Both the position numbers and the translations under genes were made by a program. This document shows, piece by piece, positions 1 to 64,000 of a DNA stretch of 64,000 bases. The stretch's first letter is position 1, and the number at the start of each line of letters is the position of its first letter. A model generated the notes under the pieces. The model was not told the DNA's origin and ran no database searches. It worked only from the letters and a program-made list of their open reading frames with translations. Source of the DNA: a virus; IMG/VR virus record IMGVR_UViG_3300042197_000820, positions 1 through 64,000 of that record; one strand, given 5' to 3'.

Positions 1-82
1 AACTTTCGGCTAGTGGCTCTAGCTTGGCGAACTTCATAAAACGGCGAATCTCGCCTTCTGACAGTAGTTGTTTCTTGCTCAT
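1..82 (-). CDS. Partial gene, 5' end; possible capsid-targeted virion protein
   Basis: Only the first 27 codons are inside the window; the gene runs off the left edge. The visible N-terminus starts MSKKQLLSEGEIRRFMKF. The start codon at 82 has a GGAGGA-type ribosome binding site and two copies of the ACTATTTAT motif upstream, as virion genes here do. The L-S-E triplet at residues 7-9 fits the T4-type prohead protease rule (L/I-x-E), so this may be a cleaved head-targeting peptide like those of the MKL-type proteins elsewhere in the window. The family is not recognised, and the virion assignment is inferred from N-terminus and promoter. Confidence 0.55.
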   Translation of the reverse strand, partial: MSKKQLLSEGEIRRFMKFAKLEPLAES

Positions 83-107
83 AGATAGTAATCCTCCGAT
101 TCTCTAA

Positions 108-116
108 ATAAATAGT
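108..116 (-). promoter_or_regulatory. ACTATTTAT motif, putative late promoter
   Basis: In the coding sense the site reads GTACTATTTATTTAG and lies 26 bases upstream of the partial gene starting at 82. It is one of about fifteen similar sites before minus-strand genes in this window. The promoter role is inferred from recurrence and position. Confidence 0.5.
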
Positions 117-148
117 ACTTTCTTTATGAAAGTGCTGTTGTCACATCT

Positions 149-157
149 ATAAATAGT
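149..157 (-). promoter_or_regulatory. Second ACTATTTAT motif upstream of the partial gene
   Basis: Coding-sense sequence GTACTATTTATAGATG, 41 bases upstream of the copy at 108-116. Two copies in one short intergenic gap is unusual for the window. It could be a tandem late promoter or an activator half-site. Confidence 0.4.
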
Positions 158-168
158 ACAAGAAAAAA

Positions 169-492
169 TCAAAATTCTTCTTCTTCGATCAAATCAAAAA
201 TAGATTGTAGTTCTTCATCACTCATATTTAGATCGCCCATTTGTTTTGCAGCTAACAAGCGTTTCATTCTAGACTCTCTCTCCCAAACTTTGGGAGTTTG
301 TAGCTTACCTTTCTTTATCTTGTCAATGAAAGCCATGATGTTCTTGTCTTCATTGATGTATCCTTGGATAAGATACCTGAAAAACAAGGCTTGCGCTAGA
401 TTATCTCTATCTAGCGCAATCTTTAGATCGGCGCAACGTTTGTCGGATTCGTAAAGTACGATCTTTCTACTAGTCTTGCCCATCTTACTCAT
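169..492 (-). CDS. Hypothetical protein, 107 aa
   Basis: No family recognised. The N-terminal 50 residues are basic with an amphipathic pattern, and the C-terminus is very acidic (ends EEEEF). A ribbon-helix-helix-like N-terminus is possible but I cannot show it. The start overlaps the stop of the IMPDH/GMP reductase-family gene by four bases (ATGA), so it is translationally coupled and last in that run of genes. The alternative start three codons in (MGKTSRK) cannot be excluded. A gap carrying two late-type motifs follows it. Confidence 0.6.
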   Translation of the reverse strand: MSKMGKTSRKIVLYESDKRCADLKIALDRDNLAQALFFRYLIQGYINEDKNIMAFIDKIKKGKLQTPKVWERESRMKRLLAAKQMGDLNMSDEELQSIFDLIEEEEF

Positions 493-1532
493 GCTAGGTT
501 CCTAACGTGTGTAGAACTCTCAGCTTGACCGGCTACAGTCTGAACAATAAACTTTGATTTTGTTTGTAGTTCGACAATGTTACGCGCTCCAGTATAAGAG
601 AACCCGCTTCGAATACCAATCTTTAGCTCTTCTAGCACATCGGCAACCGGTCCCTTCGAACGAACCCGCGAAGAAACCCCCTCGATTGAGGCAACTCGAC
701 CTCTCCAATCGGTTTGTGCTTCCTTACTAGCCATACCACGATACACCTTATAAGATACTCCATTATCCAAGAATGGTTCTCCCGGTGCTTCGTTGGTACC
801 AGCCAACAAAGAACCAATCATAACTGCATCAGCGCCAGCGGCCAAGGCTTTTACAATATCGCCAGAGTTACGGATACCACCATCAGCGATAATGGCGGCA
901 GGGGTTTGTGATTGCTGGTTGTTTACGATATCGAAAACAGATTGTAGCGTTGGAACCCCGTGTCCAGTTTGAATCCGAGTTGAGCAAATAGAACCGCCAC
1001 CAACACCGACGCGGATAGAATCCGCACCCCAATCTGAAAGATCGGTAAAGGCTTGTGCTGTTGCAACATTACCAGCCATAATGTGAATGTATTCTGGTAG
1101 TCCATCAGTTAGTCTCTTGATCATCCGTTCAACAGCGAAGTGATGCCCATGTGCTACGTCTACACAGATTACCGAAACTCCAGCTTGTACCAAAGCTTTG
1201 GCGCGGGCATAATCCTCGTCTGAAGTACCGACAGCAGCACCAATCGTAGGAATGTCAACCTTTACCTTAGCCTTAGTACGACTAACCATAGCTACTTGCT
1301 CATTGACTGTGTTGTATCGATGGAAGATAGGCAAAGCACCGTTCTCAATCAATGCTATTGCCATTTCCGGTCCTACAACTGTATCCATTGGAGCAGAGAT
1401 AATCGGTGACTTGACCAGTACATTATGAAGCTTTGTTCGAATGTCGATTGAAGAGCGTGACTCAATATCGCTATACTGAGGTACGAGTAGAACGTCATCA
1501 AACGTCAGTGTCTGTCGTAGATTCTTGAACAT
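489..1532 (-). CDS. IMP dehydrogenase / GMP reductase family enzyme
   Basis: A 347-residue TIM-barrel enzyme acting on IMP or GMP in purine metabolism. Visible hallmarks are the N-terminus FDDVLLVPQYS, a catalytic-loop Cys183 in GGGSICSTRIQTG, the phosphate-binding ADGGIRNSGD and GADAVMIG stretches, and a flap region ending KGPV near residue 297. There is no CBS pair, and the length equals that of E. coli GMP reductase (347 aa). The loop R-x-x-T-G after the Cys resembles GMP reductase, while the YRGM flap and the C-terminus resemble IMPDH, so the direction of the reaction is uncertain. The gene overlaps the upstream zinc-ribbon gene by 35 bases. It presumably shifts host purine pools toward phage DNA synthesis. 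Confidence 0.88.
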   Translation of the reverse strand: MFKNLRQTLTFDDVLLVPQYSDIESRSSIDIRTKLHNVLVKSPIISAPMDTVVGPEMAIALIENGALPIFHRYNTVNEQVAMVSRTKAKVKVDIPTIGAAVGTSDEDYARAKALVQAGVSVICVDVAHGHHFAVERMIKRLTDGLPEYIHIMAGNVATAQAFTDLSDWGADSIRVGVGGGSICSTRIQTGHGVPTLQSVFDIVNNQQSQTPAAIIADGGIRNSGDIVKALAAGADAVMIGSLLAGTNEAPGEPFLDNGVSYKVYRGMASKEAQTDWRGRVASIEGVSSRVRSKGPVADVLEELKIGIRSGFSYTGARNIVELQTKSKFIVQTVAGQAESSTHVRNLA

Positions 1533-1833
1533 CTAGATTATCTCCTGTTTCGCTTTGTGAAAGGTACTTCTCTTCTAAGTATTGCTTATATTCTCGGACA
1601 ACGCTTTGTCCCTTCTCCCAGCATTCAGGGCAGTATAGGCGAACATTGCCCTTGTCTTGGACAACGAACCATGTATTTGCCATTTCTTTACTCTTCTTAT
1701 CGTATAGTGCTTCACATACTAAGCACATGTCAGGTAGCTTGTCAAACATCATGATTTGTTCGCTCATCTTTCTTTCAGCCGGTGACATGTTTCTTTCTGC
1801 CTTTTCTAAGGCTCGTCTTTGTTCTCTATTCAT
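1498..1833 (-). CDS. Small zinc-ribbon-like protein, 111 aa
   Basis: The N-terminus MNREQRRALEKAERN is a charged helix, followed by C-x2-C (CLVC, residues 37-40) and a second C-x2-C (CPEC, residues 68-71), a likely zinc-binding pair. Function is unknown. The start has AGGAA upstream. The 5' end overlaps the stop of the upstream gene by four bases and the 3' end overlaps the IMPDH/GMP reductase-family gene by 35 bases, so it belongs to the same operon. Confidence 0.7.
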   Translation of the reverse strand: MNREQRRALEKAERNMSPAERKMSEQIMMFDKLPDMCLVCEALYDKKSKEMANTWFVVQDKGNVRLYCPECWEKGQSVVREYKQYLEEKYLSQSETGDNLDVQESTTDTDV

Positions 1834-2090
1834 TGTGGTTCCTGTATAAAGTTAATGTCAAGATCGGAATGTTTTAGTTTCGCCCATCCAAGTAGTTGTT
1901 GGAAGTATTCTCTGTCTAAGCAGTAATCTGCTCTACAACCCTTGATAGAGTATGCTGGCATTATCTTCCTCTTCTGAGGTTTTATACTCAGAAAATCGAC
2001 CCAATAAAAATCCTGAGAGTTTTGATAGTGGTCTGTTATAACTGCCCAATAGTTGTCTGCTGAAACTAAATCCCCGATCTTATACATCAT
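1830..2090 (-). CDS. Hypothetical protein, 86 aa
   Basis: No family recognised. The N-terminus MMYKIGDLVSADNYWAVI reads like a short beta-barrel (SH3-like) start, which is an impression only. The start overlaps the dUTPase stop (ATGA) and the stop overlaps the next gene (ATGA), placing it firmly in the nucleotide-metabolism operon. Confidence 0.65.
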   Translation of the reverse strand: MMYKIGDLVSADNYWAVITDHYQNSQDFYWVDFLSIKPQKRKIMPAYSIKGCRADYCLDREYFQQLLGWAKLKHSDLDINFIQEPQ

Positions 2091-2545
2091 CGTCCCGTGC
2101 TGCCGAGCGCGCCGTCACCACGATTCGAAATAACAATGCTGCTCCGAGAATAAAGCTCGTCGTCAAGAGCCTGAATGAGTCTAGTGTTGACGACAGGAAT
2201 GAATACGCCTTGTGCAATCTTGTCTCCCGGTTCAATAACTTGTGCCTGACTACCGATGTTGTGAAGGTTAACGAACACTTCTCCATCGTATCCAGCGTCT
2301 ACCACGCAAGCACCTACAATCAACTGTCGTTTTGCTGCAACAGATGAACGATTCATGATCTGCAACATAAGGCCATGTGAAACGCCAAACTTCAGCCCAG
2401 TACCCAAGATTCGGCTCTCTCCCGGCTGAATGGTTACAGCTTGGAAGTCAATCGGATTGAATGGAAGATCGATTCCAGCGTCCGATGGGTTAGCACGGGT
2501 AGGATGCCGACGTACATGCGGCAGGGCGTAATACTCCAACATCAC
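2087..2545 (-). CDS. dut: dUTP diphosphatase (dUTPase)
   Basis: Hydrolyses dUTP to dUMP and pyrophosphate, keeping uracil out of DNA and supplying ThyX with substrate. All five trimeric-dUTPase motifs are visible: SDAGIDLP (21-28), NRSSVA (65-70), the catalytic-Asp region VVDAGYDGEV (81-90), PGDKIAQ (106-112) and the C-terminal P-loop-like RGDGALGSTG (142-151). The length of 152 aa is normal for the family. It is coupled by four-base overlaps to both neighbours. Confidence 0.96.
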   Translation of the reverse strand: MMLEYYALPHVRRHPTRANPSDAGIDLPFNPIDFQAVTIQPGESRILGTGLKFGVSHGLMLQIMNRSSVAAKRQLIVGACVVDAGYDGEVFVNLHNIGSQAQVIEPGDKIAQGVFIPVVNTRLIQALDDELYSRSSIVISNRGDGALGSTGR

Positions 2546-2811
2546 CGGGCACCCCGAAGAGTTTGGTATGCCTCCGCAAGTGCATCAAGGCTTTCGTTCT
2601 TCTTTAGCATTCGATAAGCACGGGTAATGGTCGAAATGTCATCCTTCGACAAAAAGCCATTCTTTACGAAGTCAGAGCGCAGTTCACGCTTAGACTCCTT
2701 GTAAGGCTCCATAGCATCTTCGATAGCCTTTAGGGTACGGATGTACTCAATAAGCTTCTCGCTCTTGCTGGAAAGGTCGTTGTCAGCCTCTTGGTCAATA
2801 TCTTCAAACAT
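2542..2811 (-). CDS. Hypothetical protein, 89 aa
   Basis: I place the start at the ATG at 2811 (MFEDIDQEADND) because an AAGGAG site lies five bases before it and a sigma70-like promoter just upstream; a longer reading would put the start inside that promoter. The product is acidic and mostly helical, with a conserved-looking middle (LRSDFVKNGFLSKDDIS). I do not recognise it. It is the first gene of the operon that continues through dut to the gene at 169. Confidence 0.7.
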   Translation of the reverse strand: MFEDIDQEADNDLSSKSEKLIEYIRTLKAIEDAMEPYKESKRELRSDFVKNGFLSKDDISTITRAYRMLKKNESLDALAEAYQTLRGAR

Positions 2812-2832
2812 GGAATCTCCTTTTGTATTGTT

Positions 2833-2861
2833 AATATAACTTGTTAGTGTTTGATGGTCAA
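2833..2861 (-). promoter_or_regulatory. Sigma70-like promoter
   Basis: Coding-sense TTGACC (2856-2861), 17-base spacer, TATATT (2833-2838). It sits 22 bases upstream of the start at 2811 and overlaps the end of uvsE. It should drive the dut and IMPDH/GMP reductase operon. Confidence 0.75.
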
Positions 2862-3823
2862 GCAGCATTTGTCTGCGATTCGTAAAGTCTGATAGCTCGC
2901 ATCAAAGCTAGCTCTTTCATTTTAGCCTCAATCATGCAGTCGTATCGAACGCCGTGATTGTTAGGCAAAAGATTGATGTAGTCCGAATGAGCTTGTGGCT
3001 TGATCTTTGGATTCTTCTGCTCAATCGAACGACTCTCAGAGTAATGGACGACAGGCTTGATGTTACCCCAAGTACTAGCTGCCATTTGCAACGCTTCTGC
3101 TTCGGGCATTCCGCCGTCGTGTAGACTGTGGTGATGGTAATCGAAAACGATTGGAATGTTGATCTTACTACTGATCATTTGACTGAGATCACTGGTAGAG
3201 AACAAGGAAGGCTTATCATCATTTTCGACGGTCAAACGGGTCTTTACCGCGTCTGAGAGGAGTTCGAAGTTACGACAGAATGATTCAGCAGCCTTAGCCT
3301 TGTCGCCGTAGGTCGCTCCAACATGAATGTTGATCTTTGACCACGGAGTACGGGGCATAAGAAGCTTGTCCTGAACCCAGCCATGAATCTCCAAATCCCG
3401 AACGGTTTGTCGAATAACGCGCTCGTCAGACGAAGCCAGCTTATTGAAAGGACCGGGATGAGAGGTCAAACGGATGTTACTAGCGTTTGCGTATTGACCA
3501 GCCTTGGTCATCCACGAAACAATCTCGTCATGATCGGGAAGTTGCTCAAACTGATACTCCGAAGCCCAAGGGAAAATGTCCGAGGACAAGCGGTAAAAGT
3601 AAATGAAGTTCTGCTTGTTCCAAACAAGGATCTTGTACAGATCCTTGACGTTTTGCAGAGCTAGCTCGGAAGCATACCTTAGACCACGGCGTTCAAATGT
3701 AGACTTGATCATTGTCCGATTTGTTGTAATCGGTTCTGTCTTCTTTGGCTTTCCACCGTACAAAACTGGTTGCGAAAGCTGCATGTTGATACATGCATAC
3801 CCATAGTTGATTTCCTTGATCAC
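2858..3823 (-). CDS. uvsE: UV damage endonuclease UvsE/UvdE
   Basis: A TIM-barrel endonuclease that nicks DNA 5' of UV photoproducts, giving photolyase-independent repair. Family landmarks are visible in order: GYACIN near the N-terminus, FYRLSSDIFP, RLTSHPG, INIHVGATYGDK, LTVENDD and IPIVFDYHHH, which together supply the metal-binding His/Glu/Asp residues. The length of 321 aa matches the family. A consensus-like promoter lies just upstream, so the gene has its own early transcription. A phage copy fits a virus exposed to sunlight, but the habitat is inference. Confidence 0.93.
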   Translation of the reverse strand: MIKEINYGYACINMQLSQPVLYGGKPKKTEPITTNRTMIKSTFERRGLRYASELALQNVKDLYKILVWNKQNFIYFYRLSSDIFPWASEYQFEQLPDHDEIVSWMTKAGQYANASNIRLTSHPGPFNKLASSDERVIRQTVRDLEIHGWVQDKLLMPRTPWSKINIHVGATYGDKAKAAESFCRNFELLSDAVKTRLTVENDDKPSLFSTSDLSQMISSKINIPIVFDYHHHSLHDGGMPEAEALQMAASTWGNIKPVVHYSESRSIEQKNPKIKPQAHSDYINLLPNNHGVRYDCMIEAKMKELALMRAIRLYESQTNAA

Positions 3824-3842
3824 TCGTCCTCCTTACCTTACT

Positions 3843-3871
3843 ATTATAGCGCGGTAGAGAGAGAATGGCAA
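3843..3871 (-). promoter_or_regulatory. Sigma70-like promoter for uvsE
   Basis: Coding-sense TTGCCA (3866-3871), 17-base spacer, TATAAT (3843-3848). It lies 20 bases upstream of the uvsE start. Confidence 0.75.
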
Positions 3872-3883
3872 GTCAACAGATCG

Positions 3884-4297
3884 TCAAGCGTCTCGGTTCT
3901 TCTTGTGCCACTTAAACGAAGCTTCGTTGTCGGTCACTGGACCACCAGCGGCCCAAGTAGTACAAGTCCTACGAGAATGGCACTTAAAATGGTGCATCCA
4001 GCAATAACCGAACTCTCCCGGTCCTTTGATCTGTTCGTCTACAACAGTCATGCATTTCTTCATTCTTGGAGAGGTATCAAAAGCAACACAGTTTCCACAA
4101 AGTGACTTCTTCGCCTCTTCTGGAGTTGCATCCCATTTATCTGCTACTTTCTTCCAATAATCTTCGTTTGGTTCGCTAGGATTCAGCGGACCATAGTGGT
4201 ATTCTTCGATTGTAGCATCGCGATTATCTGTATTTAGTTTTAGGTCTTGTGTAGCTTTCGGGCATGGAAACAGACTACCCATAGTGATTTTGATCAT
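3884..4297 (-). CDS. Cysteine-rich conserved phage protein, 137 aa
   Basis: The start is placed at ATG 4297 (MIKITMGSLFPC) because GAGAGG lies six bases upstream; the longer reading would include that site and the ACTACTTAT motif in coding sequence. Seven cysteines fall in the C-terminal two thirds, including CGNC, a C-W-x-H-H pattern and CHSRRTC, ending with TWAAGGP. Such a ligand set could bind an iron-sulfur cluster or zinc, but I cannot tell which. I have the impression of a conserved phage protein of unknown function. The late-type motif upstream is odd for a gene placed among replication genes. Confidence 0.7.
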   Translation of the reverse strand: MIKITMGSLFPCPKATQDLKLNTDNRDATIEEYHYGPLNPSEPNEDYWKKVADKWDATPEEAKKSLCGNCVAFDTSPRMKKCMTVVDEQIKGPGEFGYCWMHHFKCHSRRTCTTWAAGGPVTDNEASFKWHKKNRDA

Positions 4298-4310
4298 TTT
4301 GTACCTCTCT

Positions 4311-4319
4311 ATAAGTAGT
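4311..4319 (-). promoter_or_regulatory. ACTACTTAT motif, putative late promoter
   Basis: Coding sense GACTACTTATAGAGAGG, 14 bases before the start of the Cys-rich gene at 4297. The motif runs directly into the ribosome binding site. Confidence 0.45.
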
Positions 4320-4345
4320 CTGTTTGGCATAGTAAAGTAAATAGG

Positions 4346-7300
4346 CTATGAAGCGAGACACTTCCAGTATTTATCGATACGTCCGCGAGTCGAGAAACCC
4401 CATTCATCATTGTAATCTGGCTTGACTAGATAAGGCTTGTTTACCTCTAGACGATCACCCATGTCCATGCTAATGCCCCAGCAACGGATTGTCAAGATAG
4501 CAGAGTTGGAATCTACAACTTCTACTTGGAAGTATTCCTTACCATTGGCTGTACGTTTAGCGATAACCTTGCGAGGAATACACCAAGTTAGCTGCAATGC
4601 TGGCTCAAACTCAGAAATCGGTGGAATCATCTTCTCTTCTAGCATTTCTAGTGTCTTATTAGACACAACCTTGGAGATTGGGAACTCACCGGTTAGTTCA
4701 GTAAGGAACTGAATCTCTTCTTCCGGCGTGAAGTCTCCTTCCGGTGCATAAAGAGCGATGTTCTCTTCCAAGTTCTTTGGCTTCCTAGGGCGATCAACCG
4801 CAATCGAAGACCAAAAATGCTTCTTACCCGTGAATCGACTATCAACTAGCGTGTTCATGGCACCAGAACGTACCAGAACATCCAAAGTCTTCTTATTTAG
4901 CTTCGAATAACGCATGTTTTCGTTGAAAAGAAACTCTTCGACTGTCCTAAAAGGTCGTCCCTTAAAGATTTCATCGATTGCCGACTCTCCAAGACCCTTG
5001 ATAGAAGTCAAAGGCTGGATAAGACTAGAACTATCATCAGAAATCTCCCAATAAACACCGGATGTATTGATGTTTAGTGGTTCAATACCATACCCGAAAG
5101 ACTTAGCAATCGAAATAGCCTTCTCCTTTTTGGTTTCTGGCTCTTTGTCGAGGAATGCAGCAAGCCATTCAGCCTCAAAGTAAGTCAAAAGCCAAGCACA
5201 TTGGTAAGAAATGATTGAGTAGCAGACAGCGTGAGACTTATTGAAGCCATAACCAGAGAAGAACTTGAACTTTTCCCACAGGTCATTAGCAGCCTTGCTT
5301 GTCATACCCTTCTCGACACAACCCTCAATGAAGCGGTCATAAAGAGACTGAAGAACCTTATCAGTCTTACCAGTACCCTTCTTGGTTAGAACCTTACGGA
5401 GACTGTTACCTTCGTCAAGAGTGATGTTCTTACCAAGCTTGTGAGCCAGCAATGCAATCTGCTCTTGGAAGATTAGGAATCCATACGTTTCTTGGGTAAT
5501 GTTCTTGTATTCAGCATTTGGATAATCGATTAGAAGTGGTGCTTCCTTGGCATCGATGTAATCCTTATCAACTCCTGCCGACAATGGACCGGGACGGTAG
5601 ATAGAAGTAATGGCAGAAAGATCGATGATGTTCTCTGGTCTTGCTTGCTTACAGAGCTTTTGAACTCCATTCTCTGTAAACTGGAATACACCAGCCCACT
5701 TGCCATTCTGGAATACATTCTTGTATACCTTCTTATCGTTCAAGTCCAAAACGTCAGGATGCAGCCTCTCATCGTAGTACTTACGAATGTCTGCGTATGT
5801 TGGGTTCTTGACTCCATGATGCCTCTTCAAGATGTGACGGATTGCACCCTCAATCATTCGAAGAGTTGAAAGACCAAGAATGTCGAACTTGATGAATCCC
5901 AAAGGTTCAAGGTGGCGAACGTTTTGTCCTTCCGACCAAGGGGTTTGGCGAACATTCTTAGAGGAGATAAGAGGCATGTACTTGTCCAAATCCTCTGCGA
6001 CAACAACGCCGCCAGCATGACGAGAACAAGAACGAACTTGACCATACAAAGCATCGATGTGATTTGCAACATCAGGGTACTTTGACAAGAATGCTTGCAA
6101 TGTTGGCGAATACTCCTTTACTTCTTCAAAAGTAGGAGTGTAAACACCAGCCTTCATACCAAGCTTCTGCTTTGCAATCGGAGTTGCTTCTGCCATCATT
6201 CGACCAGTGACCTTATTGACCTCTGTGAACGGAATGTTGTAAAGCTTGGAAATGTCCTTGATAAGAGACTTTAGTTGAAGTGTGTTCCAGTTTGAGATTG
6301 GAACAACCGTATTGTCTCCCCACTTTCCAATCAAGACATCCTTGATAACCATTGGATCAGCAACGTCAAAGTCAATGTCGGGATAATCTGTTGCGTCTGC
6401 ACGGAGAAAGCGTGAGAATAGCAAATCATACTTGATTGGATCAACTTGCGTGATTTCCAAAGCGTAAGCGACCAGCGAACCAGCAGCAGAACCGCGACCG
6501 GGACCAGTAAGCATGTGTTCGTTAGAAATAGCAGCAATCTGATTCATTGTGAGGAAGTACTTGGAGAATCCACGATCTGCGATAACAGACAACTCATAAC
6601 GGAGCCTTTCAACGTATTCCGCATTGGTATGAAGATTCTTCTTGCGAAGTCCTTCCATAGAGAACTTTTCCAAGGCAGTATCAGCAGTCTCGCCAGCAGG
6701 AACAACGAAGTCAGGAAGTCGAACAGTTGTATCCGGTTCGAACCTTTCGATGCGGTTCATTGCAATGTTGTGAGTTTCAGTGATAGAGTTCAGAACAAGA
6801 TCATCATCGTATTCTACACCACATAGCTCAGAATACTTCTTGTAAGAAGCCCACATTTGGTCGCCATTCTTTGGGTATAGCTCATAGCCAATCTCATCGA
6901 CATTTGCAGGTAGTTCGCTCTCATTTGCCCAATCAGGACGACCCGTTCCAAGCCAGCCAAGACGCTTGTAAAGCTCACGATCCTTCCAAGCAGTTGGGTT
7001 AGGATAGTGCGAATCAGCCGTAGAAACAAGCTTGATTCCGAACTCTTGTTGGATTTGGATTACATACTGATTCAGAAGATGCTGCTCGGGAATGTTGTTC
7101 CATTGCAGTTCACCATACCACCGATCTCCAAAAATGGAAACCATGTTTCGGGTGACTTCTCGCATAGCCTCTAGAACAGCCTCAGAGCCTTTCTCGCGAT
7201 TCTCCCAAAAGCACCCAGCGTAGACCCCACCCAAGCACGCCGACGACGCAATAAGCCCCTCAGAGTGTTCACGGAGCATGTCATAATCGACGCGAGGATA

Positions 7301-7795
7301 GCGGTAGTAGTTCTCTTCGCGGTAGGAATCAGAAACCAGTTTGAACAGATTGTTCAGACCGGTTTGGTTTTGAGCGAGCAACACCAAATGCCGACGACGA
7401 GAAAGAATGCTGTTCGAAGCTTTCTTCGTTTCTGCTTCGTTTTCGATTGTCGTGCCGGAAGTCTCATCTTCTGCAACCTTGGAAGCTTCCTTCTTATCTT
7501 CCATAGTCTTGTCGTATTCCTTGCGCCATTCCTTGATAGAAGGCACAAAGTAGGCTTCACAGCCAAAGATTGGCTTGAAGTCCTTGCCATTCTCATTCAT
7601 CTTTCGGGCGTGCAGAACTTGCCACGAAAATCCGTTCATATTTCCGTGGTCCGTCAAAGCCAACGCATTCATGCCGTTGGAATAAGCAAAGTCCATGTGG
7701 TCTTGTGGGTATCCAAGACCATCGAAGATGGAGCCTGCTACGCTGTGGGCATGAAGCCCAACAAACGGAATGTTACTTTCAACGCGATCAGACAT
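4346..7795 (-). CDS. dnaE: DNA polymerase III alpha subunit (family C, DnaE type)
   Basis: Replicative DNA polymerase of bacterial type, 1149 aa. The N-terminal PHP domain shows H15-A-H17 and a DHGNMNG loop near 47-53. The palm carries GPGRGSAAGS and the catalytic acidic pair in YPDIDFD near residue 473, with the third Asp in KFDILGL near 637. Later come YRPGPLSAG and GYGFNKSHAVCYS, and the C-terminus has an OB-like segment (LTWCIPRKV onward). The start has a near-perfect AAGGAGGTG site. There is no separate clamp or loader in the window. T4-type phages normally use a family B enzyme, so this is a replacement of the core polymerase. It is the last gene of the long operon starting near 13.0 kb. 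Confidence 0.95.
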   Translation of the reverse strand: MSDRVESNIPFVGLHAHSVAGSIFDGLGYPQDHMDFAYSNGMNALALTDHGNMNGFSWQVLHARKMNENGKDFKPIFGCEAYFVPSIKEWRKEYDKTMEDKKEASKVAEDETSGTTIENEAETKKASNSILSRRRHLVLLAQNQTGLNNLFKLVSDSYREENYYRYPRVDYDMLREHSEGLIASSACLGGVYAGCFWENREKGSEAVLEAMREVTRNMVSIFGDRWYGELQWNNIPEQHLLNQYVIQIQQEFGIKLVSTADSHYPNPTAWKDRELYKRLGWLGTGRPDWANESELPANVDEIGYELYPKNGDQMWASYKKYSELCGVEYDDDLVLNSITETHNIAMNRIERFEPDTTVRLPDFVVPAGETADTALEKFSMEGLRKKNLHTNAEYVERLRYELSVIADRGFSKYFLTMNQIAAISNEHMLTGPGRGSAAGSLVAYALEITQVDPIKYDLLFSRFLRADATDYPDIDFDVADPMVIKDVLIGKWGDNTVVPISNWNTLQLKSLIKDISKLYNIPFTEVNKVTGRMMAEATPIAKQKLGMKAGVYTPTFEEVKEYSPTLQAFLSKYPDVANHIDALYGQVRSCSRHAGGVVVAEDLDKYMPLISSKNVRQTPWSEGQNVRHLEPLGFIKFDILGLSTLRMIEGAIRHILKRHHGVKNPTYADIRKYYDERLHPDVLDLNDKKVYKNVFQNGKWAGVFQFTENGVQKLCKQARPENIIDLSAITSIYRPGPLSAGVDKDYIDAKEAPLLIDYPNAEYKNITQETYGFLIFQEQIALLAHKLGKNITLDEGNSLRKVLTKKGTGKTDKVLQSLYDRFIEGCVEKGMTSKAANDLWEKFKFFSGYGFNKSHAVCYSIISYQCAWLLTYFEAEWLAAFLDKEPETKKEKAISIAKSFGYGIEPLNINTSGVYWEISDDSSSLIQPLTSIKGLGESAIDEIFKGRPFRTVEEFLFNENMRYSKLNKKTLDVLVRSGAMNTLVDSRFTGKKHFWSSIAVDRPRKPKNLEENIALYAPEGDFTPEEEIQFLTELTGEFPISKVVSNKTLEMLEEKMIPPISEFEPALQLTWCIPRKVIAKRTANGKEYFQVEVVDSNSAILTIRCWGISMDMGDRLEVNKPYLVKPDYNDEWGFSTRGRIDKYWKCLAS

Positions 7796-8156
7796 TCACA
7801 CCTCCTTCGGTATCGGGAATGACTTCATCAATATAGCGACAAACCTTCTTATACTCTTCTGTGTTCGGGAAATAGAACTCGCGAGCATAATACTTATACG
7901 CTGACTTCTCAATCTTAGTATAAACACCAAGCCCTGTCAAGTGGCTGACCATTCCTTTACACCATTCGTGAACAACCTTGCGAGTTGTGCTGGTAAGCTT
8001 GATCGGGCATTTACCGGCAGGAATAATGAGAGTGTACTTTACAGCACCCTTCTCGACCTTGACGGGCTTTTCGGTATTTTCCGTCTTTGGCTTTCTTGCA
8101 CGACGCTTCGGGGTTTCATCCGTCGTCGTCTGTTGGGTCTTCTTCGTCCGTGGCAT
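7788..8156 (-). CDS. Hypothetical basic protein, 122 aa
   Basis: The N-terminal 38 residues are Lys/Arg/Thr-rich and probably disordered (KRRARKPKT resembles an AT-hook), followed by a compact domain of about 80 residues containing KYTLIIPAGKCPIKL and ending in an acidic tail. DNA or RNA binding is possible. The start has GGAGG at nine bases. The stop overlaps dnaE by eight bases, so the two are probably co-translated. No family recognised. Confidence 0.7.
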   Translation of the reverse strand: MPRTKKTQQTTTDETPKRRARKPKTENTEKPVKVEKGAVKYTLIIPAGKCPIKLTSTTRKVVHEWCKGMVSHLTGLGVYTKIEKSAYKYYAREFYFPNTEEYKKVCRYIDEVIPDTEGGVNV

Positions 8157-9021
8157 CTTGTAAATCCTCCGCTATTGGGTTCCATTCGTGGTACGAAATA
8201 AAAATCTTACCGGGAAACTTGATTTGTTGTGAGACTGAATCACCGAGGTAAATCTTATACCATTCCCATGAATCAATCTGACGGAACCAATCCAACTCTA
8301 AAGTGTTTTCTGGTTCCAGTTCATTTCCGCTGTACAATATATCCAAGTCCACTTCATCTGTAAAGACTGATTTACAATCCTCTAACAGTTGTCCAGAAAT
8401 CATGGAGTTCTCGAAAAACCTAAAGTTTTCTAAGAAAGATTCCAAGTCCGATTGACCAAAGCTAAAAGGTAGGTGGTAGTTGTCCTTTACTGATTTGCCT
8501 CCAGAAGTAAAGAACAAGTTTGGTTTTGTTGCGTTTGACAGGATTTGTCTGTGTTTCCTGACTGCTTGGTGAGCGTAGATACCGAAAGGGAAGCTAACAA
8601 AGAACCTATTCGGTTTGGTCCAGCTACTAATCTGACCGCAAATCTTGCTAGCAGTCATTGCTCCTTGGATAATCGACCAAGGAAGGCAGTTTTCCTTATG
8701 CTTGTCTTCTACTTTGATTGGAACATAGTAGATCGGTATAAGCTTACGCCATTGATCTGGCTGGCGAGAAAGCTTTTTGGCTCCAATCGAAGTTGGATCG
8801 TAGGTGAAATCACCCATTCGACGGCGTATCAATGGAGTTGCGCTTTGTTCACACACAACCCAGATTGTTTCACAACCGGCCCATGCTGCTTGATGGACGG
8901 CATACTCAACAGCGAAATAGTTAGGGGCTACCGGGATAAGAGCGTCTGACCACGGTAGATTGTATCCTGTTGGTCTAGAAGCTACTGGAACTATCCCTGC
9001 CAGATGAAAAGAGTTCGACAT
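8116..9021 (-). CDS. Nucleotidyltransferase-like protein (GT-A/NTP transferase fold)
   Basis: The N-terminus FHLAGIVPVASRPTGYNLPW, followed by CETIWVVCEQSATPLIRRR, matches the signature region of sugar-nucleotidyltransferase-like folds (G-x-x-P-V-A-x-R-P-x-x-x-x-x-P-W with an AGCETIWVV strand). The C-terminal half is unknown and ends in a strongly acidic tail. The start is placed at MSNSFHLAG (9021); a start 14 codons earlier is possible. The gene overlaps the upstream gene by 47 bases and the downstream gene by 41. With its two upstream neighbours it forms an overlapping trio. The substrate is unknown. Confidence 0.65.
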   Translation of the reverse strand: MSNSFHLAGIVPVASRPTGYNLPWSDALIPVAPNYFAVEYAVHQAAWAGCETIWVVCEQSATPLIRRRMGDFTYDPTSIGAKKLSRQPDQWRKLIPIYYVPIKVEDKHKENCLPWSIIQGAMTASKICGQISSWTKPNRFFVSFPFGIYAHQAVRKHRQILSNATKPNLFFTSGGKSVKDNYHLPFSFGQSDLESFLENFRFFENSMISGQLLEDCKSVFTDEVDLDILYSGNELEPENTLELDWFRQIDSWEWYKIYLGDSVSQQIKFPGKIFISYHEWNPIAEDLQDATDEEDPTDDDG

Positions 9022-9823
9022 AGTACTTCTTCGGTTTGATTGATAGTTCTTGATAAGTATCAAGTATTTGCTGTGGTTTCTCTAGTTTGTAAACCACGTT
9101 TGTTCCTGATGATTCTGCTAGCTCGTACTGATAATAGATGTCTCTACCAGCATGTTCAAGCACGATTGTCTTAGTGATGATTTCTTCTTTCAGAAGTCTT
9201 CTAAGTTTGATTCTACTGATTGTTTCAGTATAATCATCAGAGAGAATCTGGTCCTGCGTTAGATAGGATCTTACAACACAATCCTTTCTATCTTGATAAG
9301 ATGATCTTTTTGATTTATAGAACCAGACTTCACTTATAAATGGATCGTCATAGGAAAGATACGTTTTATCGTGTTTTGATCCATGACGAACGTTGAACCA
9401 GTCTATAACTGTATGTTTAGTATCAGATAGATTCGGAGTATTTGTGATGCCAGATACTTGTTCTGCATCAAATACGATTAGATTGCTAAACTGAGCTTTG
9501 ACCATTCTAGAAAACTCAGTTGTTAGCTTAAGCAAGTTATCGTCTTCGACTCGGATCGAACGAATCAAATCAGAGCCGAAGACTTTACCTTGAAGAGATT
9601 GATAGAACATAAGCTTTTCCCACAAGAAAATCTGTGGTATCTTGACTTTGTTCTGGAATCCAAAATGCTCTGGATTTCTGATTACCACATCATCAAAGAT
9701 GAACGGTGGTTTTGGTTGTGTAAACAGTATTGGTAAGTTGTTGTAATAGGAATACAACAAACTGGAGAGACATCCGCCTATAACCAGTTTCTCATGATTA
9801 TAAAGATGCCTCTCTAATCTCAT
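8975..9823 (-). CDS. Hypothetical protein, 282 aa
   Basis: The N-terminus RHLYNHEKLVIGGCLSSLLYSYYNNLPIL looks like a nucleotide-binding beta-alpha unit (GG-x-L-S-S-L), with VIDWFNVRHGSKHD in the middle. The C-terminal residues are Ser-rich. No family recognised. It overlaps the 51-residue basic protein upstream (ATGA) and the nucleotidyltransferase-like gene downstream by 47 bases, so the three are probably functionally linked. Confidence 0.7.
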   Translation of the reverse strand: MRLERHLYNHEKLVIGGCLSSLLYSYYNNLPILFTQPKPPFIFDDVVIRNPEHFGFQNKVKIPQIFLWEKLMFYQSLQGKVFGSDLIRSIRVEDDNLLKLTTEFSRMVKAQFSNLIVFDAEQVSGITNTPNLSDTKHTVIDWFNVRHGSKHDKTYLSYDDPFISEVWFYKSKRSSYQDRKDCVVRSYLTQDQILSDDYTETISRIKLRRLLKEEIITKTIVLEHAGRDIYYQYELAESSGTNVVYKLEKPQQILDTYQELSIKPKKYYVELFSSGRDSSSSF

Positions 9824-9975
9824 CCTTTTCCTTGTCCGCGATAACGCTTACGGTATCCCTTTGGAACTGTACCGTTAGAACCTAGTCTCTTGAACTTGGA
9901 ATGCTTTCCATTTCCAATAGTGGTCTTTTTCTTCGTTGGTTGGTAATCTTTACCATTACGTCGTCCTGCTGTCAC
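9820..9975 (-). CDS. Small very basic protein, 51 aa, GTG start
   Basis: Reads VTAGRRNGKDYQPTKKK to a C-terminal GYRKRYRGQGKG, with more than a third Lys/Arg plus many Gly, so nucleic-acid binding is likely. The GTG start (9975-9973) overlaps the glutaredoxin stop as GTGA and the stop overlaps the next start as ATGA; exact overlaps at both ends strongly support a real gene despite its size. It fills what would otherwise be a 148-base gap. Function unknown. Confidence 0.75.
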   Translation of the reverse strand: MTAGRRNGKDYQPTKKKTTIGNGKHSKFKRLGSNGTVPKGYRKRYRGQGKG

Positions 9976-10226
9976 TCTTCAACTCCTAATGTTTTTTTGA
10001 GTGTTCCCTCTGCTCTCAGTCTATCAAGATCTGAGAAGCCTCCAATAAATCTATCATCTACCCAAACTTGTGGGACGGTACTACAGTTAGACAAAGCTTT
10101 TAGCGTAGCCCAAGTAGTGTCGTCACCCGTAATGTCAACCGAAAGGAAAGTGAACCCTTCCGATACTAGTAACTCAACTGCTTTTTTGCACCAAGGGCAG
10201 TAACTTGCTGTGTATACTCTAATCAT
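9972..10226 (-). CDS. Glutaredoxin
   Basis: An 84-residue thiol-disulfide oxidoreductase with active site CPWC (residues 10-13), the cis-Pro loop TVPQVWVDD and a GG pair (GGFSDL). It probably donates electrons to the ribonucleotide reductase at 13.7-15.5 kb, whose C-terminus carries a cysteine pair. It is coupled to the downstream basic protein by a GTGA overlap. Confidence 0.93.
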   Translation of the reverse strand: MIRVYTASYCPWCKKAVELLVSEGFTFLSVDITGDDTTWATLKALSNCSTVPQVWVDDRFIGGFSDLDRLRAEGTLKKTLGVEE

Positions 10227-10229
10227 TTA

Positions 10230-10412
10230 TCACCAATCATTGTATGTGTCTTCCATTCTTTCTTTGTCTACTTCTAGTTGTGCTTCTTTGATCATCTTAA
10301 TCACAAGATCCAGCATAGTTCTATCACTATAAGACGTTGTACTCCACATCAAATAAGTCTGAAACTCTAGAAGTTGCTTATACGACATGTGTATTGTGTA
10401 TTTCTTATCCAT
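10230..10412 (-). CDS. Hypothetical protein, 60 aa
   Basis: Helical, starting MDKKYTIHMSYKQLLEF and ending in an acidic segment. No family recognised. GGATG-type sequence precedes the start, and the gene lies three bases upstream of glutaredoxin in the operon. Confidence 0.6.
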   Translation of the reverse strand: MDKKYTIHMSYKQLLEFQTYLMWSTTSYSDRTMLDLVIKMIKEAQLEVDKERMEDTYNDW

Positions 10413-10497
10413 CTATACATCCTTTTATAACACAAAATACAGCGACTATCAACGAAATAATCATAAATCTGTAATAATGCTTGTCGTCGTTAGTCAT
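10405..10497 (-). CDS. Candidate 30-aa single-pass membrane peptide
   Basis: Reads MTNDDKHYYRFMIISL then a hydrophobic stretch IVAVFCVIKG, consistent with one transmembrane helix (residues 11-24). It exactly fills the gap between the zinc-binding gene (stop at 10500) and the 60-aa gene (eight-base overlap). The ribosome binding site is weak (TGGGA). Operon packing is the main support. Confidence 0.45.
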   Translation of the reverse strand: MTNDDKHYYRFMIISLIVAVFCVIKGCIDG

Positions 10498-10499
10498 TT

Positions 10500-10712
10500 T
10501 TAATCCCAAGTTATCTTGATTAACCCAGTAAGACATTCGGGGCAAGAGACTTTATCTGTGTAATCGCCAGAATCTACTTGCCAGCGTTCTACCGAATGTC
10601 CGTGTCCGCACTCGCTACACTGTAGCCACCCTGTTCTGCCGAGGTCAAAAGCACCGCAATCACATCTATGCCAATCTTGGTGCCAAGAACAAGTTGGCGT
10701 ATGTTCGTTCAT
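10500..10712 (-). CDS. Zinc-binding hypothetical protein, 70 aa
   Basis: Cysteines come as C-x-C (residues 18-20), C-x2-C-x-H (32-37) and a later C-x2-C (CPEC), a rubredoxin or zinc-ribbon arrangement with additional His. It overlaps ThyX by four bases. Function unknown. Confidence 0.7.
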   Translation of the reverse strand: MNEHTPTCSWHQDWHRCDCGAFDLGRTGWLQCSECGHGHSVERWQVDSGDYTDKVSCPECLTGLIKITWD

Positions 10713-11428
10713 TCTCGGTTCTTCCTAAACGCTCCGACCGCTTCCGGCCAAAGGTCAGTTGCGATTTCCAAGCACGCTTCGGCAACCTTTTGGATTTCCC
10801 ACTGTGCGCCTTCGTGAGTTCGTAGGTCAATAAACTTTAGCAAGTTAGACAAGTTTACAGTCCCGTAATACTCTGTGTAAAGGTTCTGTGGTAAGACGCC
10901 TCTTGCTTGTTCGCGACAAACGCCTGCTTCCATAAGATCGTTGTAGAACTTGACTGCTTTTTGGTTCCAGTCTTTCATTACTGCTGACGCATCACCTTGG
11001 AAACCAGCGTTGTTGTAAGGAACTGGAACCATAGGATTGATTAGGTCTTCTACATTTGATGCTTGTCTGTTTGACTTGTGTTGTGTTCTGAACTCTTGTG
11101 GTTCGTAGAACGCAAGGTTTTCGTCAGTATAGCGTCGTGAAATCTCGTTGTAAGACCAAGTGCGATGTCGGTGATGTTGCGAGCGCACAAAAAGAGGAAC
11201 GACAAACCTGAAAGTAACAACGTTATGCTCAAAAGTAGAGGTGTGCTTATGATCAACAAGATAGCGAATAAGCTTTTTGTCTCTTTCGTCCAGTTCATCT
11301 TTTGTCTTTCCAAATGAAACGCGGGCAGAGTTTACGATTGTAAGATCGGTGCCCATATGATCTACATATTCTACTTTTCCGATACCGTCGCTATAAAGCT
11401 CGATACTGTTATTATACACCGTATTCAT
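10709..11428 (-). CDS. thyX: Flavin-dependent thymidylate synthase ThyX
   Basis: Makes dTMP from dUMP using methylene-tetrahydrofolate, FAD and NADPH. The ThyX signature RHRTWSYNEISRRY (residues 87-100, the RHR-x7-S pattern) is present, with HTSTFEHN upstream of it and FYEPQEFR after it. The length of 239 aa is normal for the family. It works with the dUTPase and deaminase of this window to supply dTMP. Overlaps are 4 bases downstream and 17 upstream. Confidence 0.96.
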   Translation of the reverse strand: MNTVYNNSIELYSDGIGKVEYVDHMGTDLTIVNSARVSFGKTKDELDERDKKLIRYLVDHKHTSTFEHNVVTFRFVVPLFVRSQHHRHRTWSYNEISRRYTDENLAFYEPQEFRTQHKSNRQASNVEDLINPMVPVPYNNAGFQGDASAVMKDWNQKAVKFYNDLMEAGVCREQARGVLPQNLYTEYYGTVNLSNLLKFIDLRTHEGAQWEIQKVAEACLEIATDLWPEAVGAFRKNRE

Positions 11429-11837
11429 TGATAATCCTTAGTCCTTCTACAATAGCTTCTATTCTGTTTTCTTTTACCGGATAAGTATTGATTTCCTTAT
11501 ACCGAAATGGAACGATAAGCTCAAAGGCTTCCGGCCATTCTACCATGTTATCTACAAATCCGAAAAGTGGGTGAATAAAGAAACCCGACTCTGCTAGTAT
11601 ATCATGTTCCAGTATTCCAAGTGTAGCTGGATCTGTCAAGACAGGGTAAAGATCTGTTCGACCTTCTAGCCGTCTAGCTGTCTCTTCATCGGAAACCCTA
11701 TGAACGTATCCGGTTGTTCCCGGACCATAAGAAGGGCTAACGTATAGCATTCCCGGCTTCCAAGTGAAAGACTTAAGAGGAACTATTTCCCTTCCTAATG
11801 CTTCCACTAAATCTAGATCAACTTCATACTTCATCAT
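11412..11837 (-). CDS. Hypothetical protein, 141 aa
   Basis: No family recognised. The sequence is mixed alpha/beta with an aromatic- and proline-rich centre (SFTWKPGMLYVSPSYGPG). It overlaps thyX by 17 bases and the zinc-finger gene by 14 bases, so it is in the same operon. Confidence 0.65.
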   Translation of the reverse strand: MMKYEVDLDLVEALGREIVPLKSFTWKPGMLYVSPSYGPGTTGYVHRVSDEETARRLEGRTDLYPVLTDPATLGILEHDILAESGFFIHPLFGFVDNMVEWPEAFELIVPFRYKEINTYPVKENRIEAIVEGLRIINEYGV

Positions 11838-12255
11838 CGCTCCCTGCGTATCTTGATGGTCGTTTCATTCTTTCTAAATCTTTTTCGTGGCATGAGGTAC
11901 AAAGATTTCGAATCCAGCCTGTAGTCCGAACTGTGGCTGGCACGCCACAATATTCACACGTTTTGTAACTCATCATAGATGCCAGTGAGATAGCACCTTG
12001 TATTTCTTTGTTGCCACCAATGATGTATGCGCGAAGACCTCCGAACTTTTCTTTCACTTGTTCGAACTGTACAGGAGGTGCTTTGTTGTACTTGACCTCC
12101 ATACTAATGTATTCACATAACGTATCAAGTAGATCATACCAGCCGTCGCCTGTCTCAATACCCCAACACATGCAAGTCTGACTCATCGGAAGTGAGCGAC
12201 GAGCAAATAAATCAGGGTACTTCTCAAAGAGTTGTTGTTGTAGCTCTTCTCTCAT
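11824..12255 (-). CDS. Conserved phage zinc-finger protein, 143 aa
   Basis: Contains the pattern often seen in phage and prophage hypotheticals: CWGIETGDGWYDLLDTLC, then VKEKFGGLRAYI, then CEYCG with GWIRNLCTSCHEKD, giving a four-cysteine zinc site. The biochemical role is unknown. It overlaps the genes on both sides. Confidence 0.7.
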   Translation of the reverse strand: MREELQQQLFEKYPDLFARRSLPMSQTCMCWGIETGDGWYDLLDTLCEYISMEVKYNKAPPVQFEQVKEKFGGLRAYIIGGNKEIQGAISLASMMSYKTCEYCGVPATVRTTGWIRNLCTSCHEKDLERMKRPSRYAGSDDEV

Positions 12256-12475
12256 CTTTTTGTTCCTCTAGATGTTCGATACAGCGTTGAAGATACCACG
12301 CCGCCTTCTTTAGATCTTCTAACACTCTGTCATGCTTCTTGCCAGCCCTTGAGATGTATTTGACAACATTCCCAAGATGGAATCCAAGCTTCCAAGCTTC
12401 TATGACTTTGATAGCCTCATACAAGTTATCTGCTCCACCGTAATGCGAAGGATGATTTACAATGTCAGCCATCAT
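12224..12475 (-). CDS. DUF3310-type small protein, 83 aa
   Basis: Matches the common phage family with VNHPSHYGG, a WKLGFHLGNVVKYISRAGKK core and LEDLKKAAWYLQRCIEHL at the end. Members are frequent in nucleotide-metabolism operons but have no settled function. It overlaps the next gene by 32 bases and the GroES-like gene by four. Confidence 0.85.
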   Translation of the reverse strand: MMADIVNHPSHYGGADNLYEAIKVIEAWKLGFHLGNVVKYISRAGKKHDRVLEDLKKAAWYLQRCIEHLEEQKDERRATTTTL

Positions 12476-12771
12476 TCAACCCACGAAGCAATAACTTGGT
12501 TCTCAGGGATAAAATGGTATTCATCCCCGCGAATCTCGACAGTCTCCATTAGATGGGTTGGGAATACAACCTTTGCTCCAACTTCGATAGTTGTAGTGCA
12601 ATCAACAGCAAGGCTTCGCACTTGCGCGATTGTATGTTCTCTAAGAACTTCCTTAGAACTCTTAAAGTCTTCAGGCAGAAGAATCAAGGGAGTCTGCTCT
12701 TCCAAGCCGGGAAGTGCATTCTCGACAGTCACAAAGATTCTCTTATTATGCGGCTCAATCGTAGTCATCAA
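12472..12771 (-). CDS. GroES/gp31-like co-chaperonin candidate, 99 aa
   Basis: Length and order of segments suggest a Cpn10 fold: N-terminal NKRIFVTVE, then ILLPEDF where Cpn10 has its mobile-loop-to-strand turn, VGAKVVFPT, and the C-terminal EYHFIPENQVIASWVE resembling the family ending. A phage Cpn10 such as T4 gp31 helps host GroEL fold the capsid protein. The match is from pattern alone and the mobile loop is poorly defined, so the call is tentative. Confidence 0.5.
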   Translation of the reverse strand: MMTTIEPHNKRIFVTVENALPGLEEQTPLILLPEDFKSSKEVLREHTIAQVRSLAVDCTTTIEVGAKVVFPTHLMETVEIRGDEYHFIPENQVIASWVE

Positions 12772-13007
12772 TACTCCATAAACTTGTTTGATTCGATTGC
12801 TCTTTCGTGTAATCGGTACTTGTCCGTAGGCATAAACTCATCATGCAAACGCTTACAACGCTTACAGATAAATCGAACGCATACGTTATTACCACGCATT
12901 GCTTGGATATGACTCGTTGCCACCCAAGTATGCTTTTGCTTGCCCGTTGCAGATGCAGGGCAATCTTCTATTTGTTTGTCATTATCAAGAAGATAGTTGA
13001 GCTTCAT
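12768..13007 (-). CDS. Hypothetical Cys/His protein, 79 aa
   Basis: Start placed at ATG 13007 (MKLNYLLDNDK) because GGAGGG lies six bases before it. It contains CVRFICKRCKRLH, a C-x4-C-x2-C-x3-H set that may bind zinc. It is the first gene after the strong promoter at 13027-13055 and so heads the long operon running to dnaE. Confidence 0.65.
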   Translation of the reverse strand: MKLNYLLDNDKQIEDCPASATGKQKHTWVATSHIQAMRGNNVCVRFICKRCKRLHDEFMPTDKYRLHERAIESNKFMEY

Positions 13008-13026
13008 TTCGCCCTCCAACATTTAC

Positions 13027-13055
13027 ATTATAACCGTTGGGGGTAAGCGCGTCAA
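13027..13055 (-). promoter_or_regulatory. Near-consensus sigma70 promoter
   Basis: Coding-sense TTGACG (13050-13055), 17-base spacer, TATAAT (13027-13032). It is one of the best matches in the window, 20 bases upstream of the start at 13007. It should drive the gap-free operon of about fourteen genes ending in dnaE. Confidence 0.85.
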
Positions 13056-13074
13056 CTATCTTCGATAAAAAATC

Positions 13075-13614
13075 TTAGACTTTAGCTCTTTGCTGAATAA
13101 GGTAGATGAAAGTCTCAATATCGTTAGCATGAGCGGCGAGCATGTCATTCACGCCAAGAGGAAGTTCACCAGCTTCTTCTAGTTGGTCGAAAACATCGGT
13201 CATTAGCTGGTGATGGTCTTTGAGCATTTGTAGGCCAGTTTGTACAATAACTTCTGCATTCGCGTTAGCAGGGCTTTCATATGATTGGATTACTTCCATA
13301 GCCTTCTTAGTATTGCAAGAAGGGCAACCCATCATTTCATCGCCGCTATTACCAATAGCCTTCTCAACGGCTTCGTCATACTGTCCTTCTAAGGCACCGT
13401 AAATCTCGCCAAATAGATTTGGATGATCGCCAGAAAAACCAACACCCTTTGCCACATTGTGCGCGCCGTGGAACCAAAGTTGATTACCACGAATAGAGCC
13501 AATGTATTGGCCCATTAGATCCCTGAATAGTGAAGAAGCTTGTGGTTGTTTAGAGAGAACTACTGCTACTTCTTCTAGGATAATCTTCTTTAGTTGGGCT
13601 TTTGTAAGTTTCAT
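13075..13614 (-). CDS. Dps/ferritin-like protein with predicted capsid-targeting N-terminus
   Basis: The core (about 25-179) resembles Dps: WFHGAHNVAKGVGF with H52, then H64 twelve residues later as in Dps, then D80-x3-E84 (YDEAVEKAI) matching the ferroxidase D-x3-E. A third His-rich helix (KDHHQLM) and a final helix complete a four-helix plan. C97-x2-C100 sits in an inserted loop. Dps proteins oxidise Fe(II) and shield DNA. Residues 1-16 (MKLTKAQLKKIILEEV) precede the fold and match the N-termini of the proteins at 47826-48410 and 58884-59423; I12-L13-E14 and L13-E14-E15 fit the prohead-protease rule. The gene has its own late-type motif and a terminator upstream. Packaging in the virion is inference. 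Confidence 0.75.
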   Translation of the reverse strand: MKLTKAQLKKIILEEVAVVLSKQPQASSLFRDLMGQYIGSIRGNQLWFHGAHNVAKGVGFSGDHPNLFGEIYGALEGQYDEAVEKAIGNSGDEMMGCPSCNTKKAMEVIQSYESPANANAEVIVQTGLQMLKDHHQLMTDVFDQLEEAGELPLGVNDMLAAHANDIETFIYLIQQRAKV

Positions 13615-13633
13615 TTATTTCCCCTTAACACAA

Positions 13634-13642
13634 ATAAATAGT
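13634..13642 (-). promoter_or_regulatory. ACTATTTAT motif, putative late promoter of the Dps-like gene
   Basis: Coding sense GGACTATTTATTTGTG, 20 bases upstream of the Dps-like start. It is the only such site between 4.3 and 19.9 kb, a region otherwise served by sigma70-like promoters. Confidence 0.55.
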
Positions 13643-13673
13643 CCTTCCTGCCCAAAATAGACAGAAAGGACAC
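13641..13673 (-). terminator. Hairpin after ribonucleotide reductase, probable terminator
   Basis: In the coding sense GTCCTTTCTG pairs with CAGGAAGGAC (one G-U) around an 11-base loop, followed by TATTTATTT. It starts a few bases after the reductase stop and overlaps the late-type motif, insulating the Dps-like gene from early readthrough. Confidence 0.5.
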
Positions 13674-13677
13674 ATTA

Positions 13678-15531
13678 TCACTTGATCTCGCAGGCACCAC
13701 CGGCACAAGCGGCCTGATCTGTAAGATTAGTGTTGTCATCTACTTCATGAACATAGTTGAGGTCGATTGACTTTAGAGCCTCAAATAGTTTGTTGTAGGT
13801 TTCATCATCACAATCTTCGTAAGGTGCTTGCTTGTAGGTGTGTTCAAACGCTGGAAGAACCGAAAGACCGTTGTAGAATGCTCTGTTTTGCCACATCCAC
13901 TCACCAACTGTATCCCATTCATCATTCTTGATTGAGACAGTAGCAGAGACATTATGGGTGTTTTGTCCCTTGCGGTGTCCTGACTTAATCCAAGTTTGAC
14001 TTACCTTCTTTACTCTCTCCAAAAGATCAATAGCAGATTCTGTACGAACGATTGAACCTTCTGGTGCCTTTTGTGGTACCGAAATAACAGCGGTGTCGTG
14101 TGGGCGGAAGTATTCGTCCTCGATTAGTTCTGGGTGATTCTCTGCAAGGTAGGTGTAGATTGCTTCGTTCTTGCCGACACGGATACGACGAATGTAGGTG
14201 TCGTTGTGCCAAGCGTGAATGCCCGAAGAAGTTCCAAGAACAAGTGAAGTTGTACCTGAAGGCTTGACGCAAGTTGTTCTTGCTGCTGGATTGATTCCCA
14301 AAAGAGCCGCAACGCGGGCATTTTCTTCTTTTACAACTTGTGCTGCTCTTACCATATCAAGATCAAGAACCTTTCCAGAAGCAATACCAGTCATTCCAAC
14401 ACCGATTAGAGCGTCCTTCTCGGTTGTTCTCTGCCAAACTGGACGGAGATAGTGGAAGTCTGTGTAAGATGCTTGTAGAGTGCCAATAAACGCTGCTGCG
14501 CGGACTCTTGCTTCATAGTCTTCTTGTGTTTCTACATCGCTTACATTTACTTCTGTAAGATTGCAGAACTGGTAAGGGCGAAGGGCGATTTCACAACAAG
14601 GGTTTGTTCCCCAATCTTTATCGTTGTTTAGATAAATACCGGGTTCTCCTGAACCGCTTTCACGAATGCGGGTCCAAAGATCCATAAAGTATTCTTTCTC
14701 AACCTTGTGGCGAAGAAGAACGGCAGAGTTGTTAGCACGACCGCGCTGTGGGTTTGTTTCCCACCAGTTTCCTGCCTTACAAGCAATCATTTCGTCGTCG
14801 TCAGCAGAGAATAGCGAAATCAAAGCAGCGCGGCGAATACCACCAGCAAGCACGGCATCTGCGATGTGACACATAATGTCGTGGCATTCAATAGGAGTTA
14901 GCTTATCGCCGTCCTTCTTTGTGTTCAGCATTCCGTCAATCTTCACCAAACACTCAACGAGAGGTTGTGGTCCCGGTGCTTTGCCGCCTGATGTGACCAA
15001 ACGGGCACCCTTGGGGCGAATGTCCGAGAAGTCAAAGCGAATACGGCTTGTTCCCCTGAAGTAAGATTGTAGAAGCACGCGAACAGCATCGGCCCAACCT
15101 TCAATCGAATCTCCAACAAGGAATCGCTTCTCGCGACCGGATGGAATCCGAATCTCTGGTAGTTTCTCAACGTGATGCTTCTGAACCGAGAAGCCTACGC
15201 CGGTTCCGCCAAGAAGCAAGAACATTGCTTCCGAGAAAGAACGTAGATCGTCAATAGGCATAAATGCACAGTTGAAGATTCGGTTTGGGGCAATCTCGAT
15301 TGGCTTGCCACCAAACTGCATTGAACGCATTGAAGGTAATACTTGACGACTGAAAACATACTTGTATGCTTCCCTTATCTCTGATTCAAGATGTGGGTAC
15401 TTCTTGATGTGCATTTCCATATTGCGTTCCGTGATTTCCTCATAAGATTCACGGCGGTATTCTTCCGGTAGATACCTTGCGTATTTCATATGGACTGTAA
15501 TGTCCGACAAAATCCTAGTTGCTAGATTCAT
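13678..15531 (-). CDS. nrdJ: Class II (adenosylcobalamin-type) ribonucleotide reductase, monomeric
   Basis: Reduces ribonucleotides to deoxyribonucleotides. The 617-aa chain has GGTGVGFSVQ near residue 110, the catalytic NPCCEIALRPYQFCNL near 313 with the C-x-E radical-site pattern, and a C-terminal thiol pair C609/C614 (CAGGAC) of the kind that re-reduces the active site. No small-subunit gene and no glycyl-radical signature are seen, which points to a cobalamin-dependent monomeric enzyme like the Lactobacillus type, independent of oxygen. The host must supply B12. It overlaps the helicase gene by 17 bases. The glutaredoxin at 9972-10226 is a plausible reductant. Confidence 0.88.
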   Translation of the reverse strand: MNLATRILSDITVHMKYARYLPEEYRRESYEEITERNMEMHIKKYPHLESEIREAYKYVFSRQVLPSMRSMQFGGKPIEIAPNRIFNCAFMPIDDLRSFSEAMFLLLGGTGVGFSVQKHHVEKLPEIRIPSGREKRFLVGDSIEGWADAVRVLLQSYFRGTSRIRFDFSDIRPKGARLVTSGGKAPGPQPLVECLVKIDGMLNTKKDGDKLTPIECHDIMCHIADAVLAGGIRRAALISLFSADDDEMIACKAGNWWETNPQRGRANNSAVLLRHKVEKEYFMDLWTRIRESGSGEPGIYLNNDKDWGTNPCCEIALRPYQFCNLTEVNVSDVETQEDYEARVRAAAFIGTLQASYTDFHYLRPVWQRTTEKDALIGVGMTGIASGKVLDLDMVRAAQVVKEENARVAALLGINPAARTTCVKPSGTTSLVLGTSSGIHAWHNDTYIRRIRVGKNEAIYTYLAENHPELIEDEYFRPHDTAVISVPQKAPEGSIVRTESAIDLLERVKKVSQTWIKSGHRKGQNTHNVSATVSIKNDEWDTVGEWMWQNRAFYNGLSVLPAFEHTYKQAPYEDCDDETYNKLFEALKSIDLNYVHEVDDNTNLTDQAACAGGACEIK

Positions 15532-16936
15532 TTTCTGTATTCTCCGTTGTGTTTGCTCTAATAGATTGTCTAAACTTCTTGTACTTGTCTTTGAGGCGTT
15601 GAGCTTGATCTTTAGCTGTCAAGTTTGTTGTTTGACCCAGCGACAAGGGATCTTGATTTGTATTTGGTACCTTCATCTTGATACTCACATTCCTAGTACT
15701 CATGTCAATAGGGAATACGATACCATCCGGTCCAAACCGATTCTTAGCAACAAAGATCCTGCCTGTATTGTTCTGCTTGTCTTCAATCGTTCTTGATACT
15801 GTAAAGATGAAATCAGCAACAAAGCATTTCGAAAAAGCTTCTGAGATTGATTCCATTGTGATTACTTCGGCATTCAAGCCAGACCGATTGGTCTGTGAAG
15901 CAGTCCAAATAGGACATTGGAACTGTTGTGCTAGTCCTCTTAGTCCCTCGTAGATTGATTCTAACTCGTTCCTCTTTTCCTTGTCTCTAGTGACCGGCTT
16001 TAACAAGTCGCCATAGTCAACCACCACCATGTCCACTTTTGTTCCCTTTGCACGCAACCTTTCAAGGTGTGATTGCAAAGTATTTACGCTAGCCGTTTTG
16101 GTGGGGTATTCTTTGATAATTAGTGCGCCGGGGACTTGCTCGACCGATTCACGAATGATTTCTTTGTGGTTCATCAACTCGCTTAGTGGAAGCTCGGTAA
16201 TGCAGCTATCGTACCTTTGCGCGATAACGGTGTCTGATAGCTCTAGGGTGTAGTGAACTACTGTCTTGCCTTGCTTGACCGCTTGCGCTCCCAAATGCAC
16301 CAATACCATTGATTTACCGGCACCCGTAGGGGCGATTACGACTCCTAGCTCTCCGTTACCAATACCGCCGCCCGTGATTTGGTCAATCTCGTTCCAAGTA
16401 GTTGGGATTGGATCTCGGGCCTTTAGTTCGAACCGACGTTCGAAATCCTTTAGGTAATCATAACCAAAGTCATTCGAAGAACCAAGCTTTACAGCATCTG
16501 TAATCAACTTGGTGATTTCATCGAACGAAGCTGTGTTGATTAGCTTTGCCGACTTGATCATGACTTCTTTTAGCTTTTGCTTACGGCAAAAGTCTAGAGA
16601 AGTATCCTTGATAAAACCAGACTCTTCTACTTCTTCTCTAGCGAAAACCCGAGCGACGAAATCAACGACTTGTCGCTTTGTTGCATCATTCTCGTCATTC
16701 AGACCTGATTTGATGATTGTAACCATAGTCTTGCGACTAGGATGAATCTTGTAGTTCTTTCGATGTTCGACAATCTTCTCGACAAACACACGAAGATACT
16801 TGAGTTCCAAGAAGTTTGGGTCAAATACTTCCAGTAGTTGATCTGCGAAAGGTCGATCATCGAGGATTAGACTACATAGGTCTTCTTGGAAAGACTTGCC
16901 GTACTGTGCAAAGTTGACCGGCTTCTGTTCCAACAT
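15515..16936 (-). CDS. DnaB-type replicative helicase
   Basis: A 473-aa RecA-fold hexameric helicase, the counterpart of T4 gp41. The Walker A APTGAGKS is near residue 205, Walker B is MVVVDYGDLL near 300, and ASQTNRSG follows as the H4-like motif. The N-terminal 170 residues form the helical primase-interacting half. It should work with the primase at 59443-60369. The start has AGAGG upstream and a sigma70-like promoter 28 bases away. It overlaps the reductase by 17 bases. Confidence 0.92.
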   Translation of the reverse strand: MLEQKPVNFAQYGKSFQEDLCSLILDDRPFADQLLEVFDPNFLELKYLRVFVEKIVEHRKNYKIHPSRKTMVTIIKSGLNDENDATKRQVVDFVARVFAREEVEESGFIKDTSLDFCRKQKLKEVMIKSAKLINTASFDEITKLITDAVKLGSSNDFGYDYLKDFERRFELKARDPIPTTWNEIDQITGGGIGNGELGVVIAPTGAGKSMVLVHLGAQAVKQGKTVVHYTLELSDTVIAQRYDSCITELPLSELMNHKEIIRESVEQVPGALIIKEYPTKTASVNTLQSHLERLRAKGTKVDMVVVDYGDLLKPVTRDKEKRNELESIYEGLRGLAQQFQCPIWTASQTNRSGLNAEVITMESISEAFSKCFVADFIFTVSRTIEDKQNNTGRIFVAKNRFGPDGIVFPIDMSTRNVSIKMKVPNTNQDPLSLGQTTNLTAKDQAQRLKDKYKKFRQSIRANTTENTENESSN

Positions 16937-16963
16937 TAGTGTACCTCTTTATTTTCGAGTATA

Positions 16964-16992
16964 ATCATAACCCTTTCACGCTTGCCCGTCAA
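16964..16992 (-). promoter_or_regulatory. Sigma70-like promoter for helicase and reductase
   Basis: Coding-sense TTGACG (16987-16992), 17-base spacer, TATGAT (16964-16969). It overlaps the last codons of the upstream nuclease gene, giving the helicase-reductase pair independent transcription. Confidence 0.75.
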
Positions 16993-17971
16993 GCGTTTTG
17001 CTATTGCTTGACACAATGCGTCGAAGGCTAACAGTGATGTCCGACCAATCAAATGCTGCGAAGCCGTTCTTTAGAGAAAGAGACTTTAGATTCGTAAGGT
17101 TTAGATCAAACCCAAAGTTATTCAGAGCGTAGTTGATCTTCTCACGACCTTGGACCGAGATAGAAGGAGGAGAAAGATTCATCATCTTGTAGTTGTCTTG
17201 GACAATGCTGAAGTTCCTAGCAATGGTATCGTATGCACTAGACTGCTTTAGATTTTCATTGCAGTATTCCAATACCTCGCGAAGATAGAAGCCCTTGGTT
17301 TCCTTCAAGAAAGGAAAACGCTTGGCAATCGTCGCAAGACCAACACCACCAACACCGGGAAGATTATCAGACTTGTCACCAGCAATGGCACGGGCGATTG
17401 CAAAGTTCTCAGGAGCAATACCATACTCTTCGATAACATTCTTGCTAGTGTGAATCTGCTTTTGGATTGGACGATACAGGATAGTCTCTTCGTCTAGAAG
17501 TTGCAAGAAGTCCTTATCAGAAGAAACAATAATCCTCTGCCACCCATCATACTTAGAGTGTGAACAAACATAAGAAATCAAATCATCTGCTTCCACATTA
17601 TCCAGCATAAGCTGAATGATGGGCATCTCGTTAATAACTTCCAAAAGAAGAGAGTGCTGCCAGACTTGGTTCTCTTTCTTGCTTTGCTCGCTCATACCTT
17701 CCACTTCGTAGTTGGTACGAATAGGCTTACGACCAGCCTTGTATTCCTTAATGATCTCACGACGCTTCTGAGAGCCGCCGGGGCCATCCCAGCAAATAAC
17801 CACTTGGGTAGGCTTCATTTCCCTCATTAGCTTGTTTAGAGAGCCAAGGAAGCCTACAACACCGCCAATAGGATTACCATTGGTGGAAATAGCGGGATTG
17901 ACAATGTATCCACGAAGATACATGTTCAGCCCGTCAATAATCATAACTCGCTTATTATTGTCAGTCGCCAT
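16976..17971 (-). CDS. 5'-3' exonuclease / flap nuclease (PolI N-domain type)
   Basis: Removes RNA primers and flaps. The start is placed at ATG 17971 (MATDNNKRVMIIDG) with GGAGG eight bases upstream. Metal-binding acidic clusters of the family are visible: MIIDGLN at the N-terminus, WDGPGGSQKRRE, VEADDLI, SSDKDFLQLL, and the helix-hairpin-helix region AGDKSDNLPGVGGVG. At 331 aa it is a stand-alone nuclease, separated from the family A polymerase at 21.6-22.8 kb, which lacks this domain. It overlaps the deaminase by 11 bases. Confidence 0.92.
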   Translation of the reverse strand: MATDNNKRVMIIDGLNMYLRGYIVNPAISTNGNPIGGVVGFLGSLNKLMREMKPTQVVICWDGPGGSQKRREIIKEYKAGRKPIRTNYEVEGMSEQSKKENQVWQHSLLLEVINEMPIIQLMLDNVEADDLISYVCSHSKYDGWQRIIVSSDKDFLQLLDEETILYRPIQKQIHTSKNVIEEYGIAPENFAIARAIAGDKSDNLPGVGGVGLATIAKRFPFLKETKGFYLREVLEYCNENLKQSSAYDTIARNFSIVQDNYKMMNLSPPSISVQGREKINYALNNFGFDLNLTNLKSLSLKNGFAAFDWSDITVSLRRIVSSNSKTLDGQA

Positions 17972-18434
17972 TGTTTGCCTCCTTCTTCGGCTTAGGCTGT
18001 CTCGTTTGGTAAAACAAATCTTCATCGGTCAAACCATTGCTGAGCTTGATGCTGGCAACATGCTCATCGTCAACGGTATAAACCACCTTCTTGATCCCAA
18101 CATGCTCCATGACTCGGAGACACATTGGACACGGCTTCGAAAGCCGAAACTCATTCCTCTTTCCGACGCGGGCAACGTACATAACAGCCCCATCGGTAAC
18201 ATCGCGAGCAATGCCAAGAACAGCGCCGACTTCGGCGTGTTGCGTAGCATGACCGCAGTTATGATTGCGAAAACGATTCGCCCACCAAACAGATCGCAAA
18301 TCATTGCAAGACGTATTGATGATAGAACCGCCCTTAACAAGAACGGCTCCGTGGCGATAATCCGGGGAATCTGAGCAAGTCGCAATCTTCTTGGCCAGTT
18401 CCAAATACCTGCGCTGTCGCTTCGTCAAACTCAT
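17961..18434 (-). CDS. dCMP/cytidine deaminase family protein
   Basis: A zinc-dependent deaminase, 157 aa. Zinc and catalytic residues are H66-A-E68 (QHAEVGAV) and P101-C-P-M-C105. Earlier DYRHGAVLVKGGSII is the usual N-terminal strand pair. dCMP to dUMP is the likely reaction, feeding ThyX, though some related phage deaminases act on other substrates. The start codon lies immediately after a perfect 11-bp inverted repeat that contains the likely ribosome binding site, suggesting regulation. Confidence 0.85.
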   Translation of the reverse strand: MSLTKRQRRYLELAKKIATCSDSPDYRHGAVLVKGGSIINTSCNDLRSVWWANRFRNHNCGHATQHAEVGAVLGIARDVTDGAVMYVARVGKRNEFRLSKPCPMCLRVMEHVGIKKVVYTVDDEHVASIKLSNGLTDEDLFYQTRQPKPKKEANNGD

Positions 18435-18437
18435 GAA

Positions 18438-18471
18438 CCCCTCATACGTTTATAATATATCGTATGAGGGG
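18438..18471. promoter_or_regulatory. Perfect 11-bp inverted repeat over deaminase promoter and RBS
   Basis: Arms CCCCTCATACG (18438-18448) and CGTATGAGGGG (18461-18471) flank a 12-base AT-rich centre. In the coding strand the second arm carries GAGGGG, the probable ribosome binding site of the deaminase, three bases from the start codon. As DNA it could be a dimeric repressor operator; as RNA it would hide the ribosome binding site. There is no T-run, so it is not a good terminator. Confidence 0.65.
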
Positions 18472-18482
18472 CCGAGCGTCCA
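18454..18482 (-). promoter_or_regulatory. Weak sigma70-like promoter inside the inverted repeat
   Basis: Coding-sense TGGACG (18477-18482), 17-base spacer, TATATT (18454-18459). The -10 box falls in the centre of the inverted repeat, so a protein bound to the repeat would block it. Confidence 0.45.
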
Positions 18483-18504
18483 GCAGAACTTTGTCAAGCG
18501 AATG

Positions 18505-19635
18505 TCAGTCTAGCTCGTCGTCCGCTGAGTCTACGTCAAAGTAATCTTCTGCATTACCTTCGCGAGTCTCAAACTTCACAATGATCTCTTCATCCATCAA
18601 CTGCAAAACTCTTTCCCTGAATCTATCAGACTCTAGCTTCTCTTTCCAGTTAGCTGCTTGGAACTTTTCTTTGGTTCCATCTTCATAGACCAGCGAGAAC
18701 CAAGCTCCTGCCTGTTCAAGATGTTTAGAAGACTTAACTGCATTGAACCAGCTTTCTTCGTCTTGGACCTTTGCGAGTCCTCCTGCCCAAATAATCTTGA
18801 ATGTACATTCACGATTGAGAGAGCCGAAACGTGACTTCTTGATCTTAGCCTTGACTTCCGAACCGATTGGATAACCACGTTCATCAAGAATGTAGCTGTC
18901 CTTTGCCTTACGACCAGTTAGCCAAATACGCAGCGAGTATGCATACGCTGGTGCCTTGCCACCGGGAGTAAAATAAGGCTCTGTCAGAAGTTCTGCCCTA
19001 TTAGAAGTAATATTAGTCTTAAGCTGATTGAGGATCAACAGTGTAGACTTGGTATTAGCGATAGGGATTGTTAGCTTAGAAAAAGCTCTTGACAAGATTC
19101 TTGGCTTCATAGCCATTGAGGACATTGGATCAAACGAACCTTCTACGTCTGCTGCTGCTGGCGTATTAGCTAGTGAGTCCCAAATAAAAAACATAGAACC
19201 GTTGTTAGCGGTCAGTAGTTCTTCGATTGTCTCCAGAACCAGTTCTGTTGTTGTTGCTTGGATGTATAGAAGTTTATTTAGATCACAACCTGTTGCTTCT
19301 AGAAACTCTGGATCTACTGCTGATTCTGAATCAAAGTAGACTACATCCATTCCTTTTGCCATTGCGTTTGCTGCGATTTGTGCAGCCATGTATGATTTAC
19401 CGGTACCTTCTAAACCGGCGATTTCTGTAATCTTTCCTACGGGGATACCAGCAAGCTTACCACGGCAAATAATAGAATCCAACCAGCGTGCGCCAGTTGG
19501 AACCCAATCAGTTACCTCAGTTGGATTTTCCTTCGTTAGATCATGAGCAATCTCTTGTCCATATTTCTTATTGACAAGGTTTCTCATTTCTGCGATGGAT
19601 AGCTTGCCCGGTTTACTTTCAGTCTTACGGGCCAT
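18505..19635 (-). CDS. uvsX: UvsX/RecA-like recombinase
   Basis: Forms filaments on single-stranded DNA and catalyses strand exchange in recombination-dependent replication. It has 376 aa with Walker A GLEGTGKS (74-81), the FDSESAVDPEF loop, a Walker B-like MFFIWDSLA near 155 and a DNA-binding region LLILNQLKTN. The C-terminus is acidic (DSADDELD), as in T4 UvsX. The start has TGGAG. It works with the gp32-like SSB encoded upstream. Confidence 0.95.
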   Translation of the reverse strand: MARKTESKPGKLSIAEMRNLVNKKYGQEIAHDLTKENPTEVTDWVPTGARWLDSIICRGKLAGIPVGKITEIAGLEGTGKSYMAAQIAANAMAKGMDVVYFDSESAVDPEFLEATGCDLNKLLYIQATTTELVLETIEELLTANNGSMFFIWDSLANTPAAADVEGSFDPMSSMAMKPRILSRAFSKLTIPIANTKSTLLILNQLKTNITSNRAELLTEPYFTPGGKAPAYAYSLRIWLTGRKAKDSYILDERGYPIGSEVKAKIKKSRFGSLNRECTFKIIWAGGLAKVQDEESWFNAVKSSKHLEQAGAWFSLVYEDGTKEKFQAANWKEKLESDRFRERVLQLMDEEIIVKFETREGNAEDYFDVDSADDELD

Positions 19636-19646
19636 TACAACTCCAT

Positions 19647-19859
19647 TTAGTTTATTGTAAATGCGTGTGATTTAGCGTGATTCTTACCAACAACATAGAT
19701 TGTATTTGTTTCTTCTTCGACTTGGACTAAACCAATCCTAGATTCAGAACCATAAGCATTCACAAATGGCATAGCAGCCCAAGCTACTATTAAAACAAAT
19801 ACAGCCCAAAGGGTGTAGTTAATATCAAACTGATACAAACGCTCGTCTTCTTCTTTCAT
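19647..19859 (-). CDS. Small single-pass membrane protein, 70 aa
   Basis: A charged N-terminus (MKEEDERLYQFDIN), one hydrophobic helix (about residues 16-36, TLWAVFVLIVAWAAMPFV) and a C-terminal domain of about 30 residues with beta character. Function unknown. A stable UACG hairpin and an ACTACTTAT motif lie upstream, so it may be expressed apart from SSB. Confidence 0.65.
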   Translation of the reverse strand: MKEEDERLYQFDINYTLWAVFVLIVAWAAMPFVNAYGSESRIGLVQVEEETNTIYVVGKNHAKSHAFTIN

Positions 19860-19873
19860 ACCCGTACTCCGAA

Positions 19874-19897
19874 ACCGGAGAGCCGTAGCTCTCCGGT
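19874..19897 (-). terminator. Stem-loop with UACG tetraloop after the SSB gene
   Basis: A perfect 10-bp stem ACCGGAGAGC/GCTCTCCGGT closed by C(UACG)G in the coding-sense RNA, an exceptionally stable UNCG-type tetraloop. Only UUU follows, so termination may be partial, or the element may protect the 3' end of the SSB mRNA. T4 uses comparable C(UUCG)G hairpins. Confidence 0.55.
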
Positions 19898-19902
19898 CGA
19901 GT

Positions 19903-19911
19903 ATAAGTAGT
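19903..19911 (-). promoter_or_regulatory. ACTACTTAT motif before the UACG hairpin
   Basis: Coding sense AAACTACTTATACTCG, 44 bases upstream of the small membrane protein start. It is farther from the start than other copies and followed by a hairpin, so its role is uncertain. Confidence 0.3.
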
Positions 19912-19916
19912 TTTTA

Positions 19917-20705
19917 TCACTTACTAGCGGCACTAATCTCACGGAAAACTGAGTTCAAAAGATCATCGTCCGAGCTAGTATTAGCGTTGTACTTCTGAAC
20001 TTCTGGACCTGCACCATTTTGGTCACTTAGGAACTCATCAAGAAGATTAGTGATTTGTTGCGCGGTCAAACGCTCAAACAACGAATCGAATGACGGCATT
20101 GACTCTAGGAGTTCGGCGCAACGAGTTGAACCACCGATTGCCTTGGAGCAAAGCACAGAGGTCTTGCGACGAGGAGCAACGTCAGTCTCAGCGAACATAC
20201 GACCGGTCTTGGTGGAGTACGAGATTGTCAAATCGGTACCCTCTTCGGTATCGGTGATATCACCATAGTCTGGATTCAGAACAAGGCTCAATAGCTTCTT
20301 GTAAACGGTACCGCCATAACCCCAAACACGGATACCCTTATCTTCCTCACCACGGACCAAAACTGGCGAGAAGTAACGCTCCTTCACGAATAGCGACTTA
20401 GCGAGCTTCTTATCTTCATCGTCGTTGTTAGCGACACCATCACGCCAAGTCTGTGAAGCAAACTCACAGATTGGGCATTGCTCACCAAAGTTCTTCTTCA
20501 GACACAATACAGTCTTACGCTTACCACCAACCTCTAGGTAGTGGAAATGGAAATCGCGGAATGGATCTCCGTCTGATGGGCAGACAATGCGAATGTCTTG
20601 CTCGCCCTCTACTGGCTTCCAAAAAGTCGAAACCTTACTGGACGTATCGCCCTTACTCTCGGTTGCAGAAAGCTTAGCCTTCATCTTGCTGATATCAATA
20701 GCCAT
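19917..20705 (-). CDS. gp32-like single-stranded DNA-binding protein
   Basis: Coats single-stranded DNA during replication and recombination. The zinc site is H55-x12-C68-x8-C77-x2-C80 (KKNFGEQCPIC), close to T4 gp32 spacing H64-x12-C77-x9-C87-x2-C90. The N-terminus is a short basic self-association tail and the C-terminus is Asp/Ser-rich and acidic, as needed for partner binding. It has 262 aa versus 301 in T4. It precedes uvsX in transcription order, as partners often do. Confidence 0.93.
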   Translation of the reverse strand: MAIDISKMKAKLSATESKGDTSSKVSTFWKPVEGEQDIRIVCPSDGDPFRDFHFHYLEVGGKRKTVLCLKKNFGEQCPICEFASQTWRDGVANNDDEDKKLAKSLFVKERYFSPVLVRGEEDKGIRVWGYGGTVYKKLLSLVLNPDYGDITDTEEGTDLTISYSTKTGRMFAETDVAPRRKTSVLCSKAIGGSTRCAELLESMPSFDSLFERLTAQQITNLLDEFLSDQNGAGPEVQKYNANTSSDDDLLNSVFREISAASK

Positions 20706-20717
20706 TTTGTTTTTTCC

Positions 20718-20747
20718 TTTATGTTAGTTGTGGGTTTTACCCTAAAG
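20718..20747 (-). promoter_or_regulatory. Possible promoter upstream of the SSB gene
   Basis: A clear TTGACT box lies in the coding strand, but the best -10 candidate (TAACAT) is 19 bases away, a poor spacer. It could be a middle-type promoter needing an activator. Confidence 0.25.
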
Positions 20748-20766
20748 TCAATAGGAAGATTTATTC

Positions 20767-21600
20767 CTATCGCTGCTCTTGCACGAATGAAGTATGTTCC
20801 AAGACATACACTAAATCTCTATCATACTTTGTAGGATAGAAACTGAATGAAACGGTTTTGGTTTCCGTTGTGTTAGATTTTACTTCTTCTTTAGCACGCT
20901 TCAGTAAGTCGTTCGATTTTGACAACCGTGCCTCACTGATAGCATAAATGTAACTCTCTTCTCTTACGTTGGCAAGGCCGTAGAACATCTTTTTTACATC
21001 GTCTTCAAGACTCTTGATTCCGATAGTAGAAATACGATTTGTTTCTGTCGGTTGATCCAAGCTGCCCATAATAGGCGAGTTGTTACGATACACATTGATC
21101 ATGTGCAAGGTATTAGCAATCAAAACATTGATTTGATCCCAATACCCAATAATAGGTAGTTCGCCAGCGATTTCTTCGACCTTCTGATTGCTGATCAGAT
21201 AGATCCGCTCAAACTTACCGGATCGTGTGAAATGCTGTAATACATTTGTTACGACCTTCTGATTCAAGGCTTTCTTATGGCTTAACGTAACCGGATCAGC
21301 TTCAACGCTGACAATCGTGACATTACGATCCTTGATTCCCTCTAAGATTCGGAGTGACAAAGCGGAGACAAGAGAACCACCGCTCACAATCATTATAACA
21401 TCATCACTGGTCAAACAGCCATACAATAATGTCAAATCGATGTTAGTTGATTCATAGGCTTCGGGATCGTTATGCTTCTTGATTCGAATGGTCCTTTCTA
21501 CTTGTTGATCGTGGTCTACACAAACAACATTGTATTGTGGGTATTTTTCGAACTGTGCCGCGATTCTCGATCCGACACCTCCCAAGCCGATAACATTCAT
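20767..21600 (-). CDS. Tubulin/FtsZ-like or Rossmann-fold nucleotide-binding protein
   Basis: The N-terminus MNVIGLGGVGSRIAAQF has the G-x-G-G-x-G loop found both in NAD-type Rossmann proteins and in FtsZ/tubulin, and VVCVDHD follows as a second strand. Later DVIMIVSGGSLVSALSLRIL, then NVTIVSVEADPVTLSHKKAL and FERIYLISNQKVEEI, follow the FtsZ order (T4 loop, VVT-P-F strand, IPN strand), but the canonical GGGTG[ST]G is degraded to SGGSLVSA. GTPase activity is therefore doubtful. It has 277 aa. It is coupled (ATGA) to the family A polymerase gene upstream. Either fold is possible. Confidence 0.45.
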   Translation of the reverse strand: MNVIGLGGVGSRIAAQFEKYPQYNVVCVDHDQQVERTIRIKKHNDPEAYESTNIDLTLLYGCLTSDDVIMIVSGGSLVSALSLRILEGIKDRNVTIVSVEADPVTLSHKKALNQKVVTNVLQHFTRSGKFERIYLISNQKVEEIAGELPIIGYWDQINVLIANTLHMINVYRNNSPIMGSLDQPTETNRISTIGIKSLEDDVKKMFYGLANVREESYIYAISEARLSKSNDLLKRAKEEVKSNTTETKTVSFSFYPTKYDRDLVYVLEHTSFVQEQR

Positions 21601-22778
21601 AGGTCAATCACCTTTAGATTCTCAAAATCTTTTCCTGCTTTCATTGTGGCAACAAATCCATCCTTACGAACAATCTCCAAGATTTGGAAGATTAGTTTCC
21701 GCTCAGACCAATCAAAGTCAATAACAATCGAATCGTGAATCGAGAAAGCCAAATAAGATTTCTTACCTTTCAGGAGATCAAAAATCTCAACAAGCTTTCG
21801 ACCAACGTAATCAGCCGTCGTGCTTTGAACCAAATACGGAATGGCATGGTCTCTATCACATTCGATAGTTCTGCCAAACGGGTTCTGAACTGCCTTACCA
21901 TCCCAATGCTCCCTAAGTAAGTAATCACGACTATAGACTTTTTCCAAACGATCATCACGCTTTTCGAAATCGTATAGCCAACCAAACATCATCTTCTTTG
22001 CCAGATCTCTATCAGTATCTTTTCCGAATACATTCTGAATGTTCCAATCATGGATGTCGATTGGTGGTTGCTCCTTACCTTGGATAAAGAACAAAGACCT
22101 CAGATCTGCTGCATTGTAATCAATCTCCAAGAACATGTCATTGTTAGGCTTGATGAATCTACGCAGATCTTTGTCGAAACGAAGAATAGGAAATGAATCC
22201 TTGGTTGTTGTCAACCTTCCTGTCTTTACCGAGAATGGGTCATAAACAATCTTTCTTGGATAAGACCGCATTCTTTCTATAAAATCTCGTACCTTCTTCT
22301 TATGCTTTTCGCTGTTCATCGCAGCCGAATCAATACAGAGCCGACGAGAAGAAATGTCATGAAGAACTTCTTGAAGTCTAACAAGGTAATCATGATTGCT
22401 TGGTTTCTCAACATTCTGAAATACCCAATCACAGATCTTTGTTTTTACCTTGGCATAATCTTCCAAGAAACCTTTGCTAACCAAATCATAAAAACAGTTT
22501 TCGTTTAGATTGATCTTTGCCAAAAGAAATGAACGATAAAGAGCCTTCAGCTTAGAACTAGCTTTCTCATACTCTTCCTTGTATTCTTCAGGACAAACTT
22601 CATCAAGTTCTTTACCACCAACGTAAATCTTGGCGAAGTCAATACCCGAAGGCAAATAGGGTGCCCAAGCCCATGTACGGTTCAGAGAAGAGAAATCTAC
22701 TTGTGCCATTCCAGAAAGCTGGTTATTCGCAAATACCGCGGCGCATTCGTTCTTCGAATCAAACGTCTGGAAAATCAT
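21597..22778 (-). CDS. Short family A DNA polymerase (PolA-like polymerase domain)
   Basis: The start is placed at ATG 22778 (MIFQTFDSK), since the longer reading would run into the promoter. Only the polymerase part is present (393 aa): DPFSVKTGRLTT, motif A FLEIDYNAADLR near 221 with catalytic Asp, motif B region RDLAKKMMFGWLY near 264 keeping the R, K, F and Y equivalents of E. coli R754, K758, F762 and Y766, and motif C SIHDSIVIDF near 347. Motif A has D and A where PolI has E710 and Q708. No 3'-5' or 5'-3' exonuclease domain is seen. With a DnaE also encoded, this may be a repair, primer-processing or accessory polymerase. Confidence 0.85.
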   Translation of the reverse strand: MIFQTFDSKNECAAVFANNQLSGMAQVDFSSLNRTWAWAPYLPSGIDFAKIYVGGKELDEVCPEEYKEEYEKASSKLKALYRSFLLAKINLNENCFYDLVSKGFLEDYAKVKTKICDWVFQNVEKPSNHDYLVRLQEVLHDISSRRLCIDSAAMNSEKHKKKVRDFIERMRSYPRKIVYDPFSVKTGRLTTTKDSFPILRFDKDLRRFIKPNNDMFLEIDYNAADLRSLFFIQGKEQPPIDIHDWNIQNVFGKDTDRDLAKKMMFGWLYDFEKRDDRLEKVYSRDYLLREHWDGKAVQNPFGRTIECDRDHAIPYLVQSTTADYVGRKLVEIFDLLKGKKSYLAFSIHDSIVIDFDWSERKLIFQILEIVRKDGFVATMKAGKDFENLKVIDL

Positions 22779-22795
22779 TCGGCCCTCGTACAATG

Positions 22796-22824
22796 AATGT
22801 ATCACCGTACCGCAGGGCCGTCAA
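22796..22824 (-). promoter_or_regulatory. Sigma70-like promoter for the family A polymerase
   Basis: Coding-sense TTGACG (22819-22824), 17-base spacer, TACATT (22796-22801), 18 bases upstream of the start at 22778. Further TTGAC copies occur just upstream. It marks the switch from the tail module to replication genes. Confidence 0.7.
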
Positions 22825-22836
22825 GTCAAACAGGTG

Positions 22837-23709
22837 TCAAGAGTTCGACAACTGGATTGCGCGGGCGAGGACTCGACCATGATCCATGCCGAAACAATCG
22901 ATCTTCCTATCGGTTATGTGGAAGTGGTTTACGAACCCCTTGAAATCGCTCCAATCGATGGTTCTGTCCAATCTGTCTGGCAACTGTAGTGGAATGCCAT
23001 GTGCGCGGTGGACCGCCTCCCAAAGTGAAGCTAAAGCCTCGTACTGAGCATCATAAAAGTCTAAGTGGCTGTCGATCATACCACCGTGTCCCTTTACTGC
23101 TTTGGTAAGCGGTCTTGGACCAAAGCCATTCTTGACATACCAATCTTGATGCTTGGGATAGTATGCATTAGATACTTCTACACCGATAGAAGCTTCATTC
23201 GCTGGCGCAGCGTGCCAAGCAACATGAACCGTATCAAGATACTGATAGATCGTACCATCATTATCTATTGAGAAGTGTACTGAAAGACCTCGTTCCTTCA
23301 GGACATTATGGCAGCTTTTGGCTGACAAGCATACATCCCAATGAGTTACGAATAAAGATGGTTTTCTACTTGTTTTCTTCGAGAATCCCTTCGTGAGAAC
23401 AAGACCATCCTTGTCTTTCCAAGTAATAGCCTTACCAGATTTCAATGGTACATCGATACCATTACAAATGATTCTGCTCCCACTCCATGTTGGCTTGGAT
23501 GGTTTTACATCATCTTTTCTGTCTTTCTCAAGCATAATCCTGCGGTATGTATTTGGTCCCAACATTCCATCGGCTGACAGGCTATACTGTCTTTGGAAGG
23601 CTTTGACTGCCTCCACAAAATCTTCATCTATTTTTGACAAACCTAAAATGCTAGCATCCCAGCCTATTCTTTTAGATTCATCCAGATTGTATTGTAGTGC
23701 TTTCGACAT
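22837..23709 (-). CDS. N-acetylmuramoyl-L-alanine amidase with peptidoglycan-binding domain (endolysin)
   Basis: Cleaves the amide bond between muramic acid and the stem peptide. The N-terminal domain (about 28-58) is a PG_binding_1 module (AVKAFQRQYSLSADGMLGPNTY). The catalytic part is amidase_2/PGRP-like, with zinc ligands in FVTHWD near 121, a WHA motif with ASIGVEVSN, and the late His/Cys in NHFHITDRKIDCFG. It has 290 aa and no signal peptide, so release needs a holin (candidate at 55471-55680). A tail-associated lysozyme role cannot be excluded because it follows baseplate genes. The start has GAGGAG. Confidence 0.9.
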   Translation of the reverse strand: MSKALQYNLDESKRIGWDASILGLSKIDEDFVEAVKAFQRQYSLSADGMLGPNTYRRIMLEKDRKDDVKPSKPTWSGSRIICNGIDVPLKSGKAITWKDKDGLVLTKGFSKKTSRKPSLFVTHWDVCLSAKSCHNVLKERGLSVHFSIDNDGTIYQYLDTVHVAWHAAPANEASIGVEVSNAYYPKHQDWYVKNGFGPRPLTKAVKGHGGMIDSHLDFYDAQYEALASLWEAVHRAHGIPLQLPDRLDRTIDWSDFKGFVNHFHITDRKIDCFGMDHGRVLARAIQLSNS

Positions 23710-23720
23710 TTTCTTTCTCC

Positions 23721-25154
23721 TCAGTAATCATAACGTGTTAGTCTAATAAGTGCAAGGGCTTCTTCGTATGTAAAGCTTTCCATATTTTTGAATCCCTTCT
23801 TCTCTAGAGTTATGAGTTCATATGTTATTCTAAACTTTTCGTTGATGTACTTTAAAGCCATATCTAAACCATGATTGGCATTGATTTGTTTAGCAGTGAT
23901 TATAAAACTACGAAGTGTTGCACTAGCAAACTTTAAACCTATTTCGTTATTTTTTAAAGTAATATATAATGAAATAAGAAAATCATCATTTAGTAAAGGA
24001 TCGATTAAATCAAACTCATTTGTTTCTCTAAAGTATTTAGTTTTGTTAATGGTTGAATCTTTATAAGTTATATCATATTCAACCTTGAATCTTTTAATAA
24101 ATCTTTCATAAGCTATATCATAAAGATTATATAAAATAGAAAGGTCGTTTGTGTAGACAGGCTCAAAATAAAATGATATTATCTCCTCTGCTGTATTGAA
24201 CTGTTGACCGTTCAAATAAGTTTTGCCACAAGCACAAATAGAATCTCTCATTCTAGTTGAGTTAAGATTTGCAATAAGCTTAAATGGATATTCTTGAGAA
24301 ATAACAAATCCAAACTCTTGAACAGCACTAGCATAAAGTTGGTAGTTAGGATCTTGATATATTCTTTTCACCTTCTCTGCATCAACATCGTATGGTATTT
24401 CAGCTATATCGAGAGAAATGCCATTAAAGTTAAAATCTATATTGTTAGCAAGTATTTTTGTAGAAAAAGTTATAGCTTTACTCTTGGAGGCAAAAATCAA
24501 ATAGTTACTAAAATAGTTAAAGAAGTTTTGTGGAGTTATTACCTTCCTACGATTTTTAATATCATTAAGACAGAAAACTATAAAGTCATCTGATATAGCT
24601 TGCAAGTGCTGTGATAGTGGTTGGTTTATATTAACTCCAGCCTTATATAGAGACAAAGATGATAGAAACTCGCTATTAGATATTCCTTTTCCTTCGAATA
24701 TGCCTCTAGCGTATGCAGTTTTCAGATTAATGAAGGAGTTTATAACAAAGTCAAGAGCAAAATGACTTCTCTTATTGTCCTCATAATATGAGAAATATTG
24801 TTGCTTTGGCTGTAACGGAATCAATGATCTGTTGACTGTGCCTAGCATCGGTAATCTAGTATTGTTTATTATACGATAAATACCTACCAGATCTGCATTC
24901 GGTTCGAACAAAGAAGAGAAAGAGGGTATATTAATGTCGTTTCCTACATCATCTGTAAAGGTTTTTGGTAATGGTTGTAGAACATCAAACAAGTCGTCGT
25001 AGAAGTTGGTATTTGATCCTATTATTCTAGCATATTCAGCTTTTGCTACAAAGGCTTCTCTAGCTGTGTTTTGATTGCTGCCAATATATCGTTTAGCATC
25101 TTGGGAACGAGCTAGCTCACTTACAGGAGTATTAGTGTTTATATTGTATTTCAT
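23721..25154 (-). CDS. Putative baseplate/virion structural protein, 477 aa
   Basis: No family recognised. Rich in Asn, Ile, Phe and Tyr and noticeably more AT-rich than its neighbours. A lone C-x-C-G-K (CACGKTYL) occurs near residue 306. Placement between baseplate genes and the endolysin suggests a tail component. The base-composition shift could reflect separate acquisition. Confidence 0.65.
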   Translation of the reverse strand: MKYNINTNTPVSELARSQDAKRYIGSNQNTAREAFVAKAEYARIIGSNTNFYDDLFDVLQPLPKTFTDDVGNDINIPSFSSLFEPNADLVGIYRIINNTRLPMLGTVNRSLIPLQPKQQYFSYYEDNKRSHFALDFVINSFINLKTAYARGIFEGKGISNSEFLSSLSLYKAGVNINQPLSQHLQAISDDFIVFCLNDIKNRRKVITPQNFFNYFSNYLIFASKSKAITFSTKILANNIDFNFNGISLDIAEIPYDVDAEKVKRIYQDPNYQLYASAVQEFGFVISQEYPFKLIANLNSTRMRDSICACGKTYLNGQQFNTAEEIISFYFEPVYTNDLSILYNLYDIAYERFIKRFKVEYDITYKDSTINKTKYFRETNEFDLIDPLLNDDFLISLYITLKNNEIGLKFASATLRSFIITAKQINANHGLDMALKYINEKFRITYELITLEKKGFKNMESFTYEEALALIRLTRYDY

Positions 25155-25162
25155 TTAGCACC

Positions 25163-27829
25163 TCAGTCAGTGATTCCGATACCGGCATCGCGAGCATACA
25201 ACTGCTTGTTAGCAAGCTTTCCACCACCAGTATATTCGTGTTTACCGTTCAGGTTGGTAGCGTATACACCCGACTCTAGAGACCATATTACCTTGGTGAC
25301 TAAGTAATATCCCCCTAAGCCCATTAGGTTAGAATACGACTTTGGATCATTTGGTAATCCGAGTGTTGGCCCCATTCCTGTAGGTACAAGGTATAGATAT
25401 TTACCCGGTAAGAATAGAGTATTACCATACATTTGCAGACTAATATCATAAAGCGACATCAGCACTAGAGCAGGATCGAAAGAAGTGCCTAACTTTCTTA
25501 TTCTTTCTTCACGTTGATATGGTACTTGATTTTTAGTAAATGTAGTTTTCTTTAGAATCCCCAAGTCTCTACCCATATAAATGTGAGGTATACCTCTATT
25601 CAAGTCATCATTATAACTGCCTCTCATTTCATTCGGGTTAAAAATATCTTGATATAAGACCATATAAAAGAAGTAGTTTTTAGGATTAATGTCGGGACCA
25701 GATGCTTTAATCATATTACCAGCACTAAGTGCATTGGTCCTCACAACATCACCATCAGGATTTAAAGGATCAACACCGAGGGTCTTGCTAAATACAGCAA
25801 GGTTCATATATTTAACTTTTACGTCTTGTTTGTATGAACCGTTAGCCAGATAGTTTCGCCTTAGAAATACCTCTTCTAATAAATCATTTATTAAAGCTTT
25901 TATAAAGTCATCGACGGTATAATCCAAGTTTCTGGTACTTATAACTTTGTTATAGAAGAAAGTAGTAAACTTTTTAAGTGATATAGGTACATGAGCTAAG
26001 TTTAATCTTTTTGGTTTTCCATCACAATAATCAAAGATTTCTATATCGCTAAGAATCAGCTTCACTCTACTAGAAAAACTTTTTCCAAAAGAACGAAGAG
26101 TAGCAGCATCGTTTTCAGCGTCTGGATCATACGCCCTTTTCATAACAACTTCTAGCAAATCCCCGAGATAAATCCAACTTAAGTTGTGATACTCTCTACC
26201 AAAACTATCTTTTACTATAGGAGTATTTTTAAAAGAATCTAAAGTAGCAGTCCCTTCAGCTTCTTGTATTGGATCAAAAACACAATATGTATACCCTTGG
26301 TCCTCAAAGGTTTGTTGAGTCCATTTGATTTGACAAAAATCTATAGGTGAAGCAACAGGCAACACAACAGGGGGTGCAGCGTTTGGATCAGTTGGAGTAA
26401 CAGCATTCGGATCGGGGGGTGTGGTAGCACCAGCCGAAGTTGCGGGAGTAGGAGTACCGACACTATTAGTGGCTGTTTGAGTAGTAGAAGCAGGTGCTGG
26501 AGCGTTCGATGATGTGGGTGCGGGAGGAGAACTAGTACCATCTGCTGGGGGTGTTGAAGAGGATTCGGTTTTGGGCGCTCCAATGGTACCAAACTGGTTC
26601 ATCGCTTCCCGTGAAACTATAGTTTGATATACTCTGCTTACCTTATCGGCTGGTTCCATTAGGTCTCTTACAATAGATTCGAAACCTTCTTTTGTTAATA
26701 TAGTTTGAAGACCAGTGAACTCTTCTCTGACTTTCTTAATAGCTGTTTGATCGCCTGCATCTGCTGCTTTTTTAAGCTCGTCAGATTTATCTTGTAACTT
26801 CTTCCTTTGTTCTTTGGTAAGAACCATGCCAGCTCTAAGTTCTCGGTTCACCCTATCAAAAGATCCAATGAAATCTATATCTAATGTGACAGTACCATCA
26901 TCGTTTATATTTAGGTTATGAATAGTAGGATTCATAACAAAAGACATTTTAGTCTGCCTAATGGCTTCTAATACATTCTTTGAATCACCCGCATATGCAG
27001 ATATACTATTAAACTGACCCGCAGACCAACCAACCTCTATTCTTATTCTAAACGCACTAGAAGCATCGGTTCTTGCAGGAAGAGACGAAACGGCCTGTGG
27101 ACCACCTTCTGCCCCAACAGGTTGTGGCGTGCCACCGACCGGTGGATGTATCAACAAATCAAGAAAGCTATATTGACCTTCCCCGGATCCGCGTGATTTT
27201 ACAAGTTGATCTAGATCTTGGAAGAACAACTGTAGTTTTCCATTAAACATCTTGTCGCTTTCGAACTCGGTTGTGCCTTGAGATTCTATCTCTAAGCTTT
27301 TAAAACCATAGCCTGCTCTTCCGAGATCTCGACTTTCCAGCACGCTTGTTGCACCCAGATACGCATCAAAGTTAAACTCTATTTCTCTAAGAACTCCCAA
27401 ATCTTGTTTTAAATATTGTTTAAATACTCTTATTTGCGGAACTAACTCTGATATTTGCGCGGGAGTCAAAGTTAAAATAGGTTGTTTTTTGTTAAAGTCA
27501 GAGTTTAAAAGTCTATTGATTACCGCAACATTTGGCCCTTTTAAGAGATCTAGTTTTTTATATGTTTGTCCCTTTTCAACATGTACTTGTTTGTGAATAG
27601 GTGCAAGCTTAGTTATATTATAGATTAAGAATGCTTGATCATCGAATAGACCAGCATTTAAAGTCTGTTTTTCTGTAACTGTCCCAGAAGAAGCGGGTTC
27701 TGTGGTAGGAGGAGCAGCCGAAGTGCTTGAACCCTCTACGGGAGGAGTGGTAGTCGCTGGGGTACTTGACGGTGCCGTGGAAGCTCCAGTAGCAGCCGGT
27801 GAACTAGTCGGAGGAGGCGTTTGGCTCAT
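25163..27829 (-). CDS. Large baseplate/tail structural protein, 888 aa
   Basis: Two Pro/Thr/Ser/Ala-rich low-complexity linkers (about residues 2-50 and 415-490) separate folded segments, of which the first includes FNGKLQLFFQDLDQLV. The C-terminal part contains LYLVPTGMGPTLGLPND, compatible with a hub or cell-wall-facing domain. It overlaps the LysM gene by four bases. Baseplate hub is the best guess from position, since T4-like gp27/gp5 equivalents are otherwise missing, but no specific family is shown. Confidence 0.6.
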   Translation of the reverse strand: MSQTPPPTSSPAATGASTAPSSTPATTTPPVEGSSTSAAPPTTEPASSGTVTEKQTLNAGLFDDQAFLIYNITKLAPIHKQVHVEKGQTYKKLDLLKGPNVAVINRLLNSDFNKKQPILTLTPAQISELVPQIRVFKQYLKQDLGVLREIEFNFDAYLGATSVLESRDLGRAGYGFKSLEIESQGTTEFESDKMFNGKLQLFFQDLDQLVKSRGSGEGQYSFLDLLIHPPVGGTPQPVGAEGGPQAVSSLPARTDASSAFRIRIEVGWSAGQFNSISAYAGDSKNVLEAIRQTKMSFVMNPTIHNLNINDDGTVTLDIDFIGSFDRVNRELRAGMVLTKEQRKKLQDKSDELKKAADAGDQTAIKKVREEFTGLQTILTKEGFESIVRDLMEPADKVSRVYQTIVSREAMNQFGTIGAPKTESSSTPPADGTSSPPAPTSSNAPAPASTTQTATNSVGTPTPATSAGATTPPDPNAVTPTDPNAAPPVVLPVASPIDFCQIKWTQQTFEDQGYTYCVFDPIQEAEGTATLDSFKNTPIVKDSFGREYHNLSWIYLGDLLEVVMKRAYDPDAENDAATLRSFGKSFSSRVKLILSDIEIFDYCDGKPKRLNLAHVPISLKKFTTFFYNKVISTRNLDYTVDDFIKALINDLLEEVFLRRNYLANGSYKQDVKVKYMNLAVFSKTLGVDPLNPDGDVVRTNALSAGNMIKASGPDINPKNYFFYMVLYQDIFNPNEMRGSYNDDLNRGIPHIYMGRDLGILKKTTFTKNQVPYQREERIRKLGTSFDPALVLMSLYDISLQMYGNTLFLPGKYLYLVPTGMGPTLGLPNDPKSYSNLMGLGGYYLVTKVIWSLESGVYATNLNGKHEYTGGGKLANKQLYARDAGIGITD

Positions 27830-28170
27830 AATGGCACACTATTATATAAAGCCAGTACCCTTTCAAATGGAATAGGTATTATAAGTCTTTCTCCTATTTT
27901 GAAATGACTTTCGGTAGGTTTCTGGTTATACCAAGCAATCAACCACCAATATTGTCCATCTCCATAATATTGCTCTGAAAGCTTCCACAGTTTGTCCCCC
28001 AACTTCCAGATATGTTCTATTCTTGTCACCTGTAGAGCATCGCCCGTTGTTAAAGCAGGCAAAGAAGGAGATGTATAATGATCGATGTGTTTTACACCTC
28101 GGTCTTCCAACAAGTCTTTGTAGACTTGTTCTTCGTTTCTTGCGATGATTCTGTTATTATATCTACTCAT
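27826..28170 (-). CDS. LysM-like baseplate protein (gp53-type)
   Basis: A 114-aa protein whose C-terminal half reads as a LysM-like fold: HIWKLGDKLWKLSEQYYGDGQYWWLIAWYN, with GERLIIPIP at the end. T4 gp53, a baseplate wedge protein, also carries a LysM fold, and the position between tube-cap-like and large baseplate genes fits. It is coupled by ATGA to the next gene. Confidence 0.75.
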   Translation of the reverse strand: MSRYNNRIIARNEEQVYKDLLEDRGVKHIDHYTSPSLPALTTGDALQVTRIEHIWKLGDKLWKLSEQYYGDGQYWWLIAWYNQKPTESHFKIGERLIIPIPFERVLALYNSVPL

Positions 28171-28191
28171 GATGTTATAACTCTACAATAC

Positions 28192-29100
28192 TTAGTTTCT
28201 GCCAGACAAAAACTGTGCTTCTTGAGCTTCTTGGTCTTTGTCTTTTCTAACTTCATCATCATAGAACTTTTCTCCTAGCTTAACCAAAAACTGCCCAAAG
28301 CCTGTAGATAAAAGACCATTATTGTTAGCACGATCTTCTTGTGGTTTAACTCCAGAAGATTGTGATTGACTAGGCTTTTTACTCTGATTACTATTTGGGT
28401 TCTTTGCTTTTTCAGAAGCCGTTTGACCAGACGCTGGTTCGATGACGGTATCAGCATCAGATTGCGGGTCTTGAACATTTTCTGTTGGAGGAGGAGGATC
28501 TTTTTCTACTGGAGGTTCTATCTCTTCTGGGAAAGCTGTTGGACTTTCTTCATGTACAACATCGAAAGAAATAGATATTTGTATTAGCTTAGGATATAGT
28601 TCGTCTTCTGGATCAAAATATCCACTCTCGACTCCGTGATTAACTTGTATTTGATTTATTTTCCCAAGTAATGCAGTACCGTCCCCGTCAGCACCCTTTC
28701 CTATCATATTAGAAAACTTTATTCTAATAAATGGAGACTTATCGATGATTCTAGCTTTAGAGTTCTTGTATAACTTATAAGTTGGATATAAAAACTTAGC
28801 TAGATTCCTGCTCCTAGCTAGATATACTTTAGCTTCTTCTAGAGAAGCACTTGGGATATCAAAAGCAAATGATATACTTCTTTTAGTTTGTCTAAATGTA
28901 TGAATCGGATCTGTCTTTCCAAAGATGGATTCCGTATTCCAATCCGAACTAAATGTATCACTAAATGATGTTATAAATGCAGGAAAGGCTGCGACCTTTC
29001 CAGTTGGAGTATGTGTGAACTCAATGGTATATTTTCTTTCACTGCTAGTATAACTAGCAATAATCGAATCATCATAACCATCTGGTAATATCGATGCCAT
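28192..29100 (-). CDS. Tube-cap/baseplate-like protein, paralogue 1 (302 aa)
   Basis: Shares its whole first 200 residues with the next upstream gene: FTHTPTGKVAAFPAFITSFS, an SIFGKTDPI segment, SISFAFDIPSA, FLYPTY and FSNMIGKG-x-LLGKI recur in both. It carries an extra C-terminal tail of about 100 residues rich in Pro, Asn, Gln and Ser. In T4 the two genes after the tape measure (48 and 54) encode tube-cap proteins related to the tube; position and pairing suggest the same role here. Confidence 0.6.
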   Translation of the reverse strand: MASILPDGYDDSIIASYTSSERKYTIEFTHTPTGKVAAFPAFITSFSDTFSSDWNTESIFGKTDPIHTFRQTKRSISFAFDIPSASLEEAKVYLARSRNLAKFLYPTYKLYKNSKARIIDKSPFIRIKFSNMIGKGADGDGTALLGKINQIQVNHGVESGYFDPEDELYPKLIQISISFDVVHEESPTAFPEEIEPPVEKDPPPPTENVQDPQSDADTVIEPASGQTASEKAKNPNSNQSKKPSQSQSSGVKPQEDRANNNGLLSTGFGQFLVKLGEKFYDDEVRKDKDQEAQEAQFLSGRN

Positions 29101-29118
29101 TTATAAACTCCACTTACT

Positions 29119-29751
29119 TTATGAACCCGTTGTGGGATCGGTGGTCGTAACCTGACCTTGTATTTCTTCATCAGTTTGAACCAAAAGATCTTCATATTGA
29201 TCATCTTCAAAAGACGCTGGATCTGTTTCGTGCAAAACATCAAACTCTATATCTAGACTTAGTTCCTTTGGAAATAATCTCAATCCAAGATCAAAGAAAC
29301 CTACCTCTACGTTTGGATTAACTGCTACGCTCTGTATCTTTCCTAGTAAACCACCCCCGGTAGCATCCGATCCTTTGCCTATGAGATTTGAAAACTTTAC
29401 TCTTACTAATGGGGCTTTAGAAATGGTGGTAGCATTTTTATTGTTTTGGAATGTTGGATATAAATATTTTGTTAGCTCACGCACATTAGACAGGTTTGCC
29501 TCTGCTTCAACCTCGTCAGCACTAGGTATAGCTATGCTGAAAGATATATTTCTGGTGGTAATCTGATAAGTATAGATAGGATCCATCCTGCCGAATACAG
29601 ATTCCTCATTCCATGATGCGTTGTAGTTATCGCTAAACGATTTAAGGAATGCGGGAAACGAAGTTGATTTAGCAGTTGGTACATGTGTAAAACTAATGTA
29701 GTACTTCTTCTTTTTTACATATGCATCTATTATTGATTTATTATATGACAT
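29119..29751 (-). CDS. Tube-cap/baseplate-like protein, paralogue 2 (210 aa)
   Basis: Tandem paralogue of the 302-aa protein: ISFTHVPTAKSTSFPAFLKS, SVFGRMDPI, ISFSIAIPSADE, YLYPTF and FSNLIGKG-x-LLGKI align throughout. It ends shortly after the shared domain. It immediately follows the tape-measure gene. A gp48/gp54-like initiator of the tail tube is inferred from synteny only. Confidence 0.6.
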   Translation of the reverse strand: MSYNKSIIDAYVKKKKYYISFTHVPTAKSTSFPAFLKSFSDNYNASWNEESVFGRMDPIYTYQITTRNISFSIAIPSADEVEAEANLSNVRELTKYLYPTFQNNKNATTISKAPLVRVKFSNLIGKGSDATGGGLLGKIQSVAVNPNVEVGFFDLGLRLFPKELSLDIEFDVLHETDPASFEDDQYEDLLVQTDEEIQGQVTTTDPTTGS

Positions 29752-29758
29752 TGCTTCA

Positions 29759-32245
29759 TCACTTGAATGGGTTTAATGTATCAGTTACGATATCTTTTAC
29801 ATAAGCTCTTAGCTCTCGACCCTCTAATACAACAGTCAGATTTATGTTTGGCTTTAGACCAGATGCGGCACCGGCCACAGCACGACCAGCACTGTCGGCT
29901 TTACCTTGTAAAAATCCAAGTGCTTCTTTGAGGGGTCCAACCATAAAATCGGCAGCTTTCTCAAGAGGCATGATTATTTCGCCTCCAGTGACATCACCAA
30001 CAACGGCTGGTGTTGCACCATCAACAAATCCACCTAAAGCAAAGCTTTGAGTATCTAGTTCTTCTGAAGCTCTCGGAGCCGTACCAGATTGCATACCTTG
30101 TAACTTTTCAGTCGCTCTTTGAATATTAGTAGTTAATCTGTCTACTTCTGCTTGATTGCCTTCTTCTTTAGCGGTAGCTAAGTGGTCATTCATTTCAGCA
30201 ATCTTGGCAACCAAAGCCTGTTGTTCGACTGAGCTTGCCTCGGTCATACCAAGTGCTGAACCTATAGCCATTACACCAGTTTTGGCCCTTTGCAACTCTG
30301 TAAAAAAAGAAGTACCTTTAACCAAAGCTAAACCTTCAAGCGCACCAGCAGCACCAACAACAGCACCAGCAGCAACTGCTGTAGCCGCTGCGGCAGTACC
30401 AACACTAGCAGCCGTGGTAGCGGTCGCTGCTGCACCCTCGGCGGCTACAGAACCCGCAACCGCTGTTTCAGCAACCGCTGCCCCGCCAACGCCAGCGGCA
30501 CCACCACCAGCAGCCGCTGCCCCACCAACACCAGCGGCACCACCACCAGCAGCAGCGGTTGCGGCACCACCTCTCATAAGATTGACTGCGGCACCTCCCA
30601 AATTCTTTGCTTGTGCGAAGGATTGTGCGGCCCCAAAAGCGGTTAATCCCGCCCCAACAACCATTAGAGCGGTAGTATTTTCGGCCAATCCATTAATCAT
30701 ATTAGTCATGCCCGTATTTAGAAGAGTAGCTTGTTCGGAATCTATAATAGCCATTTTTTGTTGAAGTGCCGCAGCAGCTTCTTCTTTAGTCATTGACCCT
30801 TTAACAGAATCAGCAATCATACCGGCAGATTGTGCTGTCTCATCAAGTTGTTGTCCGTAAGCATCAATAGAAGTAAAGACGCCCTGATCAATATCAGAGA
30901 ATATCTTTTTCATTTTTTCTATATCGCCATTAATACCGGGTATTTGTTTGGCGAACATTTGTAGTTCTCTTCTATTGGTCATATCCTTGATTGATACACC
31001 AGCAGCTTTGAACGCATCATTCATCTTCAAAATGATCTCAGATGGATCATCGGTATTCATCATATCAATAGTATTCAGGAAGGGACCACCTAAAATATTA
31101 TTAAGTTGTCCAACACTATTTGCAGCATCTTCAAAAGTATCGAAGCCTTGTGCGATTCCCTGCAAATCAGACAGTTCAGCACCAGTCTTAGCGGCTAGTA
31201 CCTCTAAACGACGGAAAACCTTTTCTGCATTGTTGCCGAACTGTGATAGATAAGGTGTCAAAGACTTGAAATCTGACACAATACTCTTGGCACTCTTACC
31301 AGTAATCTTAGATAACATCAATAACTCACGGCCATTCTCTCTAGCCTGTTCGCCAGTTTGCCTAAAACCTTTCGTTAAAGATTCCATTACCTCACTAAAA
31401 TCTTCCGTAGAGACACCAAACTTCTCCATTATTGCAGCATTTCTTCCGAATGCTTGTCGGGCATCGTCGGAAAGATCAATAAATCCGCCCATATTCTGCG
31501 ATAAAGAACTCATAGCTTCTGAGACGGCACCGTATTCTATCCCAAGTCCAAGCTCGTTTAACTTGTCATATACTTTTTGAGTTGAACTTATAAGTTCCTT
31601 TCCGTATGTAACACCAAAGGTCTTTTTAAGAGATGCATTAGCAGCATCTGTAGCTTTTATCAAGTTTAATGTAGCATCTTTGGCAGTTCCTAGAATGGAC
31701 GTTCCTACTCGCAGTGGGCTAAAACTTTCCTTAGCCGCTGCTCCAAAACCCTTAAGAGAAAACTTACCTTTAGCTGCACTCTTAACGAATGATTCCATTC
31801 CATTTTCTGTTATACCAATAGAACCAGCAAAGGAATCTGTTATCTTTTTGCTTTCCGCAAAAGACTCAGAGAAGTTCTTACTTTCCTCGGTTAAAGCTTT
31901 TAAATTTTCTCTTTGTTTTTCCAGTTGTGCGTTAAGTTCTGTAGCATCCTCACCACGTTGAACTGCTAGATCTCTTTCTGTCTTTAGTGCCTGAAGTACT
32001 AGTTTTTGATACTCTGCTTGGGCTTCAAGTCTCTCGGCTTCATTCTTGATAGTAGATTGCATCTCATCGTTATAATCAGATAAAGCTTCTTTTTGTTCCT
32101 GTAATTGTCTAGTTAGACTTTCTATGTCTTTCCCTTTTTTACTAGCTTGTTGAATGTCTGCCAACTTTCTAGCTATGACTTCACCCAAAGCATTGATGTC
32201 AATACTATTAGCTGCTCCAGATGTACCAGTAGTTCTTTTAGCCAT
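29759..32245 (-). CDS. Tail tape measure protein
   Basis: An 828-aa protein that sets tail length and travels through the tube at ejection. Residues 1-140 are coiled-coil rich, the centre is helical, and about 540-640 is an Ala/Gly-rich hydrophobic stretch with a duplicated 13-residue unit, typical of tape measures. The C-terminus has beta character with GELR-like strands (LTVVLEGRELRAY). By the usual rule of about 0.15 nm per residue, the tail would be about 120 nm; this is an estimate. It sits between the gp26-like genes and the tube-cap-like pair. Confidence 0.85.
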   Translation of the reverse strand: MAKRTTGTSGAANSIDINALGEVIARKLADIQQASKKGKDIESLTRQLQEQKEALSDYNDEMQSTIKNEAERLEAQAEYQKLVLQALKTERDLAVQRGEDATELNAQLEKQRENLKALTEESKNFSESFAESKKITDSFAGSIGITENGMESFVKSAAKGKFSLKGFGAAAKESFSPLRVGTSILGTAKDATLNLIKATDAANASLKKTFGVTYGKELISSTQKVYDKLNELGLGIEYGAVSEAMSSLSQNMGGFIDLSDDARQAFGRNAAIMEKFGVSTEDFSEVMESLTKGFRQTGEQARENGRELLMLSKITGKSAKSIVSDFKSLTPYLSQFGNNAEKVFRRLEVLAAKTGAELSDLQGIAQGFDTFEDAANSVGQLNNILGGPFLNTIDMMNTDDPSEIILKMNDAFKAAGVSIKDMTNRRELQMFAKQIPGINGDIEKMKKIFSDIDQGVFTSIDAYGQQLDETAQSAGMIADSVKGSMTKEEAAAALQQKMAIIDSEQATLLNTGMTNMINGLAENTTALMVVGAGLTAFGAAQSFAQAKNLGGAAVNLMRGGAATAAAGGGAAGVGGAAAAGGGAAGVGGAAVAETAVAGSVAAEGAAATATTAASVGTAAAATAVAAGAVVGAAGALEGLALVKGTSFFTELQRAKTGVMAIGSALGMTEASSVEQQALVAKIAEMNDHLATAKEEGNQAEVDRLTTNIQRATEKLQGMQSGTAPRASEELDTQSFALGGFVDGATPAVVGDVTGGEIIMPLEKAADFMVGPLKEALGFLQGKADSAGRAVAGAASGLKPNINLTVVLEGRELRAYVKDIVTDTLNPFK
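30475..30552. repeat. Two tandem 39-bp repeats in the tape-measure gene
   Basis: Units 30475-30513 and 30514-30552 differ at two bases, both silent G/A changes. Each encodes 13 residues of Ala, Gly and Val (GGAAAAGGG type). The repeat is in frame, so unit gain or loss would change the tail-interior hydrophobic segment without frameshift. Confidence 0.8.
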
Positions 32246-32262
32246 TTATTAAGATTCCTATA

Positions 32263-32598
32263 TTAGTTTTTGAATGGCCAAGGTAGACCAGTACGCGCTT
32301 CGAAGCGATCAATAGCAGATTGCAAAATAGATCTAGTTTTATAGGTTGTTGGGTTGTCTAATCCATACCTGTGAACATCTGCCATATAACGACGTTCCAT
32401 ACCCATAGCTGCAATCAAAGTAGAAAGTTCTTCACGGGATCCAGCAAGTCTAAAAGGAAGCTCAAGACCCTTGGATCCAAAAGTAGCTTTCATCAAAGTG
32501 CTTGTCCACCAACTCATAGCATCAGCAAGAGTTTCGTTCAACTTACCTTCTTTTAATTTTCTTTTTACTTCTTCAAGATCGAGCATGTTAGTTTCCAT
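32263..32598 (-). CDS. Hypothetical tail-module protein, 111 aa
   Basis: The start is placed at ATG 32598 (METNMLDLEEVKRK) because GAGGTG lies seven bases upstream and the late-type motif falls inside the longer reading. Helical, with MSWWTSTLMKATFGSKG in the middle. No family recognised. It lies directly before the tape measure, where tail-assembly chaperones are common in other phages, but it has no frameshift partner. Confidence 0.6.
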   Translation of the reverse strand: METNMLDLEEVKRKLKEGKLNETLADAMSWWTSTLMKATFGSKGLELPFRLAGSREELSTLIAAMGMERRYMADVHRYGLDNPTTYKTRSILQSAIDRFEARTGLPWPFKN

Positions 32599-32613
32599 AT
32601 CACCCACCTCTTC

Positions 32614-32622
32614 ATAAATAGT
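32614..32622 (-). promoter_or_regulatory. ACTATTTAT motif, putative late promoter
   Basis: Coding sense CAACTATTTATGAAGAGG, 15 bases before the start at 32598 and just after a terminator hairpin. Confidence 0.5.
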
Positions 32623-32626
32623 TGCC

Positions 32627-32656
32627 AAAAGAAAAGACCACCAAGCGGTGGTCTTT
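32627..32656 (-). terminator. Rho-independent terminator
   Basis: A perfect 10-bp stem AAAGACCACC/GGTGGTCTTT with a four-base loop (GCTT in the coding sense), followed by TCTTTT. It overlaps the stop codon of the small baseplate gene at 32655. Confidence 0.75.
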
Positions 32657-32867
32657 AGCGTTTACGGGATTTGTTTTTTGCCTTTTCGTATTTTTCGTTT
32701 TCTAGCTGAAACTGTTTAGCTACTCTTTTCAAGAACCAGCGTCGGATACCGATAGGAATATTGTAGCTTTCAAAAATAGAAAATCCAGAATAATATTTCA
32801 GTTGGAACATTTCTTCATAGACACCCTCAATATACTTAGGAGTCAGGCCAAAAAAACTTTGTTCCAA
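32655..32867 (-). CDS. Small baseplate-assembly-like protein, 70 aa, TTG start
   Basis: I place the start at TTG 32867, reading MEQSFFGLTPKYIEGVYEEM, because GGAGG lies six bases before it; the open frame extends further upstream but that part only shadows the overlapping gene. The pattern Y-x-E-x-x-x-L-x-Y-Y-S-G-F, then a PIGIRRWFLKRV stretch and a basic tail, resembles small proteins next to gp26 in T4-type phages (gp51 position). It overlaps the gp26-like gene by 32 bases, implying coupling. Confidence 0.6.
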   Translation of the reverse strand: MEQSFFGLTPKYIEGVYEEMFQLKYYSGFSIFESYNIPIGIRRWFLKRVAKQFQLENEKYEKAKNKSRKR

Positions 32868-33672
32868 TCGGTACCTCCACGACCGACTTAGTATCACATG
32901 TATCACAGTTAAGATCAAACTTGAGATCTGTCTTGGGGGTAATCTTTCTGATAGCGTTACGGAGGAAACGGGAGTCAAACGCTGGCATGTTAACAGCAAA
33001 AGCATTTAATCTAGCCAAATCACTGTCTCCGTCTACTGACACTAAAACGGACTTTAGTTGATCAGTTATAGCAGAAGTCACAAGGGAGTTTTTGTTCTTA
33101 TCCCCAGCAAGAAGATTTTCGTCATAACCCATCAAGAGCCTGAACTCTATTACTTTACCACTCTTTGGTAACGTAACAATACAGGTTCCTCTTTCGCTGA
33201 TCTGTAGTCCTTCGACACTTTCACCAGCGTCATATTCAAACGTACTAAGATCATGTACAATCTTATGGCGTTGTCCACATGTTGGACACACTACGTTTGC
33301 TTCGTAGTCGGAACCATATGCTGTGTTTCTAGCTGAGATAAGAATGGCGTTCCTATCGCAGATAAGAAGTGAGGAAGGATCGATTTGTTTATCCATTATT
33401 AAACTTTGAATCAATCTATCTAAAACAATACCTTTCTTAATCAACTGTTCTGACGTAAGGATATCTTCTTCCTTCGCTGTCATGAACTTGATCTCGATTG
33501 TTTCTTTTCTGTATAATGGGTGATTCGGGGGATAAAACAAGCCACCCGAAGGTAAATCCACAAACTCTGTTGGAATGGAAATAGTAATATGAGTTTGAGG
33601 CATAGCCGCAACCGGCTCGACACTAAAAGCAGGCTGCTGTGGAGCGAGCCTGCTTTGATTATTTCTAGACAC
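32836..33672 (-). CDS. gp26-like baseplate hub protein
   Basis: Matches the T4 gp26 baseplate family: FVDLPSGGLFYPP, IKFMTAKEEDILTSEQLIKKG, LDRLIQSLI, LICDRNAILISARNTAYG, followed by a CPTCG zinc-like pair and a second C-x2-C near the C-terminus. It has 278 aa versus 208 in T4, the extra being an N-terminal Pro/Gln-rich tail and the C-terminal part. A variant late motif and GAGAGG precede the gene; the start may be the GTG at 33672. Confidence 0.8.
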   Translation of the reverse strand: MSRNNQSRLAPQQPAFSVEPVAAMPQTHITISIPTEFVDLPSGGLFYPPNHPLYRKETIEIKFMTAKEEDILTSEQLIKKGIVLDRLIQSLIMDKQIDPSSLLICDRNAILISARNTAYGSDYEANVVCPTCGQRHKIVHDLSTFEYDAGESVEGLQISERGTCIVTLPKSGKVIEFRLLMGYDENLLAGDKNKNSLVTSAITDQLKSVLVSVDGDSDLARLNAFAVNMPAFDSRFLRNAIRKITPKTDLKFDLNCDTCDTKSVVEVPIGTKFFWPDS

Positions 33673-33685
33673 TTTAACCTCTCAA

Positions 33686-33694
33686 AAAAATAGT
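33686..33694 (-). promoter_or_regulatory. Variant late-type motif ACTATTTTT
   Basis: Coding sense AAACTATTTTTTTGAGAGG, 13 bases before the gp26-like start. Its last positions deviate from the common form. Confidence 0.35.
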
Positions 33695-34285
33695 TTAGCC
33701 TTGTGTATCGAAGAATCTTTGTTGTGAAGCAACTCCACCGGGGACGCTGCTTACATCTACTTGAGAACCTAGTGGGACATAACATGTAGCCCAATCATAT
33801 CTAAAGGTGAGACTGATGGTTGATAGATCTTCATTGTCGTAAGATAGTTCTCCGAGATCAACATTTGTAATAAATGCATTTCTCAAAGTCCATTCTTCCA
33901 AAACGTCTTGATCACCTTCAGATCCGATTTGTTTAATGACAACACCTTTCAGAGAACCAACTGCTCTTGACTTAGACATTGTGGAGAGATCGGTTACATC
34001 TTTTGGTGGATGATAACCGGCATTTTGGATAATGGCCATTGTATTAGCAACTGCATCTGGTTCAACTGGATCTACCAAAGTAACATCAACGGTTTGCCAT
34101 TCAACCTTACCGGGGTAGTAGAAAGTATGGTTTAAAAACATATGCGAAGTTTCAGCGATACTAAACTTTGGTTTAGTTACTGTCTTTGCATACCAAGTAG
34201 CAGCGGCTGGATAAGCCAGCAACTGTACAGTAAACCTATAGTTTCTTTTCGGATCTCTAAGCGTAGCGTCTGTCCAAAATGCCAT
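33695..34285 (-). CDS. Tail tube protein (gp19-like)
   Basis: A 196-aa protein whose N-terminus MAFWTDATLRDPKRNYRF is typical of T4-type tube proteins, followed by WYAKTVTKPKFSIAE and a beta-rich body ending in a YDWATCY segment. It polymerises inside the sheath to form the DNA channel. It directly follows the sheath gene, as gp18-gp19 do in T4. Confidence 0.92.
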   Translation of the reverse strand: MAFWTDATLRDPKRNYRFTVQLLAYPAAATWYAKTVTKPKFSIAETSHMFLNHTFYYPGKVEWQTVDVTLVDPVEPDAVANTMAIIQNAGYHPPKDVTDLSTMSKSRAVGSLKGVVIKQIGSEGDQDVLEEWTLRNAFITNVDLGELSYDNEDLSTISLTFRYDWATCYVPLGSQVDVSSVPGGVASQQRFFDTQG

Positions 34286-34307
34286 TGTTGTTTTCTCCTG
34301 TTATATA

Positions 34308-34316
34308 GTAAATAGT
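34308..34316 (-). promoter_or_regulatory. ACTATTTAC motif, putative late promoter of the tube gene
   Basis: Coding sense ATACTATTTACTATATAAC, 23 bases upstream of the tube start. Separate transcription of the highly expressed tube gene makes sense. Confidence 0.5.
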
Positions 34317-34329
34317 ATTACTTTATTTT

Positions 34330-37248
34330 TTAGTCTTCGAAAGAAGCACCGGTTCTGGAGATAACGAAGTCAACTGCGATGAACTCGATAGCTCTTGCTG
34401 GCTTTAGAAGAATCTTGGCGTATAGTACGTTGCGATCTACTAGATCTGGAGTAGTGGTAGTCTCGTCTAGAATCAACCTGTACTCTGTCAAACCTAGTCT
34501 TGCTTGTACTGAAGCCAAGAATGGCTCTACTGAAGCTTTGAAACGGTTCCAAGTAACTGTCACGTTTTGATCGAATAGAACGCTAGTAGCGAATCTTGAG
34601 ACTTGCTTCTTAATGTAGATCATCAATCTACGAACGTTAATACGATCAAGGGCTGAAGGTGTAACTTGTAGGGTTTTCTGACCGAATACAACGATACCCT
34701 CTGATGGGAATGAAGCAATCGGGTTAATATTAGCTTGGTATAAATCATCACGTTGCTTGGAGGTCAATTTTTCAGCGACGTTGACGACAGGCAAACCACC
34801 AGCACCAGCAGTTAAACCTCCGCGATTGAAGCCTGCTGGGGCAAACCAGACTTCGCTAGCCCTTTCAGAAGAAGCCATTGTGCCAAGTGTTATAACGGAT
34901 GGTGGTACCCAAACCAAGGCACCGTTAATGCTATCGCGGATTTGAACCCAAGGATAGTAAGTACATGCGTAAGAACTATTGATCTTGCGATTGTTCAATC
35001 TTGTAATGGCTGTAGTGGTGCTTCCTAGACGATCTTTGTAGGATTGAGTAGATTCTGTACTTGCTAGGTAACCATCGCGTATATCGATGATTGCCATTGC
35101 ATCGCCCCTTGCCTCACAAGTGTCGATAATCTTTCTTGTTAGGTTCTCGTCACGAACACCGGGAGCTACAATCATATTTGTCTCTAGCAACTCTGGATTA
35201 CCAGCCATGTTGATTGCAACTTCTAGAGTATTAACTTCGTAACTATTGAGCTTAGTATTACCATCCAAACGATTGAACTGGAATGGTTCGGCTTCTTGGA
35301 TATTTAGACCATCAAATCCGCCTTGGAAAACAGTAGTGAACTTGTTAAACCCAACGGCAAGAATCGATTGAGATCCACCATAGCCACCGCTTGTAGCTGT
35401 TCTAGAAGTTCCGGTTTTACGAGAACCGGAAGCATAGAAAGCAGCAGTACTGTTGCTTGGTAGGATTACGTCATCGAGACTGAATACCCATTGGTAAGTA
35501 AATGGACCAGCAGTGTCTAGCCCCTCAAGACCAACGTTTTGTGCGCTATCAGTACTGTACAGTCTTAGAGTATCTGGGATACTTTGATCAAATCTATTTG
35601 ATGTGGTATCCACTGCGGTACGAACACCAAAGTAAGCCCTAGTGGTATCCACTATATTACCCTCAGATGCGCTAATCTTCTGGGTAGTGCTTGGGAAGGC
35701 TATTGAACATGTGAAGTTAGTATTTGTACTTACATCCACTATTGCATCGGACTTATCAACCTTTGCATATGAACCAAAACCAATGTAGGTATTGAAAGAT
35801 GTAGAACCGCTGCTAATGTTGGTAGCATCTTTTGGTTTGATTGGGCCAAATACACCGAACGGAACAGAAGCTGGATTTACCAAGCCAGCCTCGACTGATG
35901 GATTAACCTCAACCCTTATGTAACGTGATACGTTGTTATACTGTCCGTATTCTTTGATTGAGTTTTGGGCATAATCAAACTTTCTTGTCTTATCTCCGAT
36001 TCTAACTCCAATATAATCAGGAGAGTTTGGATTAAGATTTAGATTATCAAACCTTTCTAGAACTACTGGAGAACTGTCGTTATCATTGATAGATCTTACT
36101 ACAACACTGAACTTGGCGTATGGTTCGGCATCTTGATTTGAACTTACAACAATATTGTCAATAGAAATCTTGATATTCTTCTGTGTCCACTCGCCAGCAT
36201 CTAGACCGTGGAAACGGAATAGCTTTGGCATATTGTTATATGAGAAGGAAGCTGTATCGTTGCTGAAATCTTGCGAGAAGAACCAGCCAGTTCTACCATC
36301 AATAACATTAGAGTTTGAGTATAGGTTATTATTCTCAGTAAACTTCATATATCCGTAGTTTATATTATTACTCAAAGTACCGCTAGCAACTGGTGCCAAC
36401 CAAGCTACGACAGAAGTAAAAGATCCTGTTAGTCTGTTAGCGACTTCTGTTTCGTATGATTCACCAAGCCAGTAAACATTTTCATTCTTTGTTAATGAGT
36501 TAGAGGCTACAACGCCATCGTTTGTTAGAACGGGGTTTGTGTTTAAAACATTACGAATAAACTGTGAAGAATCACGATTGAAGTTAAACTTTAGTTTCTT
36601 TTCGTTTGTTGGGGCTGATTTGGTACCACCGAATACAGAAACAACAAACTCTGTTGAAGAATCGGTACCTGCAAACTGTAGGACTCGATTAGTACCAGAA
36701 TCGGTTGTAGTAGGTGCAACGCTTACAGTCCCGCTTAGTGCGACCGCGCCAGCAACGAGATACAACACAGCGGCTAGAGTACCAGTTAAGTGATTTCCGC
36801 TTGATTGAGAAGCAGCGATAAACAAGCCATAAGCACCACCATTGGTAGCATATGCTTGTGCCGTTGGATCGCCACTTGAGTATTGGTTAGTAGTCCAGCC
36901 TGCTAAACCGGTTGAAGTTGCTTCAGGATGTGGAACACCCAATAGACGGATATAGTTAACTGGACCTACACCAGCATTTAGGTATGCTTGTGCAGCGTAT
37001 GAACCATAGGTAGGGCCAGCATAATCGGAAGATCTATACTCAGAGTTAGAACCTCCCGGTTTTGGACTACCGAAAAGATCAACGAAATCAGAAAAAGATT
37101 GTACATTGATAGGAGATAAGGCACGACCCTTAGCAGAACGACCGATAATAGTTGGGCCGATTGCTCCCGGTGGTTGTGGAATCTGCGAGTTATCGATTTC
37201 ATTTAGAAAGATACCCGGCGAAATAAACTTAAAACTACTAGCTGGCAT
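34330..37248 (-). CDS. Tail sheath protein (gp18-like)
   Basis: A 972-aa contractile sheath subunit. The N-terminus SPGIFLNEIDNSQIPQPPGAIG and the C-terminal block (INVRRLMIYIKKQVSRF, then FEPNDxxTW-like NVTVTWNRFKASVEPFL and AIEFIAVDFVIS) are family hallmarks. It is longer than T4 gp18 (659 aa); the extra is in the centre (about 150-620), probably surface-exposed beta domains. The product must match the tube in copy number and has its own late-type motif. Confidence 0.93.
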   Translation of the reverse strand: MPASSFKFISPGIFLNEIDNSQIPQPPGAIGPTIIGRSAKGRALSPINVQSFSDFVDLFGSPKPGGSNSEYRSSDYAGPTYGSYAAQAYLNAGVGPVNYIRLLGVPHPEATSTGLAGWTTNQYSSGDPTAQAYATNGGAYGLFIAASQSSGNHLTGTLAAVLYLVAGAVALSGTVSVAPTTTDSGTNRVLQFAGTDSSTEFVVSVFGGTKSAPTNEKKLKFNFNRDSSQFIRNVLNTNPVLTNDGVVASNSLTKNENVYWLGESYETEVANRLTGSFTSVVAWLAPVASGTLSNNINYGYMKFTENNNLYSNSNVIDGRTGWFFSQDFSNDTASFSYNNMPKLFRFHGLDAGEWTQKNIKISIDNIVVSSNQDAEPYAKFSVVVRSINDNDSSPVVLERFDNLNLNPNSPDYIGVRIGDKTRKFDYAQNSIKEYGQYNNVSRYIRVEVNPSVEAGLVNPASVPFGVFGPIKPKDATNISSGSTSFNTYIGFGSYAKVDKSDAIVDVSTNTNFTCSIAFPSTTQKISASEGNIVDTTRAYFGVRTAVDTTSNRFDQSIPDTLRLYSTDSAQNVGLEGLDTAGPFTYQWVFSLDDVILPSNSTAAFYASGSRKTGTSRTATSGGYGGSQSILAVGFNKFTTVFQGGFDGLNIQEAEPFQFNRLDGNTKLNSYEVNTLEVAINMAGNPELLETNMIVAPGVRDENLTRKIIDTCEARGDAMAIIDIRDGYLASTESTQSYKDRLGSTTTAITRLNNRKINSSYACTYYPWVQIRDSINGALVWVPPSVITLGTMASSERASEVWFAPAGFNRGGLTAGAGGLPVVNVAEKLTSKQRDDLYQANINPIASFPSEGIVVFGQKTLQVTPSALDRINVRRLMIYIKKQVSRFATSVLFDQNVTVTWNRFKASVEPFLASVQARLGLTEYRLILDETTTTPDLVDRNVLYAKILLKPARAIEFIAVDFVISRTGASFED

Positions 37249-37275
37249 AGATTTCTCCTCTATAAGACTTCATAA

Positions 37276-37284
37276 ATAAATAGT
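37276..37284 (-). promoter_or_regulatory. ACTATTTAT motif, putative late promoter of the sheath gene
   Basis: Coding sense CTAACTATTTATTTATG, 28 bases upstream of the sheath start at 37248. Confidence 0.55.
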
Positions 37285-37302
37285 TAGTTTCTACCTCAAA
37301 CG

Positions 37303-38235
37303 TCAGCGACGGTAGAAAGAAGTTGACCTGTAGTTTGGTCTCTCGTCTAGAACTACTTGCTCTTTACCAAACTTGAACTCTACTGCGTTCTCTCTGACTG
37401 CTATCTTTGGTCGATTAGCATTTGTTGATTCACCCAATAAATATCCCAATACTTTAATATCTATTGATGTTTTATAAATACGTTCCTCATCCTGAAACGA
37501 AGCAACGTTGAAGTCCTGCGAAAAGTCACCCTGTATAAAGCACTCAAACTTGTGGCCTTCATGTTTTATGAAGAAAGAGTTTATTTGTCCCGTTCTTACA
37601 AAGAATGGTGTTACAAGCTCATTGATCTGTTGTTGATATTCGGTTCTTATTGTAATCTTGTACATTGCTTCTACATAAGTTGGTATCGGCATTGAAAGTG
37701 TTTCATAAACTACCTTATTACTAACTCCCGGATACGTTTCTTGACCGGGACCAATACCAGAAGTTAATGTAGCTTGAGTTCTACGTTTATCTGCATTTGT
37801 AAAGTTGCCTGTTTTTACTTGATTAATGCGGCGAGCTACCGGAATAGCTCCTCCCTTTTCATCGTTTATATTTGGTATATGTGCCCAAGCGACTCCCTTA
37901 AAAGATGAATCTTTTCTCATTGAAGAACGCTCTAGTGTCATCATAGGAAATATTAGGACATCATTACCATCTCTAAGATTTCTATTGTTTTTTATTTGGA
38001 ATGCTCTCTCACTAGCTACCCAAATAATAGGAACTTTTGTGAAACCTTTATTGGTATTTGCGTGGAGGTTTAAAGTTTCATCTAAATACCTATATATTGC
38101 TGTGTCAATAGTTTCAATAGTAGACGGCATTAAAGTTACTTCTCTAAGAATCTTATCAGCATTCTCTATGCCAGTAAAGTCGTATTTGTCTGTTGATAGA
38201 GGCTCAGGCGGGGATTGTGATTTTTTAGGTGGCAT
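37303..38235 (-). CDS. Probable tail terminator/sheath stabiliser (gp15-like)
   Basis: A 310-aa protein immediately before the sheath gene. Its second half (IPTYVEAMYKITIRTEYQQQINELVTPFF..., IKVLGYLLGE near 262) follows the plan of T4-type gp15: a duplex of beta strands with Y-x-I-T-I/R-T and a final GYL strand. gp15 caps the tail and joins it to the neck. Assignment is by pattern and position, and it overlaps the neck gene upstream by 11 bases. Confidence 0.55.
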   Translation of the reverse strand: MPPKKSQSPPEPLSTDKYDFTGIENADKILREVTLMPSTIETIDTAIYRYLDETLNLHANTNKGFTKVPIIWVASERAFQIKNNRNLRDGNDVLIFPMMTLERSSMRKDSSFKGVAWAHIPNINDEKGGAIPVARRINQVKTGNFTNADKRRTQATLTSGIGPGQETYPGVSNKVVYETLSMPIPTYVEAMYKITIRTEYQQQINELVTPFFVRTGQINSFFIKHEGHKFECFIQGDFSQDFNVASFQDEERIYKTSIDIKVLGYLLGESTNANRPKIAVRENAVEFKFGKEQVVLDERPNYRSTSFYRR

Positions 38236-38716
38236 CGAATAGACCTCTTCTGGATACCTTACAGGTGGCTGCTACTTCTAGTGATTCGCCTACTTGACCG
38301 AACAACTGCTTAGGTTCTTGCAAAGTTAAGATTTCATAATATAAACCGTCGTACTTTACAAAATCTCCTTCGCGGACAAATATGTTTTGATCTTCTTGGA
38401 TTCTACGCTGATGGAAGTGTACAACAATCTCAGCAGCTTTATCCAGACCAAAGCCTTCTGTCTGGACTGTACCATATGTTGACCATTCCACCAAAGCATA
38501 GATCCTAACAGGTGGCAAGAAGTTCTTTACAATAGCTTCCCCGTATAAAGGATGATAGTTAGTGGTTTTGATATCAATGGCATAATAAAAAATCTCCTGT
38601 CCAATGACTCTTTCCAGAAGTTCGTCATTGACTTGTTTAACGAGATTCTTTTCCTTTTGTCCTAGGAACAAAGGAGGTGGTGCGTATTCTGGTTCAACCC
38701 ATTTATTCTGAGCCAT
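38225..38716 (-). CDS. Neck/head-completion protein (gp14-like)
   Basis: A 163-aa protein between the gp13-like and gp15-like genes. The pattern LLERVIGQEIFYYAIDIKTT, then YGEAIVKNF and a REGDFVKYDGLYYEI beta pair, is typical of connectors that join the portal-vertex neck to the tail. It is probably the gp14 equivalent by synteny, with moderate sequence support. Confidence 0.55.
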   Translation of the reverse strand: MAQNKWVEPEYAPPPLFLGQKEKNLVKQVNDELLERVIGQEIFYYAIDIKTTNYHPLYGEAIVKNFLPPVRIYALVEWSTYGTVQTEGFGLDKAAEIVVHFHQRRIQEDQNIFVREGDFVKYDGLYYEILTLQEPKQLFGQVGESLEVAATCKVSRRGLFDAT

Positions 38717-38719
38717 TTA

Positions 38720-40054
38720 TCACCCTTGGTAAATAAGAAGAGGAATCTTCTCTTGTACTTTCGTAACGCTATCCATGAGTGTTGCATTTGTCTCTGCAAG
38801 TTTCGTATAGGTAAGTTCGTCCAGTGTAGTCTTAAGTTCTTCTTTCAACTTTTCTTGTTCTTCTCTAGCCGAAGAGATAAGCTCAGAACCATTCAACTGA
38901 ACCGAGTCGCCGGGAATAGGAATAGCACCAAACTTAGATCTAATAAGACCAAGTGTTTCTTTTACCAATGCCAAAGCATAACGACGAATCCATTGCTTAC
39001 CGATAGCGTTAATACTAGAGTACGGGATGTTATCAAATGGCAATGTATTCATATTAGAAATGCCTTGTTCTGATCCTTTCTGAGAACCACTAACCGGCAT
39101 CCAAGGATCGGTTCCGTCATCAAAGCTAAACTCAAACCACATGTAGTTAATAATGCCTGTTTCTGGTGTTGGGAAAACCCGAAGCTTATTATTAAATATC
39201 TCATAGGAATAGTGAGACAGTCTAGTATAAATATGGTCTTCGTAAGCCATAGCTTGTAGCTTATTCTGCCATGCCGGAATAATTTCAAACGTTGTATCAT
39301 CTGCAAACTGACCATAGTAGTTTAGATTACCAACCACGTTTAGACCGCCATAGTAGCCATAAAAACGCCATACAGCGGCTGGCGATTTGTAGTAAACACG
39401 ACGAATAGTTATACGGCTGCTAGAAGCACTAGCATAGGAAGCCGAGTAAGTTACTGGATTGCCTGTGGCTGGTTCTCTATTGTTTATAACGTTATTCGCT
39501 ATTATCTGTTGTAGATCATAATCTTGGACACTAGTAGTAAGAGCAAAAGAAGCATTATAATGAGGTGTGGTACCTCCTGCGACACCAGCCTCATTAGCTA
39601 ACCCAATAGCCACCTGTCGAGCATAGCCCACTTCAAAACGTGGATAGCGAAGGTTTATATTAGCGTTAGACAGCGAGGACTCTAAAAGATTTCCATCTTC
39701 ATCGAAGGAACCGGTTGTTTTACCAAGTAGACTTGGGAGTGCATTCTTTGATTGATGGAGATTCATAATATATGAATATTCCAGAGTTGCTTCCTCATAA
39801 GCAGCGTATACGTTACCGGGAGTGATTTCTAGATCCAGTACATCACCACCTAGTTTCTTATACACAAACGATACTTGGTCAGAAGCACCTGAAATGAAGT
39901 TAGCATCATAGCGCGGAGAAACGGGATCTACATAGATTCCAAATGGGTATAGAGCAACATTACCAGCACCATTGCCAGTAGTTATCGTAGAACCGGTCGA
40001 GGTCAGAATAGAAACATTAGTTCTGCTCGGCGGCGAATATGAGGGATATGCCAT
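38720..40054 (-). CDS. Neck protein (gp13-like)
   Basis: A 444-aa protein. The C-terminal block IGKQWIRRYALALVKETLG, IRSKFGAIPIPGDSVQLNG, then a Glu/Lys coiled coil, resembles T4-type neck protein gp13. The N-terminal 250 residues are larger than in T4 and Tyr/Ser/Asn-rich. It starts the neck-tail transcription block after a strong terminator. Confidence 0.7.
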   Translation of the reverse strand: MAYPSYSPPSRTNVSILTSTGSTITTGNGAGNVALYPFGIYVDPVSPRYDANFISGASDQVSFVYKKLGGDVLDLEITPGNVYAAYEEATLEYSYIMNLHQSKNALPSLLGKTTGSFDEDGNLLESSLSNANINLRYPRFEVGYARQVAIGLANEAGVAGGTTPHYNASFALTTSVQDYDLQQIIANNVINNREPATGNPVTYSASYASASSSRITIRRVYYKSPAAVWRFYGYYGGLNVVGNLNYYGQFADDTTFEIIPAWQNKLQAMAYEDHIYTRLSHYSYEIFNNKLRVFPTPETGIINYMWFEFSFDDGTDPWMPVSGSQKGSEQGISNMNTLPFDNIPYSSINAIGKQWIRRYALALVKETLGLIRSKFGAIPIPGDSVQLNGSELISSAREEQEKLKEELKTTLDELTYTKLAETNATLMDSVTKVQEKIPLLIYQG

Positions 40055-40093
40055 TTGTGAACCTCCGCTTCAGTAAGTAGTTTAAGAACAAAT

Positions 40094-40122
40094 AAAAAAG
40101 CCGATCCATAAGGACCGGCTTT
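40094..40122 (-). terminator. Rho-independent terminator
   Basis: In the coding sense AAGCCGGTCC pairs with GGATCGGCTT (one G-U) around TTAT and is followed by a run of T. It lies between the decoration-like gene and the gp13-like gene. Confidence 0.8.
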
Positions 40123-40140
40123 AGGAAGAGCAAGTTTAAG

Positions 40141-40554
40141 TTATGCTGGAAAGTTGTTAAACGAAGCTGAACTCGCCATAAGTAGAAGATTCGATTGAGT
40201 TGAACCATCTGCTATCGGTGCAGAATCAAATTTATATGCAACAACCGAAGTATTAGCTACCATGACTGTGGTGCTTGCTGTGGCAAAATTTGTAACCATA
40301 AACTTTCCAGCAGTAGCATTGATTCTTAAGAGTTGTTCAGTAGCATTGACTATATCTATTCTTTGTCCGTTTTTCATTCCGGTGATATCTAGAGAACCAG
40401 TTCCAGTTCCGTTTCCGGCATAAATAACAACACCACAATCTGGATTTATTGTAAATGCTCCTCCATTTGTTACAACTGTTGCGGTTGGGCTGTATAGAGT
40501 GATTGCCATATCCTGTGGAAGCGTGCTTCTGTTATATTGATTTCTTTTTGCCAC
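40141..40554 (-). CDS. Small beta-rich virion protein, possible head decoration (137 aa)
   Basis: Thr/Ala/Val/Ser-rich with almost no predicted helix (YSPTATVVTNGGAFTINPD, GTGTGSLDITG). Start is GTG at 40554 with GGAGG seven bases upstream; MAITLYS sixteen codons in is an alternative. It sits just after the capsid gene, has its own late-type motif and is bounded by two terminators, the arrangement expected of an abundant decoration protein. Family not recognised. Confidence 0.6.
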   Translation of the reverse strand: MAKRNQYNRSTLPQDMAITLYSPTATVVTNGGAFTINPDCGVVIYAGNGTGTGSLDITGMKNGQRIDIVNATEQLLRINATAGKFMVTNFATASTTVMVANTSVVAYKFDSAPIADGSTQSNLLLMASSASFNNFPA

Positions 40555-40579
40555 TGCTTGTCCTCCTATGTAGACATAT

Positions 40580-40588
40580 ATAAGTAGT
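40580..40588 (-). promoter_or_regulatory. ACTACTTAT motif, putative late promoter
   Basis: Coding sense ATACTACTTATATATG, 26 bases before the decoration-like gene and directly after the capsid-gene terminator. Confidence 0.5.
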
Positions 40589-40593
40589 ATACT

Positions 40594-40631
40594 AAAAAAG
40601 GAAAAGGCCCCGATTCTTTCGAACCGAGGCC
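40594..40631 (-). terminator. Rho-independent terminator after the capsid gene
   Basis: In the coding-sense RNA GGCCUCGGUUC pairs with GAAUCGGGGCC (two G-U) closed by a GAAA tetraloop, followed by UUUUCCUUUUUU. A strong terminator suited to a very abundant transcript. Confidence 0.85.
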
Positions 40632-40659
40632 AGAGATTAGCTATAAGCTAAGAACTCTA

Positions 40660-42393
40660 TCAGAGACCACCTTCTCCGAGAAGGCCACGGACGACAACAA
40701 GGCCGTACATGTCTGGGCGAACCATCTTCTTGGCGTAGCGGGTCATGACACCCTTGCGAGGCACAAAGTCCTCAGTACCAAAGATGGTAGGAGTGACTTG
40801 TAGTGGGACGTAAGGAGCATAGACGAAGCCGCTCTCTAGGAAGCTACCACCACGGCGACCGACCAATAGGAGGTTGCGTGGGAAGTATGGATCAACGTGA
40901 ACGTCGAACTTCTTGGAGAGTGAACCGACCTTGACTGCGCCGATTGAACCACGCTCATCGTCAGCGGTGACGGAGGCACGGAAGCCAGCGGTGAACTCCA
41001 GGATGTTGGCAACTTCTGGCGATGTTACGACGAAGTTAGCGCCACCACGAAGGGTCTTGCGATGGATTTGAGCCGAAACGTCATTGATTGTTTCGATGAG
41101 GGTTTCGTACCACATTGATACGTTACCAGTGAACTCTGGAGCAGCAGCCTGTGCGCCAACTTCGACACCAGTTGTACGGTTGACAAAGAGACCTGGGGAA
41201 CGTGACCAGTAGAATGTACCGGCTGTAGCGCCCTTGATCAAGTCCTCAAGGATTTCGCGGTCGATTTCGAGAGCGATTTGTTCAGAGAGGATTGAGGTCA
41301 ACTCGACTTCGGCATCAAGGTTGTGGTAAGCGTTGAGATCTTGTCCCAACTCTGGGGTCCACTTGGCCTTGAGCTTCTTGGTGACGGCGGTAACAGCAAT
41401 CGAATCAACTTTGATGTCAATTTCTGGGATGTCTGTTGCACCTTCAAGGCCCCAACCGGGAGAAGCAGTTGTACCAACAACTGAACCGAGTGTTAAGCTT
41501 GAGGTAAAGTTATCTTTAACAGCCATCTTTAGGGTTCCAACACCGTCTAGAACTGCTGCTAGTTGAGCAGCGGTTTCTGTACCGGTAGCTGCGACAGTCA
41601 AAATGATCTTTGTAGAATCATTTGGATCGATACGAGTTAGGCGGCGAACAAGTGAACCACTTGACAATGAACTGGTTACCGAAAGAGTAACAAGATTCTT
41701 TAGACCACCAACTGCTTCTACTGCGCTAACTGGAATGGTTGCAACAGCGAACTTAGAACCAGACACCAAATCTGCGTCGAAACGTAGCAACGATGCAGCA
41801 CCATATCCGCTTGTATAACCAGCGTCAACGACTGCATAGCCGCTATCTCCAACAGCACCAGAAGCTACAAGTGTAGTAACTGCTGTAACTGAAGCAGTTG
41901 CAGAGGCATAGCCATTGTTAAGGGCATATGGACCTTCTTCGGCTGAACCAGCTTGTGTTAGGTTGACACCACCAGTGATTTGGCTGGCAACAACGTTACC
42001 ACCGTATAGTGACTCACCAGAAGTGTATCCAAGACGGGAACCTGTTTCATTCGAAACGGTAAAGTCGAGGAAGAAAATGAGACCTGATGGAAGGCTCATT
42101 GGTTGTACTGAAACGAGATCATTGGCCAATAGGCCAGCGAAAACGCGGCGAACTAGTGGGAACGCAACAGCGGCAAAGCCCTGTACGTCACCAGCAGCCA
42201 TTGATGTAGACTCCTTGAGGAGTTGCTTAGCTTGATTTTCTAGAAGACGAGCCATACCAGCACGGGTATGTTCGCCGCTGAGTCCTTCAAGAAGACCTGT
42301 CTTCTCCCATTTTGAGAGCAGAGCAGCACCTTCTTTCTGGAGGTCGCGGTTAACGACGCCTTCAGTCAATCTTTCAATAAGATTACGAGACAT
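40660..42393 (-). CDS. Major capsid protein (gp23-like)
   Basis: A HK97-fold capsid subunit, 577 aa from ATG 42393 (MSRNLIERLTEG), chosen because GGGGGTGATAAAT precedes it. The N-terminal 61 residues are charged and helical and end L59-K60-E61, a prohead-protease site at nearly the same place as in T4 gp23 (E65). MAAGDVQGFAAVAFPLVRRVF follows, the standard start of the mature chain. The rest shows the T4-type plan, including TPELGQDLNAYHNLDAE and VGRRGGSFLESGFVYAPYVPL near the C-terminus. Confidence 0.94.
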   Translation of the reverse strand: MSRNLIERLTEGVVNRDLQKEGAALLSKWEKTGLLEGLSGEHTRAGMARLLENQAKQLLKESTSMAAGDVQGFAAVAFPLVRRVFAGLLANDLVSVQPMSLPSGLIFFLDFTVSNETGSRLGYTSGESLYGGNVVASQITGGVNLTQAGSAEEGPYALNNGYASATASVTAVTTLVASGAVGDSGYAVVDAGYTSGYGAASLLRFDADLVSGSKFAVATIPVSAVEAVGGLKNLVTLSVTSSLSSGSLVRRLTRIDPNDSTKIILTVAATGTETAAQLAAVLDGVGTLKMAVKDNFTSSLTLGSVVGTTASPGWGLEGATDIPEIDIKVDSIAVTAVTKKLKAKWTPELGQDLNAYHNLDAEVELTSILSEQIALEIDREILEDLIKGATAGTFYWSRSPGLFVNRTTGVEVGAQAAAPEFTGNVSMWYETLIETINDVSAQIHRKTLRGGANFVVTSPEVANILEFTAGFRASVTADDERGSIGAVKVGSLSKKFDVHVDPYFPRNLLLVGRRGGSFLESGFVYAPYVPLQVTPTIFGTEDFVPRKGVMTRYAKKMVRPDMYGLVVVRGLLGEGGL

Positions 42394-42425
42394 ATTTATC
42401 ACCCCCTTTATTTTTAGGATTTGCT

Positions 42426-43592
42426 TTACTTAATGCCAGCTAGCTTTTTCCAATAATCGAGTTGACTATGATCAACACTTTCATTTAGGTTACGCTTGCT
42501 GGGAATGGTGTGAGAAGGTCTATTGATAGCTTCGTGAAGGGACTCAAGTTTCCTGCCGGTAGACGTTGCTCCAGCAGCCGCTGCACTTTGAAGGGTTTCA
42601 AAGATAACCTTCGCTTCTGTAATGTTTTGAGCCTTGCGAATAGATTCGACAACCTTTTGTTTTTGTCGCTCATTCAACGAGCTATTCATAAGAACTTCAT
42701 TTTGGTACAGAAGTTTTGCATTGCTAAGGTTGACTTCTTCAAGTTTGGCCTTCAATGCGGAAACTGTTTCATTAAGAACGGTATTCTGTGATTTTAACGA
42801 TTCGTTAACTCCAGCCAGTTTCTTCATACCGTCTTGCAAGTCTTTTAGTTCTTGCTGACGCTTGGTATCGGCCAAACGAGCAAGATTGACTTTCTCTTGT
42901 TCTTGACGATAAACTTCAGGACGACCGGCCCAACCGCCGCCGCGCCCATCCATTATATCGACAACTAGTTCTTCTACGAGTGTGTGAAGGTCTTCCTCGA
43001 CAGCTTCATCCTCGTCTACTACTTCCTCTTCTATTTCATAAGATTCTTCTAGATCTTCTTCGTCCAAAGATTCTGGATGCTCCATTTCGTTCATAAAACG
43101 ACGAACTTCTTCCATAAGGCCAGTCATTTCTGGTGATACAGCGGGAGCTTGTGCCTTCTCTACAGAGCCAAGATCAAACTCGATTTCTTCTGGTTCCTCA
43201 TTTTCACCAGTGTCTATCTCATCATCAGCTAAAACATCAAATGGATCCTTTAGATCTTGTGGAGCAATGTCCTGATCTTCGTAAGCCGACAACATTGTGC
43301 GAAGATCGTCCATCGATACAGTGATAACGTCTTCATCACCACCGGCTTGTGGCTCATTTGCTGTATCAAGTGTGGCAGCATCTGGAATGTCTTCTGGAAT
43401 AGCCTCTGGTGCAGGAGCAGCAGCACCAGCAGCCATAGGGTCTGCGGCTGGTTCTTGCTCGTTGAGGAAAGAATCAATAGCTTCTTTCAGTTCGCTAGCG
43501 TGCTTCTCAATAACTTGATTTTCTGCAAATCTAAGCGCGGCCTCGCGAAGCTCTTTTGCGTCGATAATGGCTTGTTCCAAAAGTGATGACAT
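42426..43592 (-). CDS. Prohead scaffold/core protein (gp22-like)
   Basis: A 388-aa, highly acidic internal scaffold. The first 230 residues are rich in Glu, Asp, Ala and Pro, followed by a coiled coil (about 230-300) and a conserved C-terminal NEVLMNSSLNERQKQKVVES typical of T4-type gp22. The last residues YWKKLAGIK are echoed at the end of the 762-aa internal protein. It is normally degraded by the prohead protease during maturation. Directly upstream of the capsid gene, as in T4. Confidence 0.88.
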   Translation of the reverse strand: MSSLLEQAIIDAKELREAALRFAENQVIEKHASELKEAIDSFLNEQEPAADPMAAGAAAPAPEAIPEDIPDAATLDTANEPQAGGDEDVITVSMDDLRTMLSAYEDQDIAPQDLKDPFDVLADDEIDTGENEEPEEIEFDLGSVEKAQAPAVSPEMTGLMEEVRRFMNEMEHPESLDEEDLEESYEIEEEVVDEDEAVEEDLHTLVEELVVDIMDGRGGGWAGRPEVYRQEQEKVNLARLADTKRQQELKDLQDGMKKLAGVNESLKSQNTVLNETVSALKAKLEEVNLSNAKLLYQNEVLMNSSLNERQKQKVVESIRKAQNITEAKVIFETLQSAAAAGATSTGRKLESLHEAINRPSHTIPSKRNLNESVDHSQLDYWKKLAGIK

Positions 43593-43626
43593 TTAGATAC
43601 TCCGTTACTAAATAATGAAACTCAAA

Positions 43627-43635
43627 ATAAATAGT
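43627..43635 (-). promoter_or_regulatory. ACTATTTAT motif, putative late promoter of scaffold and capsid genes
   Basis: Coding sense AATACTATTTATTTTGAG, 35 bases upstream of the scaffold start. Confidence 0.55.
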
Positions 43636-43656
43636 ATTTAGTTATACCAAAAACCA

Positions 43657-43881
43657 TCACTTCCGATTCTGACGTAGTTTCTTCAGAACCTTTTCTCTAC
43701 GACGCTCTTTCCTCTTACGCTTATCGGAAGGCTTTTCGTACTCTAGAGAGCGGCGATACTCTTCGATGATTCCGCTTCTCTTAACTTTCTTCATAAACTT
43801 CTTGATTGCTGTTGTGATTGATTGACCTTCGCGCACCTCAACAGTAACATGTGCGGGTCGTGAACTATTATAACGCTTCAT
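43657..43881 (-). CDS. rpsU: Ribosomal protein bS21 homologue
   Basis: A 74-aa very basic protein matching bS21: VTVEVREGQSITTAIKKFMKK, RSGIIEEYRRS, EYEKPSDKRKRKE and a Lys/Arg-rich end, in the same order and length as bacterial bS21 (about 70 aa). bS21 sits near the 3' end of 16S rRNA and helps initiation. A phage copy probably exchanges into host ribosomes and favours phage mRNAs. It lies in the late head operon between a virion gene and the scaffold. The start has AAGGA. Confidence 0.9.
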   Translation of the reverse strand: MKRYNSSRPAHVTVEVREGQSITTAIKKFMKKVKRSGIIEEYRRSLEYEKPSDKRKRKERRREKVLKKLRQNRK

Positions 43882-43896
43882 AAATCCTTCTTATTA

Positions 43897-44307
43897 TTAT
43901 ACGTTTGCCGAACCAGACCAGTTTGATCCTGACGGCGAGTTAGCAGGGTTGTCGATTCTACCGGTTGGAATGTTAGTAAGACCAGCTATAACATCGACAC
44001 CGTTGGCTCCCGAAAGCCATAACTCTGTAGCTTTTATTTCTAGTCTAATACTATTATTAACTGGATAACCCGTGGCTTGTCTAGCAACTCTAAAGTATCT
44101 AGTACCTTGGACACCATTTTCAGAAAATCCAACTTTTACTTCTGCGGTAGTACTAAAGTTTATAACCTCTATCCACCTAGTCACATAGGGAAAGGTAATC
44201 TTTGTCGCTGTTGTGGCATTAATGGCTCCGGTAACAAATGGAATACCAGATACTTGAAAAGAGCCTACATTGTTTAAACCAGCACTATAGATAAAAGATT
44301 CTGACAT
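43897..44307 (-). CDS. Hypothetical virion protein, 136 aa
   Basis: Beta-rich, Thr/Asn/Gly/Ser-rich (SAGLNNVGSFQVSGIPFVTG onward) with a disordered C-terminus. Likely a capsid accessory or decoration protein by composition and place, but the family is not recognised. Start has GGAATAAATAA. Confidence 0.6.
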   Translation of the reverse strand: MSESFIYSAGLNNVGSFQVSGIPFVTGAINATTATKITFPYVTRWIEVINFSTTAEVKVGFSENGVQGTRYFRVARQATGYPVNNSIRLEIKATELWLSGANGVDVIAGLTNIPTGRIDNPANSPSGSNWSGSANV

Positions 44308-44322
44308 TTATTTATTCCTTAC

Positions 44323-44760
44323 TTATTTAAGTAGTTGCTTCCAAGCGTTACCGCCCATCGCAACAATACTAGAAATGTCTATACCGGGATCATTCGGAGC
44401 CATGTCGGCTAATGGAGATCCTAATGCGCCCTTTGTAGGCTCAGGTGGCAAGTCATTATGACTAACACCCTCAAAGATATCCACACCTCTGAAAGAATCC
44501 TTTCCAATAGCATCCAATAACTCTTTCTTTTGTCTCTTGAGTTCTTGGAGCTTTTGCTCTTCTGACGGGCCTTTAGGAGCCACAGGTGCAGCAGAAACCG
44601 ATTTCCTTGATTCTGTTACCAGATTACCACTTATACCTTTAGCCACTTCAGATACAACAGTAGAAAGAAGCCCTTCTTTTAGAAGGACTTCCTGTACTGA
44701 TTCTTTAACTAACTCTTTTACTAAAGGTCGTAATAACTTCTTTAGTTCTGCCGGATTCAC
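44323..44760 (-). CDS. Prohead-core-like protein with targeting-type N-terminus (145 aa)
   Basis: The amphipathic N-terminus MNPAELKKLLRPLVKELVKE continues to LLKEG, with an L-K-E protease-type site near residue 29. The rest is Pro/Gly/Ala-rich and ends MGGNAWKQLLK. The GTG start (44760) is preceded by GAGAGG inside the end of the upstream gene. Probably a minor core or internal head protein; inference from position and composition. Confidence 0.55.
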   Translation of the reverse strand: MNPAELKKLLRPLVKELVKESVQEVLLKEGLLSTVVSEVAKGISGNLVTESRKSVSAAPVAPKGPSEEQKLQELKRQKKELLDAIGKDSFRGVDIFEGVSHNDLPPEPTKGALGSPLADMAPNDPGIDISSIVAMGGNAWKQLLK

Positions 44761-44761
44761 A

Positions 44762-47050
44762 TCAACCTCTCAAAACTGTCTTGATACCGGCCAAAACAGA
44801 CCAGCGATTTAGTTCAACGGTTTCGCGCATCACAACACCGGCATCATCTAGGTAATCACTCAAGTAATCACTGATGGTCTCCATAGCATCGCGGATAATC
44901 TCAGGATCGATTGGCTGTTCACCATGAGCAGTATGACCTGTTTCTAGAATGTCGCGAAGGTCAGAAATAAAGAACTTATCTGTTGCTAGTTCTTTAGCCT
45001 TTGGTTGGTTCCTGAACTCTTTCTCGAAATCAACCTTGCCTTGCTTCATCTTTAGATAAAGTTCTTTACGTTGGTCAGTCGTCATCTTGAAGAAATCAAA
45101 CTTAGAACGTTCTCTCTGTGGATCTTCGGGAAGCCTCATTAGTAAGGCTTTCTCTTCTGGCGACAGAGCAGCAATGAACTCATCTGGCTTATCGAATAGT
45201 TGCTTGCGGCTGAACCTTAGAGTCTTACCGTCTTTGACTACTGTTGTATCTGAGCCAAACTCGATTACCATACGAGCAATCTTACCTCTGTTGTCACCGG
45301 GACCGGCAACATCTCGGTCCATTGCTGGACCGACTCTACCGGCTGCATCCATTGCAGCGCGAGCAGCGCGTTCGCCACCACCAGTTCTTGTTGTATCTGA
45401 TCTTTCTGCTGGGATAGCATCGGCAACGTTGCGTGGCTTTTCTTTCTTCTTCTTTTTCTTCTTTTTCTCAAGAAGATTTGCAATGTCGAATCCTTCTTTG
45501 ACTACGAAGCCTTTGTTCTCAAGTTCCTGCTTGATACGATTCGTAACGTCTTTGACAGCCCAACTTGGTAATCCCACATCACCACCCATCAGCTTATCGA
45601 CTAGATTCATGTCTTTTTTGCCTCTACCGATAAACTTATGTGGTCCCTTTCTGAAGATGTGGATTACTTCTCCATCACCACCAGACTTTTTGCCTCCACC
45701 GTCACCACCATCACCGCCGTCAGTAGGACCGGATCCGTCACCGTCTGTATCTGGAAGCTTTTTCTTGACTTTTGATGGATCTACGTCTTCCATTCTTTGC
45801 AGTAAACCGTCAAGTGTTGCTAGACGAGAATACTTCTGTCCATGCTTTCTTAGGAAGTATACTGCTGCACCTGAAGTTACCAAAGCAACTCCAACTGCTG
45901 GTAGAAGTACCGAAGCTGCTCCTAGTGCTTTAGCACCAATCATGGCTCCAATACCTGTTAGAGCAGTTCTCTTGAAGCGATGGCCGATGGTTTTAACAAC
46001 GGTTGTGGTGATGGTATCTGTAATATTAACCATCTTTTTGGGATCTACATCCCAAGGGATTTCTTTTCTTCCTTTGGCACCAAAAATCTTGGCCAACGAT
46101 TGTGAAGGGTCTTGTTGGAAGTTCTTCCAGTTATCTAACCACACAGATTGGTCCATTGCATCTCCTCTTCCAAGAGTGGCCAAGTCTTCATCGGTTAGTC
46201 CAAACTCCTTCATATCACTTAGAAGTTCTGATAGTGGAGTATTTGGCTTATAATGTTTTGCATCTCCGAAGAAGAACCTACCAAGTGCTTGTGTTGGACC
46301 TTCGCCGGGTTGAACCTGCAAAGTACGATTCAGACTTTGCTTGAACTCTTCTATAACAGATTGACGCATATCAATAATGTTGGTCTTCATGACTAGATTA
46401 TAGAACCAATCTGTATGCATCAACACACCGGCTACAATACCAGCTAGACCAGAAAGACCGAGCAGTTTTGGAGCCAAGGTAGAGCGAAGCTCTTCCATTG
46501 ACATGGTTTTCTTATCACCAGCTAGTGGACCAGTCTCTTCTGCTGGAACATCACCTTCTGCCTCGGACAATCTCTTGTATACACTCTCTAGTTCATAATC
46601 CATGTAATATTGCATCATCTTACGAAGATCTTTAATCATTTCGTTTGCAATAGCAGGATCTGTCTCGCCAGCTTCTGCGCTAGCAACTATACTATCATAA
46701 ATCTTGCCGATTTCCATTGTTTGTGCAAGGAACTCATCAGCACTCTTTTGATTAGGATATCCAGAAGCCTTCAAAGTTTTGCTAAGTTCAGAGAAAGCCT
46801 TATTAGAGGCTGCATCTGCTCTATCGATAATGGCTTGGATTTGCTTTTCCGCTGCATCACGCTTAGAACTTGGAAGCATCTTCCTGAGTGATGTTAGCTT
46901 AGCAAGACCATGCTTGATCGAATCCCAAACTCCTTCATCTACACGACCAGTATAAATCTTTTGTTTTACTGCCTTTTCTAGTAAGAAGTTTAGTTCTTTC
47001 TTGTATCTCGTCTCAAGTATAAGACGCTTTGATTCGGAAATCCTATTCAT
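44762..47050 (-). CDS. Large internal head protein candidate, 762 aa
   Basis: Encoded between protease and scaffold and coupled (ATGA) to the protease. N-terminal 180 residues are helical with basic patches. Two hydrophobic segments follow, LLGLSGLAGIVAGVL (about 197-212) and a long one near 370-400 (ALGAASVLLPAVGVALVTS). Then come an Asp/Gly linker (DGDGSGPTDGGDGGDGG), an eight-lysine run near 520-528 and a folded C-terminal third. The end RWSVLAGIK resembles the scaffold end. Such a protein could be packaged and ejected to help DNA cross the inner membrane. No known family identified. Confidence 0.65.
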   Translation of the reverse strand: MNRISESKRLILETRYKKELNFLLEKAVKQKIYTGRVDEGVWDSIKHGLAKLTSLRKMLPSSKRDAAEKQIQAIIDRADAASNKAFSELSKTLKASGYPNQKSADEFLAQTMEIGKIYDSIVASAEAGETDPAIANEMIKDLRKMMQYYMDYELESVYKRLSEAEGDVPAEETGPLAGDKKTMSMEELRSTLAPKLLGLSGLAGIVAGVLMHTDWFYNLVMKTNIIDMRQSVIEEFKQSLNRTLQVQPGEGPTQALGRFFFGDAKHYKPNTPLSELLSDMKEFGLTDEDLATLGRGDAMDQSVWLDNWKNFQQDPSQSLAKIFGAKGRKEIPWDVDPKKMVNITDTITTTVVKTIGHRFKRTALTGIGAMIGAKALGAASVLLPAVGVALVTSGAAVYFLRKHGQKYSRLATLDGLLQRMEDVDPSKVKKKLPDTDGDGSGPTDGGDGGDGGGKKSGGDGEVIHIFRKGPHKFIGRGKKDMNLVDKLMGGDVGLPSWAVKDVTNRIKQELENKGFVVKEGFDIANLLEKKKKKKKKEKPRNVADAIPAERSDTTRTGGGERAARAAMDAAGRVGPAMDRDVAGPGDNRGKIARMVIEFGSDTTVVKDGKTLRFSRKQLFDKPDEFIAALSPEEKALLMRLPEDPQRERSKFDFFKMTTDQRKELYLKMKQGKVDFEKEFRNQPKAKELATDKFFISDLRDILETGHTAHGEQPIDPEIIRDAMETISDYLSDYLDDAGVVMRETVELNRWSVLAGIKTVLRG
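45443..45476. repeat. Homopurine/homopyrimidine run encoding polylysine
   Basis: In the coding strand a run of only A and G (AAG/AAA codons) encodes eight Lys in a row plus flanking Glu/Lys in the 762-aa protein. Such runs can be slippery for polymerase or ribosome. Confidence 0.6.
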
Positions 47051-47655
47051 TTTTTGCTCCCCAATAAATCATCCAACATGGAATCAATAGTAATTAGTTT
47101 ATTTGTGTTTCTTCTGCCTTCATACATCACATTATCCATGAAGGCTTTTGGTGTAGAAGGTTCAGATACAATGTCAAAACAAATAAGCTGAAAGTCGTCT
47201 TCTACGATTGTCTGGCCACCGCGATTAGACACGGAACCTAGACCGCGTGAAGAAATACCAATCTTGACACCATCGTTGACCAAGGCTCTGAGGGTCTGAC
47301 CGGATGGAGTAGAGAGAACCTTTACTTTACCCATAAGTGTTTTACCATCCCACCACATGTCTGTAACCATGTGCGAAGAGTTGCGAAGATTGACAACCGA
47401 ATCATCTGGGTGGTCCAGTTCTCCGACAGCACGGCGATCACGAACAACATCCATGTAGCTATCCACTTCTCTTTTTAGAATAGGGAATGGGTAGACACGA
47501 CCATTTCCGTTTAGTCTTTCTGCTTCGTGGCATTTGCCGACAAGATAAAGAGCTTTACCATCTGCCATTTGTCTTTTCTCGGATTCGGTGAGAACGTCGA
47601 GACACATCCCATCGGGACAAAGTTCATAGAACTCTTTTAGTATTTGTTTTGCCAT
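47047..47655 (-). CDS. Prohead protease (gp21-like)
   Basis: A serine protease of the T4 gp21/HK97-protease fold, 202 aa. Catalytic candidates are H82 in GELDHPDD and S135 or S136 in GISSRGLGSV, the two family hallmarks; LVGKCHEAERLNGNGRVYP near the N-terminus is also typical. It cleaves after Glu in L/I-x-E sites of scaffold, capsid and internal proteins; such sites are visible in the capsid protein and the MKL-type proteins. It has its own late-type motif and follows a terminator. Confidence 0.92.
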   Translation of the reverse strand: MAKQILKEFYELCPDGMCLDVLTESEKRQMADGKALYLVGKCHEAERLNGNGRVYPFPILKREVDSYMDVVRDRRAVGELDHPDDSVVNLRNSSHMVTDMWWDGKTLMGKVKVLSTPSGQTLRALVNDGVKIGISSRGLGSVSNRGGQTIVEDDFQLICFDIVSEPSTPKAFMDNVMYEGRRNTNKLITIDSMLDDLLGSKK

Positions 47656-47678
47656 TTTATACCTTTATGGTTATCAAG

Positions 47679-47687
47679 ATAAATAGT
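47679..47687 (-). promoter_or_regulatory. ACTATTTAT motif, putative late promoter of the protease operon
   Basis: Coding sense ACAACTATTTATCTTG, 23 bases upstream of the protease start and directly after a terminator. Confidence 0.55.
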
Positions 47688-47693
47688 TGTCTA

Positions 47694-47735
47694 CTTCCCA
47701 AAAAAGAAAGCCACCCTGTTTGGCAGAGTGGCTTT
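47694..47735 (-). terminator. Rho-independent terminator
   Basis: In the coding sense AAAGCCACTCTG pairs with CAGGGTGGCTTT (one G-U) around CCAAA, followed by C and six T. It ends the transcript carrying the portal-to-47826 genes. Confidence 0.85.
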
Positions 47736-47740
47736 ATCGA

Positions 47741-47759
47741 ACGCGGGCGCGACCCGCGT
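47741..47759 (-). other. GC-rich hairpin upstream of the terminator
   Basis: A perfect 7-bp stem ACGCGGG/CCCGCGT with a five-base loop, lying between the 19-codon open frame and the terminator. Without a T-run it is not a terminator by itself; it may protect the transcript end or be part of a structured RNA. Confidence 0.5.
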
Positions 47760-47762
47760 GAG

Positions 47763-47822
47763 TTAGCTACCGTTACAGCAGCGGCGAACTGGCTGAAGCA
47801 TCCACTTAGCAGTCATGCACAT
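47763..47822 (-). CDS. Candidate 19-aa peptide with strong ribosome binding site
   Basis: Reads MCMTAKWMLQPVRRCCNGS. The start is preceded by GGAGGTGA at ideal spacing, better than most genes here, in a 170-base gap that otherwise holds two hairpins. The size makes coding status uncertain; a leader peptide or a decoy are alternatives. Confidence 0.35.
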   Translation of the reverse strand: MCMTAKWMLQPVRRCCNGS

Positions 47823-47825
47823 AAC

Positions 47826-48410
47826 TCACCTCCTTCTCTTGGATTCTTGTGTAATGCGGCGAACGATTGATTCTGCGATCTCTTCTTGGACATTAGCAAC
47901 CGGACCCTTCTCCCTAGCGAACTTAGAAGTAGAACGCGCCTCTCTAGTTGCTGCTCTTGCTTCCTTAGACAGTTCGGCTAGTTGGGCGGCAAAAGCAGTT
48001 AGCAAATCTGCAAACTGTTTGTTACCCTGAGCGCGGCTAGCATAACCGGCTAGTTCTCTTGTGGTATTCGTAGCAACTTTAACCGTCTTAGCTACGTCTG
48101 CTTTAAGCGAACCCATAGCAGCGGCATCGAGGACTTCACCACCTGCTTTTCCAAGCTTGTCAAGACCGGCAGCGGCGGCTTTACCGAAAGCCTCGTTTCC
48201 TCGTTCAATAGCCGAGATACCACGATTTAGTGCGCCATATGCTTTATCTCCAACAGCACCGGCTGCTCGTCCAACAGCACCGGCTGCTTTCCCGGCGACA
48301 CCAGCTAATCCTCTAGCCGCGCCTCCGATAGCACCAAAAAGTCCTTCTTCAATAGCAGTCTGTACTTCTTCAGCAATGATTGCCTTTAGTTGTGCTTCAG
48401 TGAGTTTCAT
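47826..48410 (-). CDS. Ala/Gly-rich internal head protein with MKL-type capsid-targeting N-terminus
   Basis: A 194-aa protein beginning MKLTEAQLKAIIAEEV, the same N-terminus as the Dps-like protein and the protein at 58884-59423, with I12-A13-E14 as predicted protease site. The body is amphipathic and Ala/Gly-rich (GAIGGAARGLAGVAGKAAGA onward), then a helical region ending RRITQESKRRR. Composition resembles proteins that insert into membranes or coat DNA. It is adjacent to the protease. Packaging and ejection are inferred. Confidence 0.65.
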   Translation of the reverse strand: MKLTEAQLKAIIAEEVQTAIEEGLFGAIGGAARGLAGVAGKAAGAVGRAAGAVGDKAYGALNRGISAIERGNEAFGKAAAAGLDKLGKAGGEVLDAAAMGSLKADVAKTVKVATNTTRELAGYASRAQGNKQFADLLTAFAAQLAELSKEARAATREARSTSKFAREKGPVANVQEEIAESIVRRITQESKRRR

Positions 48411-48742
48411 TATTTATCCCCTTTAATATCAACAGATTTATGAGTAAACCGTAAACCTTCGTCGTTTACTAACATACTAAGTAGGTATGAAGTTCCCGCT
48501 GAAGTCCAGCCACAAATGAAAAAGTTTGCAACTGACTGGTCAAAACTAAATAGTTCGGTATACGGAGAAAGTAAAAATAAAAACCATCCCGCATGGAATC
48601 CGAAACACAGTGGACAATGGAATAGTTTACCAAATCCACCTAACCATTCTTTTGATGGTCTTATCTTATTAAAAATAGAAGCATAAACAACAAGGTAAGT
48701 AAGCCCATAAGAGCAGAGAATAAACCAAGCAAGTTGTAGCAT
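48410..48742 (-). CDS. Membrane protein with CPLC motif (DUF1360-like), 110 aa
   Basis: The start is placed at ATG 48742 (MLQLAWFILCSYGLTYL) with GGAAG upstream. Three hydrophobic segments: LAWFILCSYGLTYLVVYASIF, then FHAGWFLFLLS and FFICGWTSAGTSYLLSML. Between them HCPLCFGFHAGW resembles the C-P-x-C-x-G-F-W motif of DUF1360-type proteins. Function unknown. It overlaps the next start by one base (TAATG), so translation is coupled to a probable capsid cargo gene. Confidence 0.65.
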   Translation of the reverse strand: MLQLAWFILCSYGLTYLVVYASIFNKIRPSKEWLGGFGKLFHCPLCFGFHAGWFLFLLSPYTELFSFDQSVANFFICGWTSAGTSYLLSMLVNDEGLRFTHKSVDIKGDK

Positions 48743-48752
48743 TTTTCTTCCA

Positions 48753-49298
48753 TTAATAAGTAAAGGATTGCCAGTAATAGGCATTACCATAAGTAAACGG
48801 TGAGCCGCCAACAGTACCTTTCTTCGAAGCTTGTGGGACTTCACCAAGATTGGTAGAGTCTTCATCTGTTGGGTCAGTAAACTTATCTGTCATCATTTCA
48901 TCGTATGCTTCTACAAACTCAAAGTAAGGCTTTTCATCCTCGATGAATCGATGAATGTTTAAAAGCAATAACTTGACAACATCAAACTTTTCTGATGGAT
49001 AGTATTTACATTCCATAGAATCGTATACGTTTCCACCTTGAATGGATTCAGGATTGACTATTCCTCTTTTAGCAAGATAGTGGAATAGTCTATTCTGGGC
49101 ACCATAGACATAATCATTCATTACGTCCTTGGCATAAGCAATAACCTTCTGAGTTTTTGGCTGAACGACAATATAGATGTCGGCGTGGTCGAATACCATT
49201 ACGTCATCATTTAGGCTTTTGGCAACCTTGAGATTGACGATTTCTTTTGGCTCGATCTTTTGTGGTGCGCCGGATCCTATCTTAATCGTTATTGCCAT
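48753..49298 (-). CDS. Hypothetical head-module protein, 181 aa
   Basis: No family recognised. The N-terminal 60 residues look beta-rich, the middle alpha-helical (KFDVVKLLLLNIHRFIED) and the C-terminus disordered and Tyr-rich. The 5' end overlaps the upstream gene by 17 bases within the portal operon, so a head assembly role is likely. Confidence 0.6.
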   Translation of the reverse strand: MAITIKIGSGAPQKIEPKEIVNLKVAKSLNDDVMVFDHADIYIVVQPKTQKVIAYAKDVMNDYVYGAQNRLFHYLAKRGIVNPESIQGGNVYDSMECKYYPSEKFDVVKLLLLNIHRFIEDEKPYFEFVEAYDEMMTDKFTDPTDEDSTNLGEVPQASKKGTVGGSPFTYGNAYYWQSFTY

Positions 49299-50106
49299 TC
49301 TCAGTGATCTCCTGTGCCAAAGCTTGCAACTTTAAGACTTTCTCTAGTACTTGCTCGTTGATTGGAGTTTTCCTAAACGACTCGATTAGCTGCATAACAG
49401 AGTTTAGTTTTTGAGTGATGTTTGGATCACCACCATTATAAGTAGTTATGGCTTCTTTTATTCTATGGATCTCATCGTTCAGACACATCTGAAACTGCAA
49501 ACCGCCGTCAGAGATTGACATAACATAACTTTCGATAAGCTTGCGTTGTGATTCATTTAGTGATTGATTGTACTTGGTATTGAAGTTTTGGACAACTGTG
49601 CGATAGACCAAGTTATCAATAGGTTGCATCTCTGACTTCTTTTGTTGAGTTGGACGCTCGACCAACGTACCGATCAGCTTTCTCTCAAGAAGAACTTTTT
49701 GTTTTACGTCTGTATCCCCACCAAAAATCTGTGAGATTGTGGCAAGTGTCTTGTAGTTTGGAACAAACGTATCGAATGCATCTTGACCAATAGTTTTGTT
49801 GATCCAGTTAATCACTTTTGTTTGCTCGTTGAACAGTTCCTTTTCATCAAGTTTCTGATAAGCATTATAACTTTCTTGGATTAGCCTTGATGCTGTAAAT
49901 GAATCTAAGCTATTTGTCTCGTACAGGTTCTTGTATAGAGCCAGTTCATTTGCTAATGGTTTTCCTGCTCTAAAGAAAGCCGAAAAGACTTCTTTGAGTT
50001 GGGTTATCATTGATTTGTTCTGTTGTAATGAAGCAATAGCAAGTTGCTTTACAAGTAACTCATAAAGAAAAGCGGTGTTTCTTTTCTTATTGTGGCGCAA
50101 TCTCAT
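49282..50106 (-). CDS. Hypothetical head-module protein, 274 aa
   Basis: Almost entirely helical, with a basic N-terminus MRLRHNKKRNTAFLYELLVKQ that also appears in other large phages next to the portal gene (impression, not searched). It is coupled to the portal by a four-base overlap. A core or chaperone role in assembly is possible. Confidence 0.6.
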   Translation of the reverse strand: MRLRHNKKRNTAFLYELLVKQLAIASLQQNKSMITQLKEVFSAFFRAGKPLANELALYKNLYETNSLDSFTASRLIQESYNAYQKLDEKELFNEQTKVINWINKTIGQDAFDTFVPNYKTLATISQIFGGDTDVKQKVLLERKLIGTLVERPTQQKKSEMQPIDNLVYRTVVQNFNTKYNQSLNESQRKLIESYVMSISDGGLQFQMCLNDEIHRIKEAITTYNGGDPNITQKLNSVMQLIESFRKTPINEQVLEKVLKLQALAQEITENGNND

Positions 50107-52130
50107 TTCTTTTTCTCCAATGATTCTAATAGACGATTGACTTCTTTTTGGGTTCGGAAGACTTCAGCTTCTTCTTCTAAATAAGTAGTTGTTGAGCCTT
50201 CATAGATTTTAGCAGAAGCTAAACCAGATAGTTCTTTTCTACCGGGATTCATAGTTCTTGCTGTGATCCCTAAAGCTGCTTCTGGGAATGCTACGGATGT
50301 GCGGTTTTTCTGTCTTGCAACAGAACCCTTATTTCTACCACCCGGTTTCTGACCGTAGTAGTAGGATTTTCCGCTTGGCCCACGACGGAGGTATTCTTTA
50401 CGCCCGTGGAGGCCGACTCTATAGGCCCCTTCTTCGTCTTCCTGTAATGGGGCTTCCCCACCGGGGGCACCACCGGGAGCAGCGAGAAGAGGTTCTTCGG
50501 CACCAGCTTCTTCAGGTGCGGGTGCTTCTGCGGCGGCTTCAGGAGCGGCCTCGGCACCAGCCTCGGCACCAGCTTCCGCTCCCAAATCTCCAAGGCCACC
50601 ACCAGCTTCTCCACCAAGCTCGCCTCCAAGACCAGCACCTAGACCACCGCCGCCACCGAGACCAGCAGCCTCTTCTTGCATCTTCTCAGCGACAGCGTTG
50701 ATCTGTGCGTCGAACTTGCGATCATAGAAGATCTCGCGTTGATTGCGAAGGAACTCTTCTTCTGACATGTTGAACAGCTTCTCAGCAATCCAACGGCGTG
50801 AGAAGTAGCCTTCGGTTGCTTTGCTAGCAACGTCAAACTTGCTTGACCAGTGTTCTAGTTCTTGCATTTCTGCAATCTTGGATGGATTATTTAGGCTAAG
50901 AGAGAAGTTGAGTAGATCATCCCCTCTGTAGCCAATAGTATAAAGATGGATAATACCAATCTTTTCTAGTTCTGATACGACAATCCTTTGTAGTCTTTGG
51001 ATTGTTCTAGCAAAGCGAATGTCTTTTTGAGCTAGCGTAGTCTTATCTTCTTCTGCACCTTCTGCTCTTGAGATGTAAGAAGCTGGAATCTTGAGGGCAG
51101 AGAACAACTTGTCGCGAAGATACTTAACGTCATCAATGTCACCAGTGAAAGTACCACCAGCCAAAGAAGTGATTTCTGTTGCTGAGCCACCACGAACAGG
51201 AATATAGTAATCCTCTTCTACCGAAAGTGGATTGTAACGAAGATCGACGCGGCCTGTGGTATCGTCCAAGATAGTGTTACGCTTCATTGAAGTAATAACC
51301 TTTTGAACATATTGTTCTACTTCGTTTGGAGGAATACCACCAACGTCAATCTTGAATACACGACGTTCTGGGGCACGAACAATACGGTAAGCCATCATAG
51401 CATCTTCTAGAAGTGTTAGCTGACGCCAAATACGACGAGCAGCTTCTAGGACTGATGTACCATAAGGAGCGTACTTGTCATTTCCAAGAATGCGGAAGTG
51501 AGCGACCTGCCAGTTTTCGAATGTCATACCAGCAGAGTTCCATTGGAACTGAACGTAGTTTGGGTTTGTTTTGTCTTCACCTTCTAATCTTTCTACTTCT
51601 TGTGGAGGCAGACCGATTGCGCTTGTGATACCTTGGTGATCATCGATATCGAGGTATAGAAAGAAATCGCCATACTTGCACATTGTACGGCACCAACCAA
51701 AAAGATTGAAGTTGGCATTTAGCACATTATGGTAGAGAGATTGTAAAACCCCTTTGATTTCTTCGTTGCGGCACTTGATGTTCAACATTGGTTGCAGAGC
51801 AGAGTGTGTTGTCATTTCGTCTGCATAGATGTCAAGTGCAGATGCAATCTCAGGTGTGTATTCCATTTGATCAAAGTCAACATAACGCTCTGAGCGATTA
51901 TGGTTGATCATGATAGCATTCTGCATATTTGAGAATGCGTATAGTTGTGAACGCTTGAACTGCTGTCCCGAAGCTGATCGGAACTGCGATGCGTACTTGT
52001 CCATCAAGGAACGACGCAATCTTCTAGTCGATTGTGTACGATAGTTTACGAGAGGACCAGAGAATAATCTTGTTAATCTCTGGAATAGTTCTGATCCCGG
52101 ATCTCTTGGGTTTTTGTCTTGCTTTGCCAT
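50103..52130 (-). CDS. Portal protein (gp20-like)
   Basis: A 675-aa dodecameric portal subunit at the packaging vertex. The body matches the T4-type portal: MNHNRSERYVDFDQMEYTPE-like N-terminal region, YGTSVLEAARRIWRQLTLLEDAMM, RAPERRVFKIDVG, YIPVRGG and EGAEEDKTTLAQKDIRFARTI. The C-terminal 170 residues are unusual: an Ala/Gly/Glu/Pro-rich low-complexity linker (about 500-570) followed by a short basic domain (GAYRVGLHGRKEYLRRG). Next to the terminase, as expected. Confidence 0.92.
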   Translation of the reverse strand: MAKQDKNPRDPGSELFQRLTRLFSGPLVNYRTQSTRRLRRSLMDKYASQFRSASGQQFKRSQLYAFSNMQNAIMINHNRSERYVDFDQMEYTPEIASALDIYADEMTTHSALQPMLNIKCRNEEIKGVLQSLYHNVLNANFNLFGWCRTMCKYGDFFLYLDIDDHQGITSAIGLPPQEVERLEGEDKTNPNYVQFQWNSAGMTFENWQVAHFRILGNDKYAPYGTSVLEAARRIWRQLTLLEDAMMAYRIVRAPERRVFKIDVGGIPPNEVEQYVQKVITSMKRNTILDDTTGRVDLRYNPLSVEEDYYIPVRGGSATEITSLAGGTFTGDIDDVKYLRDKLFSALKIPASYISRAEGAEEDKTTLAQKDIRFARTIQRLQRIVVSELEKIGIIHLYTIGYRGDDLLNFSLSLNNPSKIAEMQELEHWSSKFDVASKATEGYFSRRWIAEKLFNMSEEEFLRNQREIFYDRKFDAQINAVAEKMQEEAAGLGGGGGLGAGLGGELGGEAGGGLGDLGAEAGAEAGAEAAPEAAAEAPAPEEAGAEEPLLAAPGGAPGGEAPLQEDEEGAYRVGLHGRKEYLRRGPSGKSYYYGQKPGGRNKGSVARQKNRTSVAFPEAALGITARTMNPGRKELSGLASAKIYEGSTTTYLEEEAEVFRTQKEVNRLLESLEKKK

Positions 52131-52133
52131 TTT

Positions 52134-53720
52134 CTATCCCTTTAGTAACCAACTGAAGTTTCTTTGTTCCAACGCTCTGTCCCAAGTACTTTGTTTGAAT
52201 CCATTTATGTTATGTCCCCTCATACCGGGGATGGAAGTAACAAAGACGCTATTTGCGGAATACATAGAATCTACGATTGCTTTTTTATACTCTATTTCTC
52301 TTTGATTTACTGTTAGTGCTGTATCCTTGACCCAGCAGCTAATCGCTAATGACATAACTAGATCGTCGTGGTATGATCTCATCGCTTGGGCACGATTATC
52401 ATTCCAGATGAATGTTTTGAACTCAGCAGCCAATCTAGAGGAATACGTCTTGATAGATTTGTTTCTAATGAACTCTTCTAGCTTGGCTACAATCAAAGGT
52501 CTTGTCTTAGACGAGGTAGTAAATCCTGCTATTACTCTATCGGAATCAAACGTTTCGCTGGAGTCAACGAAATCATGTGTTCCTTTAGCAGAGTAGTATA
52601 TGTTAGGATAACCCATTTCCTTTAGCTTTTCAAGTACAGAAATGCCTAAAGAGTTATTTTCTACAACTAATAAACAGTTGCCGAACTCTCTACCCGTATT
52701 ATATAGGAGATAAGCAAAATCTCCAAGAGTTGGCTTTCCTTGGTACTCACCAATAACTTCCATAGTTTCTAGTTTTGTTAAGTGGAATACTGAGTTGTCG
52801 GCACCGTCACCGCGAGCAACGTCTGCCACCAGTAGATAAGTGGCAGTAGAATCGTACTGTTCCCACATCCATAGGTTTCTGTCAAAGCCTGTACGGTATA
52901 CTGGCTCACGGATTTCAGAATCAATCCTAGCTAGTTGTTCAGATGGAATGACAGTTTCGCCCGAAGAGTTGAATGAACATTCTAACTCCTGAGCAATCTG
53001 TCTAGCAGACATGTTTCTTGTTTCTTTTTCGAACCAAGCTTGATCTCTGTCTGGATGTACATTCCAAGGTAGATTGATTGGATGGAAATCATTCTTTCCT
53101 ATCTCGGCTTCGGAATAGGTCTTATGAAACCAGTTGCCAACACCATTGGGGCTTGACAAGGCAATGCAACGACCACCAGTTGACAATGTAGGGTATAGAC
53201 CGGTCCATAGTTCGTCTAGACCTTCAACGAATGCAGCCTCGTCAATAACAAGCAATGACAAAGCTTCTGAACGACCGGCATCACCAGACGTAGAAGAAGC
53301 CTTTACTTGAGAACCATTCGTGAGTTCGAACGAGCTTCTGTTATCAGCTTTGATGTCAGAAATCCTCAACCACTTGGGAAGATTCTGCATGATGTTCTTT
53401 ACTTTCTTGACCAAGTTAGCAGCAACAGTAAACTTGGTAGCAACTACTAGAACGTTTTTATCTCTATGAAACAATAAAAGCCAAGCAATGTAGGCTGCGG
53501 TAACCGTCGAGAAACCTAACTGTCTGGCTTTTAGTACAATGTTGAATCGATAATCAGTGAAGTCTTGAATAGCTTCTTTCTGAAAATCGTAGAGGCTGAA
53601 TGGGATAAGACCTTTTTGGGGGTGTGAAATCTTACAATAGCTGTTTATGAAATAGACCGCATCTTTACCGGATTTGACTATTTCTTTTAGTGTTTCCTGC
53701 TTTGTAAGGACTTGGCTCAT
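52134..53720 (-). CDS. Terminase large subunit (gp17-like)
   Basis: Packages DNA with an ATPase motor and cuts concatemers. The ATPase has the Q-like YDFQKEAI, Walker A RQLGFST (66-72), Walker B LLVIDE (156-161) and an SSPNG coupling motif near 189. The RNase H-like nuclease has D300 in LLVADVARGDG, E354 in LLVVENN and a later Asp pair in HDDLVMS. It has 528 aa versus 610 in T4. It is coupled by ATGA to the upstream gene and followed after three bases by the portal. Confidence 0.95.
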   Translation of the reverse strand: MSQVLTKQETLKEIVKSGKDAVYFINSYCKISHPQKGLIPFSLYDFQKEAIQDFTDYRFNIVLKARQLGFSTVTAAYIAWLLLFHRDKNVLVVATKFTVAANLVKKVKNIMQNLPKWLRISDIKADNRSSFELTNGSQVKASSTSGDAGRSEALSLLVIDEAAFVEGLDELWTGLYPTLSTGGRCIALSSPNGVGNWFHKTYSEAEIGKNDFHPINLPWNVHPDRDQAWFEKETRNMSARQIAQELECSFNSSGETVIPSEQLARIDSEIREPVYRTGFDRNLWMWEQYDSTATYLLVADVARGDGADNSVFHLTKLETMEVIGEYQGKPTLGDFAYLLYNTGREFGNCLLVVENNSLGISVLEKLKEMGYPNIYYSAKGTHDFVDSSETFDSDRVIAGFTTSSKTRPLIVAKLEEFIRNKSIKTYSSRLAAEFKTFIWNDNRAQAMRSYHDDLVMSLAISCWVKDTALTVNQREIEYKKAIVDSMYSANSVFVTSIPGMRGHNINGFKQSTWDRALEQRNFSWLLKG

Positions 53721-54259
53721 GAGTCTCGTCTTGTATCATTCTTCGGACGAGTCCCTAAGCCTCCTTGTTCTAAGAAGGAGCGGAACTTTGCATCGACTGA
53801 ATCTTTGCTCTCGCCCTTTACTGGATCGGTGCCTTGTGCCCCACCAATCTTGTAGGCTCTGTGTGCTGTAACCCAGTAGCGAATACTAGAAGTGTTTTCT
53901 GCACGGACTTTTACTTCGTCGAGTGGTGTCAGAGTTAGAGAACCCTTAGCCTTTGAGTATCCGCTGTATTCTTTCTTGATGAAGTTGGCAATGTCTTGGA
54001 TTCGTTGTTCAATCTCTGATTCTAGACTACCACTATAAATCTCTTTTAGTAAGATCTCAGAGTGGTATTTGATGATCAGTTGATCACCGTGAAACTGTAC
54101 GCCGAAACCATCCATAACTCTTTTATCGAGTAAGGGGTTACCTTCTTCGCGTCTGAGACCTATCTTGACTGGTTCGCCTTTCTTATTTCTGGCACCATCA
54201 TAGCCTTGCTCAGCGACGATTTGCGAGATTGTTTGTACTACTTCAAGTATTGTTGCCAT
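53717..54259 (-). CDS. Hypothetical protein upstream of terminase, 180 aa
   Basis: The position and coupling directly before the large terminase would suit a small terminase subunit, but the sequence (GFGVQFHGDQLIIKYHSEIL and an EIEQRIQDIANFIKKEYSGYS helix) shows no DNA-binding motif I recognise. The C-terminus is Gly/Arg/Asp-rich. It overlaps the upstream gene by 17 bases. Confidence 0.6.
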   Translation of the reverse strand: MATILEVVQTISQIVAEQGYDGARNKKGEPVKIGLRREEGNPLLDKRVMDGFGVQFHGDQLIIKYHSEILLKEIYSGSLESEIEQRIQDIANFIKKEYSGYSKAKGSLTLTPLDEVKVRAENTSSIRYWVTAHRAYKIGGAQGTDPVKGESKDSVDAKFRSFLEQGGLGTRPKNDTRRDS

Positions 54260-54650
54260 TTTTATTGGGCCTCCACCCAGATTTCCATCTTTCTTCTCTA
54301 TCTTCTACCCACTGTACATAGCAAGTGTAACAACAATCGTACTTCTTAATACAGAAATCGTCTTTGGCATCATTTTCTGCTTTGTTACAGATTGGGCAAG
54401 GGATAAAAGAACTTTCTCTAGTAAGTAGTTTTTCGGTTATAAAAAACCCGTCAGCAAAGACTTTTCGCTCTTTGTCCCAAGTATACTGGTCTTTCTCTTT
54501 GAGAAGCTTTAACTGTTCTAGGTAGATCTCTTCCTTTTCATCGTTCCAATAGGCTCGTAAGTTATCTACAGCTTCTTGTCCATACTTCTTGCCTATCATC
54601 TGCTCATATCGAGCTATTTCATTCCAATCTAACTTTGGTTGATTACTCAT
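54243..54650 (-). CDS. Zinc-finger protein, 135 aa
   Basis: A helical N-terminus followed by CPICNKAENDA, then CIKKYDCCYTCYVQWVEDREERW, giving four or five cysteines fit for one zinc site. Probably a conserved phage protein of unknown function. It bridges the lysis-like cassette and the terminase block by overlaps of 4 and 17 bases. Confidence 0.65.
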   Translation of the reverse strand: MSNQPKLDWNEIARYEQMIGKKYGQEAVDNLRAYWNDEKEEIYLEQLKLLKEKDQYTWDKERKVFADGFFITEKLLTRESSFIPCPICNKAENDAKDDFCIKKYDCCYTCYVQWVEDREERWKSGWRPNKNGNNT

Positions 54651-55102
54651 TGTTGTTTATTCACAGCCATATTAATACCGATAGCTGTACCACCACCAAC
54701 GATGATACCTCCCAAAACACCAGCTACAATCAAGGCTGGAATATCAGTGCGTTCTATCTTGGATAGCTTCTTATTTAGGACATCAATCTGTTCTTGCTTG
54801 GAGGATAGCTGTACAAGCAGCTTATCTCGTTCTGCATCAGCAGAGATTTTATCGAGTTCTACTCTCTTGTCGCATTCTGTTTTTAGTAAAGCAGTCTGAC
54901 GTTCAAGATCTAAACTGTATTGTTGTTCTCTTAGTTCCTTATCGGAGATAAGGATAGCAGTCGCTAAGTCATCAAAGCATGTTGCTTGAAATGGAACTCT
55001 TCCATCTTTTGGTACGAGGACAAACTTCCCCTTTTGTTCTTCGCCATGTGCATTGGCGGATAGTAGTAATAGTATTAAGACAAAGACAATCTTATTCCAC
55101 AT
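54647..55102 (-). CDS. Exported coiled-coil protein with C-terminal membrane helix, spanin-like (151 aa)
   Basis: The start is placed at ATG 55102 (MWNKIVFVLILLLLSANAHG). Residues 1-19 form a signal peptide with an A-N-A cleavage site and no lipobox. A coiled coil spans about 65-120, and a Gly-rich hydrophobic helix follows near 123-146 (LIVAGVLGGIIVGGG). A periplasmic coiled coil between two membrane-directed ends recalls spanins, but the order is reversed from known unimolecular spanins (lipoprotein N-terminus, C-terminal TM). It may pair with the adjacent gene product. Confidence 0.5.
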   Translation of the reverse strand: MWNKIVFVLILLLLSANAHGEEQKGKFVLVPKDGRVPFQATCFDDLATAILISDKELREQQYSLDLERQTALLKTECDKRVELDKISADAERDKLLVQLSSKQEQIDVLNKKLSKIERTDIPALIVAGVLGGIIVGGGTAIGINMAVNKQQ

Positions 55103-55529
55103 GTTCGAATCCAAATATATTTGTTATTATAGAAGCCACTTCTTCTGGCTTGTCGGTTCTTTTCTTGACTATCTCCTTTACTCTCTTATCCTTCTTTTTA
55201 GAAAGATCCTTGAGTTTCTTCTGATAGTCTTTTTCGATCTTTGTTATTTGAGCTTGATACTTGACAATAGCTTCTTCTCGCTTCTTGATTTCTTCTTTAT
55301 GAACTTCTTGAAGCTTATTAATCTCTTCACCCTGTATCTTGATTAGCTCTTGATACATTTCATTATTATAACTTCTTTGATTCTTAATGGCAATAGAAAA
55401 TCCTATAATCAATCCGATTATAAGAAGTTCACGCCAATATCTGATTATCAAGTCTAGAAAGTACTTGAAATCAAACTTCTTCAGAAGTTGAACGACCGCC
55501 GCGTAGCTTGACGATAGAATCGATAACAC
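55092..55529 (-). CDS. Inner-membrane spanin-like protein, 145 aa
   Basis: One N-terminal transmembrane helix (about 34-51, ELLIIGLIIGFSIAI) and a long Lys/Glu coiled coil (55-125), the layout of an i-spanin. GTG start (55529) with AGGG seven bases upstream, inside the holin gene (59-base overlap). Together with its neighbours it forms a likely lysis unit for breaking the outer membrane, which would imply a Gram-negative host. Sequence similarity to a named family is not shown. Confidence 0.55.
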   Translation of the reverse strand: MLSILSSSYAAVVQLLKKFDFKYFLDLIIRYWRELLIIGLIIGFSIAIKNQRSYNNEMYQELIKIQGEEINKLQEVHKEEIKKREEAIVKYQAQITKIEKDYQKKLKDLSKKKDKRVKEIVKKRTDKPEEVASIITNIFGFEHVE

Positions 55530-55680
55530 TTTGTGTCCCTATGTAAAGGCCGCTGATTAGAACCCAATCAGAGCTAGAAAGAAAGCCGATACCGGCTAAG
55601 ACGGTTGCGGTGGTCCAAACCAATAGCTTTCTAGATACTAGCTTGTTCAGACCCCAATCAATAAATGCTTTTTGTACCAT
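55471..55680 (-). CDS. Holin candidate, 69 aa
   Basis: The start is placed at ATG 55680 (MVQKAFIDWGLNK) because GAGGTG precedes it; the longer reading would cover the late-type motif. Two hydrophobic helices, LLVWTTATVLAGIGFL and WVLISGLYIGTQSVI, are separated by a short SSSD turn, with a charged C-terminus. Two-helix topology, small size and adjacency to spanin-like genes fit a class II holin. Confidence 0.6.
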   Translation of the reverse strand: MVQKAFIDWGLNKLVSRKLLVWTTATVLAGIGFLSSSDWVLISGLYIGTQSVIDSIVKLRGGRSTSEEV

Positions 55681-55695
55681 ATTCACACCTCTAAT

Positions 55696-55704
55696 ATAAA
55701 TAGT
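55696..55704 (-). promoter_or_regulatory. ACTATTTAT motif, putative late promoter of lysis and terminase genes
   Basis: Coding sense TGACTATTTATATTAGAGG, 15 bases before the holin start. It follows the recombination gene directly, separating early and late transcription units. Confidence 0.55.
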
Positions 55705-58700
55705 CATTGATTTACGAAAGCAAAACCGTCTTTATTGCCGATTTCTATAGTCATATCGACCACATCTTTCAAACTGTCCAAGTGGGAGATAACTAGAATA
55801 GTTTTGAACTGAGTCTTCAGAAGATCTAATAGTTGTGTGAATGTTTGCAAGTGGTTCTCGTCCAATGCGGTACCCGGCTCATCGAGAATCATGATGTCCG
55901 ACTTTGGAAGATTAGAAACTTGCAGTAGAGCCAATCGGATAGCCATAGCAGCCATAGTCTTTTCGGCACCGGAAGCCATAGAGAGAGGACGAGGATCTTG
56001 ATCAATGTGCTTGATCATGATATCTAGCTTATCACCCTCTTCTTCGAAGAACACGTTAAACTCAGTCAAGTTAGAAAGAATCTTGGTTATTTCTTCGTTG
56101 ATGATTGGAAGCTGCTTCTTGATAATGTCATATGCGATACCATTCGAATGCATACACCGCATGAATAGTTCATAAGCACTAAACTCTGTCCTAAGTGCGT
56201 GAAGTTCATCTTTCTGGTTTGTGAGCATTTCTAGCTTTTGTTCAGCGGATCCAATCTTGCGGTGAATAAGAGTCAAACGATCAGTACAATCATTTAGAGA
56301 CTTCTTAGCATCTTTATGAGCAATCTTAAGTCGGTTGAGAGTAACCAATAATCCTTGAGCATTCTTGATTTGCTCCTTTGTTTGTTCATAAAGAAGTTCT
56401 TTCTCTCGCAACGACTCTAGATCAGCGTTGACCTTTCGTAACTCAAACTGACCGCGTTCAACATGGAAATCTAGATTCTTGATCTCACCAAGAAGCTGTT
56501 CTTTCTTGGCCACAATCGAAGTGTACTTTTCCAAATCGGCTTGGATAGAATCTGGCTTTGCCTCTGCGATCTTTTCTTGTAGAGAGGTAGCTTGTTCTGA
56601 CTTCATTTGTATAGATTCAGATGCTTCAGTCGCATCACGAATAAACTTACACTTTGGGAACTGCGTACCGCAGGGAATCCCATCTAATAGAGAAGTCTTA
56701 CTAGAAGCTAGCTTGATTTCCCTTTCGATTGTAGTTAGTTGTTCTTGAAGAACTTTGACGTTTTCTCTGCGAACAATCAGTCCTTGGTAATCATAAGACT
56801 CTAAGAATGTATGAATCTTTTCCAATAGTGCAAGATTATCAGCGATCTTAGTCTGATTCTCCATAATCTGTCCGTCTGTTGTGAGGGCTAGTAGCGAATA
56901 CTTAGAAATAAGGTTGCGTAGCTCAGCACCGTCGATGACTTCAGTGGAAGAAGCCTTGATTTGCTCTTCAACCGCCTTTATCTCAGTTTCTATCTCCAGA
57001 ACTCTTTGTTCCAACAACTTGCATTTCTCAAGCATAACTGTTAGCTCAGCTTCGCTATCAGAAAGTTCGGAATGCGCTACTGCAATCTCAGAGTCGAAGT
57101 TTCTCCCCTCTAGACGACGTAAGGCACCCTTAAGATCAGAGCTATCGTCTTTTGCTAACCTAAACTTCTTTTCGAAGATTTCTAGATCCAAGAACTTTGC
57201 AATGATTTCCTTTCTCTTGGTGCTTCCTTCCCTCACAAATGCTAGACCATCTAGCTGGCTAGACATAGAAGTGTTTAGGAAGTCATCGATTGTTCCGAAA
57301 ACACGACGAATATTATGGTCTGTTTCGACACGCGAAACTCCATTCATAGATTCCTTGGTATCAGAAATAGTGCATTCCTTTACGAAGTCAAGTTCTACTT
57401 TAGCTTCCTCAACAACTTCAGTTTTTGTCTTCTTCTTGTACTTTGTAAGGCTTCTTTCAATCGAGAAGATATCAGTATTGACTGCAATCTTGACCAAGCA
57501 GGAAGCTGAAAGCTTCTGCTGGTTAATCACATTAATGTTCTTCCTTTCGTTTTTGGAAGTTGTGTTGAAGATAGTGAATAGCAAGGAATCGATAATGCTT
57601 GACTTACCTGAGAAGTTCTTGCCGAAAATACCGACAATACCAGACAGACTTTCAAAATCAATCCGATTCTTCTCACCATAGTTGAACAGATTATCCCATT
57701 CAAGAGACTTGATTTGCCAGTTGATGTTACGACCAACTTCTTCTGTCTCTTCGACAATAGCTGAATACTTCTTGTTCAGTTCTAGAACCTTTTGGATAAC
57801 TTCTTCGGTACACTCGTAATCCTTTAGATATTCACGAATGAACTTTTCTAAGATTGCAGGATCACGAAGATTCTCTTTAGGAACATTTGTGATAGCTGTG
57901 GAACCCAATCCTCGCTTGTTATCCGCACGGGACAGAAAGGTAACAGATTCTGGACTAAACTTATGCTTTGCTAACTCCACAGCACGACTCATCTGCTGCA
58001 CCGTGAGATTGTAGTCAGAAGCTAATCTTACTCTAGCTCCGTTCGGAACGTTTGTATTCTTTGGTAGTTGACCGGTAGAAGTAAGATTGATTGTGACAAA
58101 CGGCTTTGGATTTGCAACTTGGATGTGGCTGCAATCAAAATCGTCTTTGCCACGAATATCCCAAAGCAAATAGCCCTTATCGTTTGTCTCGCCAAAGTTC
58201 TGCTGAATAGTGGAACCGGGGTAGCGCACGCGGCCCGCTGTATCCACTATTTGATTGGTCTTGTGAATATCACCAAGAAAAGCGAAATCGTGATCACTAA
58301 AAATATCGATACCATGATCTCCTCCTTGCATCGTCCAACCAATGTCGGTCTGGACTCCACCGATAGCACCGTGATAGAGGGCAATGTTGATCTTCGATGG
58401 ATCACTTGGTTTTACCCACTTATCTTCATCAAATACCGAAAGAACATTCAGCGTAACTAGTTCATTCAGTTGTACTTCGCCCGAGTTCTTCAGAAGATGA
58501 AGATTAGAATGCCCCAATGCCTGGGCGATGGGAGTAATCGCATCTTGACGGTTTGAGTTTTTTAGATTACCATCGTGGTTTCCGAGGATTACATACGTTG
58601 GTGCAATGTCGGCTAGATTAGAAAGGAAATCACTAGCCAACTCAAAAAACTCTGGTGATAACTGCGTCTTAGTATGCGCGATATCACCACAATGTACAAT

Positions 58701-58820
58701 GTAATCTACTTTCTGTTCTTTTAGTTTCGAGTACAGATCTTGGAATGCTGCCTTATACTCAAAATGATACTTATAGTTTCGGATGTGGGTATCCGAAATG
58801 TGGGCAATACGAACGCTCAC
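55704..58820 (-). CDS. Fused Mre11/SbcD nuclease and Rad50/SbcC ATPase (gp47-gp46 fusion)
   Basis: One 1038-aa chain. N-terminal nuclease: D10-T-H12, HCGDIAH (43-49), GNHD (80-83) and later YHG and GDIH motifs of metallophosphoesterases. From about 370 an ABC ATPase begins (WQIKSLEWDNLFNYG) with Walker A GIFGKNFSGKSS near 400. Long coiled coils surround a possible hook CGTQFPKC near 715 (C-x6-C rather than C-x2-C). Signature SMASGAEKT is near 948 and Walker B MILDEPGTALDE near 977. In T4 and cells the two activities are separate proteins. It resects ends for recombination-dependent replication. GTG start with TGGAG. Confidence 0.92.
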   Translation of the reverse strand: MSVRIAHISDTHIRNYKYHFEYKAAFQDLYSKLKEQKVDYIVHCGDIAHTKTQLSPEFFELASDFLSNLADIAPTYVILGNHDGNLKNSNRQDAITPIAQALGHSNLHLLKNSGEVQLNELVTLNVLSVFDEDKWVKPSDPSKINIALYHGAIGGVQTDIGWTMQGGDHGIDIFSDHDFAFLGDIHKTNQIVDTAGRVRYPGSTIQQNFGETNDKGYLLWDIRGKDDFDCSHIQVANPKPFVTINLTSTGQLPKNTNVPNGARVRLASDYNLTVQQMSRAVELAKHKFSPESVTFLSRADNKRGLGSTAITNVPKENLRDPAILEKFIREYLKDYECTEEVIQKVLELNKKYSAIVEETEEVGRNINWQIKSLEWDNLFNYGEKNRIDFESLSGIVGIFGKNFSGKSSIIDSLLFTIFNTTSKNERKNINVINQQKLSASCLVKIAVNTDIFSIERSLTKYKKKTKTEVVEEAKVELDFVKECTISDTKESMNGVSRVETDHNIRRVFGTIDDFLNTSMSSQLDGLAFVREGSTKRKEIIAKFLDLEIFEKKFRLAKDDSSDLKGALRRLEGRNFDSEIAVAHSELSDSEAELTVMLEKCKLLEQRVLEIETEIKAVEEQIKASSTEVIDGAELRNLISKYSLLALTTDGQIMENQTKIADNLALLEKIHTFLESYDYQGLIVRRENVKVLQEQLTTIEREIKLASSKTSLLDGIPCGTQFPKCKFIRDATEASESIQMKSEQATSLQEKIAEAKPDSIQADLEKYTSIVAKKEQLLGEIKNLDFHVERGQFELRKVNADLESLREKELLYEQTKEQIKNAQGLLVTLNRLKIAHKDAKKSLNDCTDRLTLIHRKIGSAEQKLEMLTNQKDELHALRTEFSAYELFMRCMHSNGIAYDIIKKQLPIINEEITKILSNLTEFNVFFEEEGDKLDIMIKHIDQDPRPLSMASGAEKTMAAMAIRLALLQVSNLPKSDIMILDEPGTALDENHLQTFTQLLDLLKTQFKTILVISHLDSLKDVVDMTIEIGNKDGFAFVNQ

Positions 58821-58842
58821 ACGAACTCCAACTTACGATCTT

Positions 58843-58871
58843 ATTATAACGCGCAGTAGTCAGACGGTCAA
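58843..58871 (-). promoter_or_regulatory. Near-consensus sigma70 promoter for the Mre11-Rad50 fusion
   Basis: Coding-sense TTGACC (58866-58871), 17-base spacer, TATAAT (58843-58848). It lies 23 bases upstream of the GTG start. Confidence 0.85.
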
Positions 58872-58883
58872 GTCAAAAAGATG

Positions 58884-59423
58884 TCACTTAGCGCGACGAG
58901 CCTTACTAGCTTCTATGGCACCGATCTGGGCTAAGGCTTTCTTTTTGCTTGGATGAGACCCAAGCTTTTTCTTTCCTTCCGAATCGTATACGTTCCACTC
59001 ATCGTCTTCGTGTTTTAGCATTTCGTCCAACTCGATTTCGATAGCCCCAGCGTGGCCACCGGCATCACGTTTAGCTAACTCAATACGGTCAGATAGATAA
59101 TGTTTGACTGTACTGAGATAGTCCGAAGCTTTTGCAATCTTAGACTGAATCCAAGCAGGGAGTTGGTCAGTATTCTTCAGCATATCGGTAAGGTCGCAAG
59201 CATACCTAGAAGCTTTGAGAAGTTCCAAACGAGCCATTTCTCCTTCATAATCTGGATCTCCAAGCATGTCGGGTGGAGGCAGTTCTTCACCGTGGTAGTT
59301 CACAAGCTCGACACTTTCCGGTTCTTGTGTGACTTCCATACCCATTTCATCCATGACTTCTTGCAAAGTAGGACCAAGCTCTTCTAACATTAGCTTTTTG
59401 AGCTTTTCATTTGATAACTTCAT
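58884..59423 (-). CDS. MKL-type capsid-targeted protein, 179 aa
   Basis: Begins MKLSNEKLKKLMLEEL, aligning residue for residue with the N-termini at 13075-13614 and 47826-48410; L13-E14-E15 fits the prohead protease. The body has an acidic N-terminal linker, then DQLPAWIQSKIAKASDYLSTVKHYL, a helical pair, and a C-terminal basic segment (WNVYDSEGKKKLGSHPSKKK onward). Function unknown. It has its own late-type motif, set between primase and the recombination gene, so late expression apart from neighbours is likely. Virion packaging is inferred. Confidence 0.65.
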   Translation of the reverse strand: MKLSNEKLKKLMLEELGPTLQEVMDEMGMEVTQEPESVELVNYHGEELPPPDMLGDPDYEGEMARLELLKASRYACDLTDMLKNTDQLPAWIQSKIAKASDYLSTVKHYLSDRIELAKRDAGGHAGAIEIELDEMLKHEDDEWNVYDSEGKKKLGSHPSKKKALAQIGAIEASKARRAK

Positions 59424-59442
59424 GTTTTCTCCTATAGCTTAG

Positions 59443-60369
59443 TTAGAAACTAAACATTTTCGTAAGTAAATAGTTTGACTGATCGATAAGTGAGGCTTCT
59501 TTCTTTCTCTTTTGGAACTCTTGTTTTGTCATTTCACCAACATCGTTGTAGCCGTCAACATCAACCATGTACACAGGATTATCATAAGCTAGCAACATTT
59601 CGAGAATGTCCATTTCTTTCTTCTTAGCATCACCATCCAGCGCAAGATAAACCGTCGCATTACGCTTGATTATCTCTTGGAATAGACGAGAGTTCTCAGT
59701 CAGTGTAGATCCAAGAAGCGGAACTGCATTATCGGCCTTGATTGCGTCGAATACGCCCTCAACCAGAGTTATGGGTCGATCCCAATCTAAGTAAAGCTCG
59801 TTAAAGATAATGTTCTTTGATGCTTGCGGATTCTTATACTTTGGAAAAGCATTCGTAAATGTACGAGAAATAAAGTAGTTGACCCACCCATCGTTATTAA
59901 ACGAAGGTACGATAATACGGTCGTAATAGGGTCCAGAAGGGCACCATCCGATCTTCCACTTCAGTATGTCTTCTCTCGTCAGGCCGCGCTCATAGAGGTA
60001 TTTGAGAGGCTTTTCAGAGCCGTCTATAAGGGTTCTGTTGGCAAGAGATTCGAACTCTTCAGGCAGGTTGATCAATGTCTCCAGTTGAGGCTTCTTATCC
60101 TGAAAAAGCTCTTCGAACTTAGAAATGTCCACATCGTCTTCATGATAAGACCAGTGTTGCTTGGCGTCAAACGACCCAAACAACTTGACCAATCTACCGA
60201 TACTTTTGCCCGTTGTATTACAAATCCAGCATTTATAAACGTTCTTATCAAAGTTTACGCTTAGCTTATGCTTATGGTGCTTGCAAAATGGGCACTTATA
60301 CAGATACTCTTCGCTCGACCGTCGTGGGAGTCCGAGAACGTCTGTCAGGATTTGTTGTTTTGTTCGCAT
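59443..60369 (-). CDS. DNA primase (zinc finger plus TOPRIM)
   Basis: Makes RNA primers with the DnaB-type helicase. Zinc site C26-P-F-C29 with C47-W-I-C50, then a TOPRIM domain with LVEGVFDAIKA near 198 (catalytic Glu) and LALDGDAKK near 243 (D-x-D). At 308 aa it is compact, similar in size to T4 gp61 (342 aa). The start overlaps the stop of the RuvC-like gene by 25 bases. Confidence 0.92.
   Translation of the reverse strand: MRTKQQILTDVLGLPRRSSEEYLYKCPFCKHHKHKLSVNFDKNVYKCWICNTTGKSIGRLVKLFGSFDAKQHWSYHEDDVDISKFEELFQDKKPQLETLINLPEEFESLANRTLIDGSEKPLKYLYERGLTREDILKWKIGWCPSGPYYDRIIVPSFNNDGWVNYFISRTFTNAFPKYKNPQASKNIIFNELYLDWDRPITLVEGVFDAIKADNAVPLLGSTLTENSRLFQEIIKRNATVYLALDGDAKKKEMDILEMLLAYDNPVYMVDVDGYNDVGEMTKQEFQKRKKEASLIDQSNYLLTKMFSF
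59466..59474 (-). promoter_or_regulatory. ACTATTTAC motif, putative late promoter of the 179-aa cargo gene
   Basis: Coding sense CAAACTATTTACTTACG, 43 bases upstream of the start at 59423 and inside the last codons of the primase gene. Confidence 0.45.
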
Positions 60370-60878
60370 AAGAAACCTGCTTTAGCAATGATGATTGAGT
60401 CCGCTTTGTCATACGACAGAGGAGCGATAGAACCCGTTCTCGTTAAAGATAACACGAACGATGGTTCATTGTCAATCAGATGCTTCAGCACGACTTCTTT
60501 AGCTTTGACGCCCTTTTCTATTTTGATGCCGCATATCTTTCTAGCTGATGTGGCAGCAATGTATTCAGGTTTGTGGCCGAAAACCTCAAAACAAATCCAA
60601 CTTACCGTACCGTTGAATGAGGATAGGGTTGACAAAGTTTTTGCAGATGAGAAGCCGGTGCTGAATGATTGCAGCGATTTCTCAATGTAAACCTTTTTGA
60701 TTTTGTATTTCTTTGATAACTCAATGATCTGCTTCTTTACATGTGATGCTTTATCAAAGATACAATCAAACTTCTTTTTGTTGCGAAAATCCCAAGCATC
60801 ATTGGTTATGATTTTACCAGAATCGTCTATGATTGTAAAGCCTGTGATGCTTGTCGAAATGTCTAATCCAAGGATCAG
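60345..60878 (-). CDS. RuvC-like Holliday junction resolvase, CTG start
   Basis: An uninterrupted frame of 177 codons with no ATG, GTG or TTG where the fold begins. From CTG 60878 it reads (M)ILGLDISTSITGFTIID, the first RNase H strand with catalytic D6; E66 follows in KKVYIEKSLQSF, and SYDKADSIIIAKAGF near the end supplies the last acidic residues, as in RuvC. The CTG overlaps the upstream stop as CTGA, the same geometry as ATGA couplings elsewhere. The first ATG (MSTLSS) would delete two catalytic residues. It resolves branched DNA before packaging. Confidence 0.8.
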   Translation of the reverse strand: MILGLDISTSITGFTIIDDSGKIITNDAWDFRNKKKFDCIFDKASHVKKQIIELSKKYKIKKVYIEKSLQSFSTGFSSAKTLSTLSSFNGTVSWICFEVFGHKPEYIAATSARKICGIKIEKGVKAKEVVLKHLIDNEPSFVLSLTRTGSIAPLSYDKADSIIIAKAGFLCEQNNKS

Positions 60879-61444
60879 GGGACACCACGCACTGGATTCA
60901 CATCCACATAATCGACTTGTACCATTCCTAGGTCAGTGAAATGAGTTACCAACTCGGGATGATTATCAACAATCTTTGCAAGTGTATCAACGAAGCTTTG
61001 CTGTGCCGGTGTAAACCCCTCAGTTGGCTTACCATCCCTCATTTTAGCAAGTTTAACTTGCAAATCCATAGTAGCCTCTTCGGCATTTACTTTCGATTTC
61101 AAGTCTGGCTTGCTGTTAATATAATGTTGTAGTGCCCCTAATAAAACTTTCGGTGAAGCCGATTCAGATTTAGCAACTTGCGAAGTTGTTGGTGGGGCTG
61201 GTTCTGCTGCTTTAGCCGATCCGCCGCCCATTGCTAGACTTGCGGCTAAACCTGCTGTTGCTAACCCCCGACCTAGTTTCCCCAAGATACCTTCTTCTAG
61301 ATTCTCTTCATACGCATCTAACATATTTCTAAAAGATTTGTCTAGTTCAGCAAGTTCTTCAGGAGAAAGAGACATACCAGAAGCTTGTTCTGAAACTACA
61401 AACTTAGTCCAGTTTTCCATTATTAGTTTCATAGAAGCCATCAT
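60875..61444 (-). CDS. Putative capsid-targeted internal protein, 189 aa
   Basis: The N-terminus MMASMKLIMENWTKFVVSE resembles T4-type capsid-targeting sequences (short, amphipathic, ending in Glu), with the likely functional start at the inner MKL. A hydrophobic Ala/Gly stretch (about 60-80, GLATAGLAASLAMGGGSAKAAE) could be a second membrane-active or signal-like segment, then a Pro/Ser linker and a helical C-terminal domain of about 90 residues. It has its own late-type motif. No family recognised. Confidence 0.6.
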   Translation of the reverse strand: MMASMKLIMENWTKFVVSEQASGMSLSPEELAELDKSFRNMLDAYEENLEEGILGKLGRGLATAGLAASLAMGGGSAKAAEPAPPTTSQVAKSESASPKVLLGALQHYINSKPDLKSKVNAEEATMDLQVKLAKMRDGKPTEGFTPAQQSFVDTLAKIVDNHPELVTHFTDLGMVQVDYVDVNPVRGVP

Positions 61445-61455
61445 TTTCCCTCTCT

Positions 61456-61464
61456 ATAAATAGT
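61456..61464 (-). promoter_or_regulatory. ACTATTTAT motif, putative late promoter
   Basis: Coding sense AATACTATTTATAGAGAGG, 11 bases before the start at 61444. The motif flows straight into the ribosome binding site, so the leader would be very short. Confidence 0.55.
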
Positions 61465-61467
61465 ATT

Positions 61468-62631
61468 TTATAGGTCTAACTTCAGTTTGAAAGTATAGTC
61501 TCTTTCTAATGTCTTTCTAACCGGTTTTGCTAGTTTTGCAATACCAATAATATTCTGGTCTTCATCATATAGGGCGATTTTGGAAATAAAAGTTTGTCTT
61601 TCAAAACTAGCAGTTTGTGTAATATATGAAGCAGAAACTGTATTTTTTATATCTAACTCATTTTCAATAAATCTAGTTTTTGAAACAGAAGCAGATCTGT
61701 TCATCCTTTGAGTATACTTTATGAATGTTGGGTTGTTGCTAAAATCTAGTTCTCCCTGTGGAGCAGCACAAAGCATTGTTATTGTTGGAACAAAGTTTGT
61801 TGCCTCAAAAGTAATATTATAGCTAGAAGAAAGTTCTGCATTTATGGTTGTTCCGTCATTTAGACCAGTTCCAAAATAAATCCATTTAGGCTGATCTGCA
61901 ACTCCCGGCGAATCAGGATAATCATAGGTTTGGCTAGTAATATCCCAAGCACCGGTAAGAATCATAAATCCTTCATCATATAGGACAACACCAGCAACAG
62001 AACCGGAACCAGCAGAACCTGAAGGGCCAACTTGCACCAGTTCTCCATTTCCTCTGACATCTTGTAGTTCTCCTATTAGAGTGCCTGTTATGTAATATTG
62101 AAGGCTTATAGTTTTCTTTCTAAGTTTCGAGCCATAGAAAATGTTTGGAACATTAATCAAGTTCAAAGCCATAGATGACTTATCGCCTAGACTTGAGCTA
62201 AAACTATAGAAAGGTGATTTTACCCTATAATAGTTTAAAGTATTTTTAAGAGCAGTTACTTTTGGACGGCTAGTATTAACAGCAAAAAACTCTCTACTAA
62301 GTGAGGAGGTTAGAGGATAAGTACCCGTGATAACTTGGCCTAATCCATATGCGGTGGCAAACTGCGTATCACTAGTCTCTCTAAAAGCTACAGCTTCACC
62401 GGTTTTTACGGTAAATGGGTATATTAAACCAGTAGTTGTATTTCTGTCTATATTTTCTTCAAACAAAGAAAGGGTTCCAATAGGTGCAGCCACGCTTCCC
62501 GTGAATGAACCTGATTGCAACCCTTTGTTGTTGTAATAAACTTTAGTGTTGTGAACGAAAAACTCTTGCTTTACTTGAGCTTCGATCTGATTTGTAAAAA
62601 TGTCAGTTTCTTTGAACTTATAAAGATACAC
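61468..62631 (-). CDS. Tail/baseplate structural protein, 387 aa
   Basis: Beta-rich, Thr/Ser/Asn/Gly-rich. The C-terminal block NNPTFIKYTQRMN, ISKIALYDEDQNIIGIAKLAKPVRK and a final FKLKLDL strand is shared with the upstream gene (NPTYLSSSQ, VGMYSADRELLAVAKLSEPLRK, LRVRLDY), so the two are paralogues. Likely baseplate periphery or fibre-attachment protein. No named family shown. Confidence 0.65.
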   Translation of the reverse strand: MYLYKFKETDIFTNQIEAQVKQEFFVHNTKVYYNNKGLQSGSFTGSVAAPIGTLSLFEENIDRNTTTGLIYPFTVKTGEAVAFRETSDTQFATAYGLGQVITGTYPLTSSLSREFFAVNTSRPKVTALKNTLNYYRVKSPFYSFSSSLGDKSSMALNLINVPNIFYGSKLRKKTISLQYYITGTLIGELQDVRGNGELVQVGPSGSAGSGSVAGVVLYDEGFMILTGAWDITSQTYDYPDSPGVADQPKWIYFGTGLNDGTTINAELSSSYNITFEATNFVPTITMLCAAPQGELDFSNNPTFIKYTQRMNRSASVSKTRFIENELDIKNTVSASYITQTASFERQTFISKIALYDEDQNIIGIAKLAKPVRKTLERDYTFKLKLDL

Positions 62632-62647
62632 AACACCCTCTCCCGTA

Positions 62648-63751
62648 TTAGTAGTCTAGTCGGACTCTTAGGGTGAGTTCGTTGCTTGGATCCTTGCGAA
62701 GTGGCTCAGAAAGCTTGGCAACTGCCAAGAGTTCACGATCAGCAGAGTACATACCGACCGAGGTGACGTATGCTACTGGCGGATCTGTCCTTCGTGTTTT
62801 AACACGGATCTGGCTGGAGCTTAGGTAAGTTGGATTTGCACTATAGTTAAACTCATTATGATTTACCCGGCAGAAGTAGACAGTAGAGTTCAACTCTGTA
62901 GTATTATTGAACGACATGTTGTAAATACGATTACGCAAGAATGCCGAACCAGAATCGATTGGCTGTGTTGTTGCGATTGTTGTAAAGTTAGCGCCAGAAC
63001 CAGACAGTGAACCAGCGGTCATGGAAGCTGACAAAATACCATTATTGGCTGTATTATAAAATAGTTCTAATGCATTAAGAACAACAATACCGGCTTGATA
63101 GTAAATCAAACCTACTGGTTGGGCTGAAGCACCGCCAGCCTGAATGCTGGTACCGTCAATCGGGGAGCCAGCAGAGTTAGTAGCATATAGAATACCATAT
63201 TCTCCAGCGGGAGAGTTAATACGGTAAGTTGTAGCAGCACCAGAATCGATTATTGATATTCTGTTAGTAAAATCTGAAGGGGCACTGAATGTACCAGTTA
63301 CCCCCAACTCCATAGAGAATGTGCCCTTCTTAATCTCATCTTTTGTTAAAAGACGCGAAAAACTTAAGAATAAGGCACCATTGATCTTGTCACCGGCTGT
63401 TAAGTTTCCGTCCTGATCAAACTGACGGACTGAACCTGTCTCATCGAAACCTACAAGAACTTGCGCCATCTGGTTGTAAATGGCTCCTTTCTTAGCTTGT
63501 TGATTTGTGACAGAAGAATAGGAACCCCAAGCAGGACTAGTTGCCAACGTGATATCGAAGATATGGTTAGCTGACGAAGAGAGATAAGGGTAATCATAGA
63601 CTGATGTGAACATCCCGTGTGAGTATGTCTTGATATTATTACCAGAATATGTACCAGATACGATAGAACCAGTAATCGGAATAGACTCATTCAAGAGTGT
63701 TCTTGTATTGGTTATATCATTAGATGAAAACGATTTATAAACGCTAGCCAT
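62648..63751 (-). CDS. Tail/baseplate structural protein, 367 aa
   Basis: Paralogue of the next gene, with the same C-terminal plan ending LRVRLDY and a Ser/Thr/Gly-rich beta body (SSNDITNTRTLLNESIPITG at the N-terminus). It probably assembles in the same structure as its neighbour. Sixteen bases separate the two genes. Confidence 0.65.
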   Translation of the reverse strand: MASVYKSFSSNDITNTRTLLNESIPITGSIVSGTYSGNNIKTYSHGMFTSVYDYPYLSSSANHIFDITLATSPAWGSYSSVTNQQAKKGAIYNQMAQVLVGFDETGSVRQFDQDGNLTAGDKINGALFLSFSRLLTKDEIKKGTFSMELGVTGTFSAPSDFTNRISIIDSGAATTYRINSPAGEYGILYATNSAGSPIDGTSIQAGGASAQPVGLIYYQAGIVVLNALELFYNTANNGILSASMTAGSLSGSGANFTTIATTQPIDSGSAFLRNRIYNMSFNNTTELNSTVYFCRVNHNEFNYSANPTYLSSSQIRVKTRRTDPPVAYVTSVGMYSADRELLAVAKLSEPLRKDPSNELTLRVRLDY

Positions 63752-63766
63752 TTTGTTATTCCTTTA

Positions 63767-64000
63767 TCAGATCTTTATATATCTAACTGGTATTTCAATC
63801 TTATATCCAGTGGTGATACCTTCTACCTCTATAAAGGTATCGATATACTTAACGCTAACAGTGTTAACAGTACCTGTTCCGCCCAACTCTGTAAATAGAG
63901 CGTTAGAGCTTCGTAGATTTTCACTAGCGGCGATTTTAAAGGCCAAAGTGGTGCCTCTTGAACCAGCAATAACTTCCGTATTTGGAGAGTCACTTGTGAC
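63767..64000 (-). CDS. Partial gene, C-terminal 77 residues of a structural protein
   Basis: The frame is open from the right edge of the window to TGA at 63767-63769. The visible end reads TLAFKIAASENLRSSNALF, then VKYIDTFIEVEGITTGYKIE and PVRYIKI, a beta-rich ending typical of tail or baseplate proteins. The 5' end lies outside the window. Confidence 0.6.
   Translation of the reverse strand, partial: VTSDSPNTEVIAGSRGTTLAFKIAASENLRSSNALFTELGGTGTVNTVSVKYIDTFIEVEGITTGYKIEIPVRYIKI

Follow-up and report, generated by a model that had tools for sequence, protein, structure and literature searches.

A Dps-superfamily protein of an uncultured T4-type phage carries a modular leader that may target it to the prohead

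The locus analysed here raises the question of why a gene for a Dps-type mini-ferritin in an uncultured phage should begin with a short leader found on otherwise unrelated proteins, and whether its product works in the virion or in the infected cell. It lies in a window of 64,000 nucleotides, positions 1 to 64,000 of an uncultured bacterial virus record (IMG/VR IMGVR_UViG_3300042197_000820) of 128,019 bases, the minus strand of which holds all major genes seen. The initial annotation had read the protein as a DNA-protecting ferritin loaded into the capsid. The gene is made up as follows.

13075–13614, minus strand: gene of the Dps-superfamily protein with N-terminal leader, ATG start, 179 amino acids
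13567–13614, minus strand: leader codons 1–16, MKLTKAQLKKIILEEV; a separate helix (residues 5–21) in the AlphaFold2 model
13078–13533, minus strand: Dps core, about residues 28–179, with the helices and H52, H64, D80 and E84

By predicted fold and by motif, the window protein is a member of the Dps superfamily (mini-ferritins). No Pfam family matched it above the family's cut-off, and a single-sequence search gave phrog_3636, annotated as 'DNA binding protein' (E=5e-5), followed by weaker matches to phrog_858 (E=0.008) and Mycobacterium smegmatis Dps (E=0.3). A profile built from the family alignment of 32 relatives matched 24 PDB entries, of which 23 are Dps proteins or Dps-like mini-ferritins; these matches, with E-values from 0.0023 for the best to 2.5, are individually weak and mutually consistent. 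The AlphaFold2 model (pLDDT 91.4, pTM 0.80) places helices at residues 28–54, 64–90, 98–109, 120–147 and 155–177, with the leader helix apart from them, and the short BC helix (98–109) between helices B and C is of the Dps type. The structural comparison with Dps has now been run: the best 50 Foldseek matches in the PDB were all Dps (probability 1.00, TM-score by target up to 0.80, best E 0.002), and the best viral match of the model in BFVD was to a phage protein that carries a Dps annotation (E=4.5e-6, 29% identity). Profile, model and motif spacing therefore agree on the ferritin-like core that the initial annotation had proposed. The landmarks it had picked out, H52, H64 and D80-x3-E84, are shared without exception by the 32 relatives, even where these are only 32–45% identical to the window protein, and the spacing of these residues matches that of H51, H63, D78 and E82 of Escherichia coli Dps, except for one residue inserted between H64 and D80. 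Four of the five classical ligands are thus invariant, whereas the equivalent of E. coli D67 is a variable position near residue 69; H49, D63, D157 and R176 are unusual invariant residues of the alignment. Compared with bacterial Dps (M. smegmatis Dps, Bacillus anthracis Dlp-2, E. coli Dps), the protein has the same four-helix bundle with a BC helix, but it is only about 15% identical to them, does not conserve D67, adds the invariant H49 and D63, and has a leader helix where the bacterial proteins have a free tail. Iron chemistry (ferroxidase activity) and DNA protection would be its predicted activities. As a separate observation, two BFVD entries named 'Prohead protease' in the database (A0A6J7XDU5 and A0A6J7WPK9) match the model along some 155 residues, an indication that Dps domains are fused to prohead proteases in some uncultured phages.

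The leader was said at the outset to start two unrelated proteins as well, and so it does, more loosely in the latter of the two genes listed here: it is shared with the former (MKLTEAQLKAIIAEEV) and recurs in a looser version on the latter (MKLSNEKLKKLMLEEL).

47826–48410, minus strand: unrelated 194-amino-acid protein with the same leader, between the portal and prohead protease genes; site I20-E-E22 followed by G23
58884–59423, minus strand: unrelated 179-amino-acid protein with a related leader; site L20-Q-E22 followed by V23

The family consensus is M-K-[LI]-T-x-x-Q-L-[KR]-x-I-I-x-E-E, and in the window Dps the leader would form an amphipathic helix. Scanning IMG/VR with a degenerate DNA pattern of the leader returned at least 119 stretches, where a hand estimate based on codon degeneracy puts the chance expectation at far less than one; a looser protein pattern yielded, among the matches listed, 276 distinct leader proteins with about 250 unrelated bodies. 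Single loci held as many as seven exact DNA matches, again among the matches listed. The same pattern occurred in only nine stretches, from five metagenome-assembled genomes, among 84,980 species genomes, and two of these five also hold a gp21-type protease; because of this scarcity the leader looks phage-specific. A tblastn search of 50,697 annotated phage records with the window Dps and with single and joined leaders as queries found no leader-bearing isolate; the matches of PA5oct type were discarded as weak chance matches to a gene that has no leader. When 101 leader proteins were scanned with PHROG and Pfam, hardly any could be given a function, and no match was to a family of annotated internal virion proteins.

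Leader-bearing relatives of the Dps were found in other phages, where the initial annotation had suggested looking, and two of them indicate that the leader is a module. In loci L020 and L022 the Dps genes do not differ by a single nucleotide between about codon 24 and the stop codon, while the leaders are about 60% and the upstream DNA about 35% identical, with the motif kept in both; on sequence evidence, the leader has been swapped on an identical core. In a tree of the Dps proteins the group with N-terminal leaders is separate from a group with C-terminal fusions (rows in neither group were left uncounted, and the long branch of L025 is placed unsurely). Leader genes are also 7.7 times denser beside Dps genes (0.17 per kb) than elsewhere in the same loci (0.023 per kb), and they adjoin untagged Dps genes too (L008, L040–L043). 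In three loci (L037:7549–8436, L043:7955–8767 and L044:6482–7366) no stop codon separates the Dps frame from that of a leader-type protein, an arrangement that may represent fusions or internal starts, and in L047:6279–6800 the Dps frame ends in a short leader-type tail. Many remoter Dps relatives lack a leader, and the fold therefore does not require packaging.

Judging by the following genes of the window, the genome that encodes the Dps also specifies T4-type head assembly and has a gp21-type protease.

40660–42402, minus strand: gp23-type major capsid protein (phrog_138, E=7.5e-68)
42426–43592, minus strand: scaffold-like protein ending YWKKLAGIK, assigned by position and C-terminal motif, with no strong family match
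47047–47655, minus strand: gp21-type prohead (head maturation) protease (phrog_207, E=2.5e-54)
50103–52130, minus strand: gp20-type portal protein (phrog_213, E=1.9e-74)

The phrog_207 protease is present in 33 of 50 records with a leader or Dps gene, and in 22 of the 24 that reach 100 kb, compared with none of 26 random large viral contigs (P=3e-9). These control contigs, drawn with a random 14-base pattern since a 17-base pattern gave none, are on average smaller than the leader/Dps records, which weakens the contrast without removing it. Leader genes are not clustered near the protease gene (P=0.25). The T4 prohead protease prefers the site [LI]-x-E. Such a site lies at positions 19/20 in 108 of 250 leader proteins (43%; counted over the roughly 250 leader proteins among the matches listed), as against 2.2% in equal windows elsewhere (P about 5e-97), and the residue after it is A, G or S in 58 of 121 cases near these positions versus 47 of 254 elsewhere (P about 8e-9). 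T4-type prohead proteases cleave after Glu, and T4 leaders are 10–20 residues long (PMC5694885). The window Dps itself reads LSK at residues 20–22, without the canonical LxE, the sole remaining fit being I12-L13-E14 followed by E15, and the Dps relatives with a leader that were inspected visually also lack the canonical site. Removal of the leader from the window Dps is possible.

A further line of evidence comes from Dps genes that lie among head genes. In loci L033 and L035 the Dps gene follows scaffold-like and capsid genes and precedes what reads as a putative tail tube gene, and the N-termini of its products are RWQQLAGILKE or RLQKLAGI...LTES. The motif W-x-x-LAG[IL] is the C-terminus of scaffold-like proteins in several loci, that of the window at 42426–43592 included, and the N-terminus of several unrelated proteins in L034 and L035. 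LxE stands behind the motif in all eight N-terminal cases, for some far behind, and is followed by G or S in seven; random control open reading frames gave one N-terminal match, without the site, and no C-terminal match. We regard W-x-x-LAG[IL] as probably a second prohead tag, and no other independent line of evidence speaks as strongly for packaging as this placing of another prohead-type tag on the same fold, amid head genes. No protease match was found in the record with the LAGI-tagged Dps, a 67-kb fragment. The motif was also seen at the C-termini of head proteins other than the scaffold-like ones, as in the protein encoded at 44762–47050 of the window.

How the Dps gene is expressed bears on the same question. 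Its surroundings, together with a related site upstream of the second leader gene, are as follows.

13634–13642, minus strand: late-promoter-type motif ACTATTTAT, 19 nt before the Dps start codon
13641–13671, minus strand: terminator-like hairpin with a 14-bp stem, between the ribonucleotide reductase gene and the Dps gene
13027–13055, minus strand: sigma70-like promoter TTGACG-17-TATAAT (11 of 12, a consensus match only), for the gene after Dps
59466–59474, minus strand: near-match of the late motif, ACTATTTAC, with one mismatch, before the leader gene 58884–59423

The late-type motif noted in the initial annotation is real and common to head and tail genes: the 128-kb genome has 19 copies of ACTAYTTAT, each of them on the coding strand, against an expectation of 3.0 under an order-2 Markov model and a maximum of eight in 60 simulations, and the motif precedes the genes for the protease, scaffold, sheath and baseplate and others, as well as that for Dps (sites of this kind lie, for instance, at 37284, 43635 and 47687 of the window). 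It is a clear candidate for the late promoter of this phage, unlike the T4 motif TATAAATA. A terminator belonging to the Dps gene itself, as first annotated, was not borne out, for the hairpin (13671–13641) sits upstream, is conserved in L002, L006 and L015–L017, and probably ends the ribonucleotide reductase transcript. Early replication genes had been placed on both sides; they are present upstream, where genes for a class II-type ribonucleotide reductase, a DnaB-type helicase and an exonuclease were found, whereas directly downstream there are small genes, most of them without an assigned function. Given the late motif, the hairpin upstream and the sigma70-like promoter downstream, the Dps gene looks like a late single-gene unit amid early genes.

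Predicted targeting of the Dps to the prohead is well supported by these comparisons. In the mechanism that we consider likely, the Dps would be a late product of a T4-type myovirus, the amphipathic helix of its N-terminal leader would dock it onto the prohead core, and it would be enclosed in the head with the DNA, like the internal proteins of T4, where it would most probably limit iron and peroxide damage to packaged or freshly delivered DNA. The original suggestion of a capsid-loaded ferritin is thus favoured by the fold, the late motif, the T4-type head system and the modular leader, but not by the residues at the usual cut site. An assembled Dps dodecamer is about 9 nm across and a T4-type portal channel about 3–4 nm, so that the protein could reach the host only as disassembled subunits; protection of packaged DNA is the simpler reading. 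The T4 internal proteins (IPI–III and Alt) similarly share a short N-terminal leader on otherwise unrelated bodies, in a genome with T4-type head genes and a gp21-type protease, and [LI]xE often stands behind the leader here. The present leader differs in its length of 15–22 residues, as against about 10, and its QLxxIIxEE motif, in serving far more cargo types, a ferritin fold among them, and in that its cleavage is putative; inspection of about 250 leaders by eye revealed no match to the T4 CTS beyond M-K and an acidic end. The T4 targeting sequence is able to bring foreign proteins, for example GFP, into the head (PMC3012670, PMC9958956).

An alternative places the action of the Dps in the infected cell instead of the virion, as a late auxiliary protein that binds iron and lessens oxidative damage to replicating phage DNA, with the leader serving in partner or membrane binding or similar. 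The Dps proteins of Lactobacillus phages and of Gratiaviridae are read as acting in this way (PMC6669764, PMC8008677), and the many remoter relatives without a leader and the missing cut site of the window Dps are in agreement with such a role. We nevertheless consider it unlikely, as the leader occurs on about 250 unrelated bodies (among the matches listed), one of them in the head cassette, is strongly linked to a gp21-type protease and is followed by a gp21-type site, and as the second lineage has a different tag and is placed among head genes.

A related possibility agrees with prohead targeting on packaging and differs on function: the Dps fold would be a mere building block, a core component or scaffold helper of the prohead that is packaged, and perhaps later degraded, without iron chemistry. 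The leader and the LAGI tags would fit core assembly, and the missing fifth metal ligand and the unusual invariants H49, D63, D157 and R176 suggest a changed function; however, H52, H64, D80 and E84 have stayed invariant at identities as low as 32–45%, and this reading too appears improbable. DNA binding by Dps often depends on a basic N-terminal tail, and the lysines K2, K5, K9 and K10 of the leader might be taken for such a tail, as at the N-terminus of E. coli Dps, and not for a targeting signal. The conserved L8, I11, I12, E14 and E15 are unlike a basic tail, though, and the leader is found on hundreds of non-Dps proteins, which makes this explanation very improbable.

Dps proteins of phages and targeting of the T4 type are each known, and their combination appears to be new. 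In the open-access literature, to which our search was confined, there was no report of the leader sequence, of Dps in phage heads or of a targeted Dps, and nothing relevant on phage Dps as an auxiliary metabolic gene. The Dps proteins of L. plantarum myophages, Gratiaviridae and uncultured Caudovirales (e.g. A0A6J5RS28) likewise represent a Dps fold from tailed phages; the accessible parts of PMC6669764 and PMC8008677 describe for theirs no targeting leader and no late or head association, unlike what is found for the window Dps. Encapsulins are cellular and without a genome, and their cargo, which includes ferritin-like proteins, carries C-terminal targeting peptides. They have shells of the phage-capsid (HK97) fold that enclose cargo by dedicated loading (PMC8346489). 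Here, in contrast, the shell would be a DNA-containing infectious virion.

A broader proposition could as easily fail as hold: that environmental T4-type phages load many different proteins into their heads through a large new leader system, that ferritin recurs among these proteins and has been tagged in two or more lineages independently, and that the virion brings along a protein of its own for handling iron and protecting DNA. If this holds, ferritin would be a component of the virions of widespread aquatic phages, and packaged Dps the phage counterpart of encapsulated ferritins; this would bear on the survival of phage DNA under oxidative stress outside the cell and on the continuing debate over iron in phage particles, known as the 'Ferrojan Horse' debate. 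The leader alone would offer a sequence test that predicts which internal proteins hundreds of uncultured T4-type phages carry, nearly all of these proteins lacking an annotation.

Some further observations concern the remaining leader proteins and genes of the window. Two adjacent leader genes directly precede the prohead protease gene in two loci (L162:297–1510 and L129:4786), and appear to encode a polynucleotide kinase/AAA-like protein and a tRNA-ligase-type phosphodiesterase-like protein, possibly packaged tRNA- or end-repair enzymes. The LPxW-SKI domain of the protein encoded at 58884–59423 is found in cyanophages, e.g. in Synechococcus phage S-WAM2 (AOV61865.1), behind the N-terminus MKTFKQLREE, which is reminiscent of a T4 leader. 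Elsewhere in the window, 55704–58820 encodes an SbcD-type nuclease and an SbcC-type SMC ATPase fused in one protein of 1038 amino acids, and the first residues of the products of 489–1532 and 4346–7795 look, on reading the sequence, like an IMP dehydrogenase and a PHP/DnaE-type DNA polymerase, respectively.
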